Shown in pieces: positions 1-64,000 of a DNA stretch of 64,000 nucleotides. How positions within the stretch are numbered: position 1 is the first letter of the stretch; the number at the start of each line of letters is the position of its first letter. The translations under genes were made by a program, and so were the position numbers. This stretch comes from an uncultured Prevotella sp. (lineage in GTDB: Bacteria; Bacteroidota; Bacteroidia; Bacteroidales; Bacteroidaceae), in contig CAMVQS010000003.1 of assembly GCA_947169685.1 (NCBI GenBank), positions 20,023 to 84,022 on the forward strand, given 5' to 3'. The notes beneath the pieces are model-generated. The model saw only the letters and a list, made by a program, of their open reading frames with translations. It searched no databases and was not told the DNA's origin.

Positions 1-1
1 G

Positions 2-175
2 AACCAAGTGGCCAAGGTACCCTGCATCGACATCATCTCCTACTACCCCGACTGCCGCCAGAGCTCCTTCGGTCCCACGTGGCACACCGTCAACGACGAT
101 ATGAACCACCTGGACCGTGCCACCCTGCAGGCCGTCGGCCAGACGCTGGTGCAGGTTCTTTTCTCTGAAAACTAA
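2..175 (+). CDS. C-terminal fragment of M28-family / glutaminyl-peptide cyclotransferase-like protein (gene starts outside window)
   Basis: Open frame from window edge: NQVAKVPCIDIISYYPDCRQSSFGPTWHTVNDDMNHLDRATLQAVGQTLVQVLFSEN*; the 'WHTVNDDMNHLD' tail is typical of QC-like M28 enzymes. Confidence 0.7.
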   Translation, partial: NQVAKVPCIDIISYYPDCRQSSFGPTWHTVNDDMNHLDRATLQAVGQTLVQVLFSEN

Positions 176-217
176 AAAGCTATTCCCTACAATCATTAAC
201 TAACTTATTATACATTT

Positions 218-423
218 ATGAAAAACTGTTCTTACCGCTTCTGCTCTTCGTAGCAGCAACTGCACAGGCAGCAGAAAACCCCGTGTTAACAATCGAAGGA
301 GGTCAGGTTCAGGGCGTCTTGGCCGATGACCATCCAGATGTTTATGTATATCGTGGCATTCCCTATGCTGCGCCTCCCATCAAGGAGAATCGATGGAAGG
401 CGCCACAGCCCGTCGGAACGTGA
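218..423 (+). pseudogene. Truncated, frameshifted carboxylesterase (type B) N-terminus
   Basis: After a 1-nt frame disruption in the A-run following ATG, the frame reads LFLPLLLFVAATAQAAENPVLTIEGGQVQGVLADDHPDVYVYRGIPYAAPPIKENRWKAPQPVGT*, a carboxylesterase N-terminal signature; it ends abruptly at a palindrome. Confidence 0.7.
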
Positions 424-444
424 CAGGTACCAGGTACCTGTCAC
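420..444. repeat. Perfect 25-bp palindrome GTGACAGGTACC-A-GGTACCTGTCAC
   Basis: 12-bp arms are exact reverse complements around a single central base. Confidence 0.9.
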
Positions 445-501
445 ATATCAGACATATCCCACCGTCATCCGTCATAATGCCATGCGCCCAGTGGCATTGA
501 G

Positions 502-1566
502 TCATATCGCGTCTGCAATCCATTGTTTGTAAAATGGGTCTTCAATTTCATAACGATCTGTGTAAATCACATAGCCATCCTTCTGCAGTTTCTTCAATGC
601 ACTATATATGGTGCTCGTTCGATGCTCTCCAGTTTGAAGCGGTCTGTCTGTTGCCAGACGTTGCATAATCCATTTATTTGTGCGGTTAAAGTTCATCCAA
701 AGACGCTCATAGTCCAGTGAATGTGATGTGACAATACGGTTGATCGCCTTAGTGAAAGGGTCTGTCTGCTCTGGCTCCAGCATTCCCACCTGCCAAATGT
801 TGGATGCCAATTGTTGTGAGTAATACGGATGGCATGCCGTATAGTCGAGGATGCGGTTTGCCAGTTCATTGCAACTATCAGGAAAACAAGTTGCCAGCCG
901 TTCGGAAAGATAGCGGAAGAAGTCATCGCGTGGCAATTTGCTCAGACGCATCAGTTCACCAAAATGATAGAACGGTGATTTCTTGTCTTCAAAGATCTCA
1001 GTCATCATACTCTCTTGACTCCCTAAGAGGATGTAGTTGATATGCTCCTGCTTTTGCATGATGGCTCTCAGTTCCTTGTCCAATCTCGGTGCGATGTCGC
1101 GTATCTCCTGAAATTCATCAAGCACGACAATCATCCTTTCCTCTTTGGTATGAGCTTTTTCTATCAACGTCATTACGTCTTCAAGTAATACCGTTGCTTC
1201 TGCTGTTGGCTGGAATGCCACATCCATTGACCCTGTTACTGGGTTTGTGGAAATGGTGGGGATGATACGGAAATGCGTTATCAGGTGACGCACACGCTCC
1301 ATGGGGTGCACTTTAAAAAACTCCCTGAGCAACTTGGCCGAAAGGTCTGCCACAGATGTCACTTGTTGCAGATTGACCGTGATATGCTTACGTCCAGACT
1401 TCTTCACGGCTTTTTCCACCACACTACTCTTGCCGAAGCGACGGGGGCTGATGAGTATCAAGTGGTTGGCGCTGTTTACGAATTGGCAGATATATTCTAC
1501 CTCATCCACCCTGTCCGTGAAGTATTCTTCCTCCACGATGGTGCCGAATTTGAAAGGATTCTCCAT
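502..1566 (-). CDS. AAA family ATPase (archaeal-type ATPase family, PF01637-like)
   Basis: Walker A region 'ILISPRRFGKSSVVEKAV', Walker B-like 'MIVVLDEFQEI'; N-term 'NPFKFGTIVEEEYFTDRVDEV'. Confidence 0.85.
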   Translation of the reverse strand: MENPFKFGTIVEEEYFTDRVDEVEYICQFVNSANHLILISPRRFGKSSVVEKAVKKSGRKHITVNLQQVTSVADLSAKLLREFFKVHPMERVRHLITHFRIIPTISTNPVTGSMDVAFQPTAEATVLLEDVMTLIEKAHTKEERMIVVLDEFQEIRDIAPRLDKELRAIMQKQEHINYILLGSQESMMTEIFEDKKSPFYHFGELMRLSKLPRDDFFRYLSERLATCFPDSCNELANRILDYTACHPYYSQQLASNIWQVGMLEPEQTDPFTKAINRIVTSHSLDYERLWMNFNRTNKWIMQRLATDRPLQTGEHRTSTIYSALKKLQKDGYVIYTDRYEIEDPFYKQWIADAI

Positions 1567-1961
1567 ATTACGATTATTTTCGTTACGACTTTTTTCGTAG
1601 TCTGCTGCAAAGATAATAAATTGTTCTCTAACATCAAAATAAATGTGAATAAAAATATTACAATCCTACATTATTCACTCCTATCCCTCCGTAAATCCAT
1701 AACTCCGATAATCCATCTTCCATCTTACACCCGCCTTCATACATCAGACATATTCCACAATCCCGATTGCTTCTTCCGTCAAGCCTTGGCATTTTCACAA
1801 GGAGCCCATCCTATTGGAACTCGTCAAGAATGGATCATCAGAACCGTCCCGCTTTCTGAAGCGAAATGAATTTCAAATGCGGAGGTGTGGCCTGACTTCG
1901 CCGAATTCACGCGGCAAAGATACAAAATAATTTTGAAATTCAATCACAATTTTAATAATAA

Positions 1962-2030
1962 ATGCGACAGTTGGCCGTATTTTGATGCGACAGTTGGCCG
2001 TATTTTGATGCGACAGTTGGCCTTCTTTTA
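1962..2030. repeat. Three tandem copies of a 23-bp unit (GCGACAGTTGGCCGTATTTTGAT)
   Basis: GCGACAG starts at 1964, 1987 and 2010 (period 23); two diverged copies occur in inverted orientation at about 11617-11663. Confidence 0.85.
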
Positions 2031-2034
2031 CGCA

Positions 2035-2718
2035 TCAAGTAGTAAGCCAGTACGTGCGGAGCAGGTAGAGCAGCAGGAGGTGGAGAGGGTAGAAGGCGTA
2101 GAAGAAGTACTTGCCGAAGGAACCGGTGATGAATCCGCGCTTGCCGTTATACAGCGCCAGCAGGGCGAAGCCCGCTGCCACACCAGGAATATATCGCCTT
2201 GCAATGATGCAAGTACCTAAGAACAACTTCAGCACCTTCTGTTCACGCAGCACGTAGAGCAGCAAGATAAGGCCCACGCCACCTATATTATAATCCACCT
2301 TCAGGACATACGCTGCGAGGAATACCGTTATGAGCGCAAGCGTCTGCCGCATCCAGTTTTCTTTCATATACTCCCAGAGATACAGCGTCAGGAAACCCAA
2401 CAGCAGCGTGAACCCCACGTTGCCGTGCAGCCAGAACTTACTGTTGAGGTGTGCCAATGCCCACGGAGCTTGCGACACAAGGGCAAACACCAGCAGGTTA
2501 CGTCCATATTTCCTGCGGTCATGAGTATGGATGAACCCCTCCACCAGCAAGAAGGCAAACACAGGGAATGCCACACGTCCCACGGTGTGCATCAGCCGGC
2601 ACAGCTCCGGCCATTGGTGAAGCACGGGCAAGTACGATGCCGCATGGTCAATCGCCATTGTCACCATCGCAATGACCTTCAGCCAACTGCCGTTGAGTAT
2701 TTGGTAGTTATTGGACAT
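2035..2718 (-). CDS. TraX family membrane protein (cassette A)
   Basis: MSNNYQILNGSWLKVIAMVTMAIDHAASYLPVLHQW..., TraX motif and multiple TM segments; start moved to internal Met at 2718, which overlaps the upstream gene. Confidence 0.85.
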   Translation of the reverse strand: MSNNYQILNGSWLKVIAMVTMAIDHAASYLPVLHQWPELCRLMHTVGRVAFPVFAFLLVEGFIHTHDRRKYGRNLLVFALVSQAPWALAHLNSKFWLHGNVGFTLLLGFLTLYLWEYMKENWMRQTLALITVFLAAYVLKVDYNIGGVGLILLLYVLREQKVLKLFLGTCIIARRYIPGVAAGFALLALYNGKRGFITGSFGKYFFYAFYPLHLLLLYLLRTYWLTT

Positions 2719-3460
2719 GGGAATCTTTTTTCTTTTTCTCTTTCTTCTTAAACATATTCTTGATGTTATAGAGTATCTTCCCCGTAATAGGGATCTTAAC
2801 CCCTTCCTTCTCAAAGGAACGACAAGGAAGACAATGTCCACAAGGGAATCCCCAGACAGGCTTCAGACACGACCATGTATGCTTTACCACATTTTTGTAT
2901 CCCATAGCATACAGTTCTTCTATTTCCTCCTTCTTCGTTTTATGGTACAACGACTTGGGGAAATAGAAATGTCCGAACAGATTAATAACATCTTGGTCTG
3001 CTCGTGTTTTATCAATCATTAGCACATCGTAATCTGCATCAGGATGTGGAATGAGTAGTGTCTCATCTATTGCTTTGACAATGGTCCCGTTTGGAGAGAA
3101 CTGAAGCCCCATTTCCATCATTAAGTTGTTATGTGCCGCATATTTAGCAAGCCAGTAGTATTGTAGGCTGCTTGTACCTTTTCCAGGAAAAAGGTACATC
3201 CATGAATCAAAGATCTGGTTATTTTTAGCTATATCTTTCTCTTCTATGAGGATAATGTCTGACAATGTTGCACGAGTCTTATTATCTTTTCGCAATAAAT
3301 GGACTATTTTATCCATCGCATGCAGTTCCTGTTGCAAGGATTTCCTTTTTCCTACGATATAATATGGCTGTATGATGCATTCACGACGAGACAGCTCTAC
3401 TATTCGATAGGTGCTGTCTAATCCTCCTGTCCACAATATGTTAATGTGCCTATTCTCCAT
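2708..3460 (-). CDS. PP-loop / 7-cyano-7-deazaguanine synthase (QueC)-like ATPase (cassette A accessory enzyme)
   Basis: 'ILWTGGLDSTYRIVELS' PP-loop; C-terminal 'CLKPVWGFPCGHCLPCRSF' Cys cluster like the QueC zinc site. Confidence 0.7.
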   Translation of the reverse strand: MENRHINILWTGGLDSTYRIVELSRRECIIQPYYIVGKRKSLQQELHAMDKIVHLLRKDNKTRATLSDIILIEEKDIAKNNQIFDSWMYLFPGKGTSSLQYYWLAKYAAHNNLMMEMGLQFSPNGTIVKAIDETLLIPHPDADYDVLMIDKTRADQDVINLFGHFYFPKSLYHKTKKEEIEELYAMGYKNVVKHTWSCLKPVWGFPCGHCLPCRSFEKEGVKIPITGKILYNIKNMFKKKEKKKKDSHVQ

Positions 3461-4772
3461 CTTTATAGACTATGTATTGCTCCAGCATGCCTTCTTCTAT
3501 CTTACGAATATTCTCTCTACGTATGTCTTCATAGCAGACATTGTCTTCTGAACAAATTAAAAGCCTATTACATTGTGGATAATATACGCAGTCTTTACAT
3601 ATTATTTCATCTTTGGGACGTTCTTTGAAACGGTTAATCACCGCTAAATTGTTTTCTTCAGTATTGATATGACCATAGAATTCGCTATCTATGTAGTGCT
3701 CACATTTCCCCAAATATCCATTTGGGGTTATCACAACACTTCTGTCATTATCTGCCATACAGTGATTCACTCTAAATTTCGTAGGAAGTTTCGGTTTGGT
3801 TTTATAATGATAGTTTTTTATAAGTTGTTCTAGCTCCATTCGTTGCTTGTATATTACATTTCGTTCTTCCTGTGTTCGTTTGGTATTTCCTTCTATGTAG
3901 TCAAATAATACATGAGAGTAGATTGTTAAAAAGCTATTCTCGCCAAATCGCTCGTGAAGTTCTCTTACCAGAGTGAACATGTTGTCAATGTTATGCTTAT
4001 CCACATTCAACCGGATAATTACCTTGATTTCGGCAGCAGTTAGTTTTCCAATGTTATCTAACACCTGCTGATAAGCGTTTCCATCCTTATAGATATACCG
4101 CTTACTACGATTATAGATTTCTTCAGTACCATCAAGTGTAATCTGCACTTTTTTTAGTTTCCAAAGTTGCTTGGCACGTTGAATAACATTGTCATCGAAC
4201 AAATAGCCATTACTTACCATAGTGGAAGTCAGTTTAATTCCACTATCCTTCAGTTGCTGGCAAATAATGTCAATAACATGAACATTATATAACGGTTCAC
4301 CCCCAAACCAACGAATATGTATATCATTGTTTTGCTGTCTAACAATGAACTGCGCAACCCGCTTAGCTGTCTCTATGCTCATGTGGATGTGGGCTGCATT
4401 TTTTTCAAAACAGTAAAAACAACGGGCATTACAATCTGAAGTAGGAAGGATAACAAAATTATCCATTCCTGTATTTTTCTTTTCAAAAAGCATTGCCATT
4501 GACTTCACCTGCTTACAAAGTTTTTTGTCATCGTGGTCTTGTGGAACTAAAAACCATAATTCAAATAGTTCATCTAATTCCATGAGGTGCTGAGCCTCTT
4601 CTTTGTTTAGCCATACTAAGCATAGTGTGAGAGTATTATAAATCAACAACCCATCTTCAACATGTTGTTGTATAACATATGTTAACAGACGAAGAGGGAA
4701 TTGGTCTTCTTTTCGTTTTTGCTGTCCAATAATCTTATCTACTATAGTAGTAGGAGGGATAATAATCTGCAT
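3450..4772 (-). CDS. Radical SAM/SPASM peptide maturase (cassette A)
   Basis: CNARCFYCFE (CX3CX2C), 'RWFGGEPLYN', C-terminal CEHY...CKDCVYYPQCNRLLIC SPASM-like cysteines; start chosen as MQIIIPP to match paralog MQIIQPP. Confidence 0.9.
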   Translation of the reverse strand: MQIIIPPTTIVDKIIGQQKRKEDQFPLRLLTYVIQQHVEDGLLIYNTLTLCLVWLNKEEAQHLMELDELFELWFLVPQDHDDKKLCKQVKSMAMLFEKKNTGMDNFVILPTSDCNARCFYCFEKNAAHIHMSIETAKRVAQFIVRQQNNDIHIRWFGGEPLYNVHVIDIICQQLKDSGIKLTSTMVSNGYLFDDNVIQRAKQLWKLKKVQITLDGTEEIYNRSKRYIYKDGNAYQQVLDNIGKLTAAEIKVIIRLNVDKHNIDNMFTLVRELHERFGENSFLTIYSHVLFDYIEGNTKRTQEERNVIYKQRMELEQLIKNYHYKTKPKLPTKFRVNHCMADNDRSVVITPNGYLGKCEHYIDSEFYGHINTEENNLAVINRFKERPKDEIICKDCVYYPQCNRLLICSEDNVCYEDIRRENIRKIEEGMLEQYIVYKDGE

Positions 4773-4773
4773 A

Positions 4774-5805
4774 TTATTCCAAAGCAACTCCACCTAAACC
4801 GACCTCCGAATCGTAAGGAGTAACATAGGCAGAGGGGGTCGTTGTTAAAGCTAATCCAGTAAAGGCTATTCCTCGAACTGTGCCCCTTTCCCAATTACGT
4901 GAATCACTATTATCCAATGTCATTGTCTGTGAATAACAATTACCATTAGAATCCCATACATAAGCTGTTATGGTTTTTCCTCGTAAATCTATAGGGGGAA
5001 CAACTAGATAGGCCGTTAACACATTCTTGGTAGCCAGAGGGGCACTCTTAATTAGTACATATACGAAATTGGTGTTATTCTCTGCTATGAATGGTTGAGA
5101 TTCTGGAGTATGTTTGCCATTCGCATTTTTATGAACATCAAACAAATCAAAGTATCCCTTTTGGGGGAAACCGTTATAATCAATTGCTAATACGACCTTA
5201 CGGTAATCTGCATTAGTTGGAGCATAGCACTGAAATCTTAATATACATGCCATGTTTCTTAGCGAAGCATGGAAAGTTCCATTATCTGCACGTGTGGTGT
5301 CTGTCGCTTCAAAAATATGCTCTCCCAAATGTTCGTGGTTGGTATTAACTGATTGTATTTGAGGTTTGCCGTAATCCCATGGAATCCTATTATAATTTCG
5401 GTTGTAAAAATTAAAAGGCAAGTATGTTGAATACATAATACCATCCTTAGTCATCCATCCTTGCGCTTCAATAAGTACTCCCGATGCTGTTTCCCCTTCT
5501 TTTAATGGTAAAACAAATGGTATTTGATAACCACCGTCGGGGAAAATACCCAAAGTATCCGTATGCTCAAAAAGTATACCAATATTTTGCCCCGTACCAG
5601 TAGTAGTTGCACGGGTTGTAACCAAGGAGTCGTTATTTTGTTCATCTATGGAAGGCTCGAGCTTACTGGAGTCCAAGGGAAGTCTACTGACAATAATGTG
5701 ATCTACACGACTATAACCTGTCCATTCGTCTACATTTGTTGAACACGACACAACAAGACAGATGAACAATTGAGAAACAAAGCAATTTTTAAAATAACGC
5801 CTCAC
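4774..5805 (-). CDS. Fimbrillin-like lipoprotein (cassette A)
   Basis: Lipobox 'LVVSC|S'; 'HTDTLGIFPDGGYQIPF', 'YSTYLPFNFYNRNYNRIPW'; paralogous to 7736-8734; C-term ...DSEVGLGGVALE. Confidence 0.75.
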   Translation of the reverse strand: MRRYFKNCFVSQLFICLVVSCSTNVDEWTGYSRVDHIIVSRLPLDSSKLEPSIDEQNNDSLVTTRATTTGTGQNIGILFEHTDTLGIFPDGGYQIPFVLPLKEGETASGVLIEAQGWMTKDGIMYSTYLPFNFYNRNYNRIPWDYGKPQIQSVNTNHEHLGEHIFEATDTTRADNGTFHASLRNMACILRFQCYAPTNADYRKVVLAIDYNGFPQKGYFDLFDVHKNANGKHTPESQPFIAENNTNFVYVLIKSAPLATKNVLTAYLVVPPIDLRGKTITAYVWDSNGNCYSQTMTLDNSDSRNWERGTVRGIAFTGLALTTTPSAYVTPYDSEVGLGGVALE

Positions 5806-5827
5806 TAAAAAACGGAGTTAATGAATA

Positions 5828-5956
5828 TCAAAGACCATCACAGCTATTTGTTGGGCAATCACCGTTACACTCCTCCTGAGAGGCTGAAAGAATTCCAATA
5901 GTCATGTTCAGCTTAATCTCCTCCATCTCGGGAGTTTCATACATCTTCTTTTCCAT
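5828..5956 (-). CDS. Putative RiPP precursor peptide A (42 aa)
   Basis: Read directly from minus strand: MEKKMYETPEMEEIKLNMTIGILSASQEECNGDCPTNSCDGL*; leader MEKKMYETPEMEEIKL identical to precursor B; immediately upstream of the lipoprotein and rSAM genes. Confidence 0.85.
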   Translation of the reverse strand: MEKKMYETPEMEEIKLNMTIGILSASQEECNGDCPTNSCDGL

Positions 5957-6076
5957 ATTACGTTTTTCTTGTTCGTGCTCCCTGTTCCCTTTAAGGAGCG
6001 GTTATCTTTACTGCGGCCGTGGGAACTCCGACCCATCATTTCTTACATACTGCCATCCACCTCGCGGCCCGAGGTG
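5954..6076 (-). promoter_or_regulatory. Conserved structured 5' leader of precursor A
   Basis: Near-identical to 7467-7590 in inverted orientation; includes hairpin CACCTCG-GGCCG-CGAGGTG and GTTCCC...GGGAAC pairing. Confidence 0.7.
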
Positions 6077-6084
6077 GATATCTT

Positions 6085-6212
6085 GTTCCCACCGTGGGAA
6101 CAGATTGAAAGGTGCCGTGTAAGGGTTCGTTACATACTATGTAAGGCACCCTTACATAGGGGTTAACGACCCGAAAGTCGGTATGTTTCGGTGCGAAAGT
6201 CGGTATGTTTCG
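6085..6212 (-). repeat. Dispersed repeat copy 1 (inverted relative to 63740-63866)
   Basis: Minus strand reads CGAAACATACCGACTTTCGCACCGAAACATACCGACTTTCGGGTCGTTAACCCCTATGTAAGG...GTAACGAACCCTTACACGGCACCTTTCAATCTGTTCCCACGGTGGGAA, matching the copy at 63.7 kb. Confidence 0.9.
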
Positions 6213-6251
6213 CCGGAACAGGTCAAGACCTCAAGCGACAACCCTGAAACA

Positions 6252-6418
6252 TCGATGTACACAGCGTTTGAGGTATAGGGGGTGTTGGCATAAGACCCCC
6301 CATACACCTCCCATACACCCCCCATACACTCCATAGATCTGTCAACATGAGGTCTATGGGGGGTGTATGTGAGATCTTACCATAACACCCCCTATACCTC
6401 AAACGCTGTGTACATCGA
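6252..6418. repeat. MITE-like nested inverted repeat (35-bp outer arms, 15-bp inner arms)
   Basis: Outer arms 6252-6286 / 6384-6418 are perfect reverse complements (TCGATGTACACAGCGTTTGAGGTATAGGGGGTGTT); inner arms 6312-6326 / 6355-6369; C-rich 11-bp CATACAC-CCCC tandem repeats within. Confidence 0.9.
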
Positions 6419-6532
6419 CATTTCAGACGGCCATAGGAGTATGTGGGGTGTTTCTCAAAATTCTGATTCACTCCCAGCCCCCTGTGTTTCAATAAACAAT
6501 GCCATGCACCGAGAGAAGTATGTTGAAAAAGT

Positions 6533-6625
6533 GTTTTTTAATTAAATTCTAACCTGGCAAACCATCTTTTTATCACTTTTTCCCGAAATTGTTTGGCGGT
6601 TCAGAAAAGTATTCATAACTTTGCC
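6533..6625 (+). repeat. 93-bp direct repeat, copy 1, containing promoter TTTG(6592-6595)-N20-TAACTTTG(6616-6623)
   Basis: Near-identical to 7361-7453; drives the downstream TA pair. Confidence 0.85.
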
Positions 6626-6651
6626 AACAAGAAAACAACAAAAGAGATATT

Positions 6652-6939
6652 ATGACAGCTTTAGCAAAGAAAATATCAGAAACGCCTATGGCCCCATACA
6701 CAGAACTTTTGCGAAGTATGAAGCCGCAAGAGATACGCATTGTTGTTACCTTTTTGCAAGAGGCATTGCAAGAGGCAGAAGGGGTAAATCCAGAAGCAAA
6801 TGTCTCTGAGATTATCCGCAACAAGTTTAAAGGCCTTACCATCTCGCAGGAGACCAAGGATCTCGTGCGAGACCTTTCGTTGTCTTCAGAAGAAATGGGT
6901 GATGAAAGAACACAATACATTTTAGGGTATAGACAATGA
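6652..6939 (+). CDS. Putative antitoxin of PIN-type TA pair
   Basis: 95 aa small protein overlapping the PIN-domain ORF start by 4 nt; no recognisable domain, assigned by position. Confidence 0.55.
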   Translation: MTALAKKISETPMAPYTELLRSMKPQEIRIVVTFLQEALQEAEGVNPEANVSEIIRNKFKGLTISQETKDLVRDLSLSSEEMGDERTQYILGYRQ

Positions 6940-7349
6940 CAAAGGTTTTTCTTGATACAAACATCTTGATGGACTTTGTTGAAAATCGTGAAAGACGAGA
7001 ATATGCTGAGACCATCATTGAGCTTGGGAAAACAGGTGTAATACAGCTTTATGCCTCATATCTGTCGTATGCCAACATGGGGTATGTCCTACGTCACCGT
7101 AGCCAAGAAGAGCGCTACCGTATGATTAATAATGCTCGTAAAATTGCAACTGTGTTGCCATGTGACTCAGACCAGCTTGACAGCACTTTGGAAAAGCCTG
7201 TGAAAGACTACGAAGACATGCTGCAGTATCAATGCGCGTTGGCAGCAGGATGTGATGTCATAGTAACAAATAACAAACGTGACTTTTTCGAGTTTTGCAA
7301 GTTACCATTTCTTACTTCGGAAGAATTCCTGTTGCAGATTGATTTTTGA
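6936..7349 (+). CDS. PIN-domain toxin (VapC-like)
   Basis: 'KVFLDTNILMDFVENRERR', 'YEDMLQYQCALAAGCDVIVTNNKRDF' PIN acidic motifs. Confidence 0.8.
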   Translation: MTKVFLDTNILMDFVENRERREYAETIIELGKTGVIQLYASYLSYANMGYVLRHRSQEERYRMINNARKIATVLPCDSDQLDSTLEKPVKDYEDMLQYQCALAAGCDVIVTNNKRDFFEFCKLPFLTSEEFLLQIDF

Positions 7350-7360
7350 GCGTATGGCCG

Positions 7361-7453
7361 TTTTTTAATTAAATTCTAACCTGGCAAACCATCTTTTTAT
7401 TACTTTTTCCCGAAATTGTTTGGCTGTTCAGAAAAGTATTTGTACCTTTGCCC
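7361..7453 (+). repeat. 93-bp direct repeat, copy 2, containing promoter TTTG(7420-7423)-N20-TACCTTTG(7444-7451) for cassette B
   Basis: Matches 6533-6625 with a handful of mismatches; Bacteroidota -33/-7 consensus. Confidence 0.85.
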
Positions 7454-7466
7454 TCGAAATGTGTAC

Positions 7467-7590
7467 ACCTCGGGCCGCGAGGTGGATGGCAGTATGTAAA
7501 AAATGATGGGTCGGAGTTCCCACGGCCGCAGTAAAGATAACCGCTCCTCAAAGGGAACAGGGAGCCAGAAAAAAGTATAAACGTAATATG
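7467..7590 (+). promoter_or_regulatory. Conserved structured 5' leader of precursor B
   Basis: Mirror of 5954-6076; hairpin CACCTCGGGCCGCGAGGTG at 7467-7485. Confidence 0.7.
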
Positions 7591-7719
7591 GAAAAGAAGA
7601 TGTATGAGACTCCCGAGATGGAGGAGATTAAGCTGAAGATGGAAAAGAGCCTGATGGGATGTGTTGAAGTTGGTACGACTTCTGATGTGGATTGTGATGA
7701 ATTTTGTGAAGAAGACTAA
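7588..7719 (+). CDS. Putative RiPP precursor peptide B (43 aa)
   Basis: MEKKMYETPEMEEIKLKMEKSLMGCVEVGTTSDVDCDEFCEED*; leader identical to precursor A, divergent Cys-containing core; absent from supplied ORF track. Confidence 0.85.
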   Translation: MEKKMYETPEMEEIKLKMEKSLMGCVEVGTTSDVDCDEFCEED

Positions 7720-7735
7720 TGATTCATTCTGTTGA

Positions 7736-8734
7736 ATGAGATTGTCGTTGACGGTATTGAGACCTATTTCCTTGTGTCTGTTTTGCGTTATGTTTGTCAT
7801 AGCGTGTAACAGTCAAGAGGATTCATACACTTTGGTGAAAGAGATTAAATTGACCATTGAAGACATGGAAATAGGTGAACTAGATGATTCTATTTCTGCA
7901 AACGAAATTATTACTCGTTCAATCTTAGAAAATGACGGATCAAAAGTTTCATATCTTTTTGAAGATCATGACACCATCGGTATTTTTCCCGAGGGAGGTT
8001 TTGAGATCCCTTTTATAGTTGAAATACCAGATTTAGTGCCAACAAAAGAGGTTACTCTTATTGCGAATGGTTGGCGTACTAAGGATGGAGTGAAGTATTG
8101 CTCATATCTGCCTTTTGACCGATACAACTTTGACTACTCTAATCGTGTTCCATGGAGATTTGCAGGAATAAGACAAAATGGAAACAAAGACGGAGTAAAA
8201 ACAGGTTCTAAGAATTCTCTATTCTTGGCAACACGCCCTACGGAAACGACTCCAGAAGGGCTCTTTAATGCGGCTTTTACACATATGGGGACTATTGTAC
8301 GCGCTAATTACAAACTTGCAACTGTAGGGACCTTTAAAAAGGCATGCATTGTAGCGCCAACGGCTCGATTTGCCTTAAATGGCACTTATGATCTTTATGC
8401 AGACGGACAACCTTTTACACCAGGAGAAATGAGTAATCATTTCGACGTCATGCTGGATAACTTAACAACAACTGCAAGTTCCACCAACGTTTATGTTTAT
8501 TATATTCTATCACCAGATATCAGCAATGCTAGCGGTGACCAGTTGATAGGCTACATATGGGATGACAACGGCATACGATACAGAGGGGTTTATACGTTTT
8601 CCAAAGCTACAGTATGGAAGCGGAATGGCTTTGCCACCATTAGTTTTACAATGGAACGAGAATCAAACAACCTTGATGTTTATCAAAATGAATTCAGTAC
8701 GGAATCGGAATTTAACGGTGTCGCTATAGAATAA
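7736..8734 (+). CDS. Fimbrillin-like lipoprotein (cassette B)
   Basis: Lipobox 'FVIAC|N'; 'EDHDTIGIFPEGGFEIPF', 'YCSYLPFDRYNFDYSNRVPW' shared with cassette A paralog; C-term ...STESEFNGVAIE. Confidence 0.75.
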   Translation: MRLSLTVLRPISLCLFCVMFVIACNSQEDSYTLVKEIKLTIEDMEIGELDDSISANEIITRSILENDGSKVSYLFEDHDTIGIFPEGGFEIPFIVEIPDLVPTKEVTLIANGWRTKDGVKYCSYLPFDRYNFDYSNRVPWRFAGIRQNGNKDGVKTGSKNSLFLATRPTETTPEGLFNAAFTHMGTIVRANYKLATVGTFKKACIVAPTARFALNGTYDLYADGQPFTPGEMSNHFDVMLDNLTTTASSTNVYVYYILSPDISNASGDQLIGYIWDDNGIRYRGVYTFSKATVWKRNGFATISFTMERESNNLDVYQNEFSTESEFNGVAIE

Positions 8735-8747
8735 TAGAATTTTCTCT

Positions 8748-10067
8748 ATGCAAATTATTCAACCCCCATCTCCACTAATAGATGGTTTACTGAAATCTCA
8801 GAAATATCATATAGGAACAGAATACCGATTGATAACGTATGCTATAAAGCTACTGGTACCAGAAGGCGTTTTGCTTTACAATTTACTGACCAAATGCATT
8901 GTATTATGCCAACAAGAAGACTTGAAGGCAGCTTCAGCGGATAATCCGCTCATACAATATTGGTTTTTAGTTCCAGAAAAACACGATGACCAGCGACTCT
9001 GTGAACAGATAAGAAGTGCTCTACAACTGATTCAAAAAAAAGAGAATTTCATTTCTGGGTATTGTATATTTACGACTACTGTTTGTAATGCACGTTGTTT
9101 CTATTGTTTTGAACGTGGTAGCAAGGAACGGACGATGAATGATGAAATAGCTGCAAAGGTGGTTGACTATATCGCACAGAATGCATGTGGCCATCAAGTG
9201 CGCTTTCGCTGGTTTGGTGGAGAACCTCTCTACAACATGCAGGCTATTGATAATATATGCGATGGACTTAAGAGACGAGGTGTTGATTATGTTTCTAAGA
9301 TGGTTAGCAATGGATATTTGTTTAATGAAAACGTAATCAAAAGAGCTGCGACATTATGGAAGTTGGATAAAATCCAGATAACCCTTGACGGAACAGAAGA
9401 AAAATACAATCGTATTAAAAACTATAAGGATAATAGAGAGAGTGCCTATCTGCGAGTAATGAAAAATATCGGCTTGCTGTTGGAATATGGTATCCGGGTC
9501 GTTATTCGCCTGAACATTGATGCCATCAACATTGAGGATATGACTTGTCTGGTTCATGAGCTACATACTCGCTATGGTGGAAATAAATTGCTTTCAGTTT
9601 ATTCACGTACTTTGTTTGAAAATAAAGGATGTGTTCGCAAAAGAAGCAATGAGGAGCGAGCACTTCTTTGTAATCAGCAAATAGAATTGGAAAAACTTAT
9701 TTACGGATACAATTTGAATGAAGCCCCATCAAATTTACGAAAAGTTTGGGTGAATGCCTGCATGGCAGACACCTCGCATACTATCACAATATTACCAGAC
9801 GGAAAACTGGGAAAGTGTAATGATTATTTGGAGAGTCACTTTGTCGGAACGCTCGACGAGGGAATCACAGACGAAAAGATGGTGCAAGCATTTACGCTTC
9901 AACGGGAGCCATTAGCCGATTGTAGGTCTTGTGCTCTTCAACCAGATTGCCTTAGATTACAGCTATGCATGGAAAAAGAACACTGCTACGTTGAAGAAAG
10001 AAGAATCAAGGTGTTTCGTATTCAGCAAATGATGTTGAAAACATTTGAGAAAAACAAGGCAGTATGA
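8748..10067 (+). CDS. Radical SAM/SPASM peptide maturase (cassette B)
   Basis: CNARCFYCFE, 'RWFGGEPLYN', 'MVSNGYLFNENVIKRA', SPASM cysteines CNDY...CRSCALQPDCLRLQLC. Confidence 0.9.
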   Translation: MQIIQPPSPLIDGLLKSQKYHIGTEYRLITYAIKLLVPEGVLLYNLLTKCIVLCQQEDLKAASADNPLIQYWFLVPEKHDDQRLCEQIRSALQLIQKKENFISGYCIFTTTVCNARCFYCFERGSKERTMNDEIAAKVVDYIAQNACGHQVRFRWFGGEPLYNMQAIDNICDGLKRRGVDYVSKMVSNGYLFNENVIKRAATLWKLDKIQITLDGTEEKYNRIKNYKDNRESAYLRVMKNIGLLLEYGIRVVIRLNIDAINIEDMTCLVHELHTRYGGNKLLSVYSRTLFENKGCVRKRSNEERALLCNQQIELEKLIYGYNLNEAPSNLRKVWVNACMADTSHTITILPDGKLGKCNDYLESHFVGTLDEGITDEKMVQAFTLQREPLADCRSCALQPDCLRLQLCMEKEHCYVEERRIKVFRIQQMMLKTFEKNKAV

Positions 10068-10933
10068 GAACAATTCTTTCATACAGAATAGCAGGAATAG
10101 ATTTTGCAATAAATATAGAAAAAGAGGCTATTGAACAAAATCTGCTAAATCACTACAACTCTTTTAGAATAGAAGGAACAAAAGAATTTGATTTTGTACT
10201 GGACATCGTCAACCGACAGGAAAGAATGGAAGGTGAACAGATTCTTGGCGGTGACAAGATAAGAAGCCAGATATATCGGGTACAGAACGGTTACTATAAG
10301 GAGGCGTTAGGCAGAGAGAGGAGAAGAGTGTTGTATGCAATATATTTAAATAGCAATTATAGCTATGGAAGGTTGAAAATAAATCAGCATACTCGTACTA
10401 TATTGAACGAAGCCATTATGACCATGTTTTTTGCTGCAATGGCCAAATTCCACGTAATAAAAATTCATGCATCGTCTGTCATTAAGGATGGCAAAGCCAT
10501 TCTCTTTCATGCGCCATGTGGTACAGGTAAGAGTACGCATAGTCAGCAATGGATGAAGGCATTTCCTGATGCGGAACTGTTGAATGATGATGGACCCGTA
10601 GTACGCGTATGGCCTGACGGAAGGGTGATTGCATACGGCAGTCCTTGGAGTGGGAAAACTCCTTGCTACAAAAACCTATCGGCACCTGTAGCTGCATTTG
10701 TACGTATCAACAGGGCTAAAGAAAACAAGATTCATCGCCTAAGACTTGTGGAGGCATATGCATCATTACTTCCTTCCTGTACTGGAGTAAAGTGGAATGA
10801 TGATATACGCAATTATACACATGAAACCATGCAAAAGGTAATATCAACCGTTCCCTTTTATCAATTGGACTGCCTACCCAACGAGGACGCTGCAAGGGTA
10901 TGTGCAGCGGAAGTATTGAAACTACATGAATAG
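10064..10933 (+). CDS. HPr kinase/phosphorylase-like (HprK-like) ATPase (cassette B accessory enzyme)
   Basis: 'IKIHASSVIKDGKAILFHAPCGTGKSTHSQQW' Walker A, 'LLNDDGPVVRVW', 'AYGSPWSGK'; start overlaps rSAM stop. Confidence 0.75.
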   Translation: MRTILSYRIAGIDFAINIEKEAIEQNLLNHYNSFRIEGTKEFDFVLDIVNRQERMEGEQILGGDKIRSQIYRVQNGYYKEALGRERRRVLYAIYLNSNYSYGRLKINQHTRTILNEAIMTMFFAAMAKFHVIKIHASSVIKDGKAILFHAPCGTGKSTHSQQWMKAFPDAELLNDDGPVVRVWPDGRVIAYGSPWSGKTPCYKNLSAPVAAFVRINRAKENKIHRLRLVEAYASLLPSCTGVKWNDDIRNYTHETMQKVISTVPFYQLDCLPNEDAARVCAAEVLKLHE

Positions 10934-11612
10934 CAATAACTACCAAATACTGAGTGGAAGCTGGCTGAAGGTCATCGCGATGGTGACGATGGCGATTGAC
11001 CATACGGCATCGTACCTGCCTGTGCTTCACCAATGGCCGGAACTGTGTTGGCTGATGCACACTGTGGGACGTGTGGCATTCCCCGTGTTTGCCTTCTTGC
11101 TGGTGGAGGGATTTGTCCATACCCATGATCGCAGGAAGTACGGACGGAACCTACTGGTACTTGCCTTGGTGTCACAGACTCCGTGGGCATTGGCACACCT
11201 CAACAGTAAGTTCTGGCTGCACGGCAACGTGGGGTTCACGCTGCTGTTGGGTTTCCTGACGCTGTATCTCTGGGAGTATATGAAAGAAAACTGGATGCGG
11301 CAGACGCTTGCGCTCATAACGGTATTCCTCGCAGCGTATGTCCTGAAGGTGGATTATAATATAGGTGGCGTGGGCCTTATCTTGCTGCTCTACGTGCTGC
11401 GTGAACAGAAGGTGCTGAAGTTGTTCTTAGGTACTTGCATCATTGCAAGGCGATATATTCCTGGTGTGGCAGCGGGCTTCGCCCTGCTGGCGCTGTACAA
11501 TGGCAAGCGCGGATTCATCACAGGTTCCTTCGGCAAGTATCTTTTCTACGCCTTCTACCCTCTCCACCTCCTGCTGCTCTACCTGCTCCGCACATACTGG
11601 CTTACCACTTGA
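10926..11612 (+). CDS. TraX family membrane protein (cassette B)
   Basis: Nearly identical to the cassette A TraX (about 8 differences over ~228 aa by eye). Confidence 0.85.
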   Translation: MNSNNYQILSGSWLKVIAMVTMAIDHTASYLPVLHQWPELCWLMHTVGRVAFPVFAFLLVEGFVHTHDRRKYGRNLLVLALVSQTPWALAHLNSKFWLHGNVGFTLLLGFLTLYLWEYMKENWMRQTLALITVFLAAYVLKVDYNIGGVGLILLLYVLREQKVLKLFLGTCIIARRYIPGVAAGFALLALYNGKRGFITGSFGKYLFYAFYPLHLLLLYLLRTYWLTT

Positions 11613-11616
11613 TGCG
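11591..11616 (+). repeat. 26-bp direct repeat CACATACTGGCTTACCACTTGATGCG, copy 1 (left of hipBA)
   Basis: Identical to 13339-13364. Confidence 0.9.
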
Positions 11617-11664
11617 GAGGAAACACGGCCAACTATCGCATCAAAACACGGCCAACTGTCATAA

Positions 11665-12918
11665 TCAGGACTTCACTCGGCTGTCTAATCGTTGGGCGAA
11701 TCGGTTTTGTTCTGATGGGGATATTTTGAGTTCATTGGCAACTTTCCTCCAATCCCTGACTGCCGTTTTTGTCTTCTCTATGATTCTTGCTGCTGTGTCT
11801 GGAGAAAGGAAATAGTCTTTACAGGCATCTTGCAACTTCTCGAGACTTGCTTCATTCGAGTTGTTATTGATGAGCAGGCTTTGATTGTTACTGTCAGTCG
11901 GGTTAAGGTCATAGGCTGGGGATAATGTCCAACCTTTCTTCGTCAAGAGAAATCCGTGGTTTCGGAAATGATCGTCACTATTGCCCACACAAATGTTAAA
12001 TACCACACGTCGAAATAGCTCTTCAAGATTGTCATCGACATTGACACAATTGGAAAGAATAAAATCTACAATATCCAAATAGCCATGTCCTGTTTCGAAG
12101 TTGTCTCCGTCCTTTAAGCCTGTCATAGTCATGGCAGAAGCAAAATGGATCCGACGGCATGCTTCTGTTCTATCGAATCGTCTTGAGAGCAGTGCATGAT
12201 ATCTACCAACCGGCAGTATTGCCGTTTCTGCTGCGTTTATGGATGCAGACTTTGCCAAGACATGACAGAAATGCTCCCATAGAGCTACATCATACAGGTC
12301 ATTACGTGAAGGAAACTTTGCAATCCACAAACCTCCGTTTTCGTCGGTTACATTGGCTTTCGGTCGAGCACCGCCCAAAGATGTGCCTGGGCGTTCTAAT
12401 TGCCTGATCCATTTCTTTTCAGGCAATTCATTAGCCTCCTCGCTCTTCTCATATTCCTGAGCTATTGCTGTCAGCTCTTTTACTGAGGTTAATGGCGGTA
12501 CAGACAATCTATTATCCGAATTGACAAATTCTCCATTAGGATCCTTCTTAAATCGAAGGCCTCCCATACGGGTGTAATCATCAATACCTTTTAGGTAGTC
12601 AAAAGAGTAAAGTGACCTTACTGCTCTCTTTTCCTCTGCTGCCTCAACCTGCTCTTTCCTGTCCAGCAAACGACGTCCCCATCTGTCAGGAAGTGTATCA
12701 GAGATACAGCCAAAAACATGTTCCTCTTGAGAATACTGGAAGCCTGCATAATTGCCGATTTCATCACTCAAGACAATGGCACTATGATTCTTCAACCATT
12801 CTTTTTCAAAACAGAAACCGTAAGTACCATTACCACGCAGACGTTCATACGTCAGACAGCCAACCAACTCGGGGTTGTCTAGCCAGTCGAAATCGGCATA
12901 CACATAGAGTTTTTCCAT
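11665..12918 (-). CDS. hipA: HipA-family type II toxin-antitoxin kinase
   Basis: 'LGGARPKANVTDENGGLWIAKFPSRND', 'ALLSRRFDR', 'NICVGNSDDHFRNHGFLL' HipA motifs. Confidence 0.92.
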   Translation of the reverse strand: MEKLYVYADFDWLDNPELVGCLTYERLRGNGTYGFCFEKEWLKNHSAIVLSDEIGNYAGFQYSQEEHVFGCISDTLPDRWGRRLLDRKEQVEAAEEKRAVRSLYSFDYLKGIDDYTRMGGLRFKKDPNGEFVNSDNRLSVPPLTSVKELTAIAQEYEKSEEANELPEKKWIRQLERPGTSLGGARPKANVTDENGGLWIAKFPSRNDLYDVALWEHFCHVLAKSASINAAETAILPVGRYHALLSRRFDRTEACRRIHFASAMTMTGLKDGDNFETGHGYLDIVDFILSNCVNVDDNLEELFRRVVFNICVGNSDDHFRNHGFLLTKKGWTLSPAYDLNPTDSNNQSLLINNNSNEASLEKLQDACKDYFLSPDTAARIIEKTKTAVRDWRKVANELKISPSEQNRFAQRLDSRVKS

Positions 12919-12921
12919 AGC

Positions 12922-13242
12922 TTAATCTTTTTTCGAGGCTCGTTCACGATGTTTCAACTCCAAGTCTTGAAGTGTTCTCCCGAGAGGATCGTCCTTGGCC
13001 AGCGATAAGATATCGTCATCTAACTGCAAAGCATAGAGAATACGCAGATAAATACCTATAGCGACGGTAGGCATACCTTTCTCCACACGCATCACGGTCA
13101 GCTCAGAGCACGTGGCCCTTTCTGCAATTTGGGCAACACTAAGATTACGACGCAGACGAGCCAGACGTATCTGTTCGCCGACAATCTGCATCTTTTGCTC
13201 CAATCTCCTTGGTAATTTCGTACTACGTGTTGCCTTTGTCAT
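12922..13242 (-). CDS. hipB: HipB-like HTH antitoxin/autorepressor
   Basis: XRE-type HTH 'IRLARLRRNLSVAQIAERATCSELTVMRVEKG' directly upstream of hipA. Confidence 0.88.
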   Translation of the reverse strand: MTKATRSTKLPRRLEQKMQIVGEQIRLARLRRNLSVAQIAERATCSELTVMRVEKGMPTVAIGIYLRILYALQLDDDILSLAKDDPLGRTLQDLELKHRERASKKD

Positions 13243-13251
13243 ATTAATATG

Positions 13252-13299
13252 CTATCATTTAATGATGCAAAGATACAGAAAAACTATATTAAATGATAG
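13252..13299 (-). promoter_or_regulatory. hipBA promoter/operator
   Basis: Inverted repeat CTATCATTTAAT (13252-13263) / ATTAAATGATAG (13288-13299) flanking a minus-strand TATCTTTG box. Confidence 0.75.
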
Positions 13300-13338
13300 G
13301 TTGCTGACATATTGTTATAGATTATTAACACAAAGGTC

Positions 13339-13364
13339 CACATACTGGCTTACCACTTGATGCG
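13339..13364 (+). repeat. 26-bp direct repeat, copy 2 (right of hipBA)
   Basis: Identical to 11591-11616; lies over the 3' end of the beta-barrel gene. Confidence 0.9.
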
Positions 13365-14096
13365 TAGAAGAAGGCCGGCGTTGTAAACGGTCTTGGGGGC
13401 TATGTCGGCAGAGGCGAAGAGGCATTTGAGCTGGCCGCGTGCTCCGATGGTGACATTGGGCAGGACGCTGAGCTCGGCCGTGAGGCTGACAGGCACATAA
13501 GGTGCAGTATAGTTGTCCTTCTGTTTCTCAGACTTCACGTAGGCATGCTGATAGATATTGCTATAGGTGTCGCCCTCGGCAATGGCCTCAGCATTATAGG
13601 CAGTAGTGCGGGTGTTACTGCCCTTACTCATAAGGAGGCCTACTCCCGTACCTACATAGACATTGAAGGGGCTTGTGCGCCCCTTGAGCCAAAGAGCAGA
13701 CAGGGCATATTCTGCAGTGAATTGGCCGGCAGCTATGTGCTGTCGGTTTTTGTTTTGCAGGCAGTCGGCCTGTGTGGTGAGCGTGGTCTGATGACCGCCA
13801 AGCATGAAGTTAGGGTCGGTGAGAACGGTAGAGGTTATCTTGTCGTTGTGCTCACGCAGGAGGAGATAGCCAGCCTCTGCACTGAAGCGCAGGGAAGGCA
13901 AGTACTGCCAGGTGACACCTGCTGCCACCTCGGGCGAGAGGGTCGGTGTGCCTTCGTAGAGGGGGCTGCTGATGCCGCTATAGGTTCCAAGGGCTCCACT
14001 GGCATATAGCGACCATCGGCCGCCTGCCTGCTGCGCTTGCAGCGGCAGGCAGGCGATGAGCCCAAAGACTATGTTGAGAAAATACTGTCTTTTCAT
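13350..14096 (-). CDS. Outer membrane beta-barrel protein
   Basis: Signal peptide, alternating strands, terminal aromatic '...GLLLRIKW'. Confidence 0.6.
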   Translation of the reverse strand: MKRQYFLNIVFGLIACLPLQAQQAGGRWSLYASGALGTYSGISSPLYEGTPTLSPEVAAGVTWQYLPSLRFSAEAGYLLLREHNDKITSTVLTDPNFMLGGHQTTLTTQADCLQNKNRQHIAAGQFTAEYALSALWLKGRTSPFNVYVGTGVGLLMSKGSNTRTTAYNAEAIAEGDTYSNIYQHAYVKSEKQKDNYTAPYVPVSLTAELSVLPNVTIGARGQLKCLFASADIAPKTVYNAGLLLRIKW

Positions 14097-14110
14097 TATC
14101 GTCAGTCTTA

Positions 14111-16126
14111 TTATTGAACAGAAGCGGCATAGGGCTGCGTGCGGATGTTTTCTGTAGGCATGAACACGCCCGTATCGCTGTCGTAGTTATAGAAACGGAA
14201 GACACGTCCAGCACTCATATCGGTGCCTGTGGCTGAGACGGGCCAGCCGTAAAGTGCGCGGCAGGAGCTCAGCGTGGGGTCGTTGGGTTTGGCATCGACG
14301 GCAGAGATAAAGAACACATACTTATATGTGTCTTCGTAATAGGTGAACTGCATGTCGGTCCATTCGCAGACGTTACGCACCACAAGTGAATAATGACCGT
14401 CGATAACGACGGTGCCTGTCACCATGAGCTTGGCAGGAGCCTTGTTGCTGACCGTCCACTGGTAGTTGTAGCGCTGGGTGCTTCCCGATACGCTCTTGTT
14501 GTCGCTACAGATAACAGGAACCGTGGGCAAGTCGTTGTCGTCCATGCGCATGAGCTGTCTGGGAGTGACGGACACCTCGCAGAGCATGTGCTGGAAGGCG
14601 GCATTGAGCGTGGCATCGGCATTGATGGCCTGGAAGAGCGTTGGCGTCAGGTACATATACTCATAGGTGGTATGCTCGTCAGTGGAGTGTACGGGACAGG
14701 GATCGGGGAAGGTGACGCCGTTCTCCAGGTTGAGCAGGGTTTCCATCTGGTCGTTGTTCTGACTGAGTTTTTCCAGAATCTGGGCAAGCTCAGTATTACG
14801 GGTTGCAGTGATGGCATCGTTCAGCGTGGTGGTACAGGTGCCGAGCGTGGTCACGACATTGGTGTTGAGGGCTGAAATGAGTTCGCCGTTAGAACCGATA
14901 GCTGCAATGATGAGCTGTCCCTGGGTGTTGACGGCACTGACCATGTTGCCTCCTTGTGTGTTAACAGCTGTCTGCAGGTTGCCGATAGCTGTAATGACAT
15001 CGGTCTTGAGGGTGTTGACAGCAGTGATATTGTCATTGATCTTGCTGGTGATGGTGCTGGTCGAAGTGCTGATAGCAGTCTCTACGCTTGAGAATCCCTC
15101 GAGCAGGTTGCTATTGATGGTGCCCAGCGTGGTATTGATGGTGCCCAGCGTGGTATTGGTGACCTCGAGTTTGGCTTCGATGCCTTCACCCATATTGCCG
15201 ATTTTGACAATGACATTGCCGAGTCCTGTCTCAATGATAGTACTCATGGCATCGAGCTTGGCCTGCAGCGAGGCGTTATGGTCCTGCAGTGCCGCTACGA
15301 GGTTGGTGGTCTGTGCCTTGATGGCAGTTTCGATAAGTTGTCCGTTCTGGTCGAGGTGCAGGGCGATGAGGTCACCGTTGTTGTTGATGGCATAGACGAT
15401 GCGGTCGCCGTTGTCCTGCAGGGTGCTGTTAAGTCCGGCAAAGCCTTCAAGGATAGTATTGTTGAGTGACTGGAAGTTCTGGGCCAACGCATCTGTCAAT
15501 GAGTCAAGCATGCCGCCGTTGGCTTCGAGCTTAACGCTGATGTTACTTCCTATATCACCAATCTTGACAACGATATTGGCCAGTCCTGTCTCGATGATGG
15601 TATTTATGGCATCGAGCTTACTCTGCATGGAGGCGTTATTGTCCTTGAGCGTCTGTATCAGAAGGCCAACCTGTGCCTTGATAGTGCCGTCGATGAGACG
15701 TCCGTTCTCGTCGAGGTGCAGAGCGATGAGGTCACCGTTGCTATTGAGTGCATAGACGATGCGGTCGCCATTGTCCTGTATGACGGTCTTGAGTGACTTG
15801 AAACCGTCGAGCAGCGTGACGTTGATGTTGTTGAGGGTGTTATTGACATTGTTGAACCCTTCGCCAATGGTGGCACTGAGTATCTGAATGTCGTTAGTAC
15901 TAACATCAACTGAGATCTTGATGTCAGCCAATCCTGTCTCCAGCAGTTTGTTGAGGGCATCCATGCGCTCCTCAAGGCTACTGGTAAGGTTATTGACGGC
16001 ATCCACCAGTTTCTGGTAGTCGTTAATGTAGGTTCGCGCTCCATAGTCGATAGACGGTGAGAACTCCTCAGTACATGCGGCTAATGTGAGCAAGCCACAA
16101 ATCAGTAAACAATAAATCTTCTTCAT
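14111..16126 (-). CDS. Lipoprotein with long coiled-coil and internal ~120-aa repeats
   Basis: 'LLTLAAC|T'; repeated 'QDNGDRIVYA(L/I)N(S/N)NGDLIALHLD(E/Q)NG(R/Q)LI...KLDA..TIIETGL.N(I/V)(V/I)VKIG'. Confidence 0.75.
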   Translation of the reverse strand: MKKIYCLLICGLLTLAACTEEFSPSIDYGARTYINDYQKLVDAVNNLTSSLEERMDALNKLLETGLADIKISVDVSTNDIQILSATIGEGFNNVNNTLNNINVTLLDGFKSLKTVIQDNGDRIVYALNSNGDLIALHLDENGRLIDGTIKAQVGLLIQTLKDNNASMQSKLDAINTIIETGLANIVVKIGDIGSNISVKLEANGGMLDSLTDALAQNFQSLNNTILEGFAGLNSTLQDNGDRIVYAINNNGDLIALHLDQNGQLIETAIKAQTTNLVAALQDHNASLQAKLDAMSTIIETGLGNVIVKIGNMGEGIEAKLEVTNTTLGTINTTLGTINSNLLEGFSSVETAISTSTSTITSKINDNITAVNTLKTDVITAIGNLQTAVNTQGGNMVSAVNTQGQLIIAAIGSNGELISALNTNVVTTLGTCTTTLNDAITATRNTELAQILEKLSQNNDQMETLLNLENGVTFPDPCPVHSTDEHTTYEYMYLTPTLFQAINADATLNAAFQHMLCEVSVTPRQLMRMDDNDLPTVPVICSDNKSVSGSTQRYNYQWTVSNKAPAKLMVTGTVVIDGHYSLVVRNVCEWTDMQFTYYEDTYKYVFFISAVDAKPNDPTLSSCRALYGWPVSATGTDMSAGRVFRFYNYDSDTGVFMPTENIRTQPYAASVQ

Positions 16127-16138
16127 ATTCTTATAGTT

Positions 16139-17125
16139 TTAGTTATCATTGGGGTTAGTAGGTTCCATGAGGCCCGTGTCACCATCGTAAGTGGTAGTGG
16201 TACCGCCTGATTCCCAATCGGCATAGAGCACCTGACTACTCAGTCGTAGCGACTGCTCGTCGAGCAAGAGCGACACCTCGGTACACAGTCCTGAACGTAG
16301 CTGGATATTGTCGAGGGAGTATTTCACGGGCTTACCATCGATGGTCAAGCGGATAGTGAGGGTGCCAGGCGATGCCGTAGGCAACACGAGCCACTCCGTG
16401 TATGCATAGTGGGTGCCGAAGGCCTCGGTCAGTTCCTCGTCAATAACGGAAGAGAGGCCATTGGTGCCTGTCGTGACGATTTCTCCCGTCTGAGCATTGT
16501 AATGTCCCGATGTGGCGTAGCAAGTGCCTTCGATGGCTGCTGCCGTCCACTGCGGCTTGTGTGTAACGGCCTCGTTGTAGGCTGTGGAGAACTTAACGTT
16601 TGTCTGCACACGAATCTTCGCCTTGATATGCTGCAGGATGAAACGCACATTGGGTCGTGCCTTGCTGATGTTGGTCTTCCACGAGGTATAGAGGTTGTCT
16701 ATGTCTGTACCATCGTTGGGGCAAGTCAGCGGAATATTGGTAACATCGAATGAGGGACTGCCGTCATAGGGGAAATAGGCCATGGCCTGCCACGGCTGGT
16801 CAGTCAGCACAAGTCGGCTTGGGGCTATCCATTTCTGAGCTGTCATCTCGCCAGAGGACGTATAGACCACGTTGTTCTGCTTGATGTCAGCGGTATTGCC
16901 CTGTCCGGTGACAAAGACTCCCACCTGTGTCCCACTATCAAAGTAGCCTCCTGGCAACACCTGACCAGCGCGTGTCTCGTCGTCAATGCCCACTGTTGCA
17001 CTGATGGTCATCTCTACCTGTTCGGCATCAGAGTTGCTTGTGCAGGCAGCTGTCATCGTCATCAGTGCGATGACGATTGCAATTGACAATTGACAATTGA
17101 TAATTGATAATTGATATTTTTTCAC
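16139..17125 (-). CDS. Fimbrillin family lipoprotein (GTG start as given in ORF track)
   Basis: Lipobox 'MTAAC|T', 'AMAYFPYDGSPSFDVTNIPLTC', 'LQHIKAKIRV'; start codon reads GTG. Confidence 0.7.
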   Translation of the reverse strand: MKKYQLSIINCQLSIAIVIALMTMTAACTSNSDAEQVEMTISATVGIDDETRAGQVLPGGYFDSGTQVGVFVTGQGNTADIKQNNVVYTSSGEMTAQKWIAPSRLVLTDQPWQAMAYFPYDGSPSFDVTNIPLTCPNDGTDIDNLYTSWKTNISKARPNVRFILQHIKAKIRVQTNVKFSTAYNEAVTHKPQWTAAAIEGTCYATSGHYNAQTGEIVTTGTNGLSSVIDEELTEAFGTHYAYTEWLVLPTASPGTLTIRLTIDGKPVKYSLDNIQLRSGLCTEVSLLLDEQSLRLSSQVLYADWESGGTTTTYDGDTGLMEPTNPNDN

Positions 17126-17161
17126 TTTTAACTCTTAACTCTAAATTCTAAACTATGTCCT

Positions 17162-18130
17162 CTATTCGAGGATTACCTGTTCCTTATCGTCGTCAATGAA
17201 GTCACGGATAGTAACCGACTCCACCGTCATGCGGTTCTGCGAGAGCTTCAGGTTAAAGGTGTAATACTTGTTGCTCTCGAAAGCACCGGCATAGGTGTAT
17301 TTGACAGAGAACTCTATGCCATCGACAGTAGCGTAGAACGTCAGCTGTTTGTTGGCGGCATTGCGTAGCGGGATAAATAGCATCTCGCCCAACTCGGCAC
17401 TGGTGTTCAGGCCCTGCGTCTTCTCAACATTGATAGCCTTCTGTATGAGATTACCCACGGCAACATCCGACAGCTCGTTAGTCAGGCTGTTGAGGGTAGC
17501 CGAAGTGCCGATGGCCTCACCTTTCATGGCCATGTGGGTGATGTAGATGTACTGTCCCGACTGGTGGCGGCTGTAGTCGCCCGTGTTCAGATTCAGCATG
17601 ATTTTCGAAGCGATGCGCTGCATGTAAAGATAGACGCCTGTACCTGATCCGCTGCCCATGTTACCACGACGAATGGGGTCGCCATTATATTCGGGGTTGG
17701 GGTGCATGGTGGTCTGCCAGGGCACACACTTCCAGTCAATGGCGGTAGTAACGGGGATGGCAGCAGGGTCAATGCCCTCGGTATAGGGATGATAGGCCGA
17801 CACGGCAGCATCGTAGTCGATGAGGGCAATACCTCTCGACGATGTCCAGTGATAGTAGTTGTTGGAGCTATCATAGGTATAGGGCACGTTTCGGTCCTGA
17901 TAGAAACGATGATTACCGTCGGCATCTTGCGTGCTGACACCAATGGTAGCACCATTACCGAAACCATAGTAGGCGCGTGTTATCGGCTCGGTGCTGATGG
18001 AAGCATCCATCTCCACACTGGCAATGCGCAGCATCTCCACAGCATTGCCGTCCTGTTCGTCGTTGGAGCAGGCGGTAAATGCCATGAATGCCATAAGCAC
18101 AAGTCCTATCTTTATTCTACGTTTCATCAT
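17162..18130 (-). CDS. Fimbrillin family lipoprotein
   Basis: Lipobox 'MAFTAC|S', 'VSAYHPYTEGIDPAAIPV'. Confidence 0.75.
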   Translation of the reverse strand: MMKRRIKIGLVLMAFMAFTACSNDEQDGNAVEMLRIASVEMDASISTEPITRAYYGFGNGATIGVSTQDADGNHRFYQDRNVPYTYDSSNNYYHWTSSRGIALIDYDAAVSAYHPYTEGIDPAAIPVTTAIDWKCVPWQTTMHPNPEYNGDPIRRGNMGSGSGTGVYLYMQRIASKIMLNLNTGDYSRHQSGQYIYITHMAMKGEAIGTSATLNSLTNELSDVAVGNLIQKAINVEKTQGLNTSAELGEMLFIPLRNAANKQLTFYATVDGIEFSVKYTYAGAFESNKYYTFNLKLSQNRMTVESVTIRDFIDDDKEQVILE

Positions 18131-18151
18131 TTTCTACATGTCACTAATTAG

Positions 18152-19129
18152 TTAGTTATTGATGGGTGTAGTGTCCTTACCAGTCTGGTTTGTTGTCGTC
18201 CATGGGGTGATGGTCACGTTTTGCACGACCAGCTCGGTGGTGATGTTTTCCACCTTAATGAGCACGGGGATATTCACCTTATAACCGGAGCGTACCACCA
18301 CATTGGGAACGGTGGCGGTGAGATAACTGTCGCGAATCTTGGCCGAGATGGTGATGGTGATGGGACTGGTGGTATAGGGAATCACCATCCATGTCAGCGA
18401 CTGTGGTCCATTGGTCGTCGTCGGATTATAACGTGGCGACTTCTTGCCGAAGGTCTCTGCCCTCTCCACCTCCGAGAACACTCCCGTAGTAGAGTTGAAG
18501 GTGGCATTCAGTCCCATGTCGCCATCAATGGTGACATACGAGAGATAACCATAATCATCCCTGTCACATGTCAGCTGTAGGCAGATGAGTGCATAGGCAT
18601 GTCGCATCTCCAGGTTTGCCGTGCGGTTGGCGTAGCTGACATAGGGCTTGTTGACACCATCGTAGTCGCTGAAGGGTGCATATAGCCAATCGGTCTGTGA
18701 CTGACCTGTTCCCGGGGTGTAGGATATGGGAATAGCGCGTGGGTCGAGTCCGTAACTGTAAGGATAGTAGGCCGACACCTTGGCTGGTGCATAGGTCAGG
18801 ATATCGACGTTAGGTGCATCGGTGTAGGAAGAACCCGTTTGTGGAATATAAGTTGCAGATCCCTCAGACCATTTTGAGTTGTAATAGCGATAGAAGAGTC
18901 CCCAATGATTATAGACATCGGTAGAGCCGTCTGCTCCGATGAGGCTAATGCCTATCCGATCATTGTCCTCAAAGGATGACTTTAAAGCCCGGGTAGCCTC
19001 GTCGCCGGTCATGTAGGCATTGACCTGCAAAGGTGCACGTGGCTCATCTGTCGGCTCCTGTTCGCTAGAGCAGGCAGCAAACGTCAGCATCAGAAGGCTG
19101 TATATATATATAAGGTATCGTCTCATCAT
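18152..19129 (-). CDS. Fimbrillin family lipoprotein
   Basis: Lipobox 'LTFAAC|S', 'VSAYYPYSYGLDPRAIPI', 'EMRHAYALICLQL'. Confidence 0.75.
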   Translation of the reverse strand: MMRRYLIYIYSLLMLTFAACSSEQEPTDEPRAPLQVNAYMTGDEATRALKSSFEDNDRIGISLIGADGSTDVYNHWGLFYRYYNSKWSEGSATYIPQTGSSYTDAPNVDILTYAPAKVSAYYPYSYGLDPRAIPISYTPGTGQSQTDWLYAPFSDYDGVNKPYVSYANRTANLEMRHAYALICLQLTCDRDDYGYLSYVTIDGDMGLNATFNSTTGVFSEVERAETFGKKSPRYNPTTTNGPQSLTWMVIPYTTSPITITISAKIRDSYLTATVPNVVVRSGYKVNIPVLIKVENITTELVVQNVTITPWTTTNQTGKDTTPINN

Positions 19130-20076
19130 CAGTCGTCTGTATCTGGTTCTACATCGTAATATTCGTTGTTGTTATGATCATAGTTATGCCTATACACATC
19201 CCACTCTTTCACCATGACGCTGCTAACGGTGAGTACGCGACCGTCGCCCAACTCAAGCGGAAACTCATAGATACGTCCCTGACTGAACGGACGATTACTG
19301 ACAGTGGCCGTGTAGTTCTTATCGTCAATAGTCAGCGTGATGATGAGATAGCTATTGTCTGTTCCTGTAGGCAAGACGTAGAAGTCGAGTGTCGTGGGAT
19401 TGTTGACATCCTGCGACACACTGACGCTCAGTCCCTCGGCTCGCAGAATATCTGTAGCCGTTGTCGAGAAGGTATATTTACCTGTGAGGGTGTTCAGCGT
19501 ACCTGCCTTGCGGATTGCCTCGCCTGAAAGTTCCACAGCACTGATAGTGGCAGCTCCTATGCTACTGAAAATGGAGAGCCTAAAGATGCTCATGGCATGC
19601 TTCAGGGCTATGGTAGCCTTCGGCCGGTAGTTGTTGACGGTATTATCCTCATCGTAGGCTACATAGAGTAAATCGAAGTTTTCCGTACAATCCATGGAAA
19701 TGGCTGTGGGGTCGGTCGTGGAGTTGTAGGGATAGTAGGCTGACACCATAGCTGGGGTATCGTTGAGCCAGATGTCGGTACCCTGCCAAACGGTACCGTT
19801 AAGCGTATAAGGGGTATTCACCGTTGTATAGACAGTGCCGACAGCATCGCTGACACTGAGTCCCACAGCGTCACCTTCAGCAAAGGCCGTAGGATTATTA
19901 ATCACCGCCTGTGTCATCTGGTAAGTAGCACGTGTGGCGGATGTACCGATGTTGACCTCCAGACCGAGACGTGCCCTACCCTCGTCTGTCACTCCATTGT
20001 CGGAGGCACAGGCGACAAGCCCCAAAAGTGCTGAGATTCCAAGATATATCTGTACGTAATACTTCATAACCTTCAA
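19129..20076 (-). CDS. Fimbrillin family lipoprotein
   Basis: 'LGLVAC|A', 'VSAYYPYNSTTDPTAISMDC', 'ALKHAMSIFRLSI'. Confidence 0.75.
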   Translation of the reverse strand: MKVMKYYVQIYLGISALLGLVACASDNGVTDEGRARLGLEVNIGTSATRATYQMTQAVINNPTAFAEGDAVGLSVSDAVGTVYTTVNTPYTLNGTVWQGTDIWLNDTPAMVSAYYPYNSTTDPTAISMDCTENFDLLYVAYDEDNTVNNYRPKATIALKHAMSIFRLSIFSSIGAATISAVELSGEAIRKAGTLNTLTGKYTFSTTATDILRAEGLSVSVSQDVNNPTTLDFYVLPTGTDNSYLIITLTIDDKNYTATVSNRPFSQGRIYEFPLELGDGRVLTVSSVMVKEWDVYRHNYDHNNNEYYDVEPDTDD

Positions 20077-20077
20077 C

Positions 20078-21694
20078 TTATTCTACTGTCCTTACTGCTC
20101 TGACAGGCAGCGGCACATGACAACCCATGGTGTTACCTCCAGCATCCTTAACGACATAAGCCTTCCCGTTTTCACCATAGAGATACCAGCAGTAGGCAAA
20201 TCCTGCAACTTCATCACTCGTGGGGGTGCTCGTCCATAGCACGGAAATATCCCTATCATCATACATGGGGATGAACAGCCGTTTCGAAGTGTCAGCCTTT
20301 CTGATGATGAGAATACCCTTAGCCGTCCCATACTCAGGATAACTGGTATTTAGGGTGCCGTTAAATAGCACATAACTATATTTGGTGGTGTTGGCCAACT
20401 GCTTATATTCATCATAGGTCGGCAGTCGCCAGCCCATCCAGTCCTCGTTGTCTTCCGTTAGTCCGACCACAGGGTCGTACTGTGGATTGCCACTAATGTC
20501 TATCTTGAGACTATTGAGCGCTGTCGCAGCGTAGGCATCGCGGTAGGTCTCACTCTGAGATAAGGCTTCGGAGGCTGTCACACCTGTGACTGGTGTCTGA
20601 CTGGCCCACTGGTAGAGGTTGCCTATTTCTGTAGCGTCAGTGGTTCCGATGTTATACGGTGCAAAGAGCACCTTTCTACCGTTGGAATCTGTCACATTCA
20701 TGTCAATACCCGGTATGCTGGAAGTGAAACCTGTCTCCTCGAGCGAAAGTTGCGACACCTCACTGATGGTGACAGGACTACCCCACGGGGTAATGGTGAT
20801 ACTCTGCATAATGAGCAACTGGTCAGTGAGCACGAAATGGAAATGATAGACATGTCCCATCTGCAGCGTTAAGGCAGAAGTACTGATAGCATACTCTGCA
20901 CCATCAATGGTCATGCGAATGCCGATGGCACTACTGGTGCCGGTAGTCAACACATAATAATACAGGTCGGTGGCACTGCCTGCTGCAGCTATCTGCGGCT
21001 CATTGCCTGCGTTATAGTTTACCGTGAAGGTGTTGGCATCGGTATTGTCGAAGGTAAAGGCAGCTGGCGTGACCAGCGTGTTCATAGTACCCGAGGTACG
21101 GAAACCATCACTGGTAAGTGTGGTGGAATTGATCTTTCCTGTTCCACTGTAGGCGGGTTTTCCGCTTGCTGCCTCTCGTGAGAGGGAGATGCGAATGCCC
21201 GTCTGGGCATGATACATGGCAATGGGAGTGAACGGCTTGGTGGTATTCACCACATTGGCTCCTTGACCGTACATCCAGTCGGTGGTGGCCGTGAAATCGG
21301 CATTATTGGTACAGGTAACAGGGATGGCCGCAGGGTCAACCCCTTCGGTATAGGGATAATAAGCCATAGCCGTCAAAGAGTTTTCAGACAAAGGGATGCC
21401 CTGATTATCGGGTACTCGCCACTTCTGGGTATTGCCTGTACCGTAACTGGTAAACGGACGGTTAGAGGCATTGACAGACTGGTCACCGTTGAGTGCCGTG
21501 ACACCGATGGTCTCACCGTTGCCAAAGGCTGTCGCCATGCTTGGCTCGTTGCTACGTGTCTGCTGGGGCGAGATGTCGGCTGTAATACCCAGTATGACGG
21601 GGCCGTCGGGTGTCAGTGACTGTTCACTGGCACAGGCGGCAAGCAGCAATAGCATAGCGGCTGTCAGCAGGGGATATGTAATGTTTCGTCTCAT
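20078..21694 (-). CDS. Fimbrillin family lipoprotein with C-terminal FISUMP-like domain
   Basis: 'LLAAC|A', 'AMAYYPYTEGVDPAAIPVTC'; C-term 'VLFAPYNIGTTDATEIGNLYQWAS...WMGWRLPTYDEYKQL'. Confidence 0.75.
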   Translation of the reverse strand: MRRNITYPLLTAAMLLLLAACASEQSLTPDGPVILGITADISPQQTRSNEPSMATAFGNGETIGVTALNGDQSVNASNRPFTSYGTGNTQKWRVPDNQGIPLSENSLTAMAYYPYTEGVDPAAIPVTCTNNADFTATTDWMYGQGANVVNTTKPFTPIAMYHAQTGIRISLSREAASGKPAYSGTGKINSTTLTSDGFRTSGTMNTLVTPAAFTFDNTDANTFTVNYNAGNEPQIAAAGSATDLYYYVLTTGTSSAIGIRMTIDGAEYAISTSALTLQMGHVYHFHFVLTDQLLIMQSITITPWGSPVTISEVSQLSLEETGFTSSIPGIDMNVTDSNGRKVLFAPYNIGTTDATEIGNLYQWASQTPVTGVTASEALSQSETYRDAYAATALNSLKIDISGNPQYDPVVGLTEDNEDWMGWRLPTYDEYKQLANTTKYSYVLFNGTLNTSYPEYGTAKGILIIRKADTSKRLFIPMYDDRDISVLWTSTPTSDEVAGFAYCWYLYGENGKAYVVKDAGGNTMGCHVPLPVRAVRTVE

Positions 21695-21697
21695 CGG

Positions 21698-22582
21698 CTA
21701 TGTAGGGTCTTGAATGATGAATTCCTGTTTGTCAGAGTCGTGGGTGACATCCCAGGGTACGATGGTGACACGGCGAATGGCCAGCCAGCCATTGTTGACC
21801 ACCACCTCGAAGGTATAACGCTTACCCTGTTCGAACTGAATGGCAGGGGCTGTACCCATGATGGTTCTGCCATCGAGACTGAGTGTCACCGTCAGTGAGG
21901 CTTCTTCGCCTGTGGTCAGCACATAGAACTGGTCACTAAAGGACGTTGTTCGGACATTGGCATCGGTATAGGCCTGCGTGATATTTGCTGTATTGACGGA
22001 GCTAAGCACGCCATTGATGGCATTGAGCGTTCCGCCAAGACCGAAAGCATCACTCTCGACAGTAAGCTCTGTCAGATCACCGATATCCGTATAAGCAGAA
22101 GAGTTAATTTCTATTGCAATGACGGTCTGGGCATGATGCATCTCGAAAGAAGCAGTATGACTTTTGCGGTGGACGGTGTTCGACCAGGTGGAATACATCC
22201 AGTCGGTCTCTGTATCGCAGGTAATGGCAATGGCAGCTGGATTGGTGTTTGCCCGATAGGGATAGTAGGCCACACCTCGCGTATTGGTGTCACCCACACG
22301 GAGCTGGATGGCTCCAGTGGCTGGGCTCCAACTTGTTCCGTCGGTGGTATAGGCCACATTCTGGAAGGGCGCATAGTTAGAGGCTGTCTGTTCCAATGAG
22401 ATGCCAATGGTCTTGCCAGCATCGAAGGAAGTTGCGTCATAGGTTGCTGCAGCACGGGTGTTGATGCCCACGCTGACCTGTAGTTCTTCGTCGGAAGACG
22501 TGGCTGTCAGCGACTCGCTGTTGCAAGCCGTCAACAGCAGGACTGCTGCTGTCAGGACCCCTATGTAATACTTACTCTTCAT
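21698..22582 (-). CDS. Fimbrillin family lipoprotein
   Basis: 'LLLTAC|N', 'GVAYYPYRANTNPAAIAITC', 'EMHHAQTVIAIEI', 'FEQGKRYTFEVVV'. Confidence 0.75.
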   Translation of the reverse strand: MKSKYYIGVLTAAVLLLTACNSESLTATSSDEELQVSVGINTRAAATYDATSFDAGKTIGISLEQTASNYAPFQNVAYTTDGTSWSPATGAIQLRVGDTNTRGVAYYPYRANTNPAAIAITCDTETDWMYSTWSNTVHRKSHTASFEMHHAQTVIAIEINSSAYTDIGDLTELTVESDAFGLGGTLNAINGVLSSVNTANITQAYTDANVRTTSFSDQFYVLTTGEEASLTVTLSLDGRTIMGTAPAIQFEQGKRYTFEVVVNNGWLAIRRVTIVPWDVTHDSDKQEFIIQDPT

Positions 22583-24095
22583 ATCTTATTGGGCGGATGG
22601 GCATAGCATAATACTGTTTAGCAGTGGTTACCAAATGATTTGTACCTGAAAGCAGGGCGTACCAAGCGTTGTTACTGTTGCCGATGGTATAGGGCGAGCA
22701 TGTCCAAAAACAGGCATAGTAGTTTGCAAAATACATGCCGTTCTCCGTCAAATAACCCGAAAAGCCGAAGAAGACGCTTTGTTGGGTCGGCGTATAAGTG
22801 GCACGGATGCCTGTTGCCTCGGTTGTCCAGACAATATTTGTATTGTCGAGCAATGCTGATAACTCTTCGTAAGTGGGGATACGCCACTCTGAGTATTGCA
22901 TATTGGTATATCCGCTACCCGAAAGGAAAGCATAGCGGGTATGGTCAGAAGCAATTTCTTCAGAAATAAGAGGACCATTGTCATTAGGCGTGTAGTTCGT
23001 GGTGTTCTCAAGAGTCGTAAATTGTGGATAGCGCGGAAAGAGTTGTCCCCATTGGTAATAGTCGCCTTGAGCGCTATAGGTAGTACCCTTGGTCACACCG
23101 GCATTCAAGTTATGAGTGGCCCAATAAATCTTCTTCCCCTCACTGTTGAAGGTGCCAAGCCATATACCGACCTCGTCAGGATGCTGACGATGGATATCGG
23201 TAGAGGGGTCATTTACTGTACCCGCAGTCCAAGGCTCGATGGTAACCGGTGACGGCTTCAGCAGGGCAGTGCCAAAGGTCAGCGGGAAGTTGTATATCTT
23301 GCCCTGTTCGAAGGTGATGTTGCTCCATGTGGCCGTATATTCCTCACTGTCAATAGTAAGGGTGATGGTAATATCAGCCGTGGTGCCATTGGTAACGACG
23401 AACCACTGGTCAGTAATGGCAGTTGTGGAAAGGGGTCTGTTTGGAGTATAGTTCTCAATGATATTCTCACTACCGATATTCGAGAACTCACCAGTAAAGG
23501 AATTGAGCTTACCCGTACGTCCATAATTGGTTCCTTCGATATGTACTTTACTGAGATTTGGCTGCGGTGACTCGTTGGTCTTACTTTGGAGGGTAACCCG
23601 AATGATGCTCTGGGCATGCTTCATGGTAAGTGAAACCTTTGGACTGGTATAAAGGATATTAACATCAGTACTAGTCCACGGGGCGTACATATAGTCAACG
23701 TTATCTGCACCATTGACGTTGATGGCAGCAGGATTGATGGTAGAAGCATATGGATAATAGGCAGACACCTGAGCCTTGTCAATAGTCAGCAGGATGGGAG
23801 ACTCGGAACTCCATGACGTCCCGTTGGTGGAATAAGGCACATTGACAGCCCCAACGCTATAAACCGTATTCTCTGTGTCATATTTCTTGGCAGTGACACC
23901 AATGGTGGCACCATTGCTGAAAGCAGTAGTGTTCTCCGTATTATAGACAGTGGCGGCGCGACTCACCTGATCAATGCTGACATCAAGTGACAATGGCTCC
24001 TGACCGGCAGTTGCCGCATCATCCTTTGTACAGGATACGGATAGTACTGTGGTTAGCAGTGTCAAGACGATGTATGTATAGGTTTTCTTCTTCAT
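22572..24095 (-). CDS. Fimbrillin family lipoprotein with FISUMP-like domain
   Basis: 'LSVSC|T', 'VSAYYPYASTINPAAINV', 'TMKHAQSIIRVTL'; 'IYWATHNLNAG...YYQWGQ...YSEWRIPTYEELSALL'; start at internal MKKKTYTY. Confidence 0.75.
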   Translation of the reverse strand: MKKKTYTYIVLTLLTTVLSVSCTKDDAATAGQEPLSLDVSIDQVSRAATVYNTENTTAFSNGATIGVTAKKYDTENTVYSVGAVNVPYSTNGTSWSSESPILLTIDKAQVSAYYPYASTINPAAINVNGADNVDYMYAPWTSTDVNILYTSPKVSLTMKHAQSIIRVTLQSKTNESPQPNLSKVHIEGTNYGRTGKLNSFTGEFSNIGSENIIENYTPNRPLSTTAITDQWFVVTNGTTADITITLTIDSEEYTATWSNITFEQGKIYNFPLTFGTALLKPSPVTIEPWTAGTVNDPSTDIHRQHPDEVGIWLGTFNSEGKKIYWATHNLNAGVTKGTTYSAQGDYYQWGQLFPRYPQFTTLENTTNYTPNDNGPLISEEIASDHTRYAFLSGSGYTNMQYSEWRIPTYEELSALLDNTNIVWTTEATGIRATYTPTQQSVFFGFSGYLTENGMYFANYYACFWTCSPYTIGNSNNAWYALLSGTNHLVTTAKQYYAMPIRPIRYEE

Positions 24096-24108
24096 ATCTG
24101 TTTCATTT

Positions 24109-25632
24109 TTAATTCTTTGCGACTTTACGGATAGCACGGATGGAATAAGCATTCATATTACTAGGAGTGCTTACTATGGCATAATAACCAACGGACTCAG
24201 CAAAAGTTTCAGAATAATACCGATTAAACTCTATACTTGTCCAACCGTCACCCAAAGATAAACCTTCGACATAATCTGCCCAATAGCAGCCCATGATACC
24301 ATCGCTTAGACGTACGCCATCATGTGCGTTGGCAAATCCAGCAAAAGGAATTGTAATCTGATGGGTGGGATATTCTTTACTAACGAGAACGTATCCGTTC
24401 GCCGTTTCATCATAATTACTCTCTTCACAGTTTTGGGCAAGAGCTAACCAGTCATCAATCGTTGGCAGTTGCCAACCGACGCCCATCAGAAGGGTGGCAG
24501 CATCGTATTCAGTTCCACTGATATAAGTCTGACCACTGGTAGCGAAGGGATAAGGAACAGTGGATGACGTGAACGGCTCGGTCTCTCCCAAACGGAAGAA
24601 AGCACCATAAGGCTCTGTGAGGCTGCCTCCCACGTTGTATTCCGCCCAATAATAGTCGTAACTGTCATCACTGTACATCAGAACGCCATCGTAAGGTGTC
24701 GGTGGGTTGTAAGGCGTAATGACAACAGTCTTGGATGCAGCATCTACCCAACCTTCACACTCGACAGAGGCCACGGAGAGGAAGGTGCCGTTCATCCTGA
24801 GGTTAAAGGTATAGACCTTGCCCTGCTCGAGATTGGCACTGACTGTCGTGCGGTATTCTATGCCGTCAATATAGAAAATCAGGATGACATCCTGCTCGCC
24901 AGCTCCAGGAGTAGGTAAGACATACCACTGATTGGTAGCCCCATTGGTTTTGAAGTCAAGAGGCGTACTATAAGGCTCACTGATAAAAGCTGTCTCATCG
25001 ACATCCGACAGTGCGCCAGTATAGCTGTTCAGCGTTCCTGCGCGTCCGAACTTGCCTTTGATATCGAGCCGGTAGATATTGCCCTCGTTGGTGTAGCTGA
25101 CGTTAGTTAACTGATACTTGATAATGGCCTGGGCATGCTTCATGGTAAGACGAACCGTACGATTGTCTTCATTGATGATACCATTGTTGGACGCTGTAGT
25201 TTTCCAAGGACAGTACATCCAGTCTGTATGATCATCGCAGGTGATGGCAATAGCAGAAGGATCGAAAGAAGAATCATAAGGATAATAGGCTGATACTCGT
25301 GCAGCCTCGCTGGTCAGATCGATACCCGTACTTCCCCATGCCTGAGAACTACCAGTACTCTTGGCACTGAACAGCACATTGGTGTGTTCATGAGAAGGAT
25401 AGGTGGTGCCGTTCGTCTTCTGCACGGTAATGCCCAACTGGGTACCTGTCGGGAAATATGTGGATGTAACCTGTGTCGCAGCACGAGTTAGGTCGGCAGG
25501 CTGATCAATGCCGACAGACAGCTCCAGTCGTCTATTGTCAGAGGCCATAGTCGCCTGTTCCTGTGAACATGCTGTTAACAGGAGCAACCCGATGACGGGT
25601 AATATCGTGGATATGGCAGGTTTTATCTTCAT
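24109..25632 (-). CDS. Fimbrillin family lipoprotein with FISUMP-like domain
   Basis: 'LLLTAC|S', 'VSAYYPYDSSFDPSAIAITC', 'TMKHAQAIIKYQL'; 'DYYWAEYNVGG...FFRLGE...GWQLPTIDDWLALA'. Confidence 0.75.
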   Translation of the reverse strand: MKIKPAISTILPVIGLLLLTACSQEQATMASDNRRLELSVGIDQPADLTRAATQVTSTYFPTGTQLGITVQKTNGTTYPSHEHTNVLFSAKSTGSSQAWGSTGIDLTSEAARVSAYYPYDSSFDPSAIAITCDDHTDWMYCPWKTTASNNGIINEDNRTVRLTMKHAQAIIKYQLTNVSYTNEGNIYRLDIKGKFGRAGTLNSYTGALSDVDETAFISEPYSTPLDFKTNGATNQWYVLPTPGAGEQDVILIFYIDGIEYRTTVSANLEQGKVYTFNLRMNGTFLSVASVECEGWVDAASKTVVITPYNPPTPYDGVLMYSDDSYDYYWAEYNVGGSLTEPYGAFFRLGETEPFTSSTVPYPFATSGQTYISGTEYDAATLLMGVGWQLPTIDDWLALAQNCEESNYDETANGYVLVSKEYPTHQITIPFAGFANAHDGVRLSDGIMGCYWADYVEGLSLGDGWTSIEFNRYYSETFAESVGYYAIVSTPSNMNAYSIRAIRKVAKN

Positions 25633-25635
25633 ACG

Positions 25636-27159
25636 CTATTTTGCTACTTTACGGACAGCACGGATAGGCAGTTGGTCAGTGGCCTGGACGTCACCCCAGA
25701 AATTCACATCCACTTTATTAAGCCAATATTGACACATGAATCCGACTGATTGAAGTTCGGTTGTTTCATTATAATGCCAAAGATTACCTACGGTATAGAA
25801 ATAGGTGTAATTAGACTCGTTGATTATTACAGGGAAAGAAATGACTTGTTCTGTCGTTTTCGAAGTTGCCTTCACCTGTTCGTTGCCTTCCTCCAATTCA
25901 AACGTACAACCTTCCATTAGCAACTCCCATTCGGCGTCTGTCGGGATATGCCATCCATTGCCCCACAGATGAGATGCAGCGTCAAATTGCGTATTACTTA
26001 CATCCATATATGACACGTCTGTCCAACTGAAATTATTTACCTCACCGTATCTATATAGCCCACCTATCGGATTAATATCAGTAGCATATAGGTTGTAGGG
26101 AGCCCAATAGTAATCATAGTTCTCATCACTGCACATCAAGACACCATCGGGCGCATCCTCTATGCCTGTTCCCGTTCCGCCGCCAGTTCCACTATCCTCA
26201 TCGTACTTGTCACTACTTTCCTCGTAAGGATCGGCATAGACCAGACCACCTGCTGTCATGGCCACAGTAGTCCAGTCGATAATGTCAATGCCCGTCACGT
26301 CAAGCTTCGTGGGGCCAAGGGTAAGGTTAAAACGATATATCTTTCCTCGCTCAAAGGAGGAACTGGAAATCGTACGATATACAGCGCCATCAATAGTGAG
26401 CTGGAAGATCATGGTCTGGGGCCTTTCCGAAGCAATAGGCAACACAAACCACTGGTCCGTCCATGAGCCACTATTTGCGAAAGAGGCTGGTGGAGAAGAA
26501 TAGCTGTTGGTGATAGGCGCTTTTGTCACACCTGTCACCTCGCCAGTATAGGAGTTAAGTGTGCCCGAACGTCCATAAGAGCCATCAATGTCTATCTGAG
26601 AGACACGTCCCGGACCCGTATAGCCATTCGATGTCAACGTTACGACGACGACGGTTTGCGCATGTTTGAGCGTTAAGGCAACCTCCGGATAGAGCTCACT
26701 GATATAGCTCTCGTCAGTGGAGGCAGTCTGCCAAGTGGCATACATCCAATCTGGGGAATTGTTGGTACAAGTAACGGGGATGGCAGCAGGATCAAGACCA
26801 TACTGATAAGGATAGTAAGCCGAGACACGAGCTTCCTGCAATGTCAGCGTAATGGGTGTTGAGGAGCTCCAGGTCTGTGTACTGCCAGTACCAGTAGCCT
26901 GATAAGGAATGTTTGTCGTACTGGTCTGCGTCAAACTATAAGAAGAGCCATCGGTCTTCTGCACGGTGACACCTATTCTGGAGCCGCTTGCCAATGTGCC
27001 GGCAGTCAACGACAGGGATGGTGTGCTACGTGTCGGCACATCTGTCGTACAGACAGAGAGGCGCAACTGGGCATTTCCCGTCGTGCTGTCACTGCCTTCG
27101 CTGACACATGCTGTCAGCAGGAGCATTAAGCTATATACATATAATAGGTGTCGTCTCAT
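25636..27159 (-). CDS. Fimbrillin family lipoprotein with FISUMP-like domain
   Basis: 'LLLTAC|V', 'VSAYYPYQYGLDPAAIPVTC', 'TLKHAQTVVVVTL'; 'DYYWAPYNLYA...GNGWHIPTDAEWELLM'. Confidence 0.75.
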   Translation of the reverse strand: MRRHLLYVYSLMLLLTACVSEGSDSTTGNAQLRLSVCTTDVPTRSTPSLSLTAGTLASGSRIGVTVQKTDGSSYSLTQTSTTNIPYQATGTGSTQTWSSSTPITLTLQEARVSAYYPYQYGLDPAAIPVTCTNNSPDWMYATWQTASTDESYISELYPEVALTLKHAQTVVVVTLTSNGYTGPGRVSQIDIDGSYGRSGTLNSYTGEVTGVTKAPITNSYSSPPASFANSGSWTDQWFVLPIASERPQTMIFQLTIDGAVYRTISSSSFERGKIYRFNLTLGPTKLDVTGIDIIDWTTVAMTAGGLVYADPYEESSDKYDEDSGTGGGTGTGIEDAPDGVLMCSDENYDYYWAPYNLYATDINPIGGLYRYGEVNNFSWTDVSYMDVSNTQFDAASHLWGNGWHIPTDAEWELLMEGCTFELEEGNEQVKATSKTTEQVISFPVIINESNYTYFYTVGNLWHYNETTELQSVGFMCQYWLNKVDVNFWGDVQATDQLPIRAVRKVAK

Positions 27160-27170
27160 TCGGCATTTTA

Positions 27171-28457
27171 TTAGAAATTCTCACCCTCCATGTCGGGCAG
27201 CGTCAGCCCGTCATCAGGTCCATTCTCTGTCTGGTCGAGACCATTGAACTGTACGGTGACATTGCTGGACACACCCCATAAGGTGATGGTTCGGATACCC
27301 GTGCTCTTGTCCAGACATGTGTCGTCCATTCGTACATTAAAGCCATACTGGTCACCTTCCTCAGCATCGGAGGTTACAGTGGGCTGCTTCACAGGAATAC
27401 CAGCCGTCATGGGTACGGCCGTGATAGTCAGTGTACGGTCATTGTTGCTAAGTTTGCAGTTGACGGCAATATCGGGAACTGTCTTGATGAACACATGACC
27501 ACCCAAATCGATTTCCATACCACCACCTTCGACGGTTCCCCAGTCCTCAATCTGCACATTACCATAATTAAGGGTGTTAGACAAGAGATTGATGTCGAAG
27601 GTATATATTTTGCCAGACACAAACGTATAGTTACTGGCTGTAGTGACGGTGTAACCGCTACCATCAAGGTTGATGTGGGTACTTAAAGTCGTGGTCTGCC
27701 CCGTAGGGACAATCACAAACTCCATCTCATAATACTGCTCGACACCATTGTTCTCATCAGCCGTCAGCAGGGAGAACGGTTCTATACTACGTGTTATTCT
27801 ATGAGGATCTTCGGCAGCTACCGTAATAGCTCCAGTCTTTGTGTTCAGCGTACCACTGGAAGCAATACCTGCACCAGAGATGCCGACAAGACTGAGGCTA
27901 GCATCACCTGTATATACATTCTTATGAAAACGGACCTTGACACGCGACAAAGCGTGATGCATAGTCATGGTAGCCGTTGGAGTATGGTCATTGAGATTAG
28001 GAACGGGCGTCCCCCACATGTAGTCAGCAGTAGCAGTATTAGTAGGTTGAACATGTATAGGAAGTGCCGTAATGTCGATGTCTTCCGTATAAGGATAATA
28101 ACCGTAGAGCGTTGCCTTGGTTGCAGAAAGCAGGATGTCTGTTCCTGTCGTAACAGGGTTCCACTGTGCTGTAACGCTTGCTGCAGCAGGTCTATAAGGT
28201 ATATTATAAGTTCCCGTACCGTCGTAAGTGGAACCATCACTAGTCTTCACTACAGTCAGGCCAACCATTGCCGTAGTAGGAAACCATGTATCGGTAATCA
28301 TGGCACGTGTTGTAATACCATCTGGCTCTCCAGGAGCTTTCATGGACAATTGTAACGTCTGCGTGGGAATGGAACTTTCCGTTATGTCATCGCTAGAACA
28401 TGCCGTCATCAGCACTGACAGCAGAACAACTATGTATAATCCTATGCGTCTGTTCAT
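27171..28457 (-). CDS. Fimbrillin family lipoprotein with a distinct C-terminal domain
   Basis: 'VLMTAC|S', 'LYGYYPYTEDIDITALPI', 'TMHHALSRVKVRF'; C-terminus differs from the FISUMP members. Confidence 0.7.
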   Translation of the reverse strand: MNRRIGLYIVVLLSVLMTACSSDDITESSIPTQTLQLSMKAPGEPDGITTRAMITDTWFPTTAMVGLTVVKTSDGSTYDGTGTYNIPYRPAAASVTAQWNPVTTGTDILLSATKATLYGYYPYTEDIDITALPIHVQPTNTATADYMWGTPVPNLNDHTPTATMTMHHALSRVKVRFHKNVYTGDASLSLVGISGAGIASSGTLNTKTGAITVAAEDPHRITRSIEPFSLLTADENNGVEQYYEMEFVIVPTGQTTTLSTHINLDGSGYTVTTASNYTFVSGKIYTFDINLLSNTLNYGNVQIEDWGTVEGGGMEIDLGGHVFIKTVPDIAVNCKLSNNDRTLTITAVPMTAGIPVKQPTVTSDAEEGDQYGFNVRMDDTCLDKSTGIRTITLWGVSSNVTVQFNGLDQTENGPDDGLTLPDMEGENF

Positions 28458-28481
28458 CTTCTCTACGTATAATGTTTTATT

Positions 28482-30149
28482 TTAATCGTTATTGATAGGT
28501 ACCATCTTGACCGCACGTACAGGGAAGGCTATGCTTCGGTATTCCATGCCCAATGTAGTTTGATGCCAATTAGGGTCACCTGTATCAGTAACTGCTGTCT
28601 CATGGACGCCAAACATCAAGGCACGTGATTTGACAGGGGATCCGGTATCTCCCTGATAGAGTTCTCCAATCCACGTCGTGCTTTCTGCCAGTGCTTCATA
28701 ACCGCTCTCCCGAACCCAACCGTTCATGTAGAAGCGTATTTCCGCATTCGTACTGTTGATAATGAGCGGTTTGTATAAATAGTTCATGTAATGTTCCTGC
28801 GAGTCGTAGTCATAATACTGAACGTAGTCGATACTGCAACCATAGACACCATTCTCTTGGGCGCTAGGGAATGTCACATCGGTGTTAGTCCCCGTATCGC
28901 TCAGGAAAAGGGCCTCTGCCTCGGTCATCATGCGGCAGTCGGGGCCAATATAGTAAGTGGCAGGGTCATAATTGACGTCACCGCAGATGTAGTCTGGCAT
29001 TACCGTGTATTGGTTAGCGGTAAGATCATAGTGCGAATAGTTATTGACCGACGACACCGTCTTGGGACGGGGGTCTCCCCACGCGAAGAAATAACCCGTG
29101 TCATAGCGGTATAGGGCACCGATATTACGGTCGGCAATATAGGCTTTGTGTGTAGCATCCTCCGGTGTGGTGATAACCCATCGGTTGTTTTCGTCCAGCT
29201 TCTCATAGAGGCCCAAATCAACCCATTCGATAAAGCTCGGATCGGGCATCATCTCTGTACTGTTGTAGTGATAGACCTTACCCGCCTCGAATTTCAAGTC
29301 GGCACCAGTCCGGTTTGAGGTCAGCTCATAGGAAGCCAGAGGAGCATCGTCACCAAATTCCTGAGTGTATAAATCCATTTCCAAATCATCAGCATGACAT
29401 GGGCCGACAACCATATAGACATCCCAGCGAGTATTGGCCATATCGCTCTTGACATTCAATGTGATAGAACCTGTCGTGGAATTGGTCTTCGTAGAGAACT
29501 TGAAGTTATTGGCCAGCGTACTGGTTGCTCCTTCCTTTTTGCGTAGCACTACTTTAGACAAGGTTCCCTTGTTGGGCAGGTCAACGCCTATATGGAATAC
29601 TGCAGCATAAGGAACCCCCTGTTGGGCGTTCTCCGGGTCAGCCCAATAAAGTGGGTAATAATTCTTCAAATGGGCTGTAGTGGAGTTGCCCAGTTGTGTC
29701 TGCTGACTGTAGTCTATAATGAAGTCACCACCTGTGAGATTGGTAGCGTCAGTATAGGTGGGCTTGATGGGCGGATAGAAGTAAGAATATTTCTCATCAT
29801 CAGCTTTCTTGATGGTAATTCCATTAAACTGACAGGTCACTCCATTGCTACTATTACCCGTAAAGTCAAAGGTACGCCCTATAACGGTCTGGGCTGCATT
29901 GGTGGTCAGCAGGGTGATGGTCTCAGTATTCTCCCATGCGAGCAAAAGCTTACCCTTGTTCTCACCTGTAAAACCAGGTGTGAAAGTGGTACGCGTCGTA
30001 CCATCGTCTGGCACTCCAAGGACGGCTGTGAATGTAAGGCTCATTGAGTCATCGCCAGCTATGCTGCCGTTCTCACTACAAGCTGCTGTCATCCAAAGCA
30101 GCATTGCTATGTAGAAGATGGTTCTGATATGTTCCTTTACTTGTCTCAT
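28482..30149 (-). CDS. Fimbrillin-like lipoprotein, second subfamily, with FISUMP-like domain
   Basis: 'WMTAAC|S', 'GNSTTAHLKNYYPLYWAD'; 'AYIADRNIGALYRYDTGYFFAWGDPRP'; start at internal MRQVKEH. Confidence 0.65.
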   Translation of the reverse strand: MRQVKEHIRTIFYIAMLLWMTAACSENGSIAGDDSMSLTFTAVLGVPDDGTTRTTFTPGFTGENKGKLLLAWENTETITLLTTNAAQTVIGRTFDFTGNSSNGVTCQFNGITIKKADDEKYSYFYPPIKPTYTDATNLTGGDFIIDYSQQTQLGNSTTAHLKNYYPLYWADPENAQQGVPYAAVFHIGVDLPNKGTLSKVVLRKKEGATSTLANNFKFSTKTNSTTGSITLNVKSDMANTRWDVYMVVGPCHADDLEMDLYTQEFGDDAPLASYELTSNRTGADLKFEAGKVYHYNSTEMMPDPSFIEWVDLGLYEKLDENNRWVITTPEDATHKAYIADRNIGALYRYDTGYFFAWGDPRPKTVSSVNNYSHYDLTANQYTVMPDYICGDVNYDPATYYIGPDCRMMTEAEALFLSDTGTNTDVTFPSAQENGVYGCSIDYVQYYDYDSQEHYMNYLYKPLIINSTNAEIRFYMNGWVRESGYEALAESTTWIGELYQGDTGSPVKSRALMFGVHETAVTDTGDPNWHQTTLGMEYRSIAFPVRAVKMVPINND

Positions 30150-30153
30150 GTCT

Positions 30154-31254
30154 TTATTGTGTGGAAGCATTGCTGATAAACTCATAGTACTTTCCTGCCT
30201 TTAGCTTCTTGACCGTTACTTCTTCTGGATTAACCTCGGAACTATCATATAGCTGGCGGAGATAAGAATAAGAATTATTTATTTCAACGACCCTACTATT
30301 CTCTATGACAAGAGCTCTGGAACAGGTCACACGCAGATAGAGATGGTCAATTTGTTCAGTGGGACCAACTACGAAATAGAACTCCCAAATATTACTGCCT
30401 TCATAGGAGTGAACATTCAACGTGATAGGACCTTTGCGCTGATTTTCGGGCGTAAACCTCTTGGCAAAGTCAAAGTTATTACCTAACTGTTTACAATTGC
30501 TGATGTCAACGTTTTCATTTGTAAGGTCCAAAGCCTCAGAACTGGCGAACAATTCAGCTTTGTTAACTTTCAGGCTCAAGACCTTGGCAGGGGCCGTGAA
30601 TGTGACATGCACCACAGAAGCATAGACATTGGGATAGTAGCCCTCCGGGCGATCGATGACGGTCTGTGTGCCGATAACAACACTATTCTCATCATATATA
30701 TTCTCTTCGTGGTTTATCTCATTCTCATAGCTCCAGTGCATGGGCAGGTAGTTCTTCAGGTGAGCCCGTGTTCCATTACCCATCTGGGATTGCTGGCTGA
30801 GGTCGATGATAATTTGCTCTTTCTTCTCAGAGTCATAATATGCCGTACCACCAGGATAAAAATATTCATAATGTTCAATGTATTCACTCTGAGCATTTTG
30901 AGCGAGGTTGCGAACATTACCTCGGAAATTGTAAATCTTATCAGACTGTCTTATTCCACCAATAGTTGCAGAACGTGCCACAAGGCTGGGGTCTGTATTG
31001 TTGACATGAAGGACGTCAACAGTCTCATCTTCCTCCCAAGAAATCAGCAAGTCAGCATCGGACGCAGTGAAATGAGTACGAGTTGGCATGTCTCCTCTCA
31101 AATGTGCAGAGAACTCAATGGGGACATAACCCTCATCTGTGACAGAAAGAGCACCTTCCCTACAAGAAATACATGTAAGTGTCAGCATGAACAAAGTGCC
31201 TATAAATACATGTTTGAGCAAAGTTATATCAGTTTTAAGTTTTCTCAACAACAT
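30154..31254 (-). CDS. Fimbrillin-like lipoprotein, second subfamily
   Basis: 'LTCISC|R', 'GNGTRAHLKNYLPMHWSY' shared with 28482-30149, 'FYFVVGPTEQIDHLYL'. Confidence 0.65.
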   Translation of the reverse strand: MLLRKLKTDITLLKHVFIGTLFMLTLTCISCREGALSVTDEGYVPIEFSAHLRGDMPTRTHFTASDADLLISWEEDETVDVLHVNNTDPSLVARSATIGGIRQSDKIYNFRGNVRNLAQNAQSEYIEHYEYFYPGGTAYYDSEKKEQIIIDLSQQSQMGNGTRAHLKNYLPMHWSYENEINHEENIYDENSVVIGTQTVIDRPEGYYPNVYASVVHVTFTAPAKVLSLKVNKAELFASSEALDLTNENVDISNCKQLGNNFDFAKRFTPENQRKGPITLNVHSYEGSNIWEFYFVVGPTEQIDHLYLRVTCSRALVIENSRVVEINNSYSYLRQLYDSSEVNPEEVTVKKLKAGKYYEFISNASTQ

Positions 31255-31308
31255 CTTTTACACAATTCCACTTTAAAGACCATTGACAATATGGCCTGCA
31301 TTATCGTA

Positions 31309-31339
31309 CAAAAATACAACAATTAGAATATATACGCAA
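31309..31339 (-). promoter_or_regulatory. Promoter of the lipoprotein array operon
   Basis: Minus strand TTG-N20-TATTTTTG about 55 nt upstream of the first lipoprotein ATG. Confidence 0.6.
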
Positions 31340-31446
31340 GAAATATTCCAATTATTTCGGATTTTTTAACAATAAGGGAGCAGCCATCTCTTCTTTGGCC
31401 GCCCCCTATATTAATAATATCACTTTCCCTTACTCACAATATATAA

Positions 31447-31477
31447 CAAAAAACGGGCGTGCATATGCACACCCGTT
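31447..31477 (-). terminator. Rho-independent terminator of the sus operon
   Basis: AACGGGTGTGCAT/ATGCACGCCCGTT stem followed by T-run on minus strand, just 3' of 31501. Confidence 0.75.
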
Positions 31478-31500
31478 AAATAAATACGTATATAATACTA

Positions 31501-32922
31501 CTAGTTCTTGACTACTGTAGCATACATCTTATCACTTTGAGCACGACTTGGATACAGTTTGATGGTGTAGTTACCTGCAGCATTAATACGAAGGTTACCA
31601 GCACCTTCACTTAAGTCGTCCAAAGAACCACCAAGGTTTATGTCCCACGAACCATTTGTAGTAAACTTAAACTCATCAGCTGCTAAATCTGTGGTAATCT
31701 CCCAACAATCGTCGGCCATGTTATAGGTCATGACTGTATAAGAACCAGCATCCCAACCGCCAGGTGTTGCAGGTCCTACAAGACCCCATGTCAGCTTTGT
31801 AGCCTTCAGTGATCCACTGGCTACATCAGCTACTAACTGATAGTATCCAGCCTCGGTGCAGTTGATGTTGCCACCAGTTCCTGCTGTGCCGGTGAAAATA
31901 CTACTATATGTAGTAAAGCTATCGTAGTTGTATTCTGCGTTCCAGTTACGTTCTTTAGTGAACTTGAACTCGCCGTCCATGTATGCATAGCCAGTATAAA
32001 TTCCGTCAAACTTTGCAGAGCGTAGTGCCGGAGCCAGTTCAGGAGTCCATCCCCAAGAAGGCATGTCAGGAGCAGAGGTGTTGTATTTCTGGGCATTTCC
32101 AGGAACATAAATGAACTCTGTAAACTCCAGCTTCTCCAGTTTATAAGTGTAGTTCATCATGTTGATGGTCATGCGATAGATGCCTGCCTGCTCAATCTTA
32201 CCAGCCTGTGGGTCGGTAGTGGTCAGATTACCTTCCATACTGGTGTCACCGTCAACCTTTGTACCTACAACACCGGTCTCACCTCCTGCCCAGAAGTCAC
32301 CATTATAGTTCGTAGCAGGGATAATCTTCCAGTACTGGTTGTCAGCTGTGGTAGTGAATACAATTTCGAACTCAGGAGCATCATAGACGTCACCAGTACC
32401 CTTATGTGTAAAGGCTTGTGCACTTTCCTTGTTCCACCCGGCGAAGTCGCCAACCAGATAGTAAGCAGTGTCAATGAAGGGAGCCTTTAGCGTAACGGTC
32501 AGTGTAGAGGTGCCCTTGTTGGCAATCGACTGGCCGTTAACGTTTGTATAGGCCGTGATGTCCATAGCGATGTTACGAGCCGTGGGGCGCTTGCCGTAGA
32601 GTGCTTCAACAGCAGCCTTCAGGTCGTCAGCCGATACTGTGCCGTCGGTTGTTGTCAGCGTCTGGCTATCGGTCTTATCTGCATTCCAGAGCACAACGTT
32701 ATAGGTCGTCGTGCCTTCGCCCACCAGCGTGGGTACGAACAGCTGCACCTTGTCAGCCGTCAGCGTAGCATAGTCGATGGCAGGAGCCTGCCCAACAGTC
32801 ATGGTGACGGTCTTGGCATCCTCGGGGCCGTTAGACATCGGGTCTGCCCAATCTGAATACATATCGGAACCGCAGCTCGTTATGAGCAGAACCAGTCCCA
32901 TTGTATATAATAACTTTTTCAT
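31501..32922 (-). CDS. SusE/SusF-like outer membrane starch-binding lipoprotein
   Basis: 'LLITSC|G', 'VTMTVGQAPAIDYATLTADKVQLFVP', 'AYYLVGDFAGWN' repeats; downstream of susCD. Confidence 0.8.
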   Translation of the reverse strand: MKKLLYTMGLVLLITSCGSDMYSDWADPMSNGPEDAKTVTMTVGQAPAIDYATLTADKVQLFVPTLVGEGTTTYNVVLWNADKTDSQTLTTTDGTVSADDLKAAVEALYGKRPTARNIAMDITAYTNVNGQSIANKGTSTLTVTLKAPFIDTAYYLVGDFAGWNKESAQAFTHKGTGDVYDAPEFEIVFTTTADNQYWKIIPATNYNGDFWAGGETGVVGTKVDGDTSMEGNLTTTDPQAGKIEQAGIYRMTINMMNYTYKLEKLEFTEFIYVPGNAQKYNTSAPDMPSWGWTPELAPALRSAKFDGIYTGYAYMDGEFKFTKERNWNAEYNYDSFTTYSSIFTGTAGTGGNINCTEAGYYQLVADVASGSLKATKLTWGLVGPATPGGWDAGSYTVMTYNMADDCWEITTDLAADEFKFTTNGSWDINLGGSLDDLSEGAGNLRINAAGNYTIKLYPSRAQSDKMYATVVKN

Positions 32923-32945
32923 ACGTCTTTCTTATTTAGCGTTAG

Positions 32946-34136
32946 TTACTGCTTGATAAAGCGGATAAAGCCAGTGATGTCGTTGAAGAGAATCAGGTAG
33001 TTGGCTGCTTCGGTGATTTCAATGTCAGCACCACCCTGTGTGCCAAATACGTACATACCATCCGTAGTAACGACAGGAGCACCACCACGGTTGTAATCCC
33101 ATGAAGAGGTATCGTCCTTTGTCTTGATCTTCGCACCGGCATCCAGATGCTGAACAATGTACCAGTCGTGGTTCTCAGCATTGGGGTTGCAGGCATTCAT
33201 CGGAGTGTCACCCCAGTCATTGAAGGTTCCTGCGATATTAATAACACTGAATACCTTTGGTGTTCCATCGTACTTCTCAATGGTCAGTTTGTCATTCTTG
33301 GTATCAAGGGTTATGGTATAGATACCAGGCTCTGGAACCTTGATGTCACTTGAGCCGCCGTCATTCTTTACAAACGTACCGAAACTGTCGCCCTGTCCCC
33401 ACTGCGTTGCCCAGTTGTCGTCAAAAGCACCACGGAGCTTAAAGCCATTACCAGCGAGATAGCCAATCCACTGAATCTTACCCTGACCAGTCTTTTTATC
33501 ATACTCCTCACCTTCGATGGGCTGCAAGGGAAGAGCAGCCTTTCCGATGTCGGAACCCCAAGAGCCATCAGCAATATCACTACCAAGGATATACCAAATT
33601 TCAATGGGTGCATCAGAAAGTTCTACATAGTAGGGAATCACATTCACCTCCACAACATTAGAGTAGATGGTGCCGCTTGCAAAGTTGGAACTCAGACGGG
33701 CGTAGAGTTTCTGCGTTGCAGGTACGCCACTTTCCGGCCACTGGGCCAGCTGCTGAAGGCCCTTGGCCAGTTCAGCTGCGTCAACGGTACCCTGACAGGT
33801 GCTGTAGATCTGGTCAAGTACAACGTAGTCGGCTACGGTTGCACCAGTCTCATCGGCCTCGGCCTGCTCTACAGAAGTGGTAAAGCTGTTCTTGAGTGAG
33901 AACTGCATCTGGTATTCTGCTGCCACGGGGAATCCACCGTAGTTGGGCTGTGACCAAGTAAAGTTCAGACCGGTGGATGTGGCCAAGTCGATATTCGATG
34001 CTGAATAGGCGGGCGTGTTCAGTGTGAACGTCGTCGGATTCAGCAGCGTCGGATTGTGCTCAAGGTCATCGCTACAAGCGGTGAACAGGCAAACGCCACA
34101 AAGGAGCATCAATGTTGACTTTATAATCTTTTTCAT
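32946..34136 (-). CDS. SusE-like outer membrane lipoprotein
   Basis: 'LFTAC|S', 'FTLNTPAYSASNIDLATSTGLNFTWSQPNYGGFP', 'IAGTFNDWGDTPM'. Confidence 0.8.
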   Translation of the reverse strand: MKKIIKSTLMLLCGVCLFTACSDDLEHNPTLLNPTTFTLNTPAYSASNIDLATSTGLNFTWSQPNYGGFPVAAEYQMQFSLKNSFTTSVEQAEADETGATVADYVVLDQIYSTCQGTVDAAELAKGLQQLAQWPESGVPATQKLYARLSSNFASGTIYSNVVEVNVIPYYVELSDAPIEIWYILGSDIADGSWGSDIGKAALPLQPIEGEEYDKKTGQGKIQWIGYLAGNGFKLRGAFDDNWATQWGQGDSFGTFVKNDGGSSDIKVPEPGIYTITLDTKNDKLTIEKYDGTPKVFSVINIAGTFNDWGDTPMNACNPNAENHDWYIVQHLDAGAKIKTKDDTSSWDYNRGGAPVVTTDGMYVFGTQGGADIEITEAANYLILFNDITGFIRFIKQ

Positions 34137-34176
34137 ACGATTAATCATTTGTTTTTAATCTCTTTAATCTTTCATC

Positions 34177-35781
34177 TTAGTAGCCAGGGTTCTGCTCGTT
34201 GTTGTAAGTAGGCAACTGAGAAGCCGGGATTGCGTAGATGTTACGGAAGGTGTCGAAGTTGCGGCCTGCGTATGTGCCACCCTTCCACTGCCAGGTGTAA
34301 CCAGTGTTACCGCCAAACTTGCCGAAACGGATGAGGTCAACACGGCGACGACCCTCGAAGTAGAACTCACGAGCCCACTCGTCGAGAATGTCGTTGAGTG
34401 AATAGCCTGTACGCTGAGTGGCATGAGCACGGGCACGAAGTGCATTAATAGCTTTAACACCTTCTGCAGTAGCCGAACCACCACTCTGGCGTGCCGTTGC
34501 CTCGGCGTATGTCAGATAAGCCTCTGCCTTGCGGAAGAAGAAGAAGTCAGCATCCATGAACGTGGCATCGTGACCTGAACTGCCGTCACTCTTGTAGTTG
34601 ATGAACTTGGCAATAGCATAACCGTTCTTGAACGTAGCACGGTCCAGATTGTTGATTTCACGTCCCACACCGTCGAAGATGGCACGGTCGTCGCCTGCGG
34701 CAACAATCATGTCGTATGCAGGAACCTGAGGAGCATCGAGGTTGGGGAAGAACTTCTGGATGAGGGTTGGACGTGCGCGATTACCACCCCATACCTGACC
34801 AGACAAGCCATTGGTGCCGTTCTGATCGTTCGGGTTAGCATGCATGTCACTATCGAAGCTACCTGCACAAAGGAACTGTGTGGTACCCCAGCTCGTCGTC
34901 TTCAGACCATCGCAGAGGATGGGGAAGATGCCTTCATAAGCAGCATCGCTCTCACCGTTGTCACCCATGAAGAGCATCTGGTAAGCTGACCATCCATTAA
35001 CAGAAGTGGTGTTCAGACGATAGTCAGAATCCATCACCTTCTTGGCATAGGTTGCAGCGTCGCTCCAACGTGGTGTTCCTGTATAGACTTCTGCATTCAA
35101 GTAAAGACGTGAAAGAAGAATCCAAGCAGCAGCCTGGTCAACACGGCCATAATTACTGTCTGTCGATTTCTTAGCTTTAGGTGTAGAAAGGTTGGGCTCA
35201 ATCTCTTTCAGCTCTTTTTCAATCCAATCGAAAGCTTCCTGACGACTCAGAATGACAGGGTCGCTCAGCGTCTCGGCAAACGGAACGCGTCCGAAAGCAT
35301 CCATGAGCAGATAATAATGCAAAGCACGGAGGAAACGTACCTCAGCAGTCATTGTTGCATCATAGTCAGCGGCAATGGCCAAATACTGATTACAGTATGT
35401 GATACTGGTTGTTAAACGTGCAAAGTAACCGTTGAGCATCGGGTGAGATTCGTCATAGGTGTTAAAACAAGACTGCTCAATACCGTCGTCACCCCAACCA
35501 TTAATAGCCTCATCGGTAGGCAGCTCGTTGGCATTCCACATCTGACGTACATAACCTGACGTACCACCGTCAATACCGTCAATATCACAGTCACCGTTAC
35601 CACCGCCGTTACCAGCCATGGCAATTGTAGCATAGCACTTGTTAAACAGACCTTCCGGGCTTACCTCTGTAGAGAGGTTAGGATCCAGTGGAGTCACGTC
35701 CAGGTCCTTTGTGCATGATGTCATACCCAGTGCAAGAATCAAACCTGCTACGGGTAATATGTTCTTAATAAACTGTTTCAT
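34177..35781 (-). CDS. susD: SusD/RagB family nutrient-binding lipoprotein
   Basis: 'GMTSC|T', SusD-like TPR/tail 'RREFYFEGRRRVDLIRFGKFGG'-type motif and '...PTYNNEQNPGY' C-term. Confidence 0.93.
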   Translation of the reverse strand: MKQFIKNILPVAGLILALGMTSCTKDLDVTPLDPNLSTEVSPEGLFNKCYATIAMAGNGGGNGDCDIDGIDGGTSGYVRQMWNANELPTDEAINGWGDDGIEQSCFNTYDESHPMLNGYFARLTTSITYCNQYLAIAADYDATMTAEVRFLRALHYYLLMDAFGRVPFAETLSDPVILSRQEAFDWIEKELKEIEPNLSTPKAKKSTDSNYGRVDQAAAWILLSRLYLNAEVYTGTPRWSDAATYAKKVMDSDYRLNTTSVNGWSAYQMLFMGDNGESDAAYEGIFPILCDGLKTTSWGTTQFLCAGSFDSDMHANPNDQNGTNGLSGQVWGGNRARPTLIQKFFPNLDAPQVPAYDMIVAAGDDRAIFDGVGREINNLDRATFKNGYAIAKFINYKSDGSSGHDATFMDADFFFFRKAEAYLTYAEATARQSGGSATAEGVKAINALRARAHATQRTGYSLNDILDEWAREFYFEGRRRVDLIRFGKFGGNTGYTWQWKGGTYAGRNFDTFRNIYAIPASQLPTYNNEQNPGY

Positions 35782-35799
35782 TATCTTATCCTCCTTTGT

Positions 35800-38700
35800 T
35801 TAAAGATTTACATTCAGGCCAAGGATGAACGAGATTGGGCGCGGATACATATTGCTGTCGAAACCGCTGGCCACCTCAGGATCAAGACCATCATACTTGG
35901 TAAGAGTAAACACGTTGGATACTGTTCCGTAGATTCGTCCGTTCAAACCGTGCCAGTTGTTCTTGGCAAACAGGCGGTTGAAGCTGTAACCGAGTGTGAT
36001 GTTGTCACACTTCAGGAACGAAGCGTTGTGAACATAGTAGTCAGAGAGCTGCGAGGTAATCTGATAGGTCTGCCAATTGCACAGAACAGCCTCGTGAGTA
36101 TAGTTATTCATATAGAGCAGTGAACTCTTCCAAACCTCGGTCGGATTGACGTTGGCCATACCCTGCTCGTTGTTGTTATAGACGTAGTTGCCAATGCTTG
36201 CGCGCAGAGAGAAACCGAGGTCCCAGTTCTTGTACTCCAAACGAGAAGACAGACCCATGAGGATAGGAGCTGCCGGGCTCTTGTAGAAGTACTTGTCAGC
36301 CTGTGTGATGACACCATCACCATTGCGGTCAACCACAGCATTCTCGATGGGCTTGCCATTAGCATCGTATGCCTGCTGGAACACGTAGAATGAGTTGATG
36401 GGGTAACCTACCTGTTGATACTGCAGGTAACGGTCGGTACCAATCTTAATACCTGTATTAGGAACAGGAGAACCGTCGCTTGAAACACCGTTCAGATCGG
36501 TAATCTCATTGTGGTTATAAGTGAAGTTATAGTCGATGGTCCAGTACCAGTTGTTAGCCTGTATAGCTTTCCAACTGATGGTTGCCTCAACACCCGTGTT
36601 CATCAAAGAACCGATGTTCTGCCAGCTCTGGTTACGATAAGCAGAGAGAGCCTTTGTCGGAGCATAGTTCAACAGGTCGGTAGTCAGACGATAGTACCAG
36701 TCAACAGTACCCGTCAGGCGTTGATTGTTGATACCCCAGTCAAGACCTATATTATAAGTATTGGTGGTCTCCCACTTCAGGTTCGGGGTGTAGTTATCTG
36801 GACGATAGAGCGTACCGTCACCAACGAGTGGATAGTAGCTGTCTGTACCTGTATTCTTAGAATAGGTAGCAATCCAAGAATAATCAGGCACAGCACCTGC
36901 CTGCTGACCCGTCATACCAAAGCTGAGACGGAATTTGAGGTCAGAGAGCCACTTGAGGTCACGCAGGTTGTTTTCATCGTTCACTTTCCACGCAAAAGCG
37001 AAAGAGGGGAACAATGCCCAGTGATCCTTGAAGCGTGAAGAACCGTCATCACGAACAGTAGCTGTCAGGAAGTAGCGGTCCATAAGTGACCAGTTTGCAC
37101 GTCCGAAGAAAGAAACCAGATAGCTGTCGGTCTGATAATGATACGGAGTGTGAGGACGCTCCTTACCAGCGTTCAACGGGTTGGTTGATGGATAGTAGCT
37201 GACATAGTCGTTCTTGACGTCGCGCCAGAAGTGCTGCCACTCGTAACCACCCATGATGTCAAAATGATTCTTTGCATCATCATTGAAATCATGATAATAC
37301 TGGGCATAAGCAGAGAGCTGCAGGTTACGCTTCAGAATCTTTTCATCGCCAGTGCTTCCATAATAGATGGAGCCTGTGTACCAAGGTTGGTTGTTGGTGT
37401 ACTGGATACCTTCAGAAATGTCTGCACCAAGGGTTACGTGCAAACGCAAATCCTCGAAACCATGAATTTTGTAATCAATGTCAGCACTTCCAACGAAAGA
37501 CTTACTATTGGCATATTCATTGCGGCCATACAGCAGAGCCAGTGGGTTCGGCATGTTGGCTACACCATTGTAGGTGAAAGGCCATGCAGAGTCACCATCG
37601 TAGTCAGCAGCAACAGGCCACTGGAAGTAACCGCCGAAATTATTCAGCGTCTGTTCTCTAACGTCACCGCGCACCAATGTTCCTTTTTCGTCGTACTGCG
37701 GTCCAAAAAGTTCTTTATGGTATTCTGAAGTGTAGCCGTAGGGATCCTGCGTCGGATCGAAATAGACTGCTGCACTGACAGCACCGCCATCAGCATACTT
37801 TGTCTTGGCGTACATACCTTTGGCATTCAAGTTCAGTGTCAGGTGGTCATTAAAGAATGATGGATTCAGGTTCAAAGCAGCTGTTACACGCTTAAAGTCT
37901 GAAGTCTTCAGAATACCCTGCTGATCTGTGAAACCTACCGACAGGCGATAAGGCAGATTCTTGAACGCACCAGAGAAGGTCAGGTTGTGGTCATGACTGA
38001 TGGCCACACGATAAATCTCATCCTGCCAATCTGTGTTAGCCGTACCAAGAGCACTGACAGGAATACTTCCCTCACCATACATGTTCTTGATAAAGCTACG
38101 ATACTCATCACCACTCATCACGTCGAGGGTCTTCTTCTTCATGCTAACAGTAACCGAACCGCTGTAAGAAACAGAAGGTGCTAATCCTCTGCGACCTTTC
38201 TTGGTCGTAATGATGATGACACCGTTTGAACCACGGCTACCGTAGATGGCCGTTGCTGAAGCATCTTTCAGCACGTTGAATGATTCAATGTCTTGAGGGT
38301 TAACCATAGAGAGGATGTTGGACAAACCCTTTACACCTTCATTGTCCATGGCCAGACCATCAATGACAATCAGCGGGTCGTTGGAGGCGTTCAATGAAGA
38401 ACCGCCACGCACACGAATCTGCGCACCACCACCAGGGGTACCATCGTTAGAAATAATACTAACACCTGCAACCTTACCAGCAATCATGTCTTGCGGGTTA
38501 ACCACCAGACCTTTGTTTTTGGTGTCGGGCTTTAAGGCAGCCACCGAACCCGTCAGGTCACTCTTTTTGACCTGACCGTAACCGATGACGACAACCTCGT
38601 TCAAGGTGTTGGCTTCGTCCTGCAGTGTAACTGTCACTTGCGGAGCGGCAGCAACAGTAGCAGTCTCGTAGCCGATGTAAGAAACCTGGATGCTGGCACC

Positions 38701-38919
38701 CTGCTGTGCTTGCAAGGTGAAGTTACCGTCGATATCGGTGATGACGGCTGTCTGTGTTCCAACGACACGGACGGTTGCACCGATAATCGGTTCGTTTTGA
38801 GCATCCTGAACATAACCTTTGACAGTAATCTGCTGTGCAAAGGCTCCTACCGATAGAAATAGTCCTAACAAAAGGACAAGCATTCTAAGCGGAATACGAA
38901 TGTTTACCTGCTTCATCAT
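35800..38919 (-). CDS. susC: SusC/RagA family TonB-linked outer membrane protein
   Basis: Carboxypeptidase-regulatory-like N-domain, 'VVIGYGQVKKSDLTGSV', TonB plug 'DASATAIYGSRGSNGVIIITTKKG'. Confidence 0.96.
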   Translation of the reverse strand: MMKQVNIRIPLRMLVLLLGLFLSVGAFAQQITVKGYVQDAQNEPIIGATVRVVGTQTAVITDIDGNFTLQAQQGASIQVSYIGYETATVAAAPQVTVTLQDEANTLNEVVVIGYGQVKKSDLTGSVAALKPDTKNKGLVVNPQDMIAGKVAGVSIISNDGTPGGGAQIRVRGGSSLNASNDPLIVIDGLAMDNEGVKGLSNILSMVNPQDIESFNVLKDASATAIYGSRGSNGVIIITTKKGRRGLAPSVSYSGSVTVSMKKKTLDVMSGDEYRSFIKNMYGEGSIPVSALGTANTDWQDEIYRVAISHDHNLTFSGAFKNLPYRLSVGFTDQQGILKTSDFKRVTAALNLNPSFFNDHLTLNLNAKGMYAKTKYADGGAVSAAVYFDPTQDPYGYTSEYHKELFGPQYDEKGTLVRGDVREQTLNNFGGYFQWPVAADYDGDSAWPFTYNGVANMPNPLALLYGRNEYANSKSFVGSADIDYKIHGFEDLRLHVTLGADISEGIQYTNNQPWYTGSIYYGSTGDEKILKRNLQLSAYAQYYHDFNDDAKNHFDIMGGYEWQHFWRDVKNDYVSYYPSTNPLNAGKERPHTPYHYQTDSYLVSFFGRANWSLMDRYFLTATVRDDGSSRFKDHWALFPSFAFAWKVNDENNLRDLKWLSDLKFRLSFGMTGQQAGAVPDYSWIATYSKNTGTDSYYPLVGDGTLYRPDNYTPNLKWETTNTYNIGLDWGINNQRLTGTVDWYYRLTTDLLNYAPTKALSAYRNQSWQNIGSLMNTGVEATISWKAIQANNWYWTIDYNFTYNHNEITDLNGVSSDGSPVPNTGIKIGTDRYLQYQQVGYPINSFYVFQQAYDANGKPIENAVVDRNGDGVITQADKYFYKSPAAPILMGLSSRLEYKNWDLGFSLRASIGNYVYNNNEQGMANVNPTEVWKSSLLYMNNYTHEAVLCNWQTYQITSQLSDYYVHNASFLKCDNITLGYSFNRLFAKNNWHGLNGRIYGTVSNVFTLTKYDGLDPEVASGFDSNMYPRPISFILGLNVNL

Positions 38920-39046
38920 TTGTTTTTTAAGTTAGTGATATTATGAAAATTTGTAGTTATAACTTGATTGACTTAAATCAAGTGCAAAGATAGGCTTGTT
39001 TTGCTTTCGTTGTACTTTTTTAAGGGATAAAAGAATGTTTTAGGGT

Positions 39047-39062
39047 GTGCAAACGATTGCAC
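39047..39062. promoter_or_regulatory. LacI-family operator GTGCAAACGATTGCAC
   Basis: Near-palindrome in the susC/lacI divergent intergenic region; matches the perfect site at 42073. Confidence 0.75.
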
Positions 39063-39153
39063 ATACAAAACCTTTAATATTAATAAGGTATGTGTAAGAC
39101 ATTCGAGGTAAATACATATCTTTGCAACAAGAAACTAAAGACCTGTCACTCAC

Positions 39154-40179
39154 ATGGAAGAAAAAGCACCGCTGACAATGAAGGATATTGCGAAGGAGTT
39201 TGGCATCTCCGTCGCCACCGTTTCGCGTGCTTTAAAGGACTCGCCTCGCATCAGCCTGGAGCGACGGCAGGCTATTCAGCAGTATGCCCGTGAGCATAAC
39301 TTTACGCCGAATATGATAGCAGAATCGCTACGTAATTCACGTGTAAAGCCACAGAAACTGATAGGCGTCATTATTCCTGAATTTGTTCATTATTACTTCG
39401 CGTCTATTCTTACTGGCATTGAGGAAGAGGCTACGTCGCAGGGCTACCGTCTGTTAGTGGCTACCAGCCATGAGAATTATGAGCGTGAAGTGCGCATTTG
39501 TCAAGCTTTTTACGAGAACAAGGTTTGTGGCGTTATTGTTTCCCAAGCCAAGGATACGCAGAAATACGACCATTTCCAGCGACTGATAGACGCAGGAGTT
39601 CCTTTGGTTTTTTATGATCGTATTTGCACAGGAGTGAATGCCAGTCGCGTTGTAGTCGATGACTATATGGGGGCCTTTAATGCTACGACACATCTCATTG
39701 AAACAGGTTGTAGGCGGATTGCGTTCTATGGTTCAAGCATGACGTTGGAGATTTCAAAAAACCGTTATAATGGCTATCGTGATGCCCTGCTGAAACACGG
39801 ATTACAACCTGACGACTCTTTAATGCGTGTCTGTGACAATCGTGCTGATGCTGAGGCCATTACGCCGGAGTTATTGCAGAGCGAGAATCGGCCTGATGGG
39901 TTCTTTGCCATCAATGACGATACGGCAATAGGTATTCTTTATACAGCTAAACACATGGGGCTTAAGGTGCCTGATGATGTTTCTGTGTGTGGCTTTACCA
40001 ACGGCTATCGTGCCATTGCCTGTGACCCCATGCTGACGACTGTCGAGCAGCGTGGCAAGCGAGTGGGCGAGGAGGCCGCAAATATTCTTATTGGCTATGT
40101 GGAGGGACGCATCCCGCTTGAAAAGATGGAGCGCCGCATAGTCCGTACGCGTTTGGTGATTAGAGGAACAACAAGATAG
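39154..40179 (+). CDS. LacI family transcriptional regulator (maltodextrin/starch locus)
   Basis: 'TMKDIAKEFGISVATVSRALKDSPRIS' HTH, periplasmic-binding-like sensor domain. Confidence 0.95.
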   Translation: MEEKAPLTMKDIAKEFGISVATVSRALKDSPRISLERRQAIQQYAREHNFTPNMIAESLRNSRVKPQKLIGVIIPEFVHYYFASILTGIEEEATSQGYRLLVATSHENYEREVRICQAFYENKVCGVIVSQAKDTQKYDHFQRLIDAGVPLVFYDRICTGVNASRVVVDDYMGAFNATTHLIETGCRRIAFYGSSMTLEISKNRYNGYRDALLKHGLQPDDSLMRVCDNRADAEAITPELLQSENRPDGFFAINDDTAIGILYTAKHMGLKVPDDVSVCGFTNGYRAIACDPMLTTVEQRGKRVGEEAANILIGYVEGRIPLEKMERRIVRTRLVIRGTTR

Positions 40180-40182
40180 ACT

Positions 40183-41514
40183 ATGAAACAGAAACCTGAT
40201 TTAAGCTTTTGGAAACTCTGGAACCTGAGTTTCGGCTTTTTCGGCGTACAGATTGCCTACGCCTTACAGAGTGCAAATATTTCGAGAATCTTTCAAACGT
40301 TGGGTGCTGATCCCCACGATTTAAGCTTCTTTTGGATACTCCCGCCGCTCATGGGTATCCTTGTACAACCAATTGTAGGAACGCTGTCTGACAAGACATG
40401 GACACGCTTTGGGCGTCGTATTCCTTATCTTTTTGTTGGTGCTGCAGTGGCAGTGGCTGTCATGTGTCTGCTACCCAATGCCGGGTCGTTCGGGATGACA
40501 GTGGGGGCTGCGATGATTTTCGGTCTTTGTGCGCTGATGTTTCTGGACACCAGCATCAATATGGCCATGCAGCCGTTTAAGATGCTGGTGGGTGACATGG
40601 TCAACGAGAAGCAGAAGGCAAAAGCATATAGTATCCAGTCGTTCCTGTGTAATGCAGGCAGTGTGGCAGGCTATCTGTTCCCCATCTTCTTCACGGCCTT
40701 AGGCATTGCTAACGAGGCGCCCAAGGGAATTGTTCCAGACTCAGTCATCTGGTCGTTCTATATCGGCGCCGCCATTCTTATCCTGTGCGTCCTCTATACG
40801 ACCATCAAGGTGAAGGAGTGGAATCCCCAGGAATACGCCGAGTACAACGGAGTTGCCCAGGAATCGGAAGAAGCCGACTCCTCAACAAAGTTGGAGGGCT
40901 CTGGTAACTGGTTCGTGCTGCTTAAGAATGCGCCTTCTACGTTCTGGAAGGTAGGATTAGTGCAGTTCTTCAGTTGGGCGGCCTTCTTGTACATGTGGAC
41001 TTATACCAATGGTACTATCGCAGAAACCGTATGGGGAACAACCGATTCTGCATCAAGTGAGTTCCAAGCAGCAGGCAACTGGGTAGGCGTTCTGTTTGCT
41101 GTTCAGGCTATCGGTAGTGTGCTGTGGGCGATGGTGCTGCCACAGTTCAAGAATACCAAAATGGCTTATTCTTTGAGCTTGGTACTTGGCGGTATAGGTT
41201 TTGCTATGGTACCTTTCATCGCTAACCAGTATGTGCTGTTTGTTCCGTTCGTGCTGATTGGTTGTGCATGGGCGGCTATGCTGGCTATGCCATTTACTTT
41301 TGTTACCAATGCTCTTCAGGGTTATGGTCACATGGGAGCATACTTGGGCTTGTTCAACGGAACAATCTGTGTTCCCCAGATTGTAGCAGCGCTTGTTGGT
41401 GGCGTGGTTCTTCACGCTGTTGGCAGTCATCAGTATTCCATGATGATAGTAGCAGGTGTCCTGCTGTTATTCGGTTCCGTATGTGTCTTCTTCATTCATG
41501 AAGGCAAAAAGTGA
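40183..41514 (+). CDS. MFS sugar (maltose-type) transporter
   Basis: 'FWKLWNLSFGFFGVQIAYALQSANISRIFQTLGAD', 'PIVGTLSDKTWTRFGRRIPYL'. Confidence 0.9.
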   Translation: MKQKPDLSFWKLWNLSFGFFGVQIAYALQSANISRIFQTLGADPHDLSFFWILPPLMGILVQPIVGTLSDKTWTRFGRRIPYLFVGAAVAVAVMCLLPNAGSFGMTVGAAMIFGLCALMFLDTSINMAMQPFKMLVGDMVNEKQKAKAYSIQSFLCNAGSVAGYLFPIFFTALGIANEAPKGIVPDSVIWSFYIGAAILILCVLYTTIKVKEWNPQEYAEYNGVAQESEEADSSTKLEGSGNWFVLLKNAPSTFWKVGLVQFFSWAAFLYMWTYTNGTIAETVWGTTDSASSEFQAAGNWVGVLFAVQAIGSVLWAMVLPQFKNTKMAYSLSLVLGGIGFAMVPFIANQYVLFVPFVLIGCAWAAMLAMPFTFVTNALQGYGHMGAYLGLFNGTICVPQIVAALVGGVVLHAVGSHQYSMMIVAGVLLLFGSVCVFFIHEGKK

Positions 41515-42071
41515 TAAGAACCTTTGTTATATATATAATAATGTTGGCGTGCGCAAATATTGCGCACGCTCAACAACGTTATGGCGATGGCTTAGATGAT
41601 GTGTTGGCGCATGTGCCTATGGCCGGCACCCTTGTCCTAAAGGCATGTGGTGCTCATAGCAAGCATGACTGGCCGCAGTTGCTGTTAGGGGCTGGAGCCT
41701 CATACATATTGACAGCTGGTGTGGTACAGGGACTGAAATTAACTGTTCATGAATGTCGTCCAGATGGAAGTAATGCCAACTCCTTTCCTTCTGGACATAC
41801 GTCAATGGCATTCTCTGGAGCAACCGTGTTGCACCATGAATACGGTGAGTTGTCGCCTTGGATTTCGGTGGCAGGTTATGGCGTGGCAACATTTGTTGCT
41901 GTTGATCGTGTGGCTAAGAAACGTCATCATTGGTATGACGTAGCAGCTGGTGCAGCTATAGGCTTAGTAACTACTGAGGTTAGCTACTGGCTAAGTGAAC
42001 GTCTATTTGACAGTAAGGGGGTGACAGTGGCTTTCACAGGTAATACAGTTGACATGACAATTCCCCTATAA
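41511..42071 (+). CDS. PAP2-family phosphatase
   Basis: 'KLTVHECRPDGSNANSFPSGHTSMAFSGATVL...VAKKRHHWYDVAAGAAIG'. Confidence 0.88.
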   Translation: MIRTFVIYIIMLACANIAHAQQRYGDGLDDVLAHVPMAGTLVLKACGAHSKHDWPQLLLGAGASYILTAGVVQGLKLTVHECRPDGSNANSFPSGHTSMAFSGATVLHHEYGELSPWISVAGYGVATFVAVDRVAKKRHHWYDVAAGAAIGLVTTEVSYWLSERLFDSKGVTVAFTGNTVDMTIPL

Positions 42072-42072
42072 G

Positions 42073-42088
42073 GTGCAAACGTTTGCAC
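42073..42088. promoter_or_regulatory. LacI-family operator GTGCAAACGTTTGCAC (perfect 16-bp palindrome)
   Basis: Exact self-complement upstream of the glucanotransferase gene. Confidence 0.8.
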
Positions 42089-42175
42089 GCTTTCTTCTCT
42101 AATAATTGGCCCTAAAGAGGCTAACGCACTGATTTATTTTGTAATTTTGACGGCAGAACTAAAACTTATTTGTCT

Positions 42176-44605
42176 ATGAAATTACAATTTAACCTTTTGT
42201 ACCAAACAACTTTCGGTGAAGTATTGATGCTGAACATCCTTTCAAGTGATGAGGGAAAAAAGCCTGCTCAGCACAAGATGATTACGCTCGATGGTCTGCA
42301 CTGGACAGTTGACATCAACATGACAGCTAAGACTGAAACCTTTATTGATTACTATTATAGTGTACGACGTGATGATGTTGATACGCGTCACGAATGGCTT
42401 ATGGTGCCTCATCGTTTAGAGTTTGCCGCCATCAAAGGAGCTCACTACACTGTTTATGATCATTGGAATGACATTCCTGAAGATTCCTACATGTACAGCT
42501 CGGCTTTTACCGAGTGCGTCTATGCCCGTAAGCGTACTCTCAGTACTAAATCAGAGTTTACACGTACAGTTCGCTTGAAGGTGCGTGCTCCGCAACTTCG
42601 TTTAGGTGAACAGTTGGCACTGGTGGGTGCCGACCCAGCTTTAGGAGCTTGGGAAATCGATAAGGCATTACCCATGACTGAACATGAATATCATGAGTGG
42701 GTTATCTCTATTGATGCGGATAAGTTGCAGAGTTCGCAGATGGAGTTTAAGTTTTTGATAAAGGCTGAGAAAGACGATGTCCCCAGTATGTGGGAGAACT
42801 GTGCGAACCGTACTGTTGACCTTCCAGAGATGCAGGCTAACGAAGTGGTAGTCTATGAGTTGTCGCAGGCCTATTTCTCCATCCACGACTGGAAGGGAGC
42901 TGGAACGGTTATTCCTATATTCTCATTGCGCTCTGAAGGCAGTTTCGGCGTGGGCGACTTTGGCGATCTGAAACGTATGATTGACTGGGCTGATAAGACA
43001 GGCCAACGTATCATACAGGTGCTTCCTATCAACGACACCAATATGACACATACGTGGCAGGACAGCTATCCTTACAATTCTATCAGCATTTATGCCCTGC
43101 ATCCGCAATATACAGACTTCCGTCAGTTACCGGAATTGAAGGATGTTGAAGCCAGAAAGAAATATGAGGCATTGCGCCAGGAGCTTAATGCCCTGTCGCA
43201 GATAGACTACGAGCGTATGTTTGAGGCTAAGCTTTCATACTTGCATGAGCTCTTTGCACAGGAGTGGAAGACCGTAAGCCGTCGCGCCAGCTACAAGCAG
43301 TTCTTCGAATCTAACAAGCAATGGCTGGAACCCTATGCTGCTTTCTGTTACTATCGCGACATCTACGGAACAGCAACCTTCTCGGAATGGCCGTCCAAAT
43401 TACCAAAACCAGAGAAGGCTGTTATTGACTTCTGGTATTTTGTGCAGTATAACCTCGACCAGCAAATGCGTAGTGCCCATGAGTATGCGCGAGCTCATCG
43501 TGTTGTTCTGAAGGGCGATATCCCCATCGGTATCTCACGCGACGGTGTTGAGGCATGGGTTGAACCCAAATACTTCAATCTTAATGGACAGGCAGGTGCT
43601 CCGCCTGACCCATTCTCTGCCGACGGACAGAACTGGGGCTTCCCCACCTACAACTGGGATGCCATGTTGGCCGACGGTTGTCAGTGGTGGGTGCGTCGCT
43701 TCCGTAAGATGGCAGAATATTTCGATGCCTACCGTATTGACCATGTGCTGGGATTCTTCCGCATTTGGGAGATTCCTATGCCTCATAAATCTGGACTTAT
43801 GGGACAGTTTAGTCCTGCACTTGGTTTGAGCCGTGAGGAAATTGAGGCTTATGGCGTATATAATCACATGGAACTCTTCCTTGTTGATCACAAGCGCAGT
43901 GACCGCTGGCATCCTCGTATCGCCGTGCAATTTAATGAGGACTATACTAAGCTTGACGAGGGCACGAAATCTAATTTCAATCGTCTCTACAACGACTATT
44001 TCTATCGTCGTAACAACCAGTTCTGGTACACGGAGGCCATGAAAAAACTGCCACGTTTGACTCAGGCCACCCGTATGCTCGTCTGTGCCGAGGATCTTGG
44101 CATGGTACCCGACTGTGTACCTTGGGTTATGAATGAGCTGCGTATCCTGTCGCTCGAGATTCAGTCAATGCCGAAAGATCCGAAAGTACGCTTCGGTAAG
44201 CTTTCACATAATCCCTATCGTAGTGTAGATACCATCAGTACTCATGACATGGCGACACTCCGTCAGTGGTGGGATGAGGACGAAGAGCGTACACAGAATT
44301 ACTACAACACATCGCTTCGTCGTAGTGGGGCAGCCCCCCACCCACTGCCCGGCTGGTTGGCAAAGGATATTGTGAGCCGCCATCTGACTTCACCCTCTAT
44401 GCTCTGCCTGCTTTCGCTGCAAGACTGGCTGTCCATTGACGAAAAACTGCGTCTGCCTGACCAGAATGCTGAACGTATCAATATCCCGGCTAATCCGCGT
44501 CATTACTGGCGTTACCGCATGCACTTGACCATTGAGCAACTTCTCGAGGCCGAGGAGTTCAACGATACAGTCAAGACATTAATCACCCAAAGTGGAAGAA
44601 AATAA
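42176..44605 (+). CDS. malQ: 4-alpha-glucanotransferase (GH77) with N-terminal CBM20-like domains
   Basis: 'VIPIFSLRSEGSFGVGDFGDLKRMIDWA', 'AYRIDHVLGFFRIWEIP', 'VCAEDLGMVPDCV'. Confidence 0.92.
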   Translation: MKLQFNLLYQTTFGEVLMLNILSSDEGKKPAQHKMITLDGLHWTVDINMTAKTETFIDYYYSVRRDDVDTRHEWLMVPHRLEFAAIKGAHYTVYDHWNDIPEDSYMYSSAFTECVYARKRTLSTKSEFTRTVRLKVRAPQLRLGEQLALVGADPALGAWEIDKALPMTEHEYHEWVISIDADKLQSSQMEFKFLIKAEKDDVPSMWENCANRTVDLPEMQANEVVVYELSQAYFSIHDWKGAGTVIPIFSLRSEGSFGVGDFGDLKRMIDWADKTGQRIIQVLPINDTNMTHTWQDSYPYNSISIYALHPQYTDFRQLPELKDVEARKKYEALRQELNALSQIDYERMFEAKLSYLHELFAQEWKTVSRRASYKQFFESNKQWLEPYAAFCYYRDIYGTATFSEWPSKLPKPEKAVIDFWYFVQYNLDQQMRSAHEYARAHRVVLKGDIPIGISRDGVEAWVEPKYFNLNGQAGAPPDPFSADGQNWGFPTYNWDAMLADGCQWWVRRFRKMAEYFDAYRIDHVLGFFRIWEIPMPHKSGLMGQFSPALGLSREEIEAYGVYNHMELFLVDHKRSDRWHPRIAVQFNEDYTKLDEGTKSNFNRLYNDYFYRRNNQFWYTEAMKKLPRLTQATRMLVCAEDLGMVPDCVPWVMNELRILSLEIQSMPKDPKVRFGKLSHNPYRSVDTISTHDMATLRQWWDEDEERTQNYYNTSLRRSGAAPHPLPGWLAKDIVSRHLTSPSMLCLLSLQDWLSIDEKLRLPDQNAERINIPANPRHYWRYRMHLTIEQLLEAEEFNDTVKTLITQSGRK

Positions 44606-44608
44606 TAA

Positions 44609-46828
<2,220 letters not shown>

Positions 46829-46829
46829 A

Positions 46830-48170
46830 TTAGATGATAGGCAGTGAAATGCCGTTAATCTTTTGATAGACATCCAGTGCATAGACGTCAGTCATGCCAC
46901 TGATGTAGTCGATGACGGCCATGAGGCGTGTTTCAAGACTATCTGCGTGGATGTCATATTGACTACTGACACGGCCTATGAGTTGTTGGGAGTAATAACG
47001 GTCTGGAGCCATAACAGCATCGACCATCTGCTCCATCAGTGTTTCCATGATTTTATAACCTGACAGTTCGACGTCGAGTACAGGTTTGCTCTTATAAATG
47101 CGCTGCACAGAAAGTGCGGCGCATTGTTTGTATGCCTCACAGGGCTGTGGGCTGATATGGTCAATGAGACTGCCGCTGAAGGTACCGGAAAGGATGGCCT
47201 CCTCATTTTCCACAAACACCTTTGCACATTCACTTTCCAACAGTCCGATGACACAAGCCCTCATATAAACCACCTTCTCATTGGGGTCTGTTACCTGCTC
47301 TTCCAATATGCGTTGAAGAATATGCTTCTTTCCCGTTTCGTCAAAGAATCCCAGCATCAGTCGCTCTGTTTCCTCAAACGACAGTATCTTCAGTTTATGC
47401 GCATCCTCAATATCCATAATCTCATAACAAATATCGTCAGCCGCTTCAACGAGATATACCAATGGGTGACGCGCATAACGCAAGGGTTCGCCAGGAGCCG
47501 ACAAACAAATGATTCCCATTTCGTGAGCCATGCGTTGGTATGCCTCCTGCTCGCTATGGAAAAAACCGAATTTCCCCTTTTCCCCTGCAGCTGACGAGGC
47601 GAAGGGGTACTTTACGATGCTGCCCAGCGTGGAATAGGTCATGACGAAACCACCTGGACGTCGTCCACAAAACTGGTGAGTCAACAGGCGGAAGGCGTTG
47701 GCGTTACCTTCAAAGTGAGTGATATCGTCCCAAAAAATGGGCGTAACCTGTGCTTTCAGTTCGTGTCCAGGCCCTTCAGTGAAGAACGTCTGAATGGCTT
47801 TCTCGCCACTATGGCCAAACGGCGGATTACCCAAATCGTGAGCAAGACAAGCCGTAGAAACGATTTGTCCGATTTGTTCGAATAGTGTACCTTCTAGCTC
47901 CGGATGTTTATTGGCAATGAGCTGCGCTGCCACATCGTTACCTAATGACATACCAACACTGGCCACCTCAAGCGAGTGAGTCAGGCGGTTGTGCACGAAG
48001 ATACTGCCAGGCAAAGGGAATACCTGTGTTTTGTTCTGCAAACGGCGAAAAGGCGCAGAAAAAATAAGACGGTCGTAGTCGCGTTTGAACTCTGTTCGGT
48101 CATCATGACGTTTGGCATGACGATACTCTTGTCCCAGACGTTTATTTGATATTAATTGTTCCCAGTTCAT
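46830..48170 (-). CDS. dgt: Deoxyguanosinetriphosphate triphosphohydrolase (HD domain)
   Basis: 'FKRDYDRLIFSAPFRRLQNKTQVFPLPGSIFVHNRLTHSLEV', 'CLAHDLGNPPFGHSGE'. Confidence 0.93.
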   Translation of the reverse strand: MNWEQLISNKRLGQEYRHAKRHDDRTEFKRDYDRLIFSAPFRRLQNKTQVFPLPGSIFVHNRLTHSLEVASVGMSLGNDVAAQLIANKHPELEGTLFEQIGQIVSTACLAHDLGNPPFGHSGEKAIQTFFTEGPGHELKAQVTPIFWDDITHFEGNANAFRLLTHQFCGRRPGGFVMTYSTLGSIVKYPFASSAAGEKGKFGFFHSEQEAYQRMAHEMGIICLSAPGEPLRYARHPLVYLVEAADDICYEIMDIEDAHKLKILSFEETERLMLGFFDETGKKHILQRILEEQVTDPNEKVVYMRACVIGLLESECAKVFVENEEAILSGTFSGSLIDHISPQPCEAYKQCAALSVQRIYKSKPVLDVELSGYKIMETLMEQMVDAVMAPDRYYSQQLIGRVSSQYDIHADSLETRLMAVIDYISGMTDVYALDVYQKINGISLPII

Positions 48171-48312
48171 CATGTATATGGACGATTTACTATTTACTAT
48201 TTGATGCAAAAGTACTATTTTTTATAGAATTAACCATATTTTCCAGGAAAAATGTGGATAATTCGAGAGAAATCATTAATTTTGCACCTTATAAATAGTA
48301 AAGTCCAAAACG

Positions 48313-48750
48313 ATGACAGAAATAAAAGTAGTTAATCGTGGGCATCAGCCATTGCCGCAATATGCCACTTCACAGAGTGCTGGCATGGATCTTCGTGCCA
48401 ATTTGAATGAACCAGTTGTACTGCGCCCGATGGAGCGTAGGCTTATTCCTACAGGCTTGTATATCGCCTTACCCGAGGGGTATGAAGCGCAGGTTCGTCC
48501 TCGTAGCGGACTGGCCCTGAAACATGGTTTGACAGTGCTGAATGCTCCAGGTACCATTGATGCCGACTATCGTGGTGAGGTAGGCGTAGTACTTATCAAT
48601 CTCTCTCAGGAAGACTTTGTTATCAATGACGGCGAACGTATTGCCCAAATGGTCATTGCACGTCATGAGCAGGCGAAGTTCACGATTGTGGAGGAGCTCG
48701 ATGAAACAGAACGCGGTACTGGAGGTTATGGACATACAGGTGTGAAATAA
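48313..48750 (+). CDS. dut: dUTP diphosphatase
   Basis: '[10 protein letters not shown]', '[26 protein letters not shown]', '[10 protein letters not shown]'. Confidence 0.95.
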
Positions 48751-48755
48751 ACAAA

Positions 48756-50465
48756 ATGAGTAGAAGGCTGTATATATTGGTCATGATTTGGGGATGGAGC
48801 CTGTTGGCGTCAGCCCAGACATACGACTATTTCTTTCTGGAAGCCATGTGTGAGCGTCAGAAAGGAAACCACGACGCAGCCTTCGACCTGTTGCAGCATT
48901 GCATAGAAATTAATCCGAATGCTGCAGAGGCATATTTCTTTGTCGCGCAATATTACAGTTCCCTGAAACAGCAGGAACAGGCATTAACCTATTTGGAGAA
49001 AGCCTACGAGCTGAATCCGCAGAACTCCATTTACACGGAAACGTTGGCACAAGCTTACACAAGTGCGCATCAATACGAAAAGGCGATTGACGTGTTTGAG
49101 GCATTGTTTAACCGTGAGCCTGACCGTGACGATGTTTTGGCCATACTCTATGAGCTCTATCAGCGCAATGACCAGTTAGAGAAAGCTGTCTATGCCTTGG
49201 AACGTTTGGAAACACTTGACGGAAAAACCGAACGTCTGTCGCTGGCCAAGAGTGAGCTCTACACCCGCTTAGGAAACAAGAAAGCTGCTATTGCTGAGAT
49301 AAAGGCGTTGGCCGACCAATATCCCAACGATCTGAACTATCGTGTGATGTATGGAGATGCGCTGATGCAGAATGGTCAGAAGAAACAAGCCCTTTCCGTT
49401 TATCAAGGTGTATTGAAGGAAGAGCCGGACAATGTTCAGGCACAGCTATCCATGATTAGCTATTACGCTGCAGAAGGTGACACTGAGAAGGCTGACGAGA
49501 TGAACGAACGCGTGTTGCTTAATGACGATGTCGAACCTAGCGTACGCATGGAAATCATGCGTCGTGAAGTCATGAATAATCTTCAGAATGGCGGTGACAG
49601 TGTTCGCATTCTCAAGCTCTTTCATCGGTTGTTGTCCGTTCCAGAGCCTGATGCAGATATGGCACTGATGTGTGCCACCTATATGAAACTGCGCGAAATG
49701 CCTGCCGATAGTATCAATGGCATGTACGAACGCGTGTTGCAGATTGCTCCCGACAACTCTTATGCACGCCTGCAACTGGTTGCCTCGGCTTGGGACAAGG
49801 ACCAGCTCGACAAAGTCATAGAGCTATGTAAGGCTGCCAGACAGTATAATCCTGATGACATGGCGTTCTACTATTATCAGGGATTTGCCTACTATCGTCA
49901 GGACGATGTCGATAATGCTCTGGATGCCTTCCAGAATGGTGTGAGCGTCATCACAGAACAGAGCAATCCCGACTTAGCCAGTGACTTCTATGAGGTAATG
50001 GGTGAGTTGCTCTACAAAAAAGGCATGGTTCGCGAGGCTTTCGCTGCCTACGATTCCTGCCTGGTATGGAAAGAAGACAAAATCAGTTGTCTTAACAACT
50101 ATGCTTACTATCTCAGTGAGTTAGACGAGCAGCTGGAACGTGCAGAGCTTATGTCGTATAAGACCATTAAGGCTGAGCCCAAGAATGCCACATACTTAGA
50201 CACCTATGCCTGGATTCTTTTCAAGCAAGGGCGTTATTCTGAGGCGAAGATCTATATGGATCAGACATTACAAAACGACCCCGACACAAGTGCTGTTGTC
50301 TTGGAACATGCCGGCGACATCTATGCCAAGTGCAACGATCTTCAGCAGGCGCTCAACTACTGGCAGCAAGCACTTGACAAGTCTTCCGATGATTCGGAAA
50401 TCAAAGGCAAGCGGAAACAAATACTTATCAAAAAAATAAAACTCCAAAAATATATAAAAGAATGA
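48756..50465 (+). CDS. Tetratricopeptide repeat protein
   Basis: Multiple TPR motifs and a signal peptide. Confidence 0.85.
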   Translation: MSRRLYILVMIWGWSLLASAQTYDYFFLEAMCERQKGNHDAAFDLLQHCIEINPNAAEAYFFVAQYYSSLKQQEQALTYLEKAYELNPQNSIYTETLAQAYTSAHQYEKAIDVFEALFNREPDRDDVLAILYELYQRNDQLEKAVYALERLETLDGKTERLSLAKSELYTRLGNKKAAIAEIKALADQYPNDLNYRVMYGDALMQNGQKKQALSVYQGVLKEEPDNVQAQLSMISYYAAEGDTEKADEMNERVLLNDDVEPSVRMEIMRREVMNNLQNGGDSVRILKLFHRLLSVPEPDADMALMCATYMKLREMPADSINGMYERVLQIAPDNSYARLQLVASAWDKDQLDKVIELCKAARQYNPDDMAFYYYQGFAYYRQDDVDNALDAFQNGVSVITEQSNPDLASDFYEVMGELLYKKGMVREAFAAYDSCLVWKEDKISCLNNYAYYLSELDEQLERAELMSYKTIKAEPKNATYLDTYAWILFKQGRYSEAKIYMDQTLQNDPDTSAVVLEHAGDIYAKCNDLQQALNYWQQALDKSSDDSEIKGKRKQILIKKIKLQKYIKE

Positions 50466-51310
50466 AAGCATTAAATTATGTGAAGGTCTCCCTTTTGGCA
50501 GTACCGTTCCTCTTTGGAGGATGTAAGTCAAAGAAAGCAGTTGTTGAACCAGTCAAGCCTTTAACAGTAGAGGAAGTTAATCAGCAACACTTCTTACAGC
50601 AAGTGAATGACAATGCGCAGTATGCAAAGTTTCTGACTTCAAAGGTTAAGTTCTCTGTTGAAGTTGGAGTGCAGAAGCTCACACTGACGGGAAATCTGAA
50701 AATGAAACGCGACGATGTCATTCGTCTGCAACTCATGGCTTTCGGTTTTGTGGAAGCAGGACGTATCGAGTTGACGCCTGAATACGTTCTTATCATGGAC
50801 CGTATCAACAAGCAGTATATGAAGGCAACCTATGGTTCCATAGACTTCCTTCGTAACAGCGGTTTGAACTTCTACACCATGCAAGCTCTCTTCTGGAACG
50901 AACTGTTCGTACCTGGACAGACAAAGGTGTTGGATGCCTCGCTAAACAAAATGGATGCCGACATGAGTGGCGAAAATGCCATCATTTCACTGAATGACGG
51001 TAAGATGCAGTATCGTTGGCTGGCTACGAAGGATCAGGCTCAAATCCGTATGGCAAATATTATGTACGTTGACCAGTTCAAAGGAAATACTCAGTTAAAC
51101 TGGGACTATGAGGACTTCCACGTTCTGAACAGAAAGCCGTTCCCCTTCGAGCATAATATCACCTTTACGGTTCCTGAAAAGGAAGTCAAGCTTGGTATGA
51201 CGCTGAACTATGTCAAGCATGAGGACAACTGGGAGACACGTACTGACGTTTCATCCAGCTATCGTGAGGTGACTATTGACGAGATTCTTCGTCGATTCAT
51301 GGCACTTTAA
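50462..51310 (+). CDS. DUF4292-like lipoprotein
   Basis: 'FLFGGC|K' lipobox; conserved position between TPR and EnvC-like genes. Confidence 0.7.
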   Translation: MKALNYVKVSLLAVPFLFGGCKSKKAVVEPVKPLTVEEVNQQHFLQQVNDNAQYAKFLTSKVKFSVEVGVQKLTLTGNLKMKRDDVIRLQLMAFGFVEAGRIELTPEYVLIMDRINKQYMKATYGSIDFLRNSGLNFYTMQALFWNELFVPGQTKVLDASLNKMDADMSGENAIISLNDGKMQYRWLATKDQAQIRMANIMYVDQFKGNTQLNWDYEDFHVLNRKPFPFEHNITFTVPEKEVKLGMTLNYVKHEDNWETRTDVSSSYREVTIDEILRRFMAL

Positions 51311-51318
51311 CGTCTTAA

Positions 51319-52905
51319 ATGAAAAAGTTTCTTCTCGTACAACTTCTGTTGTTATGCTTCTGTCTGACTTCTTACGCCCAACAGCGTAAGAAGGTGACCA
51401 AGAAGCCTACAACTACTGCTGTGCAGAAAAAAAAGCCTGCACAGCAGAAGAAGCCTGTTGCCAATAAAAAGAAAAAGAAGCCCACCACCAATGCTTCCAT
51501 TCAGGGCTTGCAGAAAGAACGTCAACAGCTGCAGCAGAAGATTAGAGAGCAGGAACGTCGTCTGCGCGATAATGAGAAGGACGTGAAAAAACGACTTCAG
51601 ACGCTGATGGTGCTCAACACAGAGATTGAGGACAAGAAACGCAACATCGAGGCTACACGCATTGACCTGACCCACTTGAACGACACCATTGACCTGCTCG
51701 GCCAACAAATGATACAACTGCAGAATCAGCTCGACCAGTTCAAACGGGAATACATTAGGTCCGTCCGTTACATGCATCGTAACCGTTCGGCACAAAGCAA
51801 ACTGATGTTTATCTTCAGTGCCAAGAATTTCTCGCAAATGTATCGTCGCCTGATTTTCATGCGACACTATGCCAGCTATCAGCGGACACAGGGTGAGGCT
51901 ATTATCCAGAAGAAGAACGAGCTGACCCATGTCCAGGCAGTGCTGTTGGCGGCTAAGGACAATAAAGATAAGCTGCTCAAACGTGACCTCCAAACCCATC
52001 AGGAGCTCGAGAACTCCCAGATAGAGCAAAAGAAGGTCGTATCCACGTTACAGAAGGAGCACAAGACCATCGAGGCGCTCATTGCCGACCACCGTAAGCG
52101 TGACGCGGAATTAAACTCAAGAATCGACAGGCTGATAGCAGAGGAGGTGGCTCGTGCCAAAGCCCGTGCTGAGGCAGAAGCCAAGCGCAAGGCTGAGGCA
52201 GAGGCTGCTCGTAAGCGCAAGGAGGAGCTGGCTCGTAAGAAGGCAGAGGCCGAACGCATTGAACGTGAAAATAAACGTCGTATTGCCGAGGCCAAGGCCA
52301 AGGAGGAACGTCTGAAAGCTCAGGCACGCGCTGCCGAGAAGAAAGAAAGACGTGAGGCCGAACGTCTGGCCCGTGAAGCAGAACGTGAGCGTCTGGCTGC
52401 AGAGCGACGGGCTGCAGAGGAACGTCGTGCTAACGAACGGGAAATCGCTGCTGCCAGACGTGAGACGGATTTGGCTAACTCCATATCGGCAGAAGACCTC
52501 CGACTAAGTAATAACTTCGAGAACAATCGCGGTCGTTTCCCCATGCCCATCAGTGGTTCCTATCAGGTTGTCAACAGCTTTGGACAATATAATGTGGAAG
52601 GTCTGAAGAACGTTCGTCTCGACAATAAGGGTGTCAACCTAAAAGGTCAGGCAGGTGCTGTCGTACGTTGCATCTTTACTGGCGAAGTGACTACCGTGTT
52701 CAATTATTCCGGATCAACATGTGTCATCATACGTCATGGTAGTTACTTCTCCGTCTATGGAAACTTAGGCAGTGTCTCCGTCAAGCGGGGTCAGAATGTG
52801 GGTACGGGTCAGGCTCTTGGTACCGTGGCTTCTGACAATATTCTCCAGTTCCAGCTACGTAAGGGAAGAACGCCCCTGAACCCCATGCAGTGGCTGCGCC
52901 GCTAA
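51319..52905 (+). CDS. EnvC-like murein hydrolase activator (degenerate M23 domain, coiled coil)
   Basis: Long Lys/Glu/Ala coiled coil and C-term 'GVNLKGQAGAVVRCIFTGEVTTVFNYSGSTCVIIRHGSYFSVYGNL'. Confidence 0.88.
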   Translation: MKKFLLVQLLLLCFCLTSYAQQRKKVTKKPTTTAVQKKKPAQQKKPVANKKKKKPTTNASIQGLQKERQQLQQKIREQERRLRDNEKDVKKRLQTLMVLNTEIEDKKRNIEATRIDLTHLNDTIDLLGQQMIQLQNQLDQFKREYIRSVRYMHRNRSAQSKLMFIFSAKNFSQMYRRLIFMRHYASYQRTQGEAIIQKKNELTHVQAVLLAAKDNKDKLLKRDLQTHQELENSQIEQKKVVSTLQKEHKTIEALIADHRKRDAELNSRIDRLIAEEVARAKARAEAEAKRKAEAEAARKRKEELARKKAEAERIERENKRRIAEAKAKEERLKAQARAAEKKERREAERLAREAERERLAAERRAAEERRANEREIAAARRETDLANSISAEDLRLSNNFENNRGRFPMPISGSYQVVNSFGQYNVEGLKNVRLDNKGVNLKGQAGAVVRCIFTGEVTTVFNYSGSTCVIIRHGSYFSVYGNLGSVSVKRGQNVGTGQALGTVASDNILQFQLRKGRTPLNPMQWLRR

Positions 52906-53957
52906 CCCCTGATAACCTTAAGATAAGTACGGATGGCGTCTTCTAATTCGGAGATGCAGATGAATTCGTCTGCTGAATGCGAACGGGCAGACTCTCCAGG
53001 ACCCAGTTTCAGCGAGGGGAACGGCATCAGCGCCTGGTCGCTCAAAGTGGGGGAGCCAAAAGGTTTCATTCCCATATTTATACAACGCATCACCAGCGGA
53101 TGTCCAATGGGGATATGCGATGATGACAGTCGGAACGAACGGGCCTTCAGCTCACATTTCTTCATGTGCTTTTGCAGGAAGGCAAACAAGTATTCATTCT
53201 GGTAAAACTCGTTGGTACGCACGTCGATGATGAAGTGGCACTCGTCAGGCACGACGTTATGCTGTGTGCCACTGTTGATGACTGTCACGCTCATCTTCGT
53301 CGGTCCTAGCAAACGACTCTCCTTCTTAAACCTGTAGTCACGCAGCCATACAAGGTCATCAAGAGCTTCATAGATAGCATTCACGCCCTCGTTGCGGGCA
53401 GCATGTCCACTCTTTCCTCGGGCAACACCGTCAATGACCATCAGTCCTTTCTCGGCTATGGCAGGCTGCATACCTGTCGGCTCGCCCACAATCGCCACGT
53501 CAATATGCGGCAACTGCGGCAACACCATCGAAAGGCCGTTCTGTCCACTCACCTCTTCTTCTGCCGAGGCTACATAGATAATATTATAGGGAATGTCCTG
53601 CTCCTGCGAGAGAATCCTGAATACCTGTAGCAGCGAGACCAGTCCTCCTCCGCAATCGTTAGCACCCAGACCGTAGAGACGGTCGTCTTCTATGGACGGC
53701 TTGTAGGGATCACGCGTCCACGTGCTAACAGGCTTCACCGTGTCAATATGGGCATTGAGCAGCAACGTCTCACGGTTTTCGTCCATGTGACCGTATGCCA
53801 CGATATTGTTTCCTATACGTTGAGGATTCAGTCCCCATTCCTCCATTTGTGCCTGCAATACTTCTGCTGCCAGCACCTCATCGCGGCTGATACTGGGTTT
53901 CGTTATCAGACACTCCAACAACTCGACCGCATCCTGCGTATATTTCTTTATCTCCAT
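52902..53957 (-). CDS. M20 family peptidase, ArgE/acetylornithine (citrulline) deacetylase-like
   Basis: 'LLLNAHIDTVKPV', 'YGLGANDCGGGLVSLL', 'ASAEEEVSGQNG', 'GPGESARSHSADEF'. Confidence 0.88.
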   Translation of the reverse strand: MEIKKYTQDAVELLECLITKPSISRDEVLAAEVLQAQMEEWGLNPQRIGNNIVAYGHMDENRETLLLNAHIDTVKPVSTWTRDPYKPSIEDDRLYGLGANDCGGGLVSLLQVFRILSQEQDIPYNIIYVASAEEEVSGQNGLSMVLPQLPHIDVAIVGEPTGMQPAIAEKGLMVIDGVARGKSGHAARNEGVNAIYEALDDLVWLRDYRFKKESRLLGPTKMSVTVINSGTQHNVVPDECHFIIDVRTNEFYQNEYLFAFLQKHMKKCELKARSFRLSSSHIPIGHPLVMRCINMGMKPFGSPTLSDQALMPFPSLKLGPGESARSHSADEFICISELEDAIRTYLKVIRG

Positions 53958-53981
53958 TTTGACCTCAATGATATCTCAGAA

Positions 53982-55736
53982 CTACCAGGTATGCTGCACC
54001 AGCGACATGACACGGAGGAAGTTGCCTCCCCATATCTTCTGGATGTCAGCCTCTGAATAACGCTGTAAGAGCAACTGACGTGTGAAGTTCAGCAGCTCGG
54101 AAGAGTCGGCAAGGCCGCGAACCCCACCGTCACCATCGAAGTCAGTTCCCAGACCCACGTGGTCGATACCCATCACCTGTACGGCATGCTCCAAGTGGCG
54201 CATGGCATCCAGGATGGTAGCCTCACCCTCCTTGCAGAGGAAGCCAGGATAGAGCGTTACCTGCATGACACCCCCACGTGCTGCCAAGGCACGCATCTGG
54301 TCGTCTGTCAGGTTACGGGGATGGTCGCAGAGTGCCCTGCAGCTGCTGTGCGAACAGACAATGGGCTGCTGGCTGATGTCGAGGGCATCGTAAAAGCTTT
54401 TCTCTGCCGCATGGCTCAAATCCACCATGATGCCCAGGCTGTTCATCTTCTGAATGACCTGCTGACCAAAGGGTGACACACCGTTGTGTGTATGACTGCC
54501 CTTGGCAGAGTCGCAGATATCATTGTCGCCATTGTGGCAAAGGGTCATATAGACGATGCCACGCTCCGCAAAGTGTTGCAGGTTCTGCAGGTCACCATTC
54601 AAAGCCAATCCGTTCTCAATGCCCAGCATGATGCTCTTGCGTCCGTTGCGTTTGTTCTCGTAAAGGTCAGCCGGTGTACGGGCAATCTTCAGATAATCTT
54701 TGTGTTTCTCTACAATGGCCTCAATCTGGTCAAAGATGAGGTCAGCATATTCTTTTGGGCCGCTGACCGGCGCCTCAACCTTCGAAGGAAAGGTCTCACC
54801 GGCCTTGGGCTGTGGCAGGTAAGCCACCATGATGGTAGCATCCTGACGGCCTTCTGTCATCTTGTGCAGGTCAACGAGAATCTTTGGGTCGCGATGGCCG
54901 AAATCCACTCCCTGCGGAAACAGCATCGGCGTGTCACAATGGGTGTCGAGCGTCAGCGTCCGATGGTGCAGACGGCAAACCTCGCGATGGCATGCTGCCT
55001 CCTTTACGAGCCACTGGAACAGGGGCAGTCCGTCTTCGAGACACTCCGGATGCCACTGCACACCCACGATACTCTTATACTCACAGCTCTCCACAGCCTC
55101 GATAATGCCATCAGCCGAACGTGCTGTCACGCGGAAATGCGGGCCAGCATCATCGACTGCCTGATGGTGGAAGGAGTTGACGAAGAGAAAACCCTCCTTA
55201 TATATATTAAATAAGGTGGAGTCGGGTTCGACGGTGATGGAGTGGGTAGGTTCCGAGCGGCGTGCATCCTGGGAGTGCCTGATGGTGGCCACCTCCGAGA
55301 TGTCCTGCATCACGTGTCCGTCCAGCGCCATCGCCAGCGTCTGGATGCCTCGGCAGATGCCCAATATGGGAATCTGACGGTTGTAGGCCAGTCGGGTGAT
55401 GAGCAGTTCAGGCAGGTCGCGCTCACTGTTGATGCCTCCCAGACGCGGCGAGGGCTCCTCGCCACAGTACAGGGGGTTATAGTCGGCACCGCCACTCAAC
55501 AACAGTCCGTCAATATGCTCAAGGGTGTTGATAATGGTATCCGTATCGCTGAGCGGGGGGATGATGACGGGCACGCCACCAGCCCTGAGCACAGATTTGT
55601 AGTAGGCCTCACCCAGCTTACAATCGGGCTCGGCATAGTTGCCCGTAATACCAATGACGGGTTTACGTTGTGCCTCAGGGAACGTCGCATAGACAGTGGT
55701 TGCCAACTGCGACTGCCAGTCGAACCTGCTGTCCAT
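53982..55736 (-). CDS. Fusion: N-terminal gamma-glutamyl-gamma-aminobutyrate hydrolase (peptidase C26) + C-terminal membrane dipeptidase (M19)
   Basis: 'GGADYNPLYCGEEP...ILGICRGIQTLA...VGVQWHPE' (C26) then 'LTLDTHCDTPMLF...MVDLSHAAEKSFYDAL...PIVCSHSSCRALCDHPRNLTDDQM' (M19). Confidence 0.9.
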   Translation of the reverse strand: MDSRFDWQSQLATTVYATFPEAQRKPVIGITGNYAEPDCKLGEAYYKSVLRAGGVPVIIPPLSDTDTIINTLEHIDGLLLSGGADYNPLYCGEEPSPRLGGINSERDLPELLITRLAYNRQIPILGICRGIQTLAMALDGHVMQDISEVATIRHSQDARRSEPTHSITVEPDSTLFNIYKEGFLFVNSFHHQAVDDAGPHFRVTARSADGIIEAVESCEYKSIVGVQWHPECLEDGLPLFQWLVKEAACHREVCRLHHRTLTLDTHCDTPMLFPQGVDFGHRDPKILVDLHKMTEGRQDATIMVAYLPQPKAGETFPSKVEAPVSGPKEYADLIFDQIEAIVEKHKDYLKIARTPADLYENKRNGRKSIMLGIENGLALNGDLQNLQHFAERGIVYMTLCHNGDNDICDSAKGSHTHNGVSPFGQQVIQKMNSLGIMVDLSHAAEKSFYDALDISQQPIVCSHSSCRALCDHPRNLTDDQMRALAARGGVMQVTLYPGFLCKEGEATILDAMRHLEHAVQVMGIDHVGLGTDFDGDGGVRGLADSSELLNFTRQLLLQRYSEADIQKIWGGNFLRVMSLVQHTW

Positions 55737-55738
55737 AC

Positions 55739-56200
55739 TTAATCCACTTGAACGGGAATTTCGCGCTTGATGCTTTGTTCAAGCGAGATGAGTGTCTCCG
55801 TAGCCACCACGCCGGGAATGTCCTGCAACTGTCCGTTGAGCAGGTGCATCAGCTGTTCGTTGTCACGAGCATAGAGTTTGACGAGCATGGTGTAGGGACC
55901 TGTAGTAAAGTGGCATTCCACGACTTCGGGAATGTGCTGCAAACGTTCTACTACAGTGCGATACATGCTACCTCGCTCGAGGGTGATGCCCACATAGGTA
56001 CAAGTGGAGTACCCCAGGCTTTTGGGATTCACGTCGAATCCGCTACCCATGATGACCTCACCCTCGATGAGGTGCTGTACGCGTTGGTGGATGGCAGCAC
56101 GCGAGACATTACATTCTGCGGCTACATCCTTGAAGGGGATACGAGCATTCTTCGAGAGAATACTCAGTATCTTTTTGTCAAGATTATCAATTTTGTCCAT
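55739..56200 (-). CDS. Lrp/AsnC family transcriptional regulator
   Basis: 'MDKIDNLDKKILSILSKNARIPFKDVAAECNVSRAAIHQRVQHL'. Confidence 0.93.
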   Translation of the reverse strand: MDKIDNLDKKILSILSKNARIPFKDVAAECNVSRAAIHQRVQHLIEGEVIMGSGFDVNPKSLGYSTCTYVGITLERGSMYRTVVERLQHIPEVVECHFTTGPYTMLVKLYARDNEQLMHLLNGQLQDIPGVVATETLISLEQSIKREIPVQVD

Positions 56201-56290
56201 ACTATTTGTTCTTAGCGATAGCAAAAGTAAGCAAAATTGACGAAACAAACAACATTTTGCGCGAAAAAATGCGTTTTTCGTTGCAAATGT

Positions 56291-57238
56291 TTACTTACGC
56301 TTCTTCTTGACAGGCTTTTTGACGGGTTTTTTCACATCTTTCTTCACGACAGGCGTGGTGACAACAGGCGTGCGGCCTTCAATGTCTATCAGCTCCACGT
56401 CGAAGATGAGTGCAGAGAAAGGCTTGATCTGACCCTGTTCCTTCTCGCCGTATGCCAGTTCGTAAGGAATGTAGAGTGTCCACTTGCTGCCTACGGGCAT
56501 CATCGTGAGAGCCTCTGTCCAACCCTTGATGACCTGATTAGCGCGGAAAGAGACAGGCTGGTCGCCATGACGGGCAGAGGAGTCAAAGACGGTACCGTCA
56601 ACCAGACGACCCTCGTACTTCACCTTCACCGTTTCCGTTGCCTTGGGAATGTCACCCGTTCCGGCCTTCAGCACCTTGTATTGCAAACCACTGGGCAGCA
56701 CCACCACGCTGGTATCCTTGGCGTTCTCAGCCAGGAAAGCACGGCCAGCCTCACGGTTCGGACCATACAGGCGCTCGTTCTTCAGCTCGATGTCCTCTGC
56801 CAGCGTTGCCTGGAAGAAGGCACCTGCGCCGTCAATGGTCTTGAAGATGGTGGTGTCATTGTGGAGTGCATCGATGAAACCTTTGTAGAACATCTCGACA
56901 GAGATGACGTCCTGCGTACCCTGGAAACGGTTCTGCACGTCGGGCAACATACGTCCGCTAACCTGCGAAGCGATGTCGAGACCGGCAGCATAAGCCTTGA
57001 ATGTGGGGTCGTCGGTATGCTTCAGGTACTCCTGGAAACCACGGATGAAGTCATCCATCTTCGTGGTATCTACGCCTGCCTGACGAGACAGGTAAGGAAT
57101 CAGTCCAATGGTGTAGTTCATGCCTGCTGCGTAACTCACTGAGTCGCTGCGGCTCAACTCAACATTCTGTGCACTGACGGAATGAAAAGAGGCACCCATC
57201 ATGAGGATGAGTGCCCATGTATAAAACGAACGTTTCAT
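56291..57238 (-). CDS. FKBP-type peptidyl-prolyl cis-trans isomerase
   Basis: 'VKVKYEGRLVDGTVFDSSARHGDQPVSFRANQVIKGWTEAL'. Confidence 0.93.
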   Translation of the reverse strand: MKRSFYTWALILMMGASFHSVSAQNVELSRSDSVSYAAGMNYTIGLIPYLSRQAGVDTTKMDDFIRGFQEYLKHTDDPTFKAYAAGLDIASQVSGRMLPDVQNRFQGTQDVISVEMFYKGFIDALHNDTTIFKTIDGAGAFFQATLAEDIELKNERLYGPNREAGRAFLAENAKDTSVVVLPSGLQYKVLKAGTGDIPKATETVKVKYEGRLVDGTVFDSSARHGDQPVSFRANQVIKGWTEALTMMPVGSKWTLYIPYELAYGEKEQGQIKPFSALIFDVELIDIEGRTPVVTTPVVKKDVKKPVKKPVKKKRK

Positions 57239-58152
57239 TATTTTTTATTCTTGACTTCGAGCAACTGAATCTTGAAAATCAGAGCAGAGTAAGGCTTGAT
57301 CTGTCCAGCCTGACGCTCGCCGTAAGCCAGCTCCTGGGGAATATAGACCTCCCACTCAGAACCTGCAGGCATACGGGTAAGAGCCTCGGTCCAACCCTTG
57401 ATGACACGGTTAACGTACATCTCAGCGGGCTCGCCACGCTGCAGAGAACTGTCGAATACAGTACCGTCGATGAGCTTACCCTCGTAGTGTACCTTTACCA
57501 GAGAAGTGTCGGCAGGAATGGCGCCAGCACCTTCCTTGATGACCTTGTACTGAATGAATGAGTTGACCTTCTTTCCGTCGGGCATGTCAACAGCAACGGG
57601 AAGCACCTTCACGCCGTCCTTCTTGGCATTGGCAGCGAGGTAGTTCTCACACTCCTTCTTGTAAGCACCAAACTCCTTCTCGGTAGCCTTGGTCTTGATT
57701 TCCTGCATCTTGGTGTTGGCGGTCTGCTGAGCCTGCTCCATAGTCATCAGGCCCTGCTTGCCGGTAGTAGCGGTAATGAAACCTGCCATGAAGTTCTTCA
57801 GAGAAATAGTCTGAGTAGAATCCTCACCAAACAGCTGACGGTTGATGGCCTTCACCATCTGGTTGCTGATCTGCTGACCAATCTGGATACCAGCATAGTA
57901 AGCCACCTTCTTCTTGTCCTCACCTGCATTGGCGCCTTCGTTCATACCCTTGACAAACTCGTCCATGTAAGCAGTGTCAACACCAAGAGAGTTTACTAAG
58001 TACTCTTTCAGACCCTGAGTCTGAGACATACCCAGTGCATAGCTGACGGTGTCAATGTCGTTCTTCAAATCGGCATTCGGAGTGCCGTTACCGCATGATG
58101 TGAATGCAACTGCGGCGATAGCCATAGCGGCTACAAAAGTTAACTTTTTCAT
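57238..58152 (-). CDS. FKBP-type peptidyl-prolyl cis-trans isomerase (lipoprotein)
   Basis: 'VKVHYEGKLIDGTVFDSSLQRGEPAEMYVNRVIKGWTEAL', lipobox 'AFTSC|G'. Confidence 0.93.
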   Translation of the reverse strand: MKKLTFVAAMAIAAVAFTSCGNGTPNADLKNDIDTVSYALGMSQTQGLKEYLVNSLGVDTAYMDEFVKGMNEGANAGEDKKKVAYYAGIQIGQQISNQMVKAINRQLFGEDSTQTISLKNFMAGFITATTGKQGLMTMEQAQQTANTKMQEIKTKATEKEFGAYKKECENYLAANAKKDGVKVLPVAVDMPDGKKVNSFIQYKVIKEGAGAIPADTSLVKVHYEGKLIDGTVFDSSLQRGEPAEMYVNRVIKGWTEALTRMPAGSEWEVYIPQELAYGERQAGQIKPYSALIFKIQLLEVKNKK

Positions 58153-58206
58153 TTTTAATGTTGAATATTTAATGTTGAATGTTTAATGTTGAATGTTTAA
58201 TGTTTT
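58152..58206. repeat. Degenerate tandem heptamer repeat (AATGTTG/AATGTTT/AATATTT)
   Basis: Intergenic sequence has 7-bp periodicity. Confidence 0.8.
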
Positions 58207-58208
58207 TC

Positions 58209-58814
58209 TTACATCACCTTGATGAGCTCCACGTCGAAAATCAGCGCTGCATAGGGAGGAATCGATGCGCCTGCACCACCCTCACCGTAAGCCAGGCGGT
58301 AGGGGATGAAGAAGCGGTACTTGGCACCCTCCTGCATCAGCTGCAGACCTTCCGTCCAACCGGCAATCACCTGCTGCAAGCCAAACACAGCGGGTTCACC
58401 GCGCTGTACGCTGGAGTCAAACACGGTGCCGTCGATGAGGAAGCCCTCGTAGTGACACTTCACGCTGTCCTTGGCGGTCGGCTTCTTGCCGTTACCTTCC
58501 TTCAGCACCTGATACTGCAGGCCGCTGGGCAGGGTCACCACGCCGTCCTTCTTGGCGTTCTCAGACAGATACTTCTCGCCGGCCTCCTTGTGCACCTTGC
58601 CTTTCTCGGCACGTTCCTTGTTCAATTTCTCTTCCTGTGCAGCGAAATAGTCCTGCACAATCTGCTGGGCGTCGCGGTTCGACACCTTCAGATCATTGCC
58701 TGCCAGCACGTCCTTGATGGCAGCAGCAAAGTCGTCGATGTTCAGGTCGTTAGCACCCATTTGCGCCAACTGACGACCAATGCCCAACCCCAGGGCATAA
58801 CTCACCTTATCCAT
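58209..58814 (-). CDS. FKBP-type peptidyl-prolyl cis-trans isomerase
   Basis: 'VKCHYEGFLIDGTVFDSSVQRGEPAVFGLQQVIAGWTEGL'. Confidence 0.93.
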   Translation of the reverse strand: MDKVSYALGLGIGRQLAQMGANDLNIDDFAAAIKDVLAGNDLKVSNRDAQQIVQDYFAAQEEKLNKERAEKGKVHKEAGEKYLSENAKKDGVVTLPSGLQYQVLKEGNGKKPTAKDSVKCHYEGFLIDGTVFDSSVQRGEPAVFGLQQVIAGWTEGLQLMQEGAKYRFFIPYRLAYGEGGAGASIPPYAALIFDVELIKVM

Positions 58815-58932
58815 TGTTCTTTCTCTAATAAAAAATTGTACGTTTTATAAAACGGGTGCAAAGTTAGTACAATTTAGAGATAATGCAAAATAAATTAGGA
58901 ATTATTTGCACCAAACATGGTGAATATTCTCC

Positions 58933-60204
58933 TCAGGCGAACAACGGATCGGGAATGAGACGGCCTTGACAATAGCGGGCGGCAATCTGCCGGTCGTCAC
59001 CGATATAGACAAAACGCTCCAGCCGTTCCAGCAGCGAGTAGTCGGCATCCATCATCAGCTCGCTGTCGTCAATGACCAGCGCGTCGAAGTCGTAGCCAGG
59101 CTCGAAACTGCCCACCTTGCCGAAGAAACGGCCTGCCGACTTGGTGGCCATCCAGAAAGCCTCAGCCAGCGAGAGGAACGCGCACGTCTTGTCTTGCTGA
59201 TAGCGCAGCTTGCTCATCTGTACGGCATAGACCATCATGCGGAAGATGCTGAAGTCGTGACCACCGCTCACGTCGCTGCCCAGTCCTACGGGGACGCCAG
59301 CTTCGAGGAAACGGCGTACGGGTGCTATGCCCGATGCCAGGTTGACGTTCGACGTCGGACAGTGGGCCACCATCACCCCGCGTTCCCGCAGCAGCTCCAG
59401 CTCGTCGCCCTCCGACCATACGCAGTGAGCCATCACGGTAGGCGTCTGTCCGAACAGCCCGTACTGGTCGTAGGCGTCGGCATAGTGCTTGCTCTTGGGT
59501 TCCAGCTCTCTCACCAGCGCTATCTCGCCGTGATTCTCCGAGAGGTGCGACTGTACGGGCAATCCGTACTTCTTGGCCATCTCACCGCAGGCCTGCAACA
59601 TCTCTGGTGTGCACGACGGGATGAAGCGCGGCGTCACAATGGGACGCACACGGCTGTCCTCGCGCTCAAACTCCTCGACGAGGGTCTCACAGGCCTTGCA
59701 AGCGTCTTCCACGCTCTCCTGCAAGCCTTCAGGACAGTCGCGGTTCATGTTCACCTTACCCACACGTCCGGCCATACCGGCCTTGTCCAGCAGGCGCATC
59801 AGCAGTTGGGTACTCTCCAGGTGCACCGAGGCAAAAGCCACGACGCGCATGGTGCCGTAGCGCCACAGGTCGTGCACAAACCGACGGTACATACGCTCAG
59901 CGTATGCAGTATCGGCAAACTTCAGCTCCTCGGGGAAGGTGTAGTTCTGGAGCCACGGCAGCAGCTCCAGGTCCATGGCAATACCTTGGTTACGGTACTG
60001 CGGCGCATGAACGTGCATGTCGTTCATGGCAGGAATCAGCAGACGGTCGCCCAGTTCGGTCACCTCGCAGCCGGCCAGGTGCTCGGGCAGCTCGCTATAT
60101 ACTCCTTCTACCTTGCCGTCGTTCACGGCAATATAGCCATGAGGCATCACCTTGAAGCGGTTGCACTCTGGCGTATAGATGATGTTAGCATGATATATTT
60201 GCAT
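58933..60204 (-). CDS. Amidohydrolase, guanine deaminase-like
   Basis: 'MNDMHVHAPQYRNQGIAMDLELLPWLQNYTFPEE', 'VQSHLSENHGEIALVRELEP', 'GLGSDVSGGHDFSIFRMM'; start at MQIYHANI. Confidence 0.88.
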   Translation of the reverse strand: MQIYHANIIYTPECNRFKVMPHGYIAVNDGKVEGVYSELPEHLAGCEVTELGDRLLIPAMNDMHVHAPQYRNQGIAMDLELLPWLQNYTFPEELKFADTAYAERMYRRFVHDLWRYGTMRVVAFASVHLESTQLLMRLLDKAGMAGRVGKVNMNRDCPEGLQESVEDACKACETLVEEFEREDSRVRPIVTPRFIPSCTPEMLQACGEMAKKYGLPVQSHLSENHGEIALVRELEPKSKHYADAYDQYGLFGQTPTVMAHCVWSEGDELELLRERGVMVAHCPTSNVNLASGIAPVRRFLEAGVPVGLGSDVSGGHDFSIFRMMVYAVQMSKLRYQQDKTCAFLSLAEAFWMATKSAGRFFGKVGSFEPGYDFDALVIDDSELMMDADYSLLERLERFVYIGDDRQIAARYCQGRLIPDPLFA

Positions 60205-60393
60205 AGTACTCAAAGATTTAATTATACCGCAAAGGTACGAATAAGTGAGAACAAAACAAAATAAATTTCGATTTATTTTTATTGTCGAGCGAAAGTACCT
60301 TCGAGACGCAGTCTCAAAATTAGGAAAAAACACGCACAACACAAAACAATTTGGCAATTATTTTGTATCTTTGCAGCAAAAAGCGGAAAACGT

Positions 60394-61374
60394 ATGACGA
60401 AAAGAAAGTTCTTTACACTCCTCCTGCTGGTCGTTGTCATGCTGGCAACAGCCCAGGAGGTGGTGCTCAACAAGCAGCGCCACTTCCCCAAGACGGTGCC
60501 TGCCGGCAACTATAGCGGCATCACCTGGCTGGGAGGCAACCGCTATGCGGTGGCCAACGACAAGTCGCCCACGGCAGGCTTCCACCTCATGACCATCATC
60601 ACCGACAGCCTGACAGGAGACATCCTCGACATACGCGCAGACAGTTTCATGACCAGCCGACAGCCCAACCGCGACGAGGAGGGCATCTGTTACGTACCTC
60701 AGTCGAACACGCTGTTTCTCAGTAGCGAGAGTGACGGACAGATACAGGAATACACCATGCTCGGCCAGCTGACAGGACGCCGGCTCAGCATCCCCGAGGT
60801 GTTCCGTCAGACACGCAGTAACCATGGCTTCGAGGCGCTCACCTACAATGCCGCCACCCACCGCTTCTGGACCATCCCCGAAAACACGCTGAAGGGCGAC
60901 GGCGAGGCTCCTGACATCCTCCGGAAGATTCCGAACATGCTTCGCCTGCAGAGCTTTGGCGACGACCTGCAACCACGAGAGCAGTACTGGTACCTCACCG
61001 ACTCGTCAACCGTCAAGAGCACCAAGGGAGCAAGCACCCTGGGCGTCAGCGGACTGGCAGCCCTCGACGACGGGCGCATCGTGGTGCTCGAACGCGAAGT
61101 GCGGAAGACCTCCCGCAACATCGGCTCCTTCGTCCATGTCAAGCTCTACGTGGTGAACCCCTCACAGCAACAGCCTGGCGACCTGCTGCGTAAGCAGCTG
61201 CTTACCGAGTTCCGCACAAAAATCAACCTCACCCGTCGCAGCTTTGCCAACTACGAAGGCCTCTGCGTAGGGCCCACGCTCTCTGACGGCCGTCAGCTTC
61301 TGCTGCTGGTAGCCGACTCACAAAACCAGTATAAAGGTTGGTTGAAGGACTGGTTCAAGACTGTCGTCTTCTGA
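60394..61374 (+). CDS. Esterase-like activity of phytase family protein (secreted)
   Basis: 'GITWLGGNRYAVANDK', 'NHGFEALTYNAATHRFWTIPENTL', 'FANYEGLCVGPTLSDGRQLLLLVADSQNQ'. Confidence 0.8.
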   Translation: MTKRKFFTLLLLVVVMLATAQEVVLNKQRHFPKTVPAGNYSGITWLGGNRYAVANDKSPTAGFHLMTIITDSLTGDILDIRADSFMTSRQPNRDEEGICYVPQSNTLFLSSESDGQIQEYTMLGQLTGRRLSIPEVFRQTRSNHGFEALTYNAATHRFWTIPENTLKGDGEAPDILRKIPNMLRLQSFGDDLQPREQYWYLTDSSTVKSTKGASTLGVSGLAALDDGRIVVLEREVRKTSRNIGSFVHVKLYVVNPSQQQPGDLLRKQLLTEFRTKINLTRRSFANYEGLCVGPTLSDGRQLLLLVADSQNQYKGWLKDWFKTVVF

Positions 61375-61386
61375 CTCCTCCGTTCA

Positions 61387-61884
61387 TCAATATTCGTCCA
61401 GGATTTTCTGTAGCCTTTCGCGCCGTTTCTTTTTCTTGTCAGGAAAAATCTTTCTCAGCAGCACGCTGATGGGAATCTTGACGGTGACGCCAATCATCAT
61501 CGCGCCACCCGCCTGATTCTCTTTCTGGTTTTGCCACCATTGTCCCATCTTTCCCAACTGGAAGTTCGTCTCGGCACATTTTGAATCGCTCATCATGCCC
61601 TCCCAGTCGATTTTTGGGAAGTTCGGCTCGTCCTTCAGCGCCACCTTCGAGAGGAAGTCAGGCTCTATGGGTTCCAGGATGTTGCTGGTGTTGGGCGCCA
61701 CGACGGTAGGCATCTCGTTGAGCCATTTCTCCATATTCTCACGAATGGCAGGGTCAGAAAAATACGTCGAGTCATTATCGGCTGGCAGAATGTCAACCCT
61801 TCTTTCGTGATTGACCTCCTGAGCCATTCCTGCCAGCGGTACAAGCAGCGAGCACAGCATCAGCATCATCCATTTTCTATCCAT
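61387..61884 (-). CDS. Hypothetical secreted protein
   Basis: Signal peptide, 165 aa, no domain I can name confidently. Confidence 0.6.
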   Translation of the reverse strand: MDRKWMMLMLCSLLVPLAGMAQEVNHERRVDILPADNDSTYFSDPAIRENMEKWLNEMPTVVAPNTSNILEPIEPDFLSKVALKDEPNFPKIDWEGMMSDSKCAETNFQLGKMGQWWQNQKENQAGGAMMIGVTVKIPISVLLRKIFPDKKKKRRERLQKILDEY

Positions 61885-62088
61885 TCTCTATAGCCATTGT
61901 CTGTCAACGGGGCAAAGATAAGGCAAAAACCCCGAATGCACCCTTAATAAAATCTTATAACAAGTCAATGATTTATAATTTAAAGAAGATTTAAGCTTTG
62001 ATGACCTATGTATAGAAGTGTCAAACGACAGATAGCCAGCACTACCCCCAATATTTCGGGAATCCCTTTAAATACTGGGAAAAAGAAG

Positions 62089-62150
62089 GGGGTAGTGTTG
62101 TTCAACACTACCCCGACTCTACCCCTAACACTACCCCCGACACCCACCCT
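62089..62150. repeat. Palindrome GGGGTAGTGTTG-TT-CAACACTACCCC followed by 12-bp iterons (CACTACCCC type), left flank of VapE gene
   Basis: 12-bp register: 62103-62114, 62115-62126, 62127-62138, 62139-62150. Confidence 0.85.
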
Positions 62151-62156
62151 ACGGGC

Positions 62157-63365
62157 TTAGGCCACACGTAGGGGAATCACTCGGTAGTACGTCTGGTGAC
62201 CATGATCCTTACCTTCATATCCCAGCTCCTTCAAGGCCAATCCCAGTTGAATCTTCGTGCTGTGGTTGTTCTTGATGGATGGATACTCATGGCGAATCAA
62301 GTCCACGATCTCTCCACTCTTCATTCGCACACCCTGCTCGCCGTCCTTGGGCTTGCGGATGCAGACCTCCACCACCTCTGCGATGTCCTTCTGCTCCATG
62401 AAGTTCAGGTTCAGTTCCTGAATACGCGCCACCTGGTCGTTGCTAAAGTAGTAAGGCGAATTCTGCTTGCAGACCTCGTGAACCACCTGTGCATAGAGCT
62501 GCTCGTAGTTAATCTCACCCGTGTTGTCGATATACTGCCCTTCAGGAATCTGCAGGCAGATATATCGACGTGAGCCAGTGGCATCCGTCAGCGGATGGGG
62601 GTTGTTCGTCGTTGCCACGAACGAAGCGAAACGTGGGCGGTCCTCCTGCGAAGCACCATAGATGGGGCGTCCGTTCACCTTGTTCTTCGAGAGTGTTTGC
62701 TTCAGCGTAGCATGCTGGCTGGGGCGTATGGCCTCCAGCTCGTCGAGATTCACCAAGAGGTTGTTCGTCAGCGCCATCTCCTTGTCGAACTTATTCGAGA
62801 GGTTCAGGTGATCCAGGAAATACTGGCGCAGGTGCGGAGGCAGCAGGCGCACCACAAAGGTCGTCTTGCCACAGCCCTGTGCTCCAATCAGCGTCGGCAC
62901 AGTCTCGTTACCATGAACCTCGTCTATCTGGAGCCAATGGGCCACCATCGAACGAATCCACACAAAGAGGAACTCGAGCTGTTCTGTGGTCAGGCCGGGA
63001 ATTCGGCCAAACAGCTGGGCTACATGGTTTTGTCCGTCCCACTGAGGCAGGTGCCCCAGGAAGTCGTCGATAGGGTTGAACGTCGGAATCTCTTCCGAGT
63101 TCACTAGTTCCATGATCTCTGTCTTGGGACTCCCGTTCTCGCATATACCGTCGCGCTTGGCCTGGAGAATGATACTGTTCAGGGCCTTTGTGGTCAGGAT
63201 GCGGTACTGAGGCTGTCCGTCGGCAGGCAGATCAGCAAATTCGGTCTTTCCGCTCAACACGTTCGAGCGGAAAAGATACTTTTCCTGAAGATACTGCTCC
63301 GTCATAAGCAGTCCTTCCTGTGAAGCCTTGATGGCCTCACCATTTACTGTGAGATTGTTAAACAT
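62157..63365 (-). CDS. VapE/VirE-type (virulence-associated E) ATPase/helicase
   Basis: 'ETVPTLIGAQGCGKTTFVVRLLPPHLRQYFLDHLNLSNKFDKEMALTNNLLVNLDELEAIRPSQHATLKQTLSK...FVATTNNPHPLTDATGSRRYICLQI'. Confidence 0.9.
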   Translation of the reverse strand: MFNNLTVNGEAIKASQEGLLMTEQYLQEKYLFRSNVLSGKTEFADLPADGQPQYRILTTKALNSIILQAKRDGICENGSPKTEIMELVNSEEIPTFNPIDDFLGHLPQWDGQNHVAQLFGRIPGLTTEQLEFLFVWIRSMVAHWLQIDEVHGNETVPTLIGAQGCGKTTFVVRLLPPHLRQYFLDHLNLSNKFDKEMALTNNLLVNLDELEAIRPSQHATLKQTLSKNKVNGRPIYGASQEDRPRFASFVATTNNPHPLTDATGSRRYICLQIPEGQYIDNTGEINYEQLYAQVVHEVCKQNSPYYFSNDQVARIQELNLNFMEQKDIAEVVEVCIRKPKDGEQGVRMKSGEIVDLIRHEYPSIKNNHSTKIQLGLALKELGYEGKDHGHQTYYRVIPLRVA

Positions 63366-63592
63366 AAAAATATAGTATTAAATCGTTAAGGCTAAGAGTG
63401 GCCAAATGAGATTCTCTCATGCATCAGAGCCAGTGCAAAGATACAAAATTTTTTCGCGTTTTGCAAGCTTTTTGCCAAAAAAAACACAAAAAAAGCACAT
63501 CTAACGCCTGATTTTAACAAAAACCCCAAAAGTTCTCCCAAGAACTCTAAACTTTAAAACTGACTCTACACTCTCAACCCTCAACTAACAGA

Positions 63593-63652
63593 GGGGGTAC
63601 TGTTGGGGGTAGTGATGGGTGTAGTGGTGGGGGTAGTGGCGGGGGTAGTGGT
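63593..63652. repeat. Five perfectly phased 12-bp iterons (GGGGGTAGTGGT consensus), right flank of VapE gene; sixth diverged copy at 63695-63706
   Basis: GGGGGTACTGTT/GGGGGTAGTGAT/GGGTGTAGTGGT/GGGGGTAGTGGC/GGGGGTAGTGGT. Confidence 0.9.
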
Positions 63653-63739
63653 GGAAAGCAAGAATGCCGTAAATAAAGGCATTTCGGAAGATTTGGGGGT
63701 AGTATTGGTATCTCCAGAAAAACATACCGACTTACGCAC

Positions 63740-63866
63740 CGAAACATACCGACTTTCGCACCGAAACATACCGACTTTCGGGTCGTTAACCCCTATGTAA
63801 GGAGGCCTTTCCTACTATGTAACGAACCCTTACACGGCACCTTTCAATCTGTTCCCACGGTGGGAA
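63740..63866 (+). repeat. Dispersed repeat copy 2 (with ~22-bp CGAAACATACCGACTTTCGCAC units extending upstream to ~63718)
   Basis: Matches minus strand of 6085-6212 apart from a short diverged stretch. Confidence 0.9.
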
Positions 63867-63944
63867 AGCATTGAAACTCCATGAACAGCATTACATTTCC
63901 AGGTTTGCCTTCAGGTTTATCCATACCAATAGAAGAAAAACATG

Positions 63945-63978
63945 CGCGGGGAGGGAGGCCGATGCCTCTCTCCCCGCG
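63945..63978 (-). terminator. Strong GC hairpin, probable terminator of a minus-strand gene beyond the window
   Basis: CGCGGGGAGGGAGGC-CGAT-GCCTCTCTCCCCGCG; T-rich CATGTTTTTTC follows on the minus strand. Confidence 0.55.
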
Positions 63979-64000
63979 TTTCGTAGTGCCCTGCGGTCCT

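Follow-up and report, generated by a model that had tools for sequence, protein, structure and literature searches.

What might be made by two back-to-back operons that share one gene order and carry different accessory enzymes, and where would such a twin have come from? This question is raised by the window, the whole stretch of 64,000 nucleotides that was analysed, in which two divergent operons lie at 2035-5956 (minus strand, cassette A) and 7588-11612 (plus strand, cassette B). In each, a peptide with a YxxP leader is followed by a fimbrillin-like lipoprotein, a radical SAM/SPASM enzyme, an accessory enzyme and TraX, and the accessory slot holds a QueC-like protein in cassette A and an HprK-like protein in cassette B. 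The original prediction had proposed this two-operon architecture, and both the open reading frames and their order were confirmed. The genes of each operon abut or overlap, which suggests a single transcription unit on either side. The features are:

2035..2718, minus strand: traX A, TraX-family membrane protein (PF05857, E 4.4e-38; 93.7% DNA identity to 10929-11612)
2708..3460, minus strand: QueC-like PP-loop ATPase (PF06508, 21.6 bits; intact PP-loop WTGGLDST and Cys tetrad)
3450..4772, minus strand: radical SAM/SPASM peptide maturase A (PF04055, E 5e-14; TIGR04463, 139.5 bits, cut-off 525)
4774..5805, minus strand: fimbrillin-like lipoprotein A, GTG start (32% identical to B; relatives match PF13149)
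5828..5956, minus strand: precursor peptide A (leader of the YxxP type; three Cys in the core; Ser at both Y+18 and Y+20)
5957..6076, minus strand: conserved 5' untranslated block A (113/120 identical to B)
6533..7452, plus strand: PIN-domain-like toxin/antitoxin pair with flanking repeats (repeat comparison; toxin/antitoxin assigned by eye)
7466..7587, plus strand: conserved 5' untranslated block B (DNA comparison with block A)
7588..7719, plus strand: precursor peptide B (leader as in A; core with 3 Cys; without Ser at Y+18..20)
7736..8734, plus strand: fimbrillin-like lipoprotein B (comparison with A; relatives match PF13149)
8748..10067, plus strand: radical SAM/SPASM peptide maturase B (PF04055, E 8e-13; 42% identical to A)
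10064..10933, plus strand: HprK-like kinase (AlphaFold2 pLDDT 85.9; Foldseek matches to PEPCK and HPr kinase)
10926..11612, plus strand: traX B (PF05857, E 2.2e-37)

The ATG at 2718 is probably the true start of traX A, the listed reading frame of which begins at 2841. The toxin/antitoxin pair itself occupies 6652-7349 and is flanked by two 93-nt direct repeats (6533-6625 and 7360-7452); this block is probably an insertion that stands outside the peptide system.

The two radical SAM enzymes belong to an unnamed family found in gut and rumen Bacteroidales and in Clostridia. None of the NCBIfam maturase families reached its cut-off for either enzyme, the best being TIGR04463 with 139.5 and 130.3 bits against a required 525. 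The motif CNARCFYC and the C-terminal Cys residues are conserved in the seven radical SAM enzymes aligned, and it is from this Cys pattern that we take the window enzymes to be SPASM proteins. By profile match, the closest solved structures are those of CteB (5wgg) and SkfB (6efn), maturases with thioether chemistry.

Both window precursors carry the YxxP leader, a feature of the linear polyphosphorylated peptide (LPP) RiPPs (Popov et al., Nat Commun 2026; PMC13381572). The leader was searched for around related radical SAM genes using shuffled reading frames as decoys, since opposite-strand decoys held real precursors; 35 matches were obtained where 1.0 was expected at the threshold, and one was removed by eye as spurious. 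It was found that the core contains Cys in all 34 remaining peptides, against 3 of 31 in a hand-picked set of orphan peptides from the genus (Fisher p 2e-15), which supports the predicted RiPP-type system: a radical SAM enzyme that modifies a peptide, and a precursor that here bears Cys. Hits judged spurious and later finds were kept out of the orphan set, as were two peptides of genome G331 (which has the radical SAM enzyme), a 112-residue candidate (L136) and four hub-adjacent peptides. Ser at Y+18..20, close to where the LPP consensus has its Ser (Y+18), occurs in 29 of the 34 radical SAM-linked peptides and in 24 of the 31 orphans, the latter count being biased because some rows were found by a profile covering the Ser region; the Cys count is less biased. 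Radical SAM homologues that routinely lack such peptides had been named beforehand as evidence against the prediction, and this pattern was seen in part: a YxxP peptide was detected in 30 of 81 radical SAM loci, a figure that is probably too low, given the many truncated contigs and the variation among some leaders.

The leader is not confined to this gene set. In three genomes examined, roughly seven to ten YxxP peptides per genome are scattered, mostly without a radical SAM gene, and many adjoin genes for fimbrillin-like or T9SS-type surface proteins. Many orphan peptides start 6-24 nt after proteins ending in a '...GVYIVNGKKVVVK' tail, which we take to be T9SS-like. An upstream YxxP peptide precedes 9 of 12 fimbrillin-like relatives compared with 4 of 50 other genes (the latter in a slightly less sensitive scan), and such a radical SAM enzyme was absent from all six genomes tested that have a fimbrillin-like relative with an upstream peptide. 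From the two associations with surface proteins it could be argued that YxxP peptides are primarily companions of these proteins, for instance in capping or assembly, rather than RiPP products, and that the radical SAM cassette is a specialised cross-linked version. This seems unlikely to us, as the leader co-occurs with operons for PqqD, HprK, protease and ABC genes, which is the signature of leader-guided peptide maturation, and some YxxP peptides lie inside such operons (PqqD and HprK flank the peptide gene in L217 and L218).

In these hub operons, leader-bearing genomes carry HprK, an S24/S26-like protease and PqqD together, in some cases with an ABC gene. All 14 hub loci that were scanned, from 14 genomes, contained the trio; the S24/S26 assignment is weak, a relative matching PF00717 at E 0.0079, under the cut-off. 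At the order level, PqqD occurs in 9 of 9 genomes with leader matches against 127 of 198 overall, a modest difference (hypergeometric p 0.017) by a statistic that ignores phylogeny. Around the related radical SAM genes, PqqD was found within 7 kb in 63 of 81 loci, HprK-like proteins in 28, S24-like proteins in 22 and NTP_transf_5-like proteins in 6.

Within the two window cassettes, neither a PqqD-type RRE, nor a signal-peptidase-like leader protease, nor an exporter gene was found. The genome does have two PqqD genes, on contigs C22 and C95. The C22 protein shows 51-56% identity to the proteins it matches best, the PqqDs that follow related radical SAM enzymes, and it lies at a contig edge without HprK or S24-like partners. 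The C95 protein matches the hub class, and its contig also has HprK, S24-like (home-made HMM, E 3.7e-34) and ABC genes; an HprK-like kinase is thus encoded in cassette B and on C95, and cassette A has none. The original prediction, partly supported overall, had missed both the usual PqqD partner elsewhere in the genome and the likeness of hub and leader to those of LPP RiPPs. Since the genome is 82% complete, other parts of the system may be missing.

We consider it rather probable that the operons are satellite cassettes, decorated by a radical SAM enzyme and served in trans, within an LPP-like RiPP system. This reading builds on the observed gene content, homology, Cys association, co-occurrence of leader and RRE, and presence of both RREs in the genome; from these we infer each chemical step, that the cassettes are served in trans, and what the lipoprotein and TraX do. 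The YxxP leader (Y6-P9) would be bound by the PqqD-type proteins encoded elsewhere, that of C22 (the radical SAM-associated class) and that of C95 (the hub class, whose neighbours are genes for an HprK-like kinase, for a protease of S24/S26 type and for an ABC exporter). The cassette radical SAM enzyme would cross-link Cys residues of the core, thioethers being the most likely bonds, and the accessory enzyme would add a second mark: in B the HprK-like protein would put a phosphate on Ser/Thr, and in A the QueC-like protein would use ATP to turn a carboxylate into an amide or nitrile. The hub protease would then remove the leader near Y+15/16, and the core would be exported. At the surface, the fimbrillin-like lipoprotein may serve as partner or anchor; TraX may add an acyl group to the peptide or the lipoprotein.

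The absence of PqqD from the cassettes may not mean service in trans, as a nearby PqqD is also missing from 17 of 80 related radical SAM loci (window excluded), some of them on cut contigs. The N-terminal part of many RiPP radical SAM enzymes is a recognition domain, and the first ~100 residues could play this part here, so that the cassette alone would mature and display its peptide and the PqqD proteins and hub elsewhere would serve orphans only. However, in most relatives PqqD directly follows the radical SAM gene, the genome retains at C22 a PqqD of exactly this class, and the cassette has neither leader protease nor exporter; cassettes that suffice for themselves therefore appear distinctly improbable. 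A broader arrangement, which we put forward tentatively and hold to be somewhat doubtful, is that in Bacteroidales one genomic hub (kinase, leader protease, RRE and exporter) acts on some ten YxxP peptides, which are dispersed over the genome and attached to genes for surface proteins, and that some of these peptides are modified further by plug-in cassettes. The plug-ins would comprise radical SAM cross-linking, for which there is a separate class of RRE, and an enzyme of the QueC type (fused to an RRE in one species) converting a peptide carboxylate to amide or nitrile; the window would hold a neighbouring pair of plug-ins whose accessory genes can be exchanged.

Of the accessory enzymes, the QueC-like protein falls below the curated cut-offs (PF06508, 21.6 of 22 bits; TIGR00364, 17.3 of 150.3); its PP-loop and Zn-type Cys tetrad are present in 7 of 7 aligned sequences, its own included (TGGLDST, with TGGMEST in one). 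One relative (L052) is fused to PqqD, the RRE (PF05402, E 2.2e-9); the search profile had been trimmed to the QueC part, without the PqqD portion of this fusion. Another (L231) comes after a YxxP peptide beside a hub. The HprK-like protein gives a partial match to TIGR04352 (E 7.5e-6) and is 35-40% identical to the HprK-like proteins beside related radical SAM enzymes in Bacteroidales loci; its AlphaFold2 model confirms the assignment. With the fusion, the neighbouring peptide, and the model and Foldseek matches of the HprK-like protein, the predicted role of both as peptide tailors is plausible, and the QueC-like enzyme is a credible candidate for a new peptide tailoring enzyme. A search of the available literature for QueC-like or PP-loop enzymes joined with PqqD-type RiPPs found no such paper. 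Against the satellite reading stands a mismatch between kinase and Ser: peptide B, beside the kinase, lacks Ser at Y+18..20, and peptide A has Ser in a kinase-free operon. Precedent for ATP-dependent carboxylate-to-amide or -nitrile chemistry is given by QueC/ToyM and by PesC, the peptide nitrile synthetase of the nitrilobacillins (PMC13060819), although PesC is asparagine-synthetase-like, unlike the enzyme here.

The lipoproteins are called fimbrillin-like because relatives in L135 and L144 match PF13149 (1.1e-9 and 4.5e-13), which neither window protein reaches; an AlphaFold2 model of lipoprotein A from a two-row alignment was uninformative (pLDDT 39.7). The two TraX proteins are clear members of PF05857 (131.8 and 129.5 bits, cut-off 25). 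TraX matches occur in 24 of 200 genus genomes, own included, and at the other TraX loci returned there was no radical SAM, PqqD, HprK or lipoprotein gene within 1.5 kb. Lipoprotein and TraX were present in 0 of 80 related radical SAM loci, so that comparison lends no support to a role in peptide maturation; on these comparisons both are peculiar to the cassettes of this genome.

How did the twin arise? Conserved ends and diverged middles had been predicted, and this was borne out: the ends (5' untranslated block and TraX) are ~94% identical in DNA and the middles are at background. The 5' blocks share 113 of 120 nt, and the leader DNA is kept through codon 18, after which 30 of 63 core nt agree. 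The lipoprotein genes are 62% and the radical SAM genes 60% identical in DNA (32% and 42% in protein). The DNA value for radical SAM is background: the QueC and HprK genes, which are unrelated, reach 59.5% when aligned likewise. The traX genes share 641 of 684 nt (93.7%), and of the codons that differ, 30 are synonymous and 8 non-synonymous; identity extends into the first 40 nt beyond (33/38) and falls to 59% farther out. The 5' block was also considered as a structured RNA and rejected, as it folds no better than shuffles (z -0.64) and has no Rfam match.

The predicted cassette exchange between conserved boundaries is possible, and is one of two readings of this pattern. The other, to which we give slightly less than an even chance, concerns the origin of the twin only: an ancient inverted duplication whose middles diverged, with gene conversion keeping the ends alike and without exchange of whole cassettes. 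The ends form inverted repeats with blocks 94-95% identical, which are natural conversion tracts; leader and 5' block occur in two copies only in the genome, and a search of 397 other genomes of the genus yielded no further cassette bounded by such ends. A quick tree placed radical SAM A with 18 other Bacteroidota enzymes in a supported clade (96) and B outside it, which counts against duplication; a separate origin drawn from this tree was abandoned, because an AU test allows the two as sisters (p 0.73). The accessory genes of A and B are non-homologous, and together with the quick-tree placement this suggests that at least the accessory gene was swapped. A duplication maintained by conversion is compatible with any functional reading of the cassettes.

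Among known systems, LPP RiPPs come closest in several parts, with a YxxP leader recognised by a discrete RRE of the PqqD type, an HprK-like kinase, a signal-peptidase-like leader protease, an NTP transferase, an ABC exporter and a conserved Ser near Y+18 (PMC13381572). They differ in that radical SAM has 0 occurrences in the main text of that paper and no QueC-like enzymes, TraX or lipoproteins appear in its available text, in that their precursors lie in the same cluster whereas the present peptides are scattered, and in that the window cassettes lack RRE and protease. Paeninodin-like lasso peptides share a [Y/W]xxP leader, a PqqD-type B1, an HprK-like kinase and an NTP transferase (PMC13381572), but no Pfam match to a lasso cyclase or B2 protease was found among the ten window cassette proteins. 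The thioether-forming maturases (CteB, SkfB and PapB, of sacti- and ranthipeptides) likewise combine radical SAM and SPASM with Cys-bearing cores; the window enzymes differ by the YxxP leader, the HprK and QueC partners and scores below all NCBIfam maturase cut-offs. The PqqD-, HprK- and radical SAM-related members of the SynChlorMet cassette (TIGR04248-TIGR04250) match weakly, all far below cut-off, and its leader and organisms are different; a literature search on the combination of SynChlorMet, HprK, PqqD and S24 found nothing relevant.

Taken together, the leader, RRE, kinase and protease set of the LPP type, described as restricted to Bacillota (PMC13381572), is extended to gut and rumen Bacteroidales. 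The unnamed radical SAM family is given a testable substrate, a new peptide-modifying role is suggested for QueC-like PP-loop enzymes, and YxxP peptides are tied to surface lipoproteins. If satellite cassettes are indeed separated from a distant hub, it would be understandable that genome mining of single loci can overlook such systems.

The two operons point away from each other across a spacer of ~1.6 kb and share one gene order (precursor peptide, lipoprotein, radical SAM (rSAM)/SPASM enzyme, accessory enzyme, TraX), in which neighbouring genes abut or overlap:

2035-5956, minus strand: cassette A, with a QueC-like accessory enzyme.
7588-11612, plus strand: cassette B, with an HprK-like accessory enzyme.

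The source genome is a draft of 2.59 Mb, 82% complete. The original prediction described alike ends around a diverged middle, and the DNA comparison of A with B bears this out: identity is 94% in the 5'UTR and 94% in TraX, with the middle at background level. The precursor leaders share 17 of their first 18 residues. Of the codon differences between the TraX copies, 30 are synonymous and 8 non-synonymous, a ratio suggesting that selection acts on both. The accessory genes had been read as different enzymes exchanged between cassettes; they are indeed non-homologous, and some exchange therefore took place, though whole cassettes may or may not have been swapped. The AU test was compatible with a sister relationship between the two rSAMs, and no third cassette with matching ends was found in the 397 other genomes of the genus. 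Further features lie in the spacer and beside traX B:

6244-6426: on the upstream side of precursor A, within the spacer, a large imperfect inverted repeat (76-nt arms, 86%; 31-nt loop; C/G-rich runs).
6533-7452: PIN-type toxin/antitoxin pair in the spacer, identified by eye, between 93-nt direct repeats (95% identical).
11591-13376: HipA/HigA-like pair adjoining traX B.

The direct repeats carry a Bacteroidetes-type promoter pattern, and the toxin/antitoxin pair has the look of an inserted element whose arrival duplicated precursor B's promoter. Since the traX 3' end (29-38 nt) recurs on the far side of the HipA/HigA-like pair, it is as if this pair had been inserted at the traX stop codon.

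Close rSAM homologues (E below 1e-100) occur in four genomes, the source genome included, all within the genus (100 relatives searched). No NCBIfam maturase model reached its cut-off for the window rSAMs, and the nearest solved structures, among the matches listed, were SkfB and 5wgg (CteB). A scan of named genomes yielded 203 rSAM relatives, the best 80 of which, mainly from Bacteroidales and Clostridia of largely rumen or gut origin, were retained for locus comparison. Across 81 loci (these 80 and the window), a PqqD-type recognition protein (RRE) lies within 7 kb of the rSAM in 63/81, an HprK-like protein in 28, an S24-like protein in 22, an NTP_transf_5-like protein in 6 and a QueC-like protein in 2 (the window and locus L052); TraX and the lipoprotein accompany the rSAM in the window alone. 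Given these counts, the gene set proposed as undescribed is, in its full combination, unique to the source genome in this sample, and its core (YxxP-leader peptide, rSAM, RRE, kinase) is widespread.

Small ORFs up to 4 kb from the rSAM were scored for the leader at positions Y-3 to Y+10 only, counted from the leader Tyr. Thirty-five were detected against 1.0 expected from shuffles, and removal of one spurious row left 34 peptides, spread over 30 of the 81 loci. All 34 carry a Cys past Y+16 (32/32 without the window), compared with 3 of the 31 orphans in the genus, peptides that have no rSAM beside them (Fisher p 2e-15, a value that overstates independence, as the rows are related). This stark contrast fits an rSAM that would act on Cys.

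The leader also turns up outside the predicted gene set: the source genome and two others hold roughly seven to ten YxxP peptides each, also away from rSAM loci. Many lie 6-24 nt behind large proteins with a T9SS-like tail, or ahead of lipoproteins. At loci L149, L152, L155-L157, L160, L162-L164, L167 and L169, an orphan peptide directly follows such a tailed protein, a pairing that recurs in the genus. With the two window lipoproteins as the only queries, 12 relatives were detected, distributed over 10 other genomes (398 searched), nine of the 12 with a YxxP peptide upstream that ends at -11 to +48 nt; the rSAM was absent in 6/6 tested genomes among those with peptide-preceded relatives. On this basis, peptide and fimbrillin-like lipoprotein probably formed a pair before rSAM, accessory enzyme and TraX were added to it in the window. 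The label "fimbrillin-like" draws support from relatives that match PF13149 (2/7 scanned). Downstream of the island, window 14111-22582 holds a lipoprotein array that is fimbrillin-like by eye.

The QueC-like protein retains the PP-loop and Cys tetrad, and has six relatives in the 397 other genus genomes. One is fused to a PqqD domain, with rSAM and precursor adjoining (L052); another lies 117 nt behind a YxxP peptide, beside an operon of HprK-like, S24/S26-like protease and PqqD genes, here called the hub (L231). The remaining four (L232-L235) have neither YxxP peptide nor hub at their loci. By eye, at least three of these loci carry glycosyltransferase-, LicD- or capsule-type genes, a hint that the enzyme may have a second role that does not involve peptides. 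QueC converts carboxylate to amide to nitrile at the expense of ATP, and a different enzyme, PesC, is a known source of peptide nitriles (PMC13060819); the QueC-like protein is predicted to form an amide or nitrile on a peptide carboxylate. The HprK-like model (pLDDT 85.9) matches PEPCK and HPr kinase folds.

The source genome encodes two PqqDs. That on contig C95 is of the hub class, inside an HprK/S24-like/PqqD/ABC operon; that on C22 has its best matches (51-56% identity) among PqqDs behind related rSAMs, and is ~30% identical to hub PqqDs. Fuller clusters (L033, L041, L048) hold two PqqDs together with rSAM and HprK, the latter two also an S24-like gene, and pieces of such clusters are spread over three contigs in the source genome. 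The PqqD-less window cassettes would thus be served in trans from other contigs. The C22 gene (L215:141-413) lies only 140 bp from the edge at the start of its contig, and the unassembled gap beside it could hold another rSAM cassette.

PqqD stands beside the HprK-like and S24/S26-like genes in 14/14 hub loci scanned (14 genomes); an ABC exporter and NTP_transf_5 are often present too. At L217 and L218, PqqD and HprK flank a YxxP peptide. Across the order, leader hits occur in 9/198 genomes, with PqqD in 9/9 of these versus 127/198 overall (p 0.017). The hub and leader match the components of the linear polyphosphorylated peptides (LPPs) of Bacillota, which PMC13381572 lists as YxxP leader, RRE, HprK-like kinase acting on core Ser3, signal-peptidase-like protease, NTP transferase and exporter. 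That source terms LPPs restricted to the Bacillota, and its main text contains neither "bacteroid" nor "radical sam". Its consensus places Ser at Y+18; here most peptides have Ser at Y+18 to Y+20 (29/34 rSAM-linked, 24/31 orphan). In peptide A both Y+18 and Y+20 are Ser, and peptide B has none in that stretch. Because LPP clusters encode an RRE and the window cassettes encode none, the cassettes are not classed as LPP members. They are best read as an rSAM-decorated variant of an LPP-like kind of RiPP, for which sequence analysis makes a strong case as to peptide modification and a weak one as to roles of the lipoprotein and TraX.

Follow-up and report, generated by a model that had tools for sequence, protein, structure and literature searches.

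An open reading frame of 42 residues, lying on the minus strand of the window (i.e. the whole stretch of 64 000 nucleotides that was analysed) between an ATG at 5956 and a stop codon ending at 5828, is very probably a real RiPP precursor (peptide A), cross-linked by the radical-SAM (rSAM) enzyme encoded in its neighbourhood. The account as a whole, in which peptide A gives rise to a radical-SAM RiPP by acquiring i,i+3 thioethers, losing its leader and being exported, is judged likely. It draws on the position of the reading frame in its operon, the occurrence of leader-type reading frames beside homologous enzymes and the selection acting on such leaders, the Cys content of peptides adjacent to the enzyme, the enrichment of Asp and Tyr at the third position after Cys, a model of the enzyme that matches CteB first, a QueC-like homologue bearing a PqqD domain, and a gene order that recurs at two other loci (L107 and L116). 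Counted against it are the promoter region of peptide A, the cores that lack CX2[D/E], the third Cys of peptide A, the weaker signal in Clostridia, the rSAM loci at which no leader-type reading frame was found, the frequency of similar leaders away from the rSAM, and the fact that no peptidase or exporter was recognised in the operons. The peptides would form an apparently unnamed group of rSAM-modified products, predicted in Bacteroidales and Clostridia of the rumen and gut, and the quantitative cross-link rule proposed for them, which relates Cys to the residue at +3, is unlike the CX3D rule of PapA.

The 42-residue product (MEKKMYETPEMEEIKLNMTIGILSASQEECNGDCPTNSCDGL) is encoded by the first gene of operon A, the plus strand at 5828-5956 being interrupted by a stop, and has the sequence proposed in the initial annotation. 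A second precursor, the 43-residue peptide B (MEKKMYETPEMEEIKLKMEKSLMGCVEVGTTSDVDCDEFCEED; 7588-7719, plus strand), opens the divergent operon B. As had been stated, the first 16 residues are common to the two peptides, their codons differing by one synonymous base, and the cores are unrelated. The leader of peptide A comprises approximately residues 1-26, the core Q27-L42, with the boundary placed by inference; both leaders contain Y6-E-T-P9 (a YxxP motif), and each peptide has three Cys, which in peptide A (C30, C34 and C39) follow the CX3CX4C spacing previously noted. Neither peptide matches a Pfam or NCBIfam family. The proposal that peptide A is a modified, Cys-rich precursor gains from the conserved leader, the variable Cys-containing core and the adjacent thioether-type rSAM; what does not stand is CX3CX4C as the key feature, its place being taken by Cys-x-x-Asp/Tyr.

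Operon A (minus strand) encodes, after peptide A, a fimbrillin-like lipoprotein of 343 residues from a GTG (4774-5805), a radical-SAM/SPASM enzyme (maturase A, 3450-4793; PF04055, E 5e-14), a QueC-like PP-loop enzyme of 250 residues (2708-3460; PF06508, E 1.7e-4, slightly under the gathering score) and a TraX-like membrane protein (2035-2721). The start of maturase A is listed as GTG 4793, while homologues suggest ATG 4772; the start of the TraX-like gene (ATG 2721) overlaps the end of the QueC-like gene. Operon B, its divergent sister on the plus strand, encodes after peptide B a lipoprotein (7736-8734; 32% identical to lipoprotein A), an rSAM/SPASM enzyme (maturase B, 8748-10067; 42% identical to maturase A), an HprK-like kinase (10064-10933; TIGR04352, E 7.5e-6, under the cut-off) and a TraX-like protein (10926-11612; PF05857, E 2.2e-37). 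Neighbouring genes overlap or almost abut in both cases, as expected of operons. Neither a leader peptidase nor an exporter could be identified within operons A and B, and searches of their proteins with Pfam and NCBIfam gave no lasso cyclase, B2 peptidase, discrete RRE or SpI-like peptidase. A homologue of the QueC-like enzyme, 60% identical, is found at locus L062 (7119-8102), where it has a C-terminal PqqD domain and is divergent from an rSAM of the same family.

The identity of the two leaders must be read in the light of the DNA in which it is embedded. The leader-coding part of peptide A and its 5' flank (5903-6076, minus strand) are an inverted copy of the corresponding part of peptide B (7466-7641, plus strand), with one repeat (I2, 108 nt, 95%) in the non-coding DNA upstream of the two ATGs and another (I4, 63 nt, 97%) spanning the leader; A/B leader identity is, therefore, weak evidence for peptide function when taken alone. 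No additional copy of the 5' flank was found in the genome (an 82% complete assembly of 109 contigs) or in 59 relatives. At the outer ends of the operons, the TraX-like genes form a 683-nt inverted repeat (2031-2713 and 10934-11616; 94%), and additional short repeats are present at 1966-2056, 11591-11660 and 13339-13376. The middles of the operons have diverged, as the identities of the maturases and lipoproteins indicate, and in a tree rSAM A groups with Prevotella enzymes (99/95 support), rSAM B falling elsewhere at a placement that is not firm. The two enzymes are not sisters, which, together with their divergence and that of the lipoproteins, rules out a simple recent operon duplication. 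Operon bodies that are old, flanked by leader, 5' flank and TraX sequences that are 94-97% identical, suggest that the ends recombined or underwent gene conversion, either the ends having been homogenised or the middles exchanged. The idea that lipoprotein-bearing operons form one rSAM clade is not supported by the tree.

These repeats bear on whether peptide A is a gene at all, since the reading frame is short, its leader identity lies within an inverted DNA repeat and no strong promoter was found upstream. A Bacteroidota-type promoter match (TTTG-N20-TACCTTTG) precedes peptide B at 7419-7450 on the plus strand; upstream of peptide A there is no equally strong match to TTTG-N20-TANNTTTG, the best site agreeing at 7-8 of 10 positions, and expression of A could therefore fail in certain conditions. 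That the frame is a spurious one, or that DNA duplication made it as a non-functional copy of the B leader, is nonetheless very improbable: its intact core bears no relation to the B core and shows the CX2D pattern of the family, its cognate enzyme, rSAM A, is of full length and falls among relatives that look functional, and in relatives selection acts on the leader. The initial annotation had allowed that the leader similarity might prove to be a DNA duplication only, and this is half borne out, in that the A/B pair does lie in a repeat, while relatives show selection on the leader itself.

The DNA between the two peptides holds further elements. A toxin-antitoxin-like pair (a 95-residue protein and a PIN-domain protein) occupies 6533-7452 between 93-nt direct repeats, each of which carries a Bacteroidota-type promoter match. 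Between peptide A and this pair, a long near-perfect palindrome (6240-6430; DNA fold -63.9 kcal/mol, z -14.9) has half-copies elsewhere in the genome, two of them no more than 400 bases from where a contig begins, and is perhaps a repeated, MITE-like element; no Rfam family was found within positions 1-16000.

A search with peptide A alone gave, outside its own genome, weak matches (E 0.06 or worse), and rSAM homologues were therefore used as queries instead. Among 300 genomes of the genus, full-family rSAM matches (E 1e-80 or better) occurred in approximately 16 further genomes, and a scan of genome contigs with the rSAM yielded 79 loci, most of them in Bacteroidales and Clostridia of the rumen or gut and one in an Atopobiaceae. 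When a leader profile was iterated on the first 34 residues, a small reading frame with a leader of this type ([Y/F]xxPxME) was found within 3 kb of the rSAM at 62 of 80 homologous loci, a count that leaves out A and B (64 with both), and was not found at the other 18. The consensus is K-K-x-[Y/F]-E-x-P-x-M-E-[I/V]-[V/I]-x-[L/I], frequently followed by a Ser about nine residues on; among relatives, Y or F is present in 96% of the leaders and P in 89%. In three groups of leaders, pN/pS was approximately 0.34, 0.28 and 0.28, values which indicate that the small reading frames evolve as protein-coding sequence under purifying selection. The order peptide, lipoprotein, rSAM is seen in A, B, L107 and L116, the last from the culturable Prevotella sp. 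AGR2160, and the neighbourhoods of related rSAMs contain HprK-like kinases (19 loci), ABC-transporter-type proteins (15) and two signal-peptidase-like clusters (7 and 5), the names of the last two types, but not that of the kinases, reflecting a reading of representative sequences. At five other loci (L164, L165, L166, L168 and L063), a different type of radical SAM (LPYREFLAMIQE...) adjoins peptides of the sequence MKTEKKTYEKPTVQKVEFDFKTRIAASGC..., some with HprK-like neighbours, and perhaps forms with them another RiPP system whose leader is related.

Leaders of this kind are not confined to such loci. Within the genus, 84 of 150 genomes contain similar ones away from this rSAM; the leader type is not specific to this enzyme. 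It is the Cys content of the core that goes with the rSAM. Peptides beside it contain Cys in 68 of 70 cases (mean 2.7), compared with 10 of 46 elsewhere (mean 0.35). The model that retrieved the control peptides covered core positions as well, a bias that would, if any, be towards Cys. Of the 10 Cys-bearing controls, one adjoins an rSAM other than this one (L187) and another is close to a gene read by us as peptidase-like (L196). From their N-terminal sequences, the products of the genes directly next to most controls were judged to be fimbrillin-like lipoproteins or other secreted proteins. Among loci L186-L225 (e.g. L195, L198, L218 and L220), Cys-free YxxP-leader peptides flank such genes, sometimes several per locus, and the arrangement is seen in many Prevotella-type genomes. 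Within the window itself, a tandem array of approximately ten fimbrillin-like lipoprotein genes is found at 16139-28457 (minus strand), and all six that were scanned match PF13149. Lipoprotein A has no match in Pfam, and neither A nor B matches PF13149 at the Pfam gathering score; their profile aligns with that of the array (hhalign E 1.2e-6, probability 91%), and the best Foldseek matches are putative adhesins of Bacteroides, obtained with a low-confidence model (pLDDT 53) and thus suggestive.

It might accordingly be asked whether the peptides belong to a wider leader-like family serving the expression or assembly of surface proteins, with the rSAM being secondary or acting elsewhere, e.g. 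on the lipoprotein. Peptides A and B each directly precede a fimbrillin-like lipoprotein, and many of the leader-like peptides found without the rSAM stand beside fimbrillin-like or secreted-protein genes. However, Cys content and Asp/Tyr at Cys+3 follow the rSAM, and most rSAM loci have no lipoprotein and yet have Cys cores, which makes this reading improbable. A broader scheme, in which Bacteroidales YxxP-leader peptides are tied to fimbrillin-like proteins and are, in the present case, cross-linked by the rSAM (CX2[D/Y]) and displayed on, or controlling, surface fimbriae, is put forward as a tentative and rather doubtful one. The link between RiPP-like leaders and fimbrillin-like genes could reveal a function for many small unannotated Prevotella reading frames.

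The spacing of residues around Cys was analysed in 66 non-redundant cores, compared with 2000 within-core shuffles over 14 offsets (-6 to +8) and 20 residues, shared descent being handled solely by dropping similar cores and by taking one core per leader group. Two cells of the scan stood out, namely Asp at Cys+3 (40 observed versus about 15.5 expected; z 6.9) and Tyr at the same position (17 versus 4.5; z 6.6), and neither was reached by any of the 2000 shuffles (family-wise p<0.001). Reducing the set to 40 cores, one for each leader group, left the same two cells in the lead (z 7.5 and 5.5; family-wise p 0.000 and 0.001). Asp was enriched at no other offset from -6 to +8, including Cys+4, the CX3D spacing of PapA, where 17 were observed and 14.8 expected. 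The first guess at a motif had been an acidic residue or Asn at Cys+3: Asp was kept, Tyr was an unexpected addition, and Glu and Asn were dropped at the family-wise level, Asn (z 3.2) lying under significance. By group, the enrichment of Asp is clear in Bacteroidales (32 versus 12.2 expected) and weaker in Clostridia (8 versus 3.2). The CX2D motif is present in 28 of the 66 cores and CX2[D/E] in 40, leaving 26 with neither. Peptide A fits with C30-N-G-D33 and C34-P-T-N37, and peptide B with C40-E-E-D43; C39 of peptide A has Leu at +3. Cross-links are thus predicted, on the basis of sequence, at C30-D33 and possibly C34-N37 in A, and at C40-D43 in B. The loss of 2 Da per thioether anticipated earlier for the mature core is retained as a prediction, with one or two cross-links in peptide A and not three.

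Both rSAMs match the Radical_SAM Pfam family. Their top NCBIfam model is TIGR04463, a family of radical SAM/SPASM RiPP maturases, with scores (139.5 and 130.3 bits) so far under its cut-off of 525 that they are not members; the scores against NF047865, the PapB family (86.9 and 77.3 bits), likewise fall below the cut-off of 340. The CX3CX2C cluster motif and the conserved C-terminal (SPASM-type) Cys are invariant in the alignments. In an AlphaFold2 model of the rSAM (pLDDT 91), a strand/helix domain precedes the barrel and, read by eye against CteB-type enzymes, may be RRE-like. The best PDB matches of the model are CteB (5why and 5wgg), followed by TigE, SkfB and SuiB; 5wgg is also the first match of the sequence profile. 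CteB is a non-alpha thioether maturase, SkfB matures a sactipeptide and SuiB forms carbon-carbon links.

The presence of SkfB and SuiB among these neighbours, and the fact that alpha and beta carbons are indistinguishable by spacing statistics, leave some room for a product of another kind: the peptide would be a substrate of the rSAM, but the bond would be to an alpha-carbon, as in sactipeptides, or of some other rSAM type, with Asp or Tyr at +3 serving for recognition or metal binding. The closest match is, however, the non-alpha thioether enzyme CteB. Furthermore, Asp is the acceptor in the Cys/Asp pairs of the PapB system (PMC9413430), and this reading is considered unlikely.

In the preferred reading, i.e. 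i,i+3 thioether formation, the RRE-like N-terminal domain of the rSAM/SPASM enzyme would bind the [Y/F]xxPxME leader. The enzyme would then activate the side chain three positions after Cys, with a preference for Asp or Tyr and possibly Asn, and bond the Cys sulfur to it, giving the small rings that the spacing statistics suggest; in peptide A these would be C30-D33 and possibly C34-N37, each formed with the loss of 2 Da. Cleavage, probably close to residue 26, a conserved Ser, would then release the leader. The remaining peptide, perhaps modified further by the QueC-like and TraX-like enzymes, may be exported and work together with the co-encoded fimbrillin-like lipoprotein on the cell surface.

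Several known systems share parts of this arrangement. The YxxP leader motif, the Ser near the end of the leader and the HprK-like kinase recall linear polyphosphorylated peptides (LPP) and paeninodin-like lasso peptides (PMC13381572), as do the signal-peptidase-like and transporter genes near relatives. However, LPP systems combine the YxxP leader and HprK-like kinase with a discrete RRE and a SpI-like peptidase (PMC13381572) and have no rSAM, whereas here the RRE-like domain would be the rSAM N-terminus; also unlike lasso peptide systems, no lasso cyclase was recognised here. The RiPP clusters previously mined from Bacteroidales (PMC10352776) are also dominated by rSAMs, but in most of the precursors analysed there the leader is of the GG type, with C39-peptidase transporters, and fimbrillin does not appear in the text. 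As to the QueC-like enzyme, in phage defence members of the QueC family can attach a deazaguanine to proteins (PMC11996544, PMC13279940), and by analogy it may be speculated that the enzyme of operon A does so to the peptide; a 2026 survey of the QueC family (PMC13329287) mentions no radical SAM or RiPP context. No CX2D ranthipeptide family was found named in the open-access papers searched, nor is there one in Pfam or NCBIfam. The closest parallels are PapA/PapB (freyrasin) and CteA/CteB (SCIFF), which share the rSAM/SPASM maturase and the short precursor with a leader and a Cys core; the likeness to PapA lies in Cys/Asp pairing, and that to CteB in its being the nearest solved structure to the rSAM model. 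SCIFF peptides have six Cys in about 45 residues, compared with the three each of A and B. PapB links the Cys and Asp of CX3D motifs, and in vitro it also accepts CXnD for n = 0-6 (PMC9413430); a review notes that earlier work had found CX2D mostly not accepted (PMC8172795). The present peptides differ from PapA in their accessory genes and in their motif (CX2D/Y versus CX3D; PMC9413430), and we infer from their sequences that they are ranthipeptide-like RiPPs, probably with i,i+3 thioethers, in which CX2D/Y takes the place of the CX3D of PapA.

Follow-up and report, generated by a model that had tools for sequence, protein, structure and literature searches.

A short Cys-containing peptide with a constant leader and a divergent core is a probable radical SAM RiPP precursor in an uncultured Prevotella

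The window analysed here, a stretch of 64,000 nucleotides from the genome of an uncultured Prevotella, encodes a 43-residue Cys-containing peptide upstream of a radical SAM/SPASM (rSAM) gene, which raises the question of whether the peptide is made to be modified and, if so, by what. The answer that we consider probable is that this peptide (precursor B) is a RiPP precursor, the leader of which is bound by an RRE and the Cys-rich core of which is modified by its rSAM/SPASM enzyme. The features by which a RiPP is recognised, namely a short precursor that is made up of a conserved leader and a variable core and is encoded together with an enzyme for its modification, are all found at this locus; the ORFs, the contrast between leader and core, the gene linkage and the mosaic structure are established by direct observation.

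Two modules with one leader and unrelated cores

Precursor B is encoded at 7588–7719 (+ strand), from ATG to TAA, and consists of the leader MEKKMYETPEMEEIKL followed by an acidic Cys core with the spacing CX10CX3C; its translation is exactly the 43-residue peptide quoted in the initial annotation, which also gave the spacing of the cysteines correctly. Precursor A, encoded at 5828–5956 on the − strand (translation MEKKMYETPEMEEIKLNMTIGILSASQEECNGDCPTNSCDGL), has the same leader and another core, CX3CX4C; the CX3C element said to be common to both cores is indeed present in it, as CNGDC. The two leaders are the same at 16/16 residues, with one synonymous and no non-synonymous difference over their 48 nt. 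In the cores, which are unrelated, 13 of 14 codons compared without gaps are changed, every change being non-synonymous. Within the 64-kb window, the strict leader pattern matches these two ORFs only.

Each precursor opens a module, read on its own strand in the order precursor, lipoprotein, radical SAM/SPASM maturase, HprK-like kinase (module B) or QueC-family protein (module A), and TraX-family protein, with the final two genes overlapping in both modules. For module B (+ strand), a lipobox-bearing, fimbrillin-like lipoprotein (7736–8734; assigned by sequence inspection) is followed by the maturase (8748–10067), the HprK-like kinase (10064–10933) and the TraX-family protein (10926–11612). 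The corresponding genes of module A (− strand) lie at 4774–5805 (lipoprotein, also lipobox-bearing and fimbrillin-like by inspection), 3450–4772 (maturase), 2708–3460 (QueC-family protein) and 2035–2718 (TraX-family protein; PF05857, 2.9e-38). No Pfam or NCBIfam family scores over its cut-off for the lipoproteins of either module, and a lipoprotein structure model was unusable (mean pLDDT 36).

Comparison of the modules by blastn confines near-identical DNA to their two ends. At one end, the 5′ UTR and leader arm of module B (7466–7641, +) is an inverted copy of the module A arm (6076–5903, −), with 93.75% identity over 176 nt, the match stopping 6 nt past the shared 16-codon leader. At the other, the TraX gene (94% DNA identity between the copies) and downstream sequence match at 93.7% (2713–1989 and 10934–11660). 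The interiors share just short islands of 66–70% identity, and at the protein level the radical SAM enzymes are 42% and the lipoproteins 28% identical. Since near-identical ends enclose strongly diverged genes, the modules have the appearance of cassettes swapped behind a constant leader, in which a constant 5′ UTR and leader at one end and a constant TraX gene at the other would frame a core and enzymes that are exchanged. Both ends are similarly diverged, which points to a single duplication after which one copy had its interior replaced. The shared UTR element occurs twice in the source genome and was detected in none of the other genomes among 297. The possibility that the shared 5′ UTR forms a structured RNA was considered and set aside; there is no Rfam match there, and the folding z-scores are just −1.1 and −1.7.

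Between the modules, a promoter-like 93-nt repeat lies ahead of module B (7360–7452, +), with a Bacteroidetes-type −7 motif TACCTTTG at 7443, and a 95% copy of it lies at 6533–6625 ahead of a PIN module; these direct repeats flank a probable antitoxin and PIN-domain protein pair (6652–7349; PF13470). The promoter is itself flanked by the inverted arms at 5903–6076 and 7466–7641, an arrangement that could form an invertible switch, with recombination at the arms flipping the promoter segment and modules A and B being expressed alternately. It would fit such a switch that upstream of A the minus strand shows no Bacteroidetes-type motif, although the motif search there might have missed some other type of promoter. 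Active switching should, however, hold the arms near-identical via gene conversion, and they are approximately 94% identical; moreover, no recombinase was recognised adjoining the arms and a single orientation is seen in one assembly, such that we regard a switch as quite improbable. The same segment contains a long palindrome (6244–6426; 76-nt inverted repeat, 86%). Rfam microRNA matches at 6285–6383, which fall under the gathering score and reflect this palindrome, were rejected.

Leader and core across related loci

An rSAM homologue was found in 20 of 399 genomes of the same genus, the source genome included, and three further homologues on contigs of an uncultured Prevotella, a rumen Bacteroidales and a Bacteroidaceae bacterium. 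Scanning of 23 homologous rSAM loci (310 kb) with the strict leader pattern gave 21 small ORFs at 20 of the 23 loci, all of them 2.1 kb or less from the rSAM start. Fourteen of the 21 precede the rSAM gene on its own strand by less than 310 nt, one of these overlapping it by 22 nt; four are convergent with it at about 1.8–2.1 kb, one is on the opposite strand 191 nt away, and two, about 1.7 kb upstream, are members of a sister system described below. Reversed sequence, used as a control, yielded one match in 374 kb. As the pattern is rare in this control and specific both in the window and at rSAM loci, the leader of precursor B is not a chance resemblance.

In pairwise blastn between loci, homology to the precursor repeatedly runs from about −30 to +50/80 nt, is lost in the core and is regained at the rSAM gene; some close pairs of loci align throughout from precursor to rSAM. 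Two independent sets from other genomes were aligned without gaps, anchored on the leader proline. Codon identity was 54% in the leader and 5% in the core for set G1 (nine sequences), and 69% and 11%, respectively, for set G2 (seven sequences), the core values being lowered by differences in core length under ungapped anchoring. The window pair, the two sets and the breaks within the core thus bear out the constant leader and divergent core that the initial annotation had proposed; the equal rates of leader and core evolution that it had set against its own proposal were not seen, given leader values of 54% and 69% beside these core values.

The leader consensus is K[YF]xxPxM...[KE]L. At least two core Cys residues are present in 23 of 25 rSAM-linked precursors, and CX3C was observed 16 times in the rSAM-linked cores against 7.3 expected (1/2000 shuffles), an enrichment that is inflated by kinship. 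A small-x-Ser site is found approximately 14–17 residues past the leader proline in 22/25 rSAM-linked precursors and in all 16 of the other leader peptides inspected; precursor A has SAS at this site, and precursor B is exceptional (LMGC), without a clear site. At one locus (L054:9611–9840, −), two tandem precursors with identical leaders were observed, one with a short, Cys-free core.

A profile of the precursor leader matches 131 of 200 same-genus genomes (E ≤ 0.01), with up to 15 matches per genome; many of these are weak, have few Cys and lie beside other genes, including those for large secreted-type proteins. Small peptides of the form [YF]xxPxM...AxS are widespread in genomes of the genus (for example L082–L098), often without rSAM or Cys.

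The breadth of this distribution favours a reading in which the precursors are RiPP-like and unmodified, being bound by PqqD, cleaved and exported, whilst the rSAM enzyme acts elsewhere, for example on the neighbouring lipoprotein. Many inspected matches indeed lack an rSAM gene within 1.5 kb and have cores with few Cys or none, and in the window the lipoprotein gene stands between precursor and rSAM. At related loci, however, no intervening lipoprotein gene is seen; the recurrence of a leader ORF beside rSAM (20/23 loci) and the Cys-rich nature of the rSAM-linked cores (23/25) also argue against an enzyme with another target, and we hold this reading to be unlikely. A chance or decaying ORF, that is, a fragment of duplicated UTR that is open by accident, might be invoked on the grounds that the ORF is short and that the UTR and leader form a duplicated segment. 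This is extremely improbable in light of the retention of the leader at the protein level across species (93 synonymous against 58 non-synonymous in one set), the mostly non-synonymous changes in the core, and the linkage to rSAM.

The maturase, its companions and a proposed route to the product

The module B maturase (PF04055) has the CX3CX2C motif (C113/C117/C120) and SPASM-type C-terminal cysteines, with C338, C357, C392, C395, C401, C407 and C413 completing its invariant cysteines; the module A enzyme also belongs to PF04055. An AlphaFold model of the rSAM enzyme, built from five sequences (mean pLDDT 69), comprises in its N-terminal domain (pLDDT about 50–80) a strand-rich region and then helices at approximately residues 26–95. 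The best fold match is the thioether-forming CteB (5why/5wgg), with matches also to TigE, anSME, SuiB and SkfB, and CteB (5wgg) is the top match in the sequence-profile search of solved sequences as well. CteB, SuiB and SkfB carry an RRE. On the basis of the modelled N-terminus and its closest fold relative, the earlier impression that the rSAM proteins lack an RRE is likely wrong, and the enzyme probably carries an N-terminal RRE-like domain. A comparison of this N-terminus with PqqD by hhalign found no sequence similarity.

The leader of precursor B would be recognised by an RRE, either this N-terminal domain or a separate PqqD protein whose gene lies at another place in the genome. PqqD (PF05402) adjoins rSAM at many related loci, and the source genome encodes two copies, one flanked by an HprK-like gene and an ABC transporter (contig C95), the other a stand-alone gene adjoining fimbrillin-like lipoproteins (contig C22; L067:141–413); a candidate recognition element is therefore to hand, and its binding to the leader is predicted. 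PqqD is present in 173 of 200 same-genus genomes, with most inspected copies in a locus of HprK/S24/ABC type. The dependence between PqqD and leader at the genome level is not clear-cut, several leader-positive genomes, many incomplete, having no PqqD match. A recurrent locus with HprK-like, S24, PqqD and ABC-exporter genes (L066 on G000:C95, and L099–L127) was mostly observed without a recognised adjoining precursor.

The clearest view of the machinery is given by the sister system, which combines a second rSAM family with a precursor, PqqD, an S24-like peptidase and an HprK-like protein. Its seven precursors have leaders like MKTEKMTYEKPTVQKVEFDFKTRIAAS, almost invariant, and short, hypervariable cores that mostly contain two Cys; it lends support to reading the window modules in the same way.

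We infer the later steps as follows, with leader binding, cross-link chemistry, cleavage, export and product function all predicted. The rSAM enzyme would modify the acidic Cys-rich core, most likely by forming radical thioether cross-links between Cys and nearby residues; that the core is probably thioether-cross-linked is proposed from distant similarity of the enzyme to CteB and, weakly, to PapB. The HprK-like kinase (P-loop PCGTGKST; TIGR04352 at 7.5e-6, below the curated cut-off), which clusters with HprK-like proteins from related loci, and the TraX-family membrane protein may contribute further tailoring. An S24/SipW-like peptidase and an ABC exporter, found in relatives, would likely remove the leader and export the product, with cleavage expected near the conserved small-x-Ser, about 16 residues past the leader proline.

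Several observations weigh against the RiPP reading. In the window a lipoprotein gene separates the precursor from rSAM, whereas relatives usually have a gap of less than 310 nt, and modules A and B contain no PqqD, peptidase or exporter. The model of the rSAM N-terminus is of moderate confidence and without an hhalign match to PqqD, and none of the curated RiPP models in the libraries used reaches its cut-off for the enzyme or the precursors.

Known systems and the QueC-family protein

The probable RiPP precursor resembles those of ranthipeptide/SCIFF systems (PapA–PapB, CteA–CteB), where, too, a Cys-rich core preceded by a leader is the substrate of an rSAM/SPASM maturase; CteB is the top structural and profile match of the enzyme. 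PapB forms cross-links from Cys to Asp or Glu and is flexible as to their spacing (PMC9413430), and these target residues are abundant in core B. The B enzyme nonetheless scores 77.3 bits against the PapB model NF047865 (cut-off 340) and 53.3 bits against the SCIFF model TIGR03974 (cut-off 425), below both, and the precursors here differ in having another leader and no repeated CX3D motif. The best NCBIfam match of both window enzymes is the radical SAM/SPASM RiPP maturase model TIGR04463 ('vs_C_rich'), at 130.3 and 139.5 bits; as the curated cut-off is 525 bits, they are not members of that family.

Lasso systems have PqqD/B1, HPr-kinase-like enzymes and an ABC exporter, ruminal lasso clusters being known to include HPr kinase as an accessory (PMC7533575), and the PqqD proteins of the relatives match lasso PqqD models best, below cut-offs. 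Here an rSAM enzyme is encoded instead; no lasso cyclase (Asn-synthetase-like) or B2 transglutaminase-like protease was recognised among the annotated neighbours, which are a subset of all neighbours. The GG-motif RiPP clusters of Bacteroidales, which are rSAM-based and from the same order as this locus, have GG leaders and C39 peptidase-containing transporters (PMC10352776), in contrast to the [YF]xxP leader without GG found here and the S24-like peptidase and ABC exporter of the relatives. The kind of RiPP is a known one; what sets this variant apart is its leader, its companions and its cassette structure.

The result is a sequence-defined radical-SAM RiPP family of Prevotella-like bacteria from gut and rumen, the leader type of which ([YF]xxPxM...AxS) is missed by the standard models used. 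Because this leader is a searchable handle and its type is widespread in the genus, many peptides of abundant gut bacteria may be overlooked. The natural mosaic of leader and core also allows one to ask directly whether a single recognition element can serve unrelated cores.

In the QueC-family protein of module A, a PP-loop (TGGLDST) is accompanied by a CX8CX2CX2C motif, and the match to PF06508 (1.7e-4; 21.6 bits) falls just short of the cut-off of 22. Its closest homologue (61% identity; genome G018, L050:8119–9102) is fused to PqqD and lies beside rSAM, and another homologue (L135:5578–6357) is encoded immediately downstream of a [YF]xxPxM leader peptide (MKKNDYQSPEMEVVELKSQCALLAGSEIGGGG...), with an HprK-like gene and an ABC exporter nearby. 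Homologues at 33–39% identity, which were given no weight as evidence, occupy unrelated loci; by eye, several of these contain genes of surface-polysaccharide type. Anti-phage systems include QueC-family proteins that modify the N-termini of proteins, and those of type IV CBASS attach a 7-deazaguanine base to a protein N-terminus (PMC13279940). The PqqD fusion, the leader adjacency and the CBASS chemistry together raise the tentative and rather doubtful idea that the module A protein is a RiPP tailoring enzyme, and that the module A product may carry a nucleobase or another ATP-activated group. No precedent for nucleobase-type addition to RiPPs was found in the open literature searched, and the words RiPP, PqqD and radical SAM are all absent from a 2026 review of the QueC family (PMC13329287). 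With the QueC–PqqD fusion, a specific new peptide chemistry becomes testable.

Past module B, ORFs resembling HipA and an HTH partner were noted by eye at 11665–13242. Fimbrillin-like lipoproteins form a tandem run at 16139–23999, and a similar run lies beside the stand-alone PqqD gene on contig C22.
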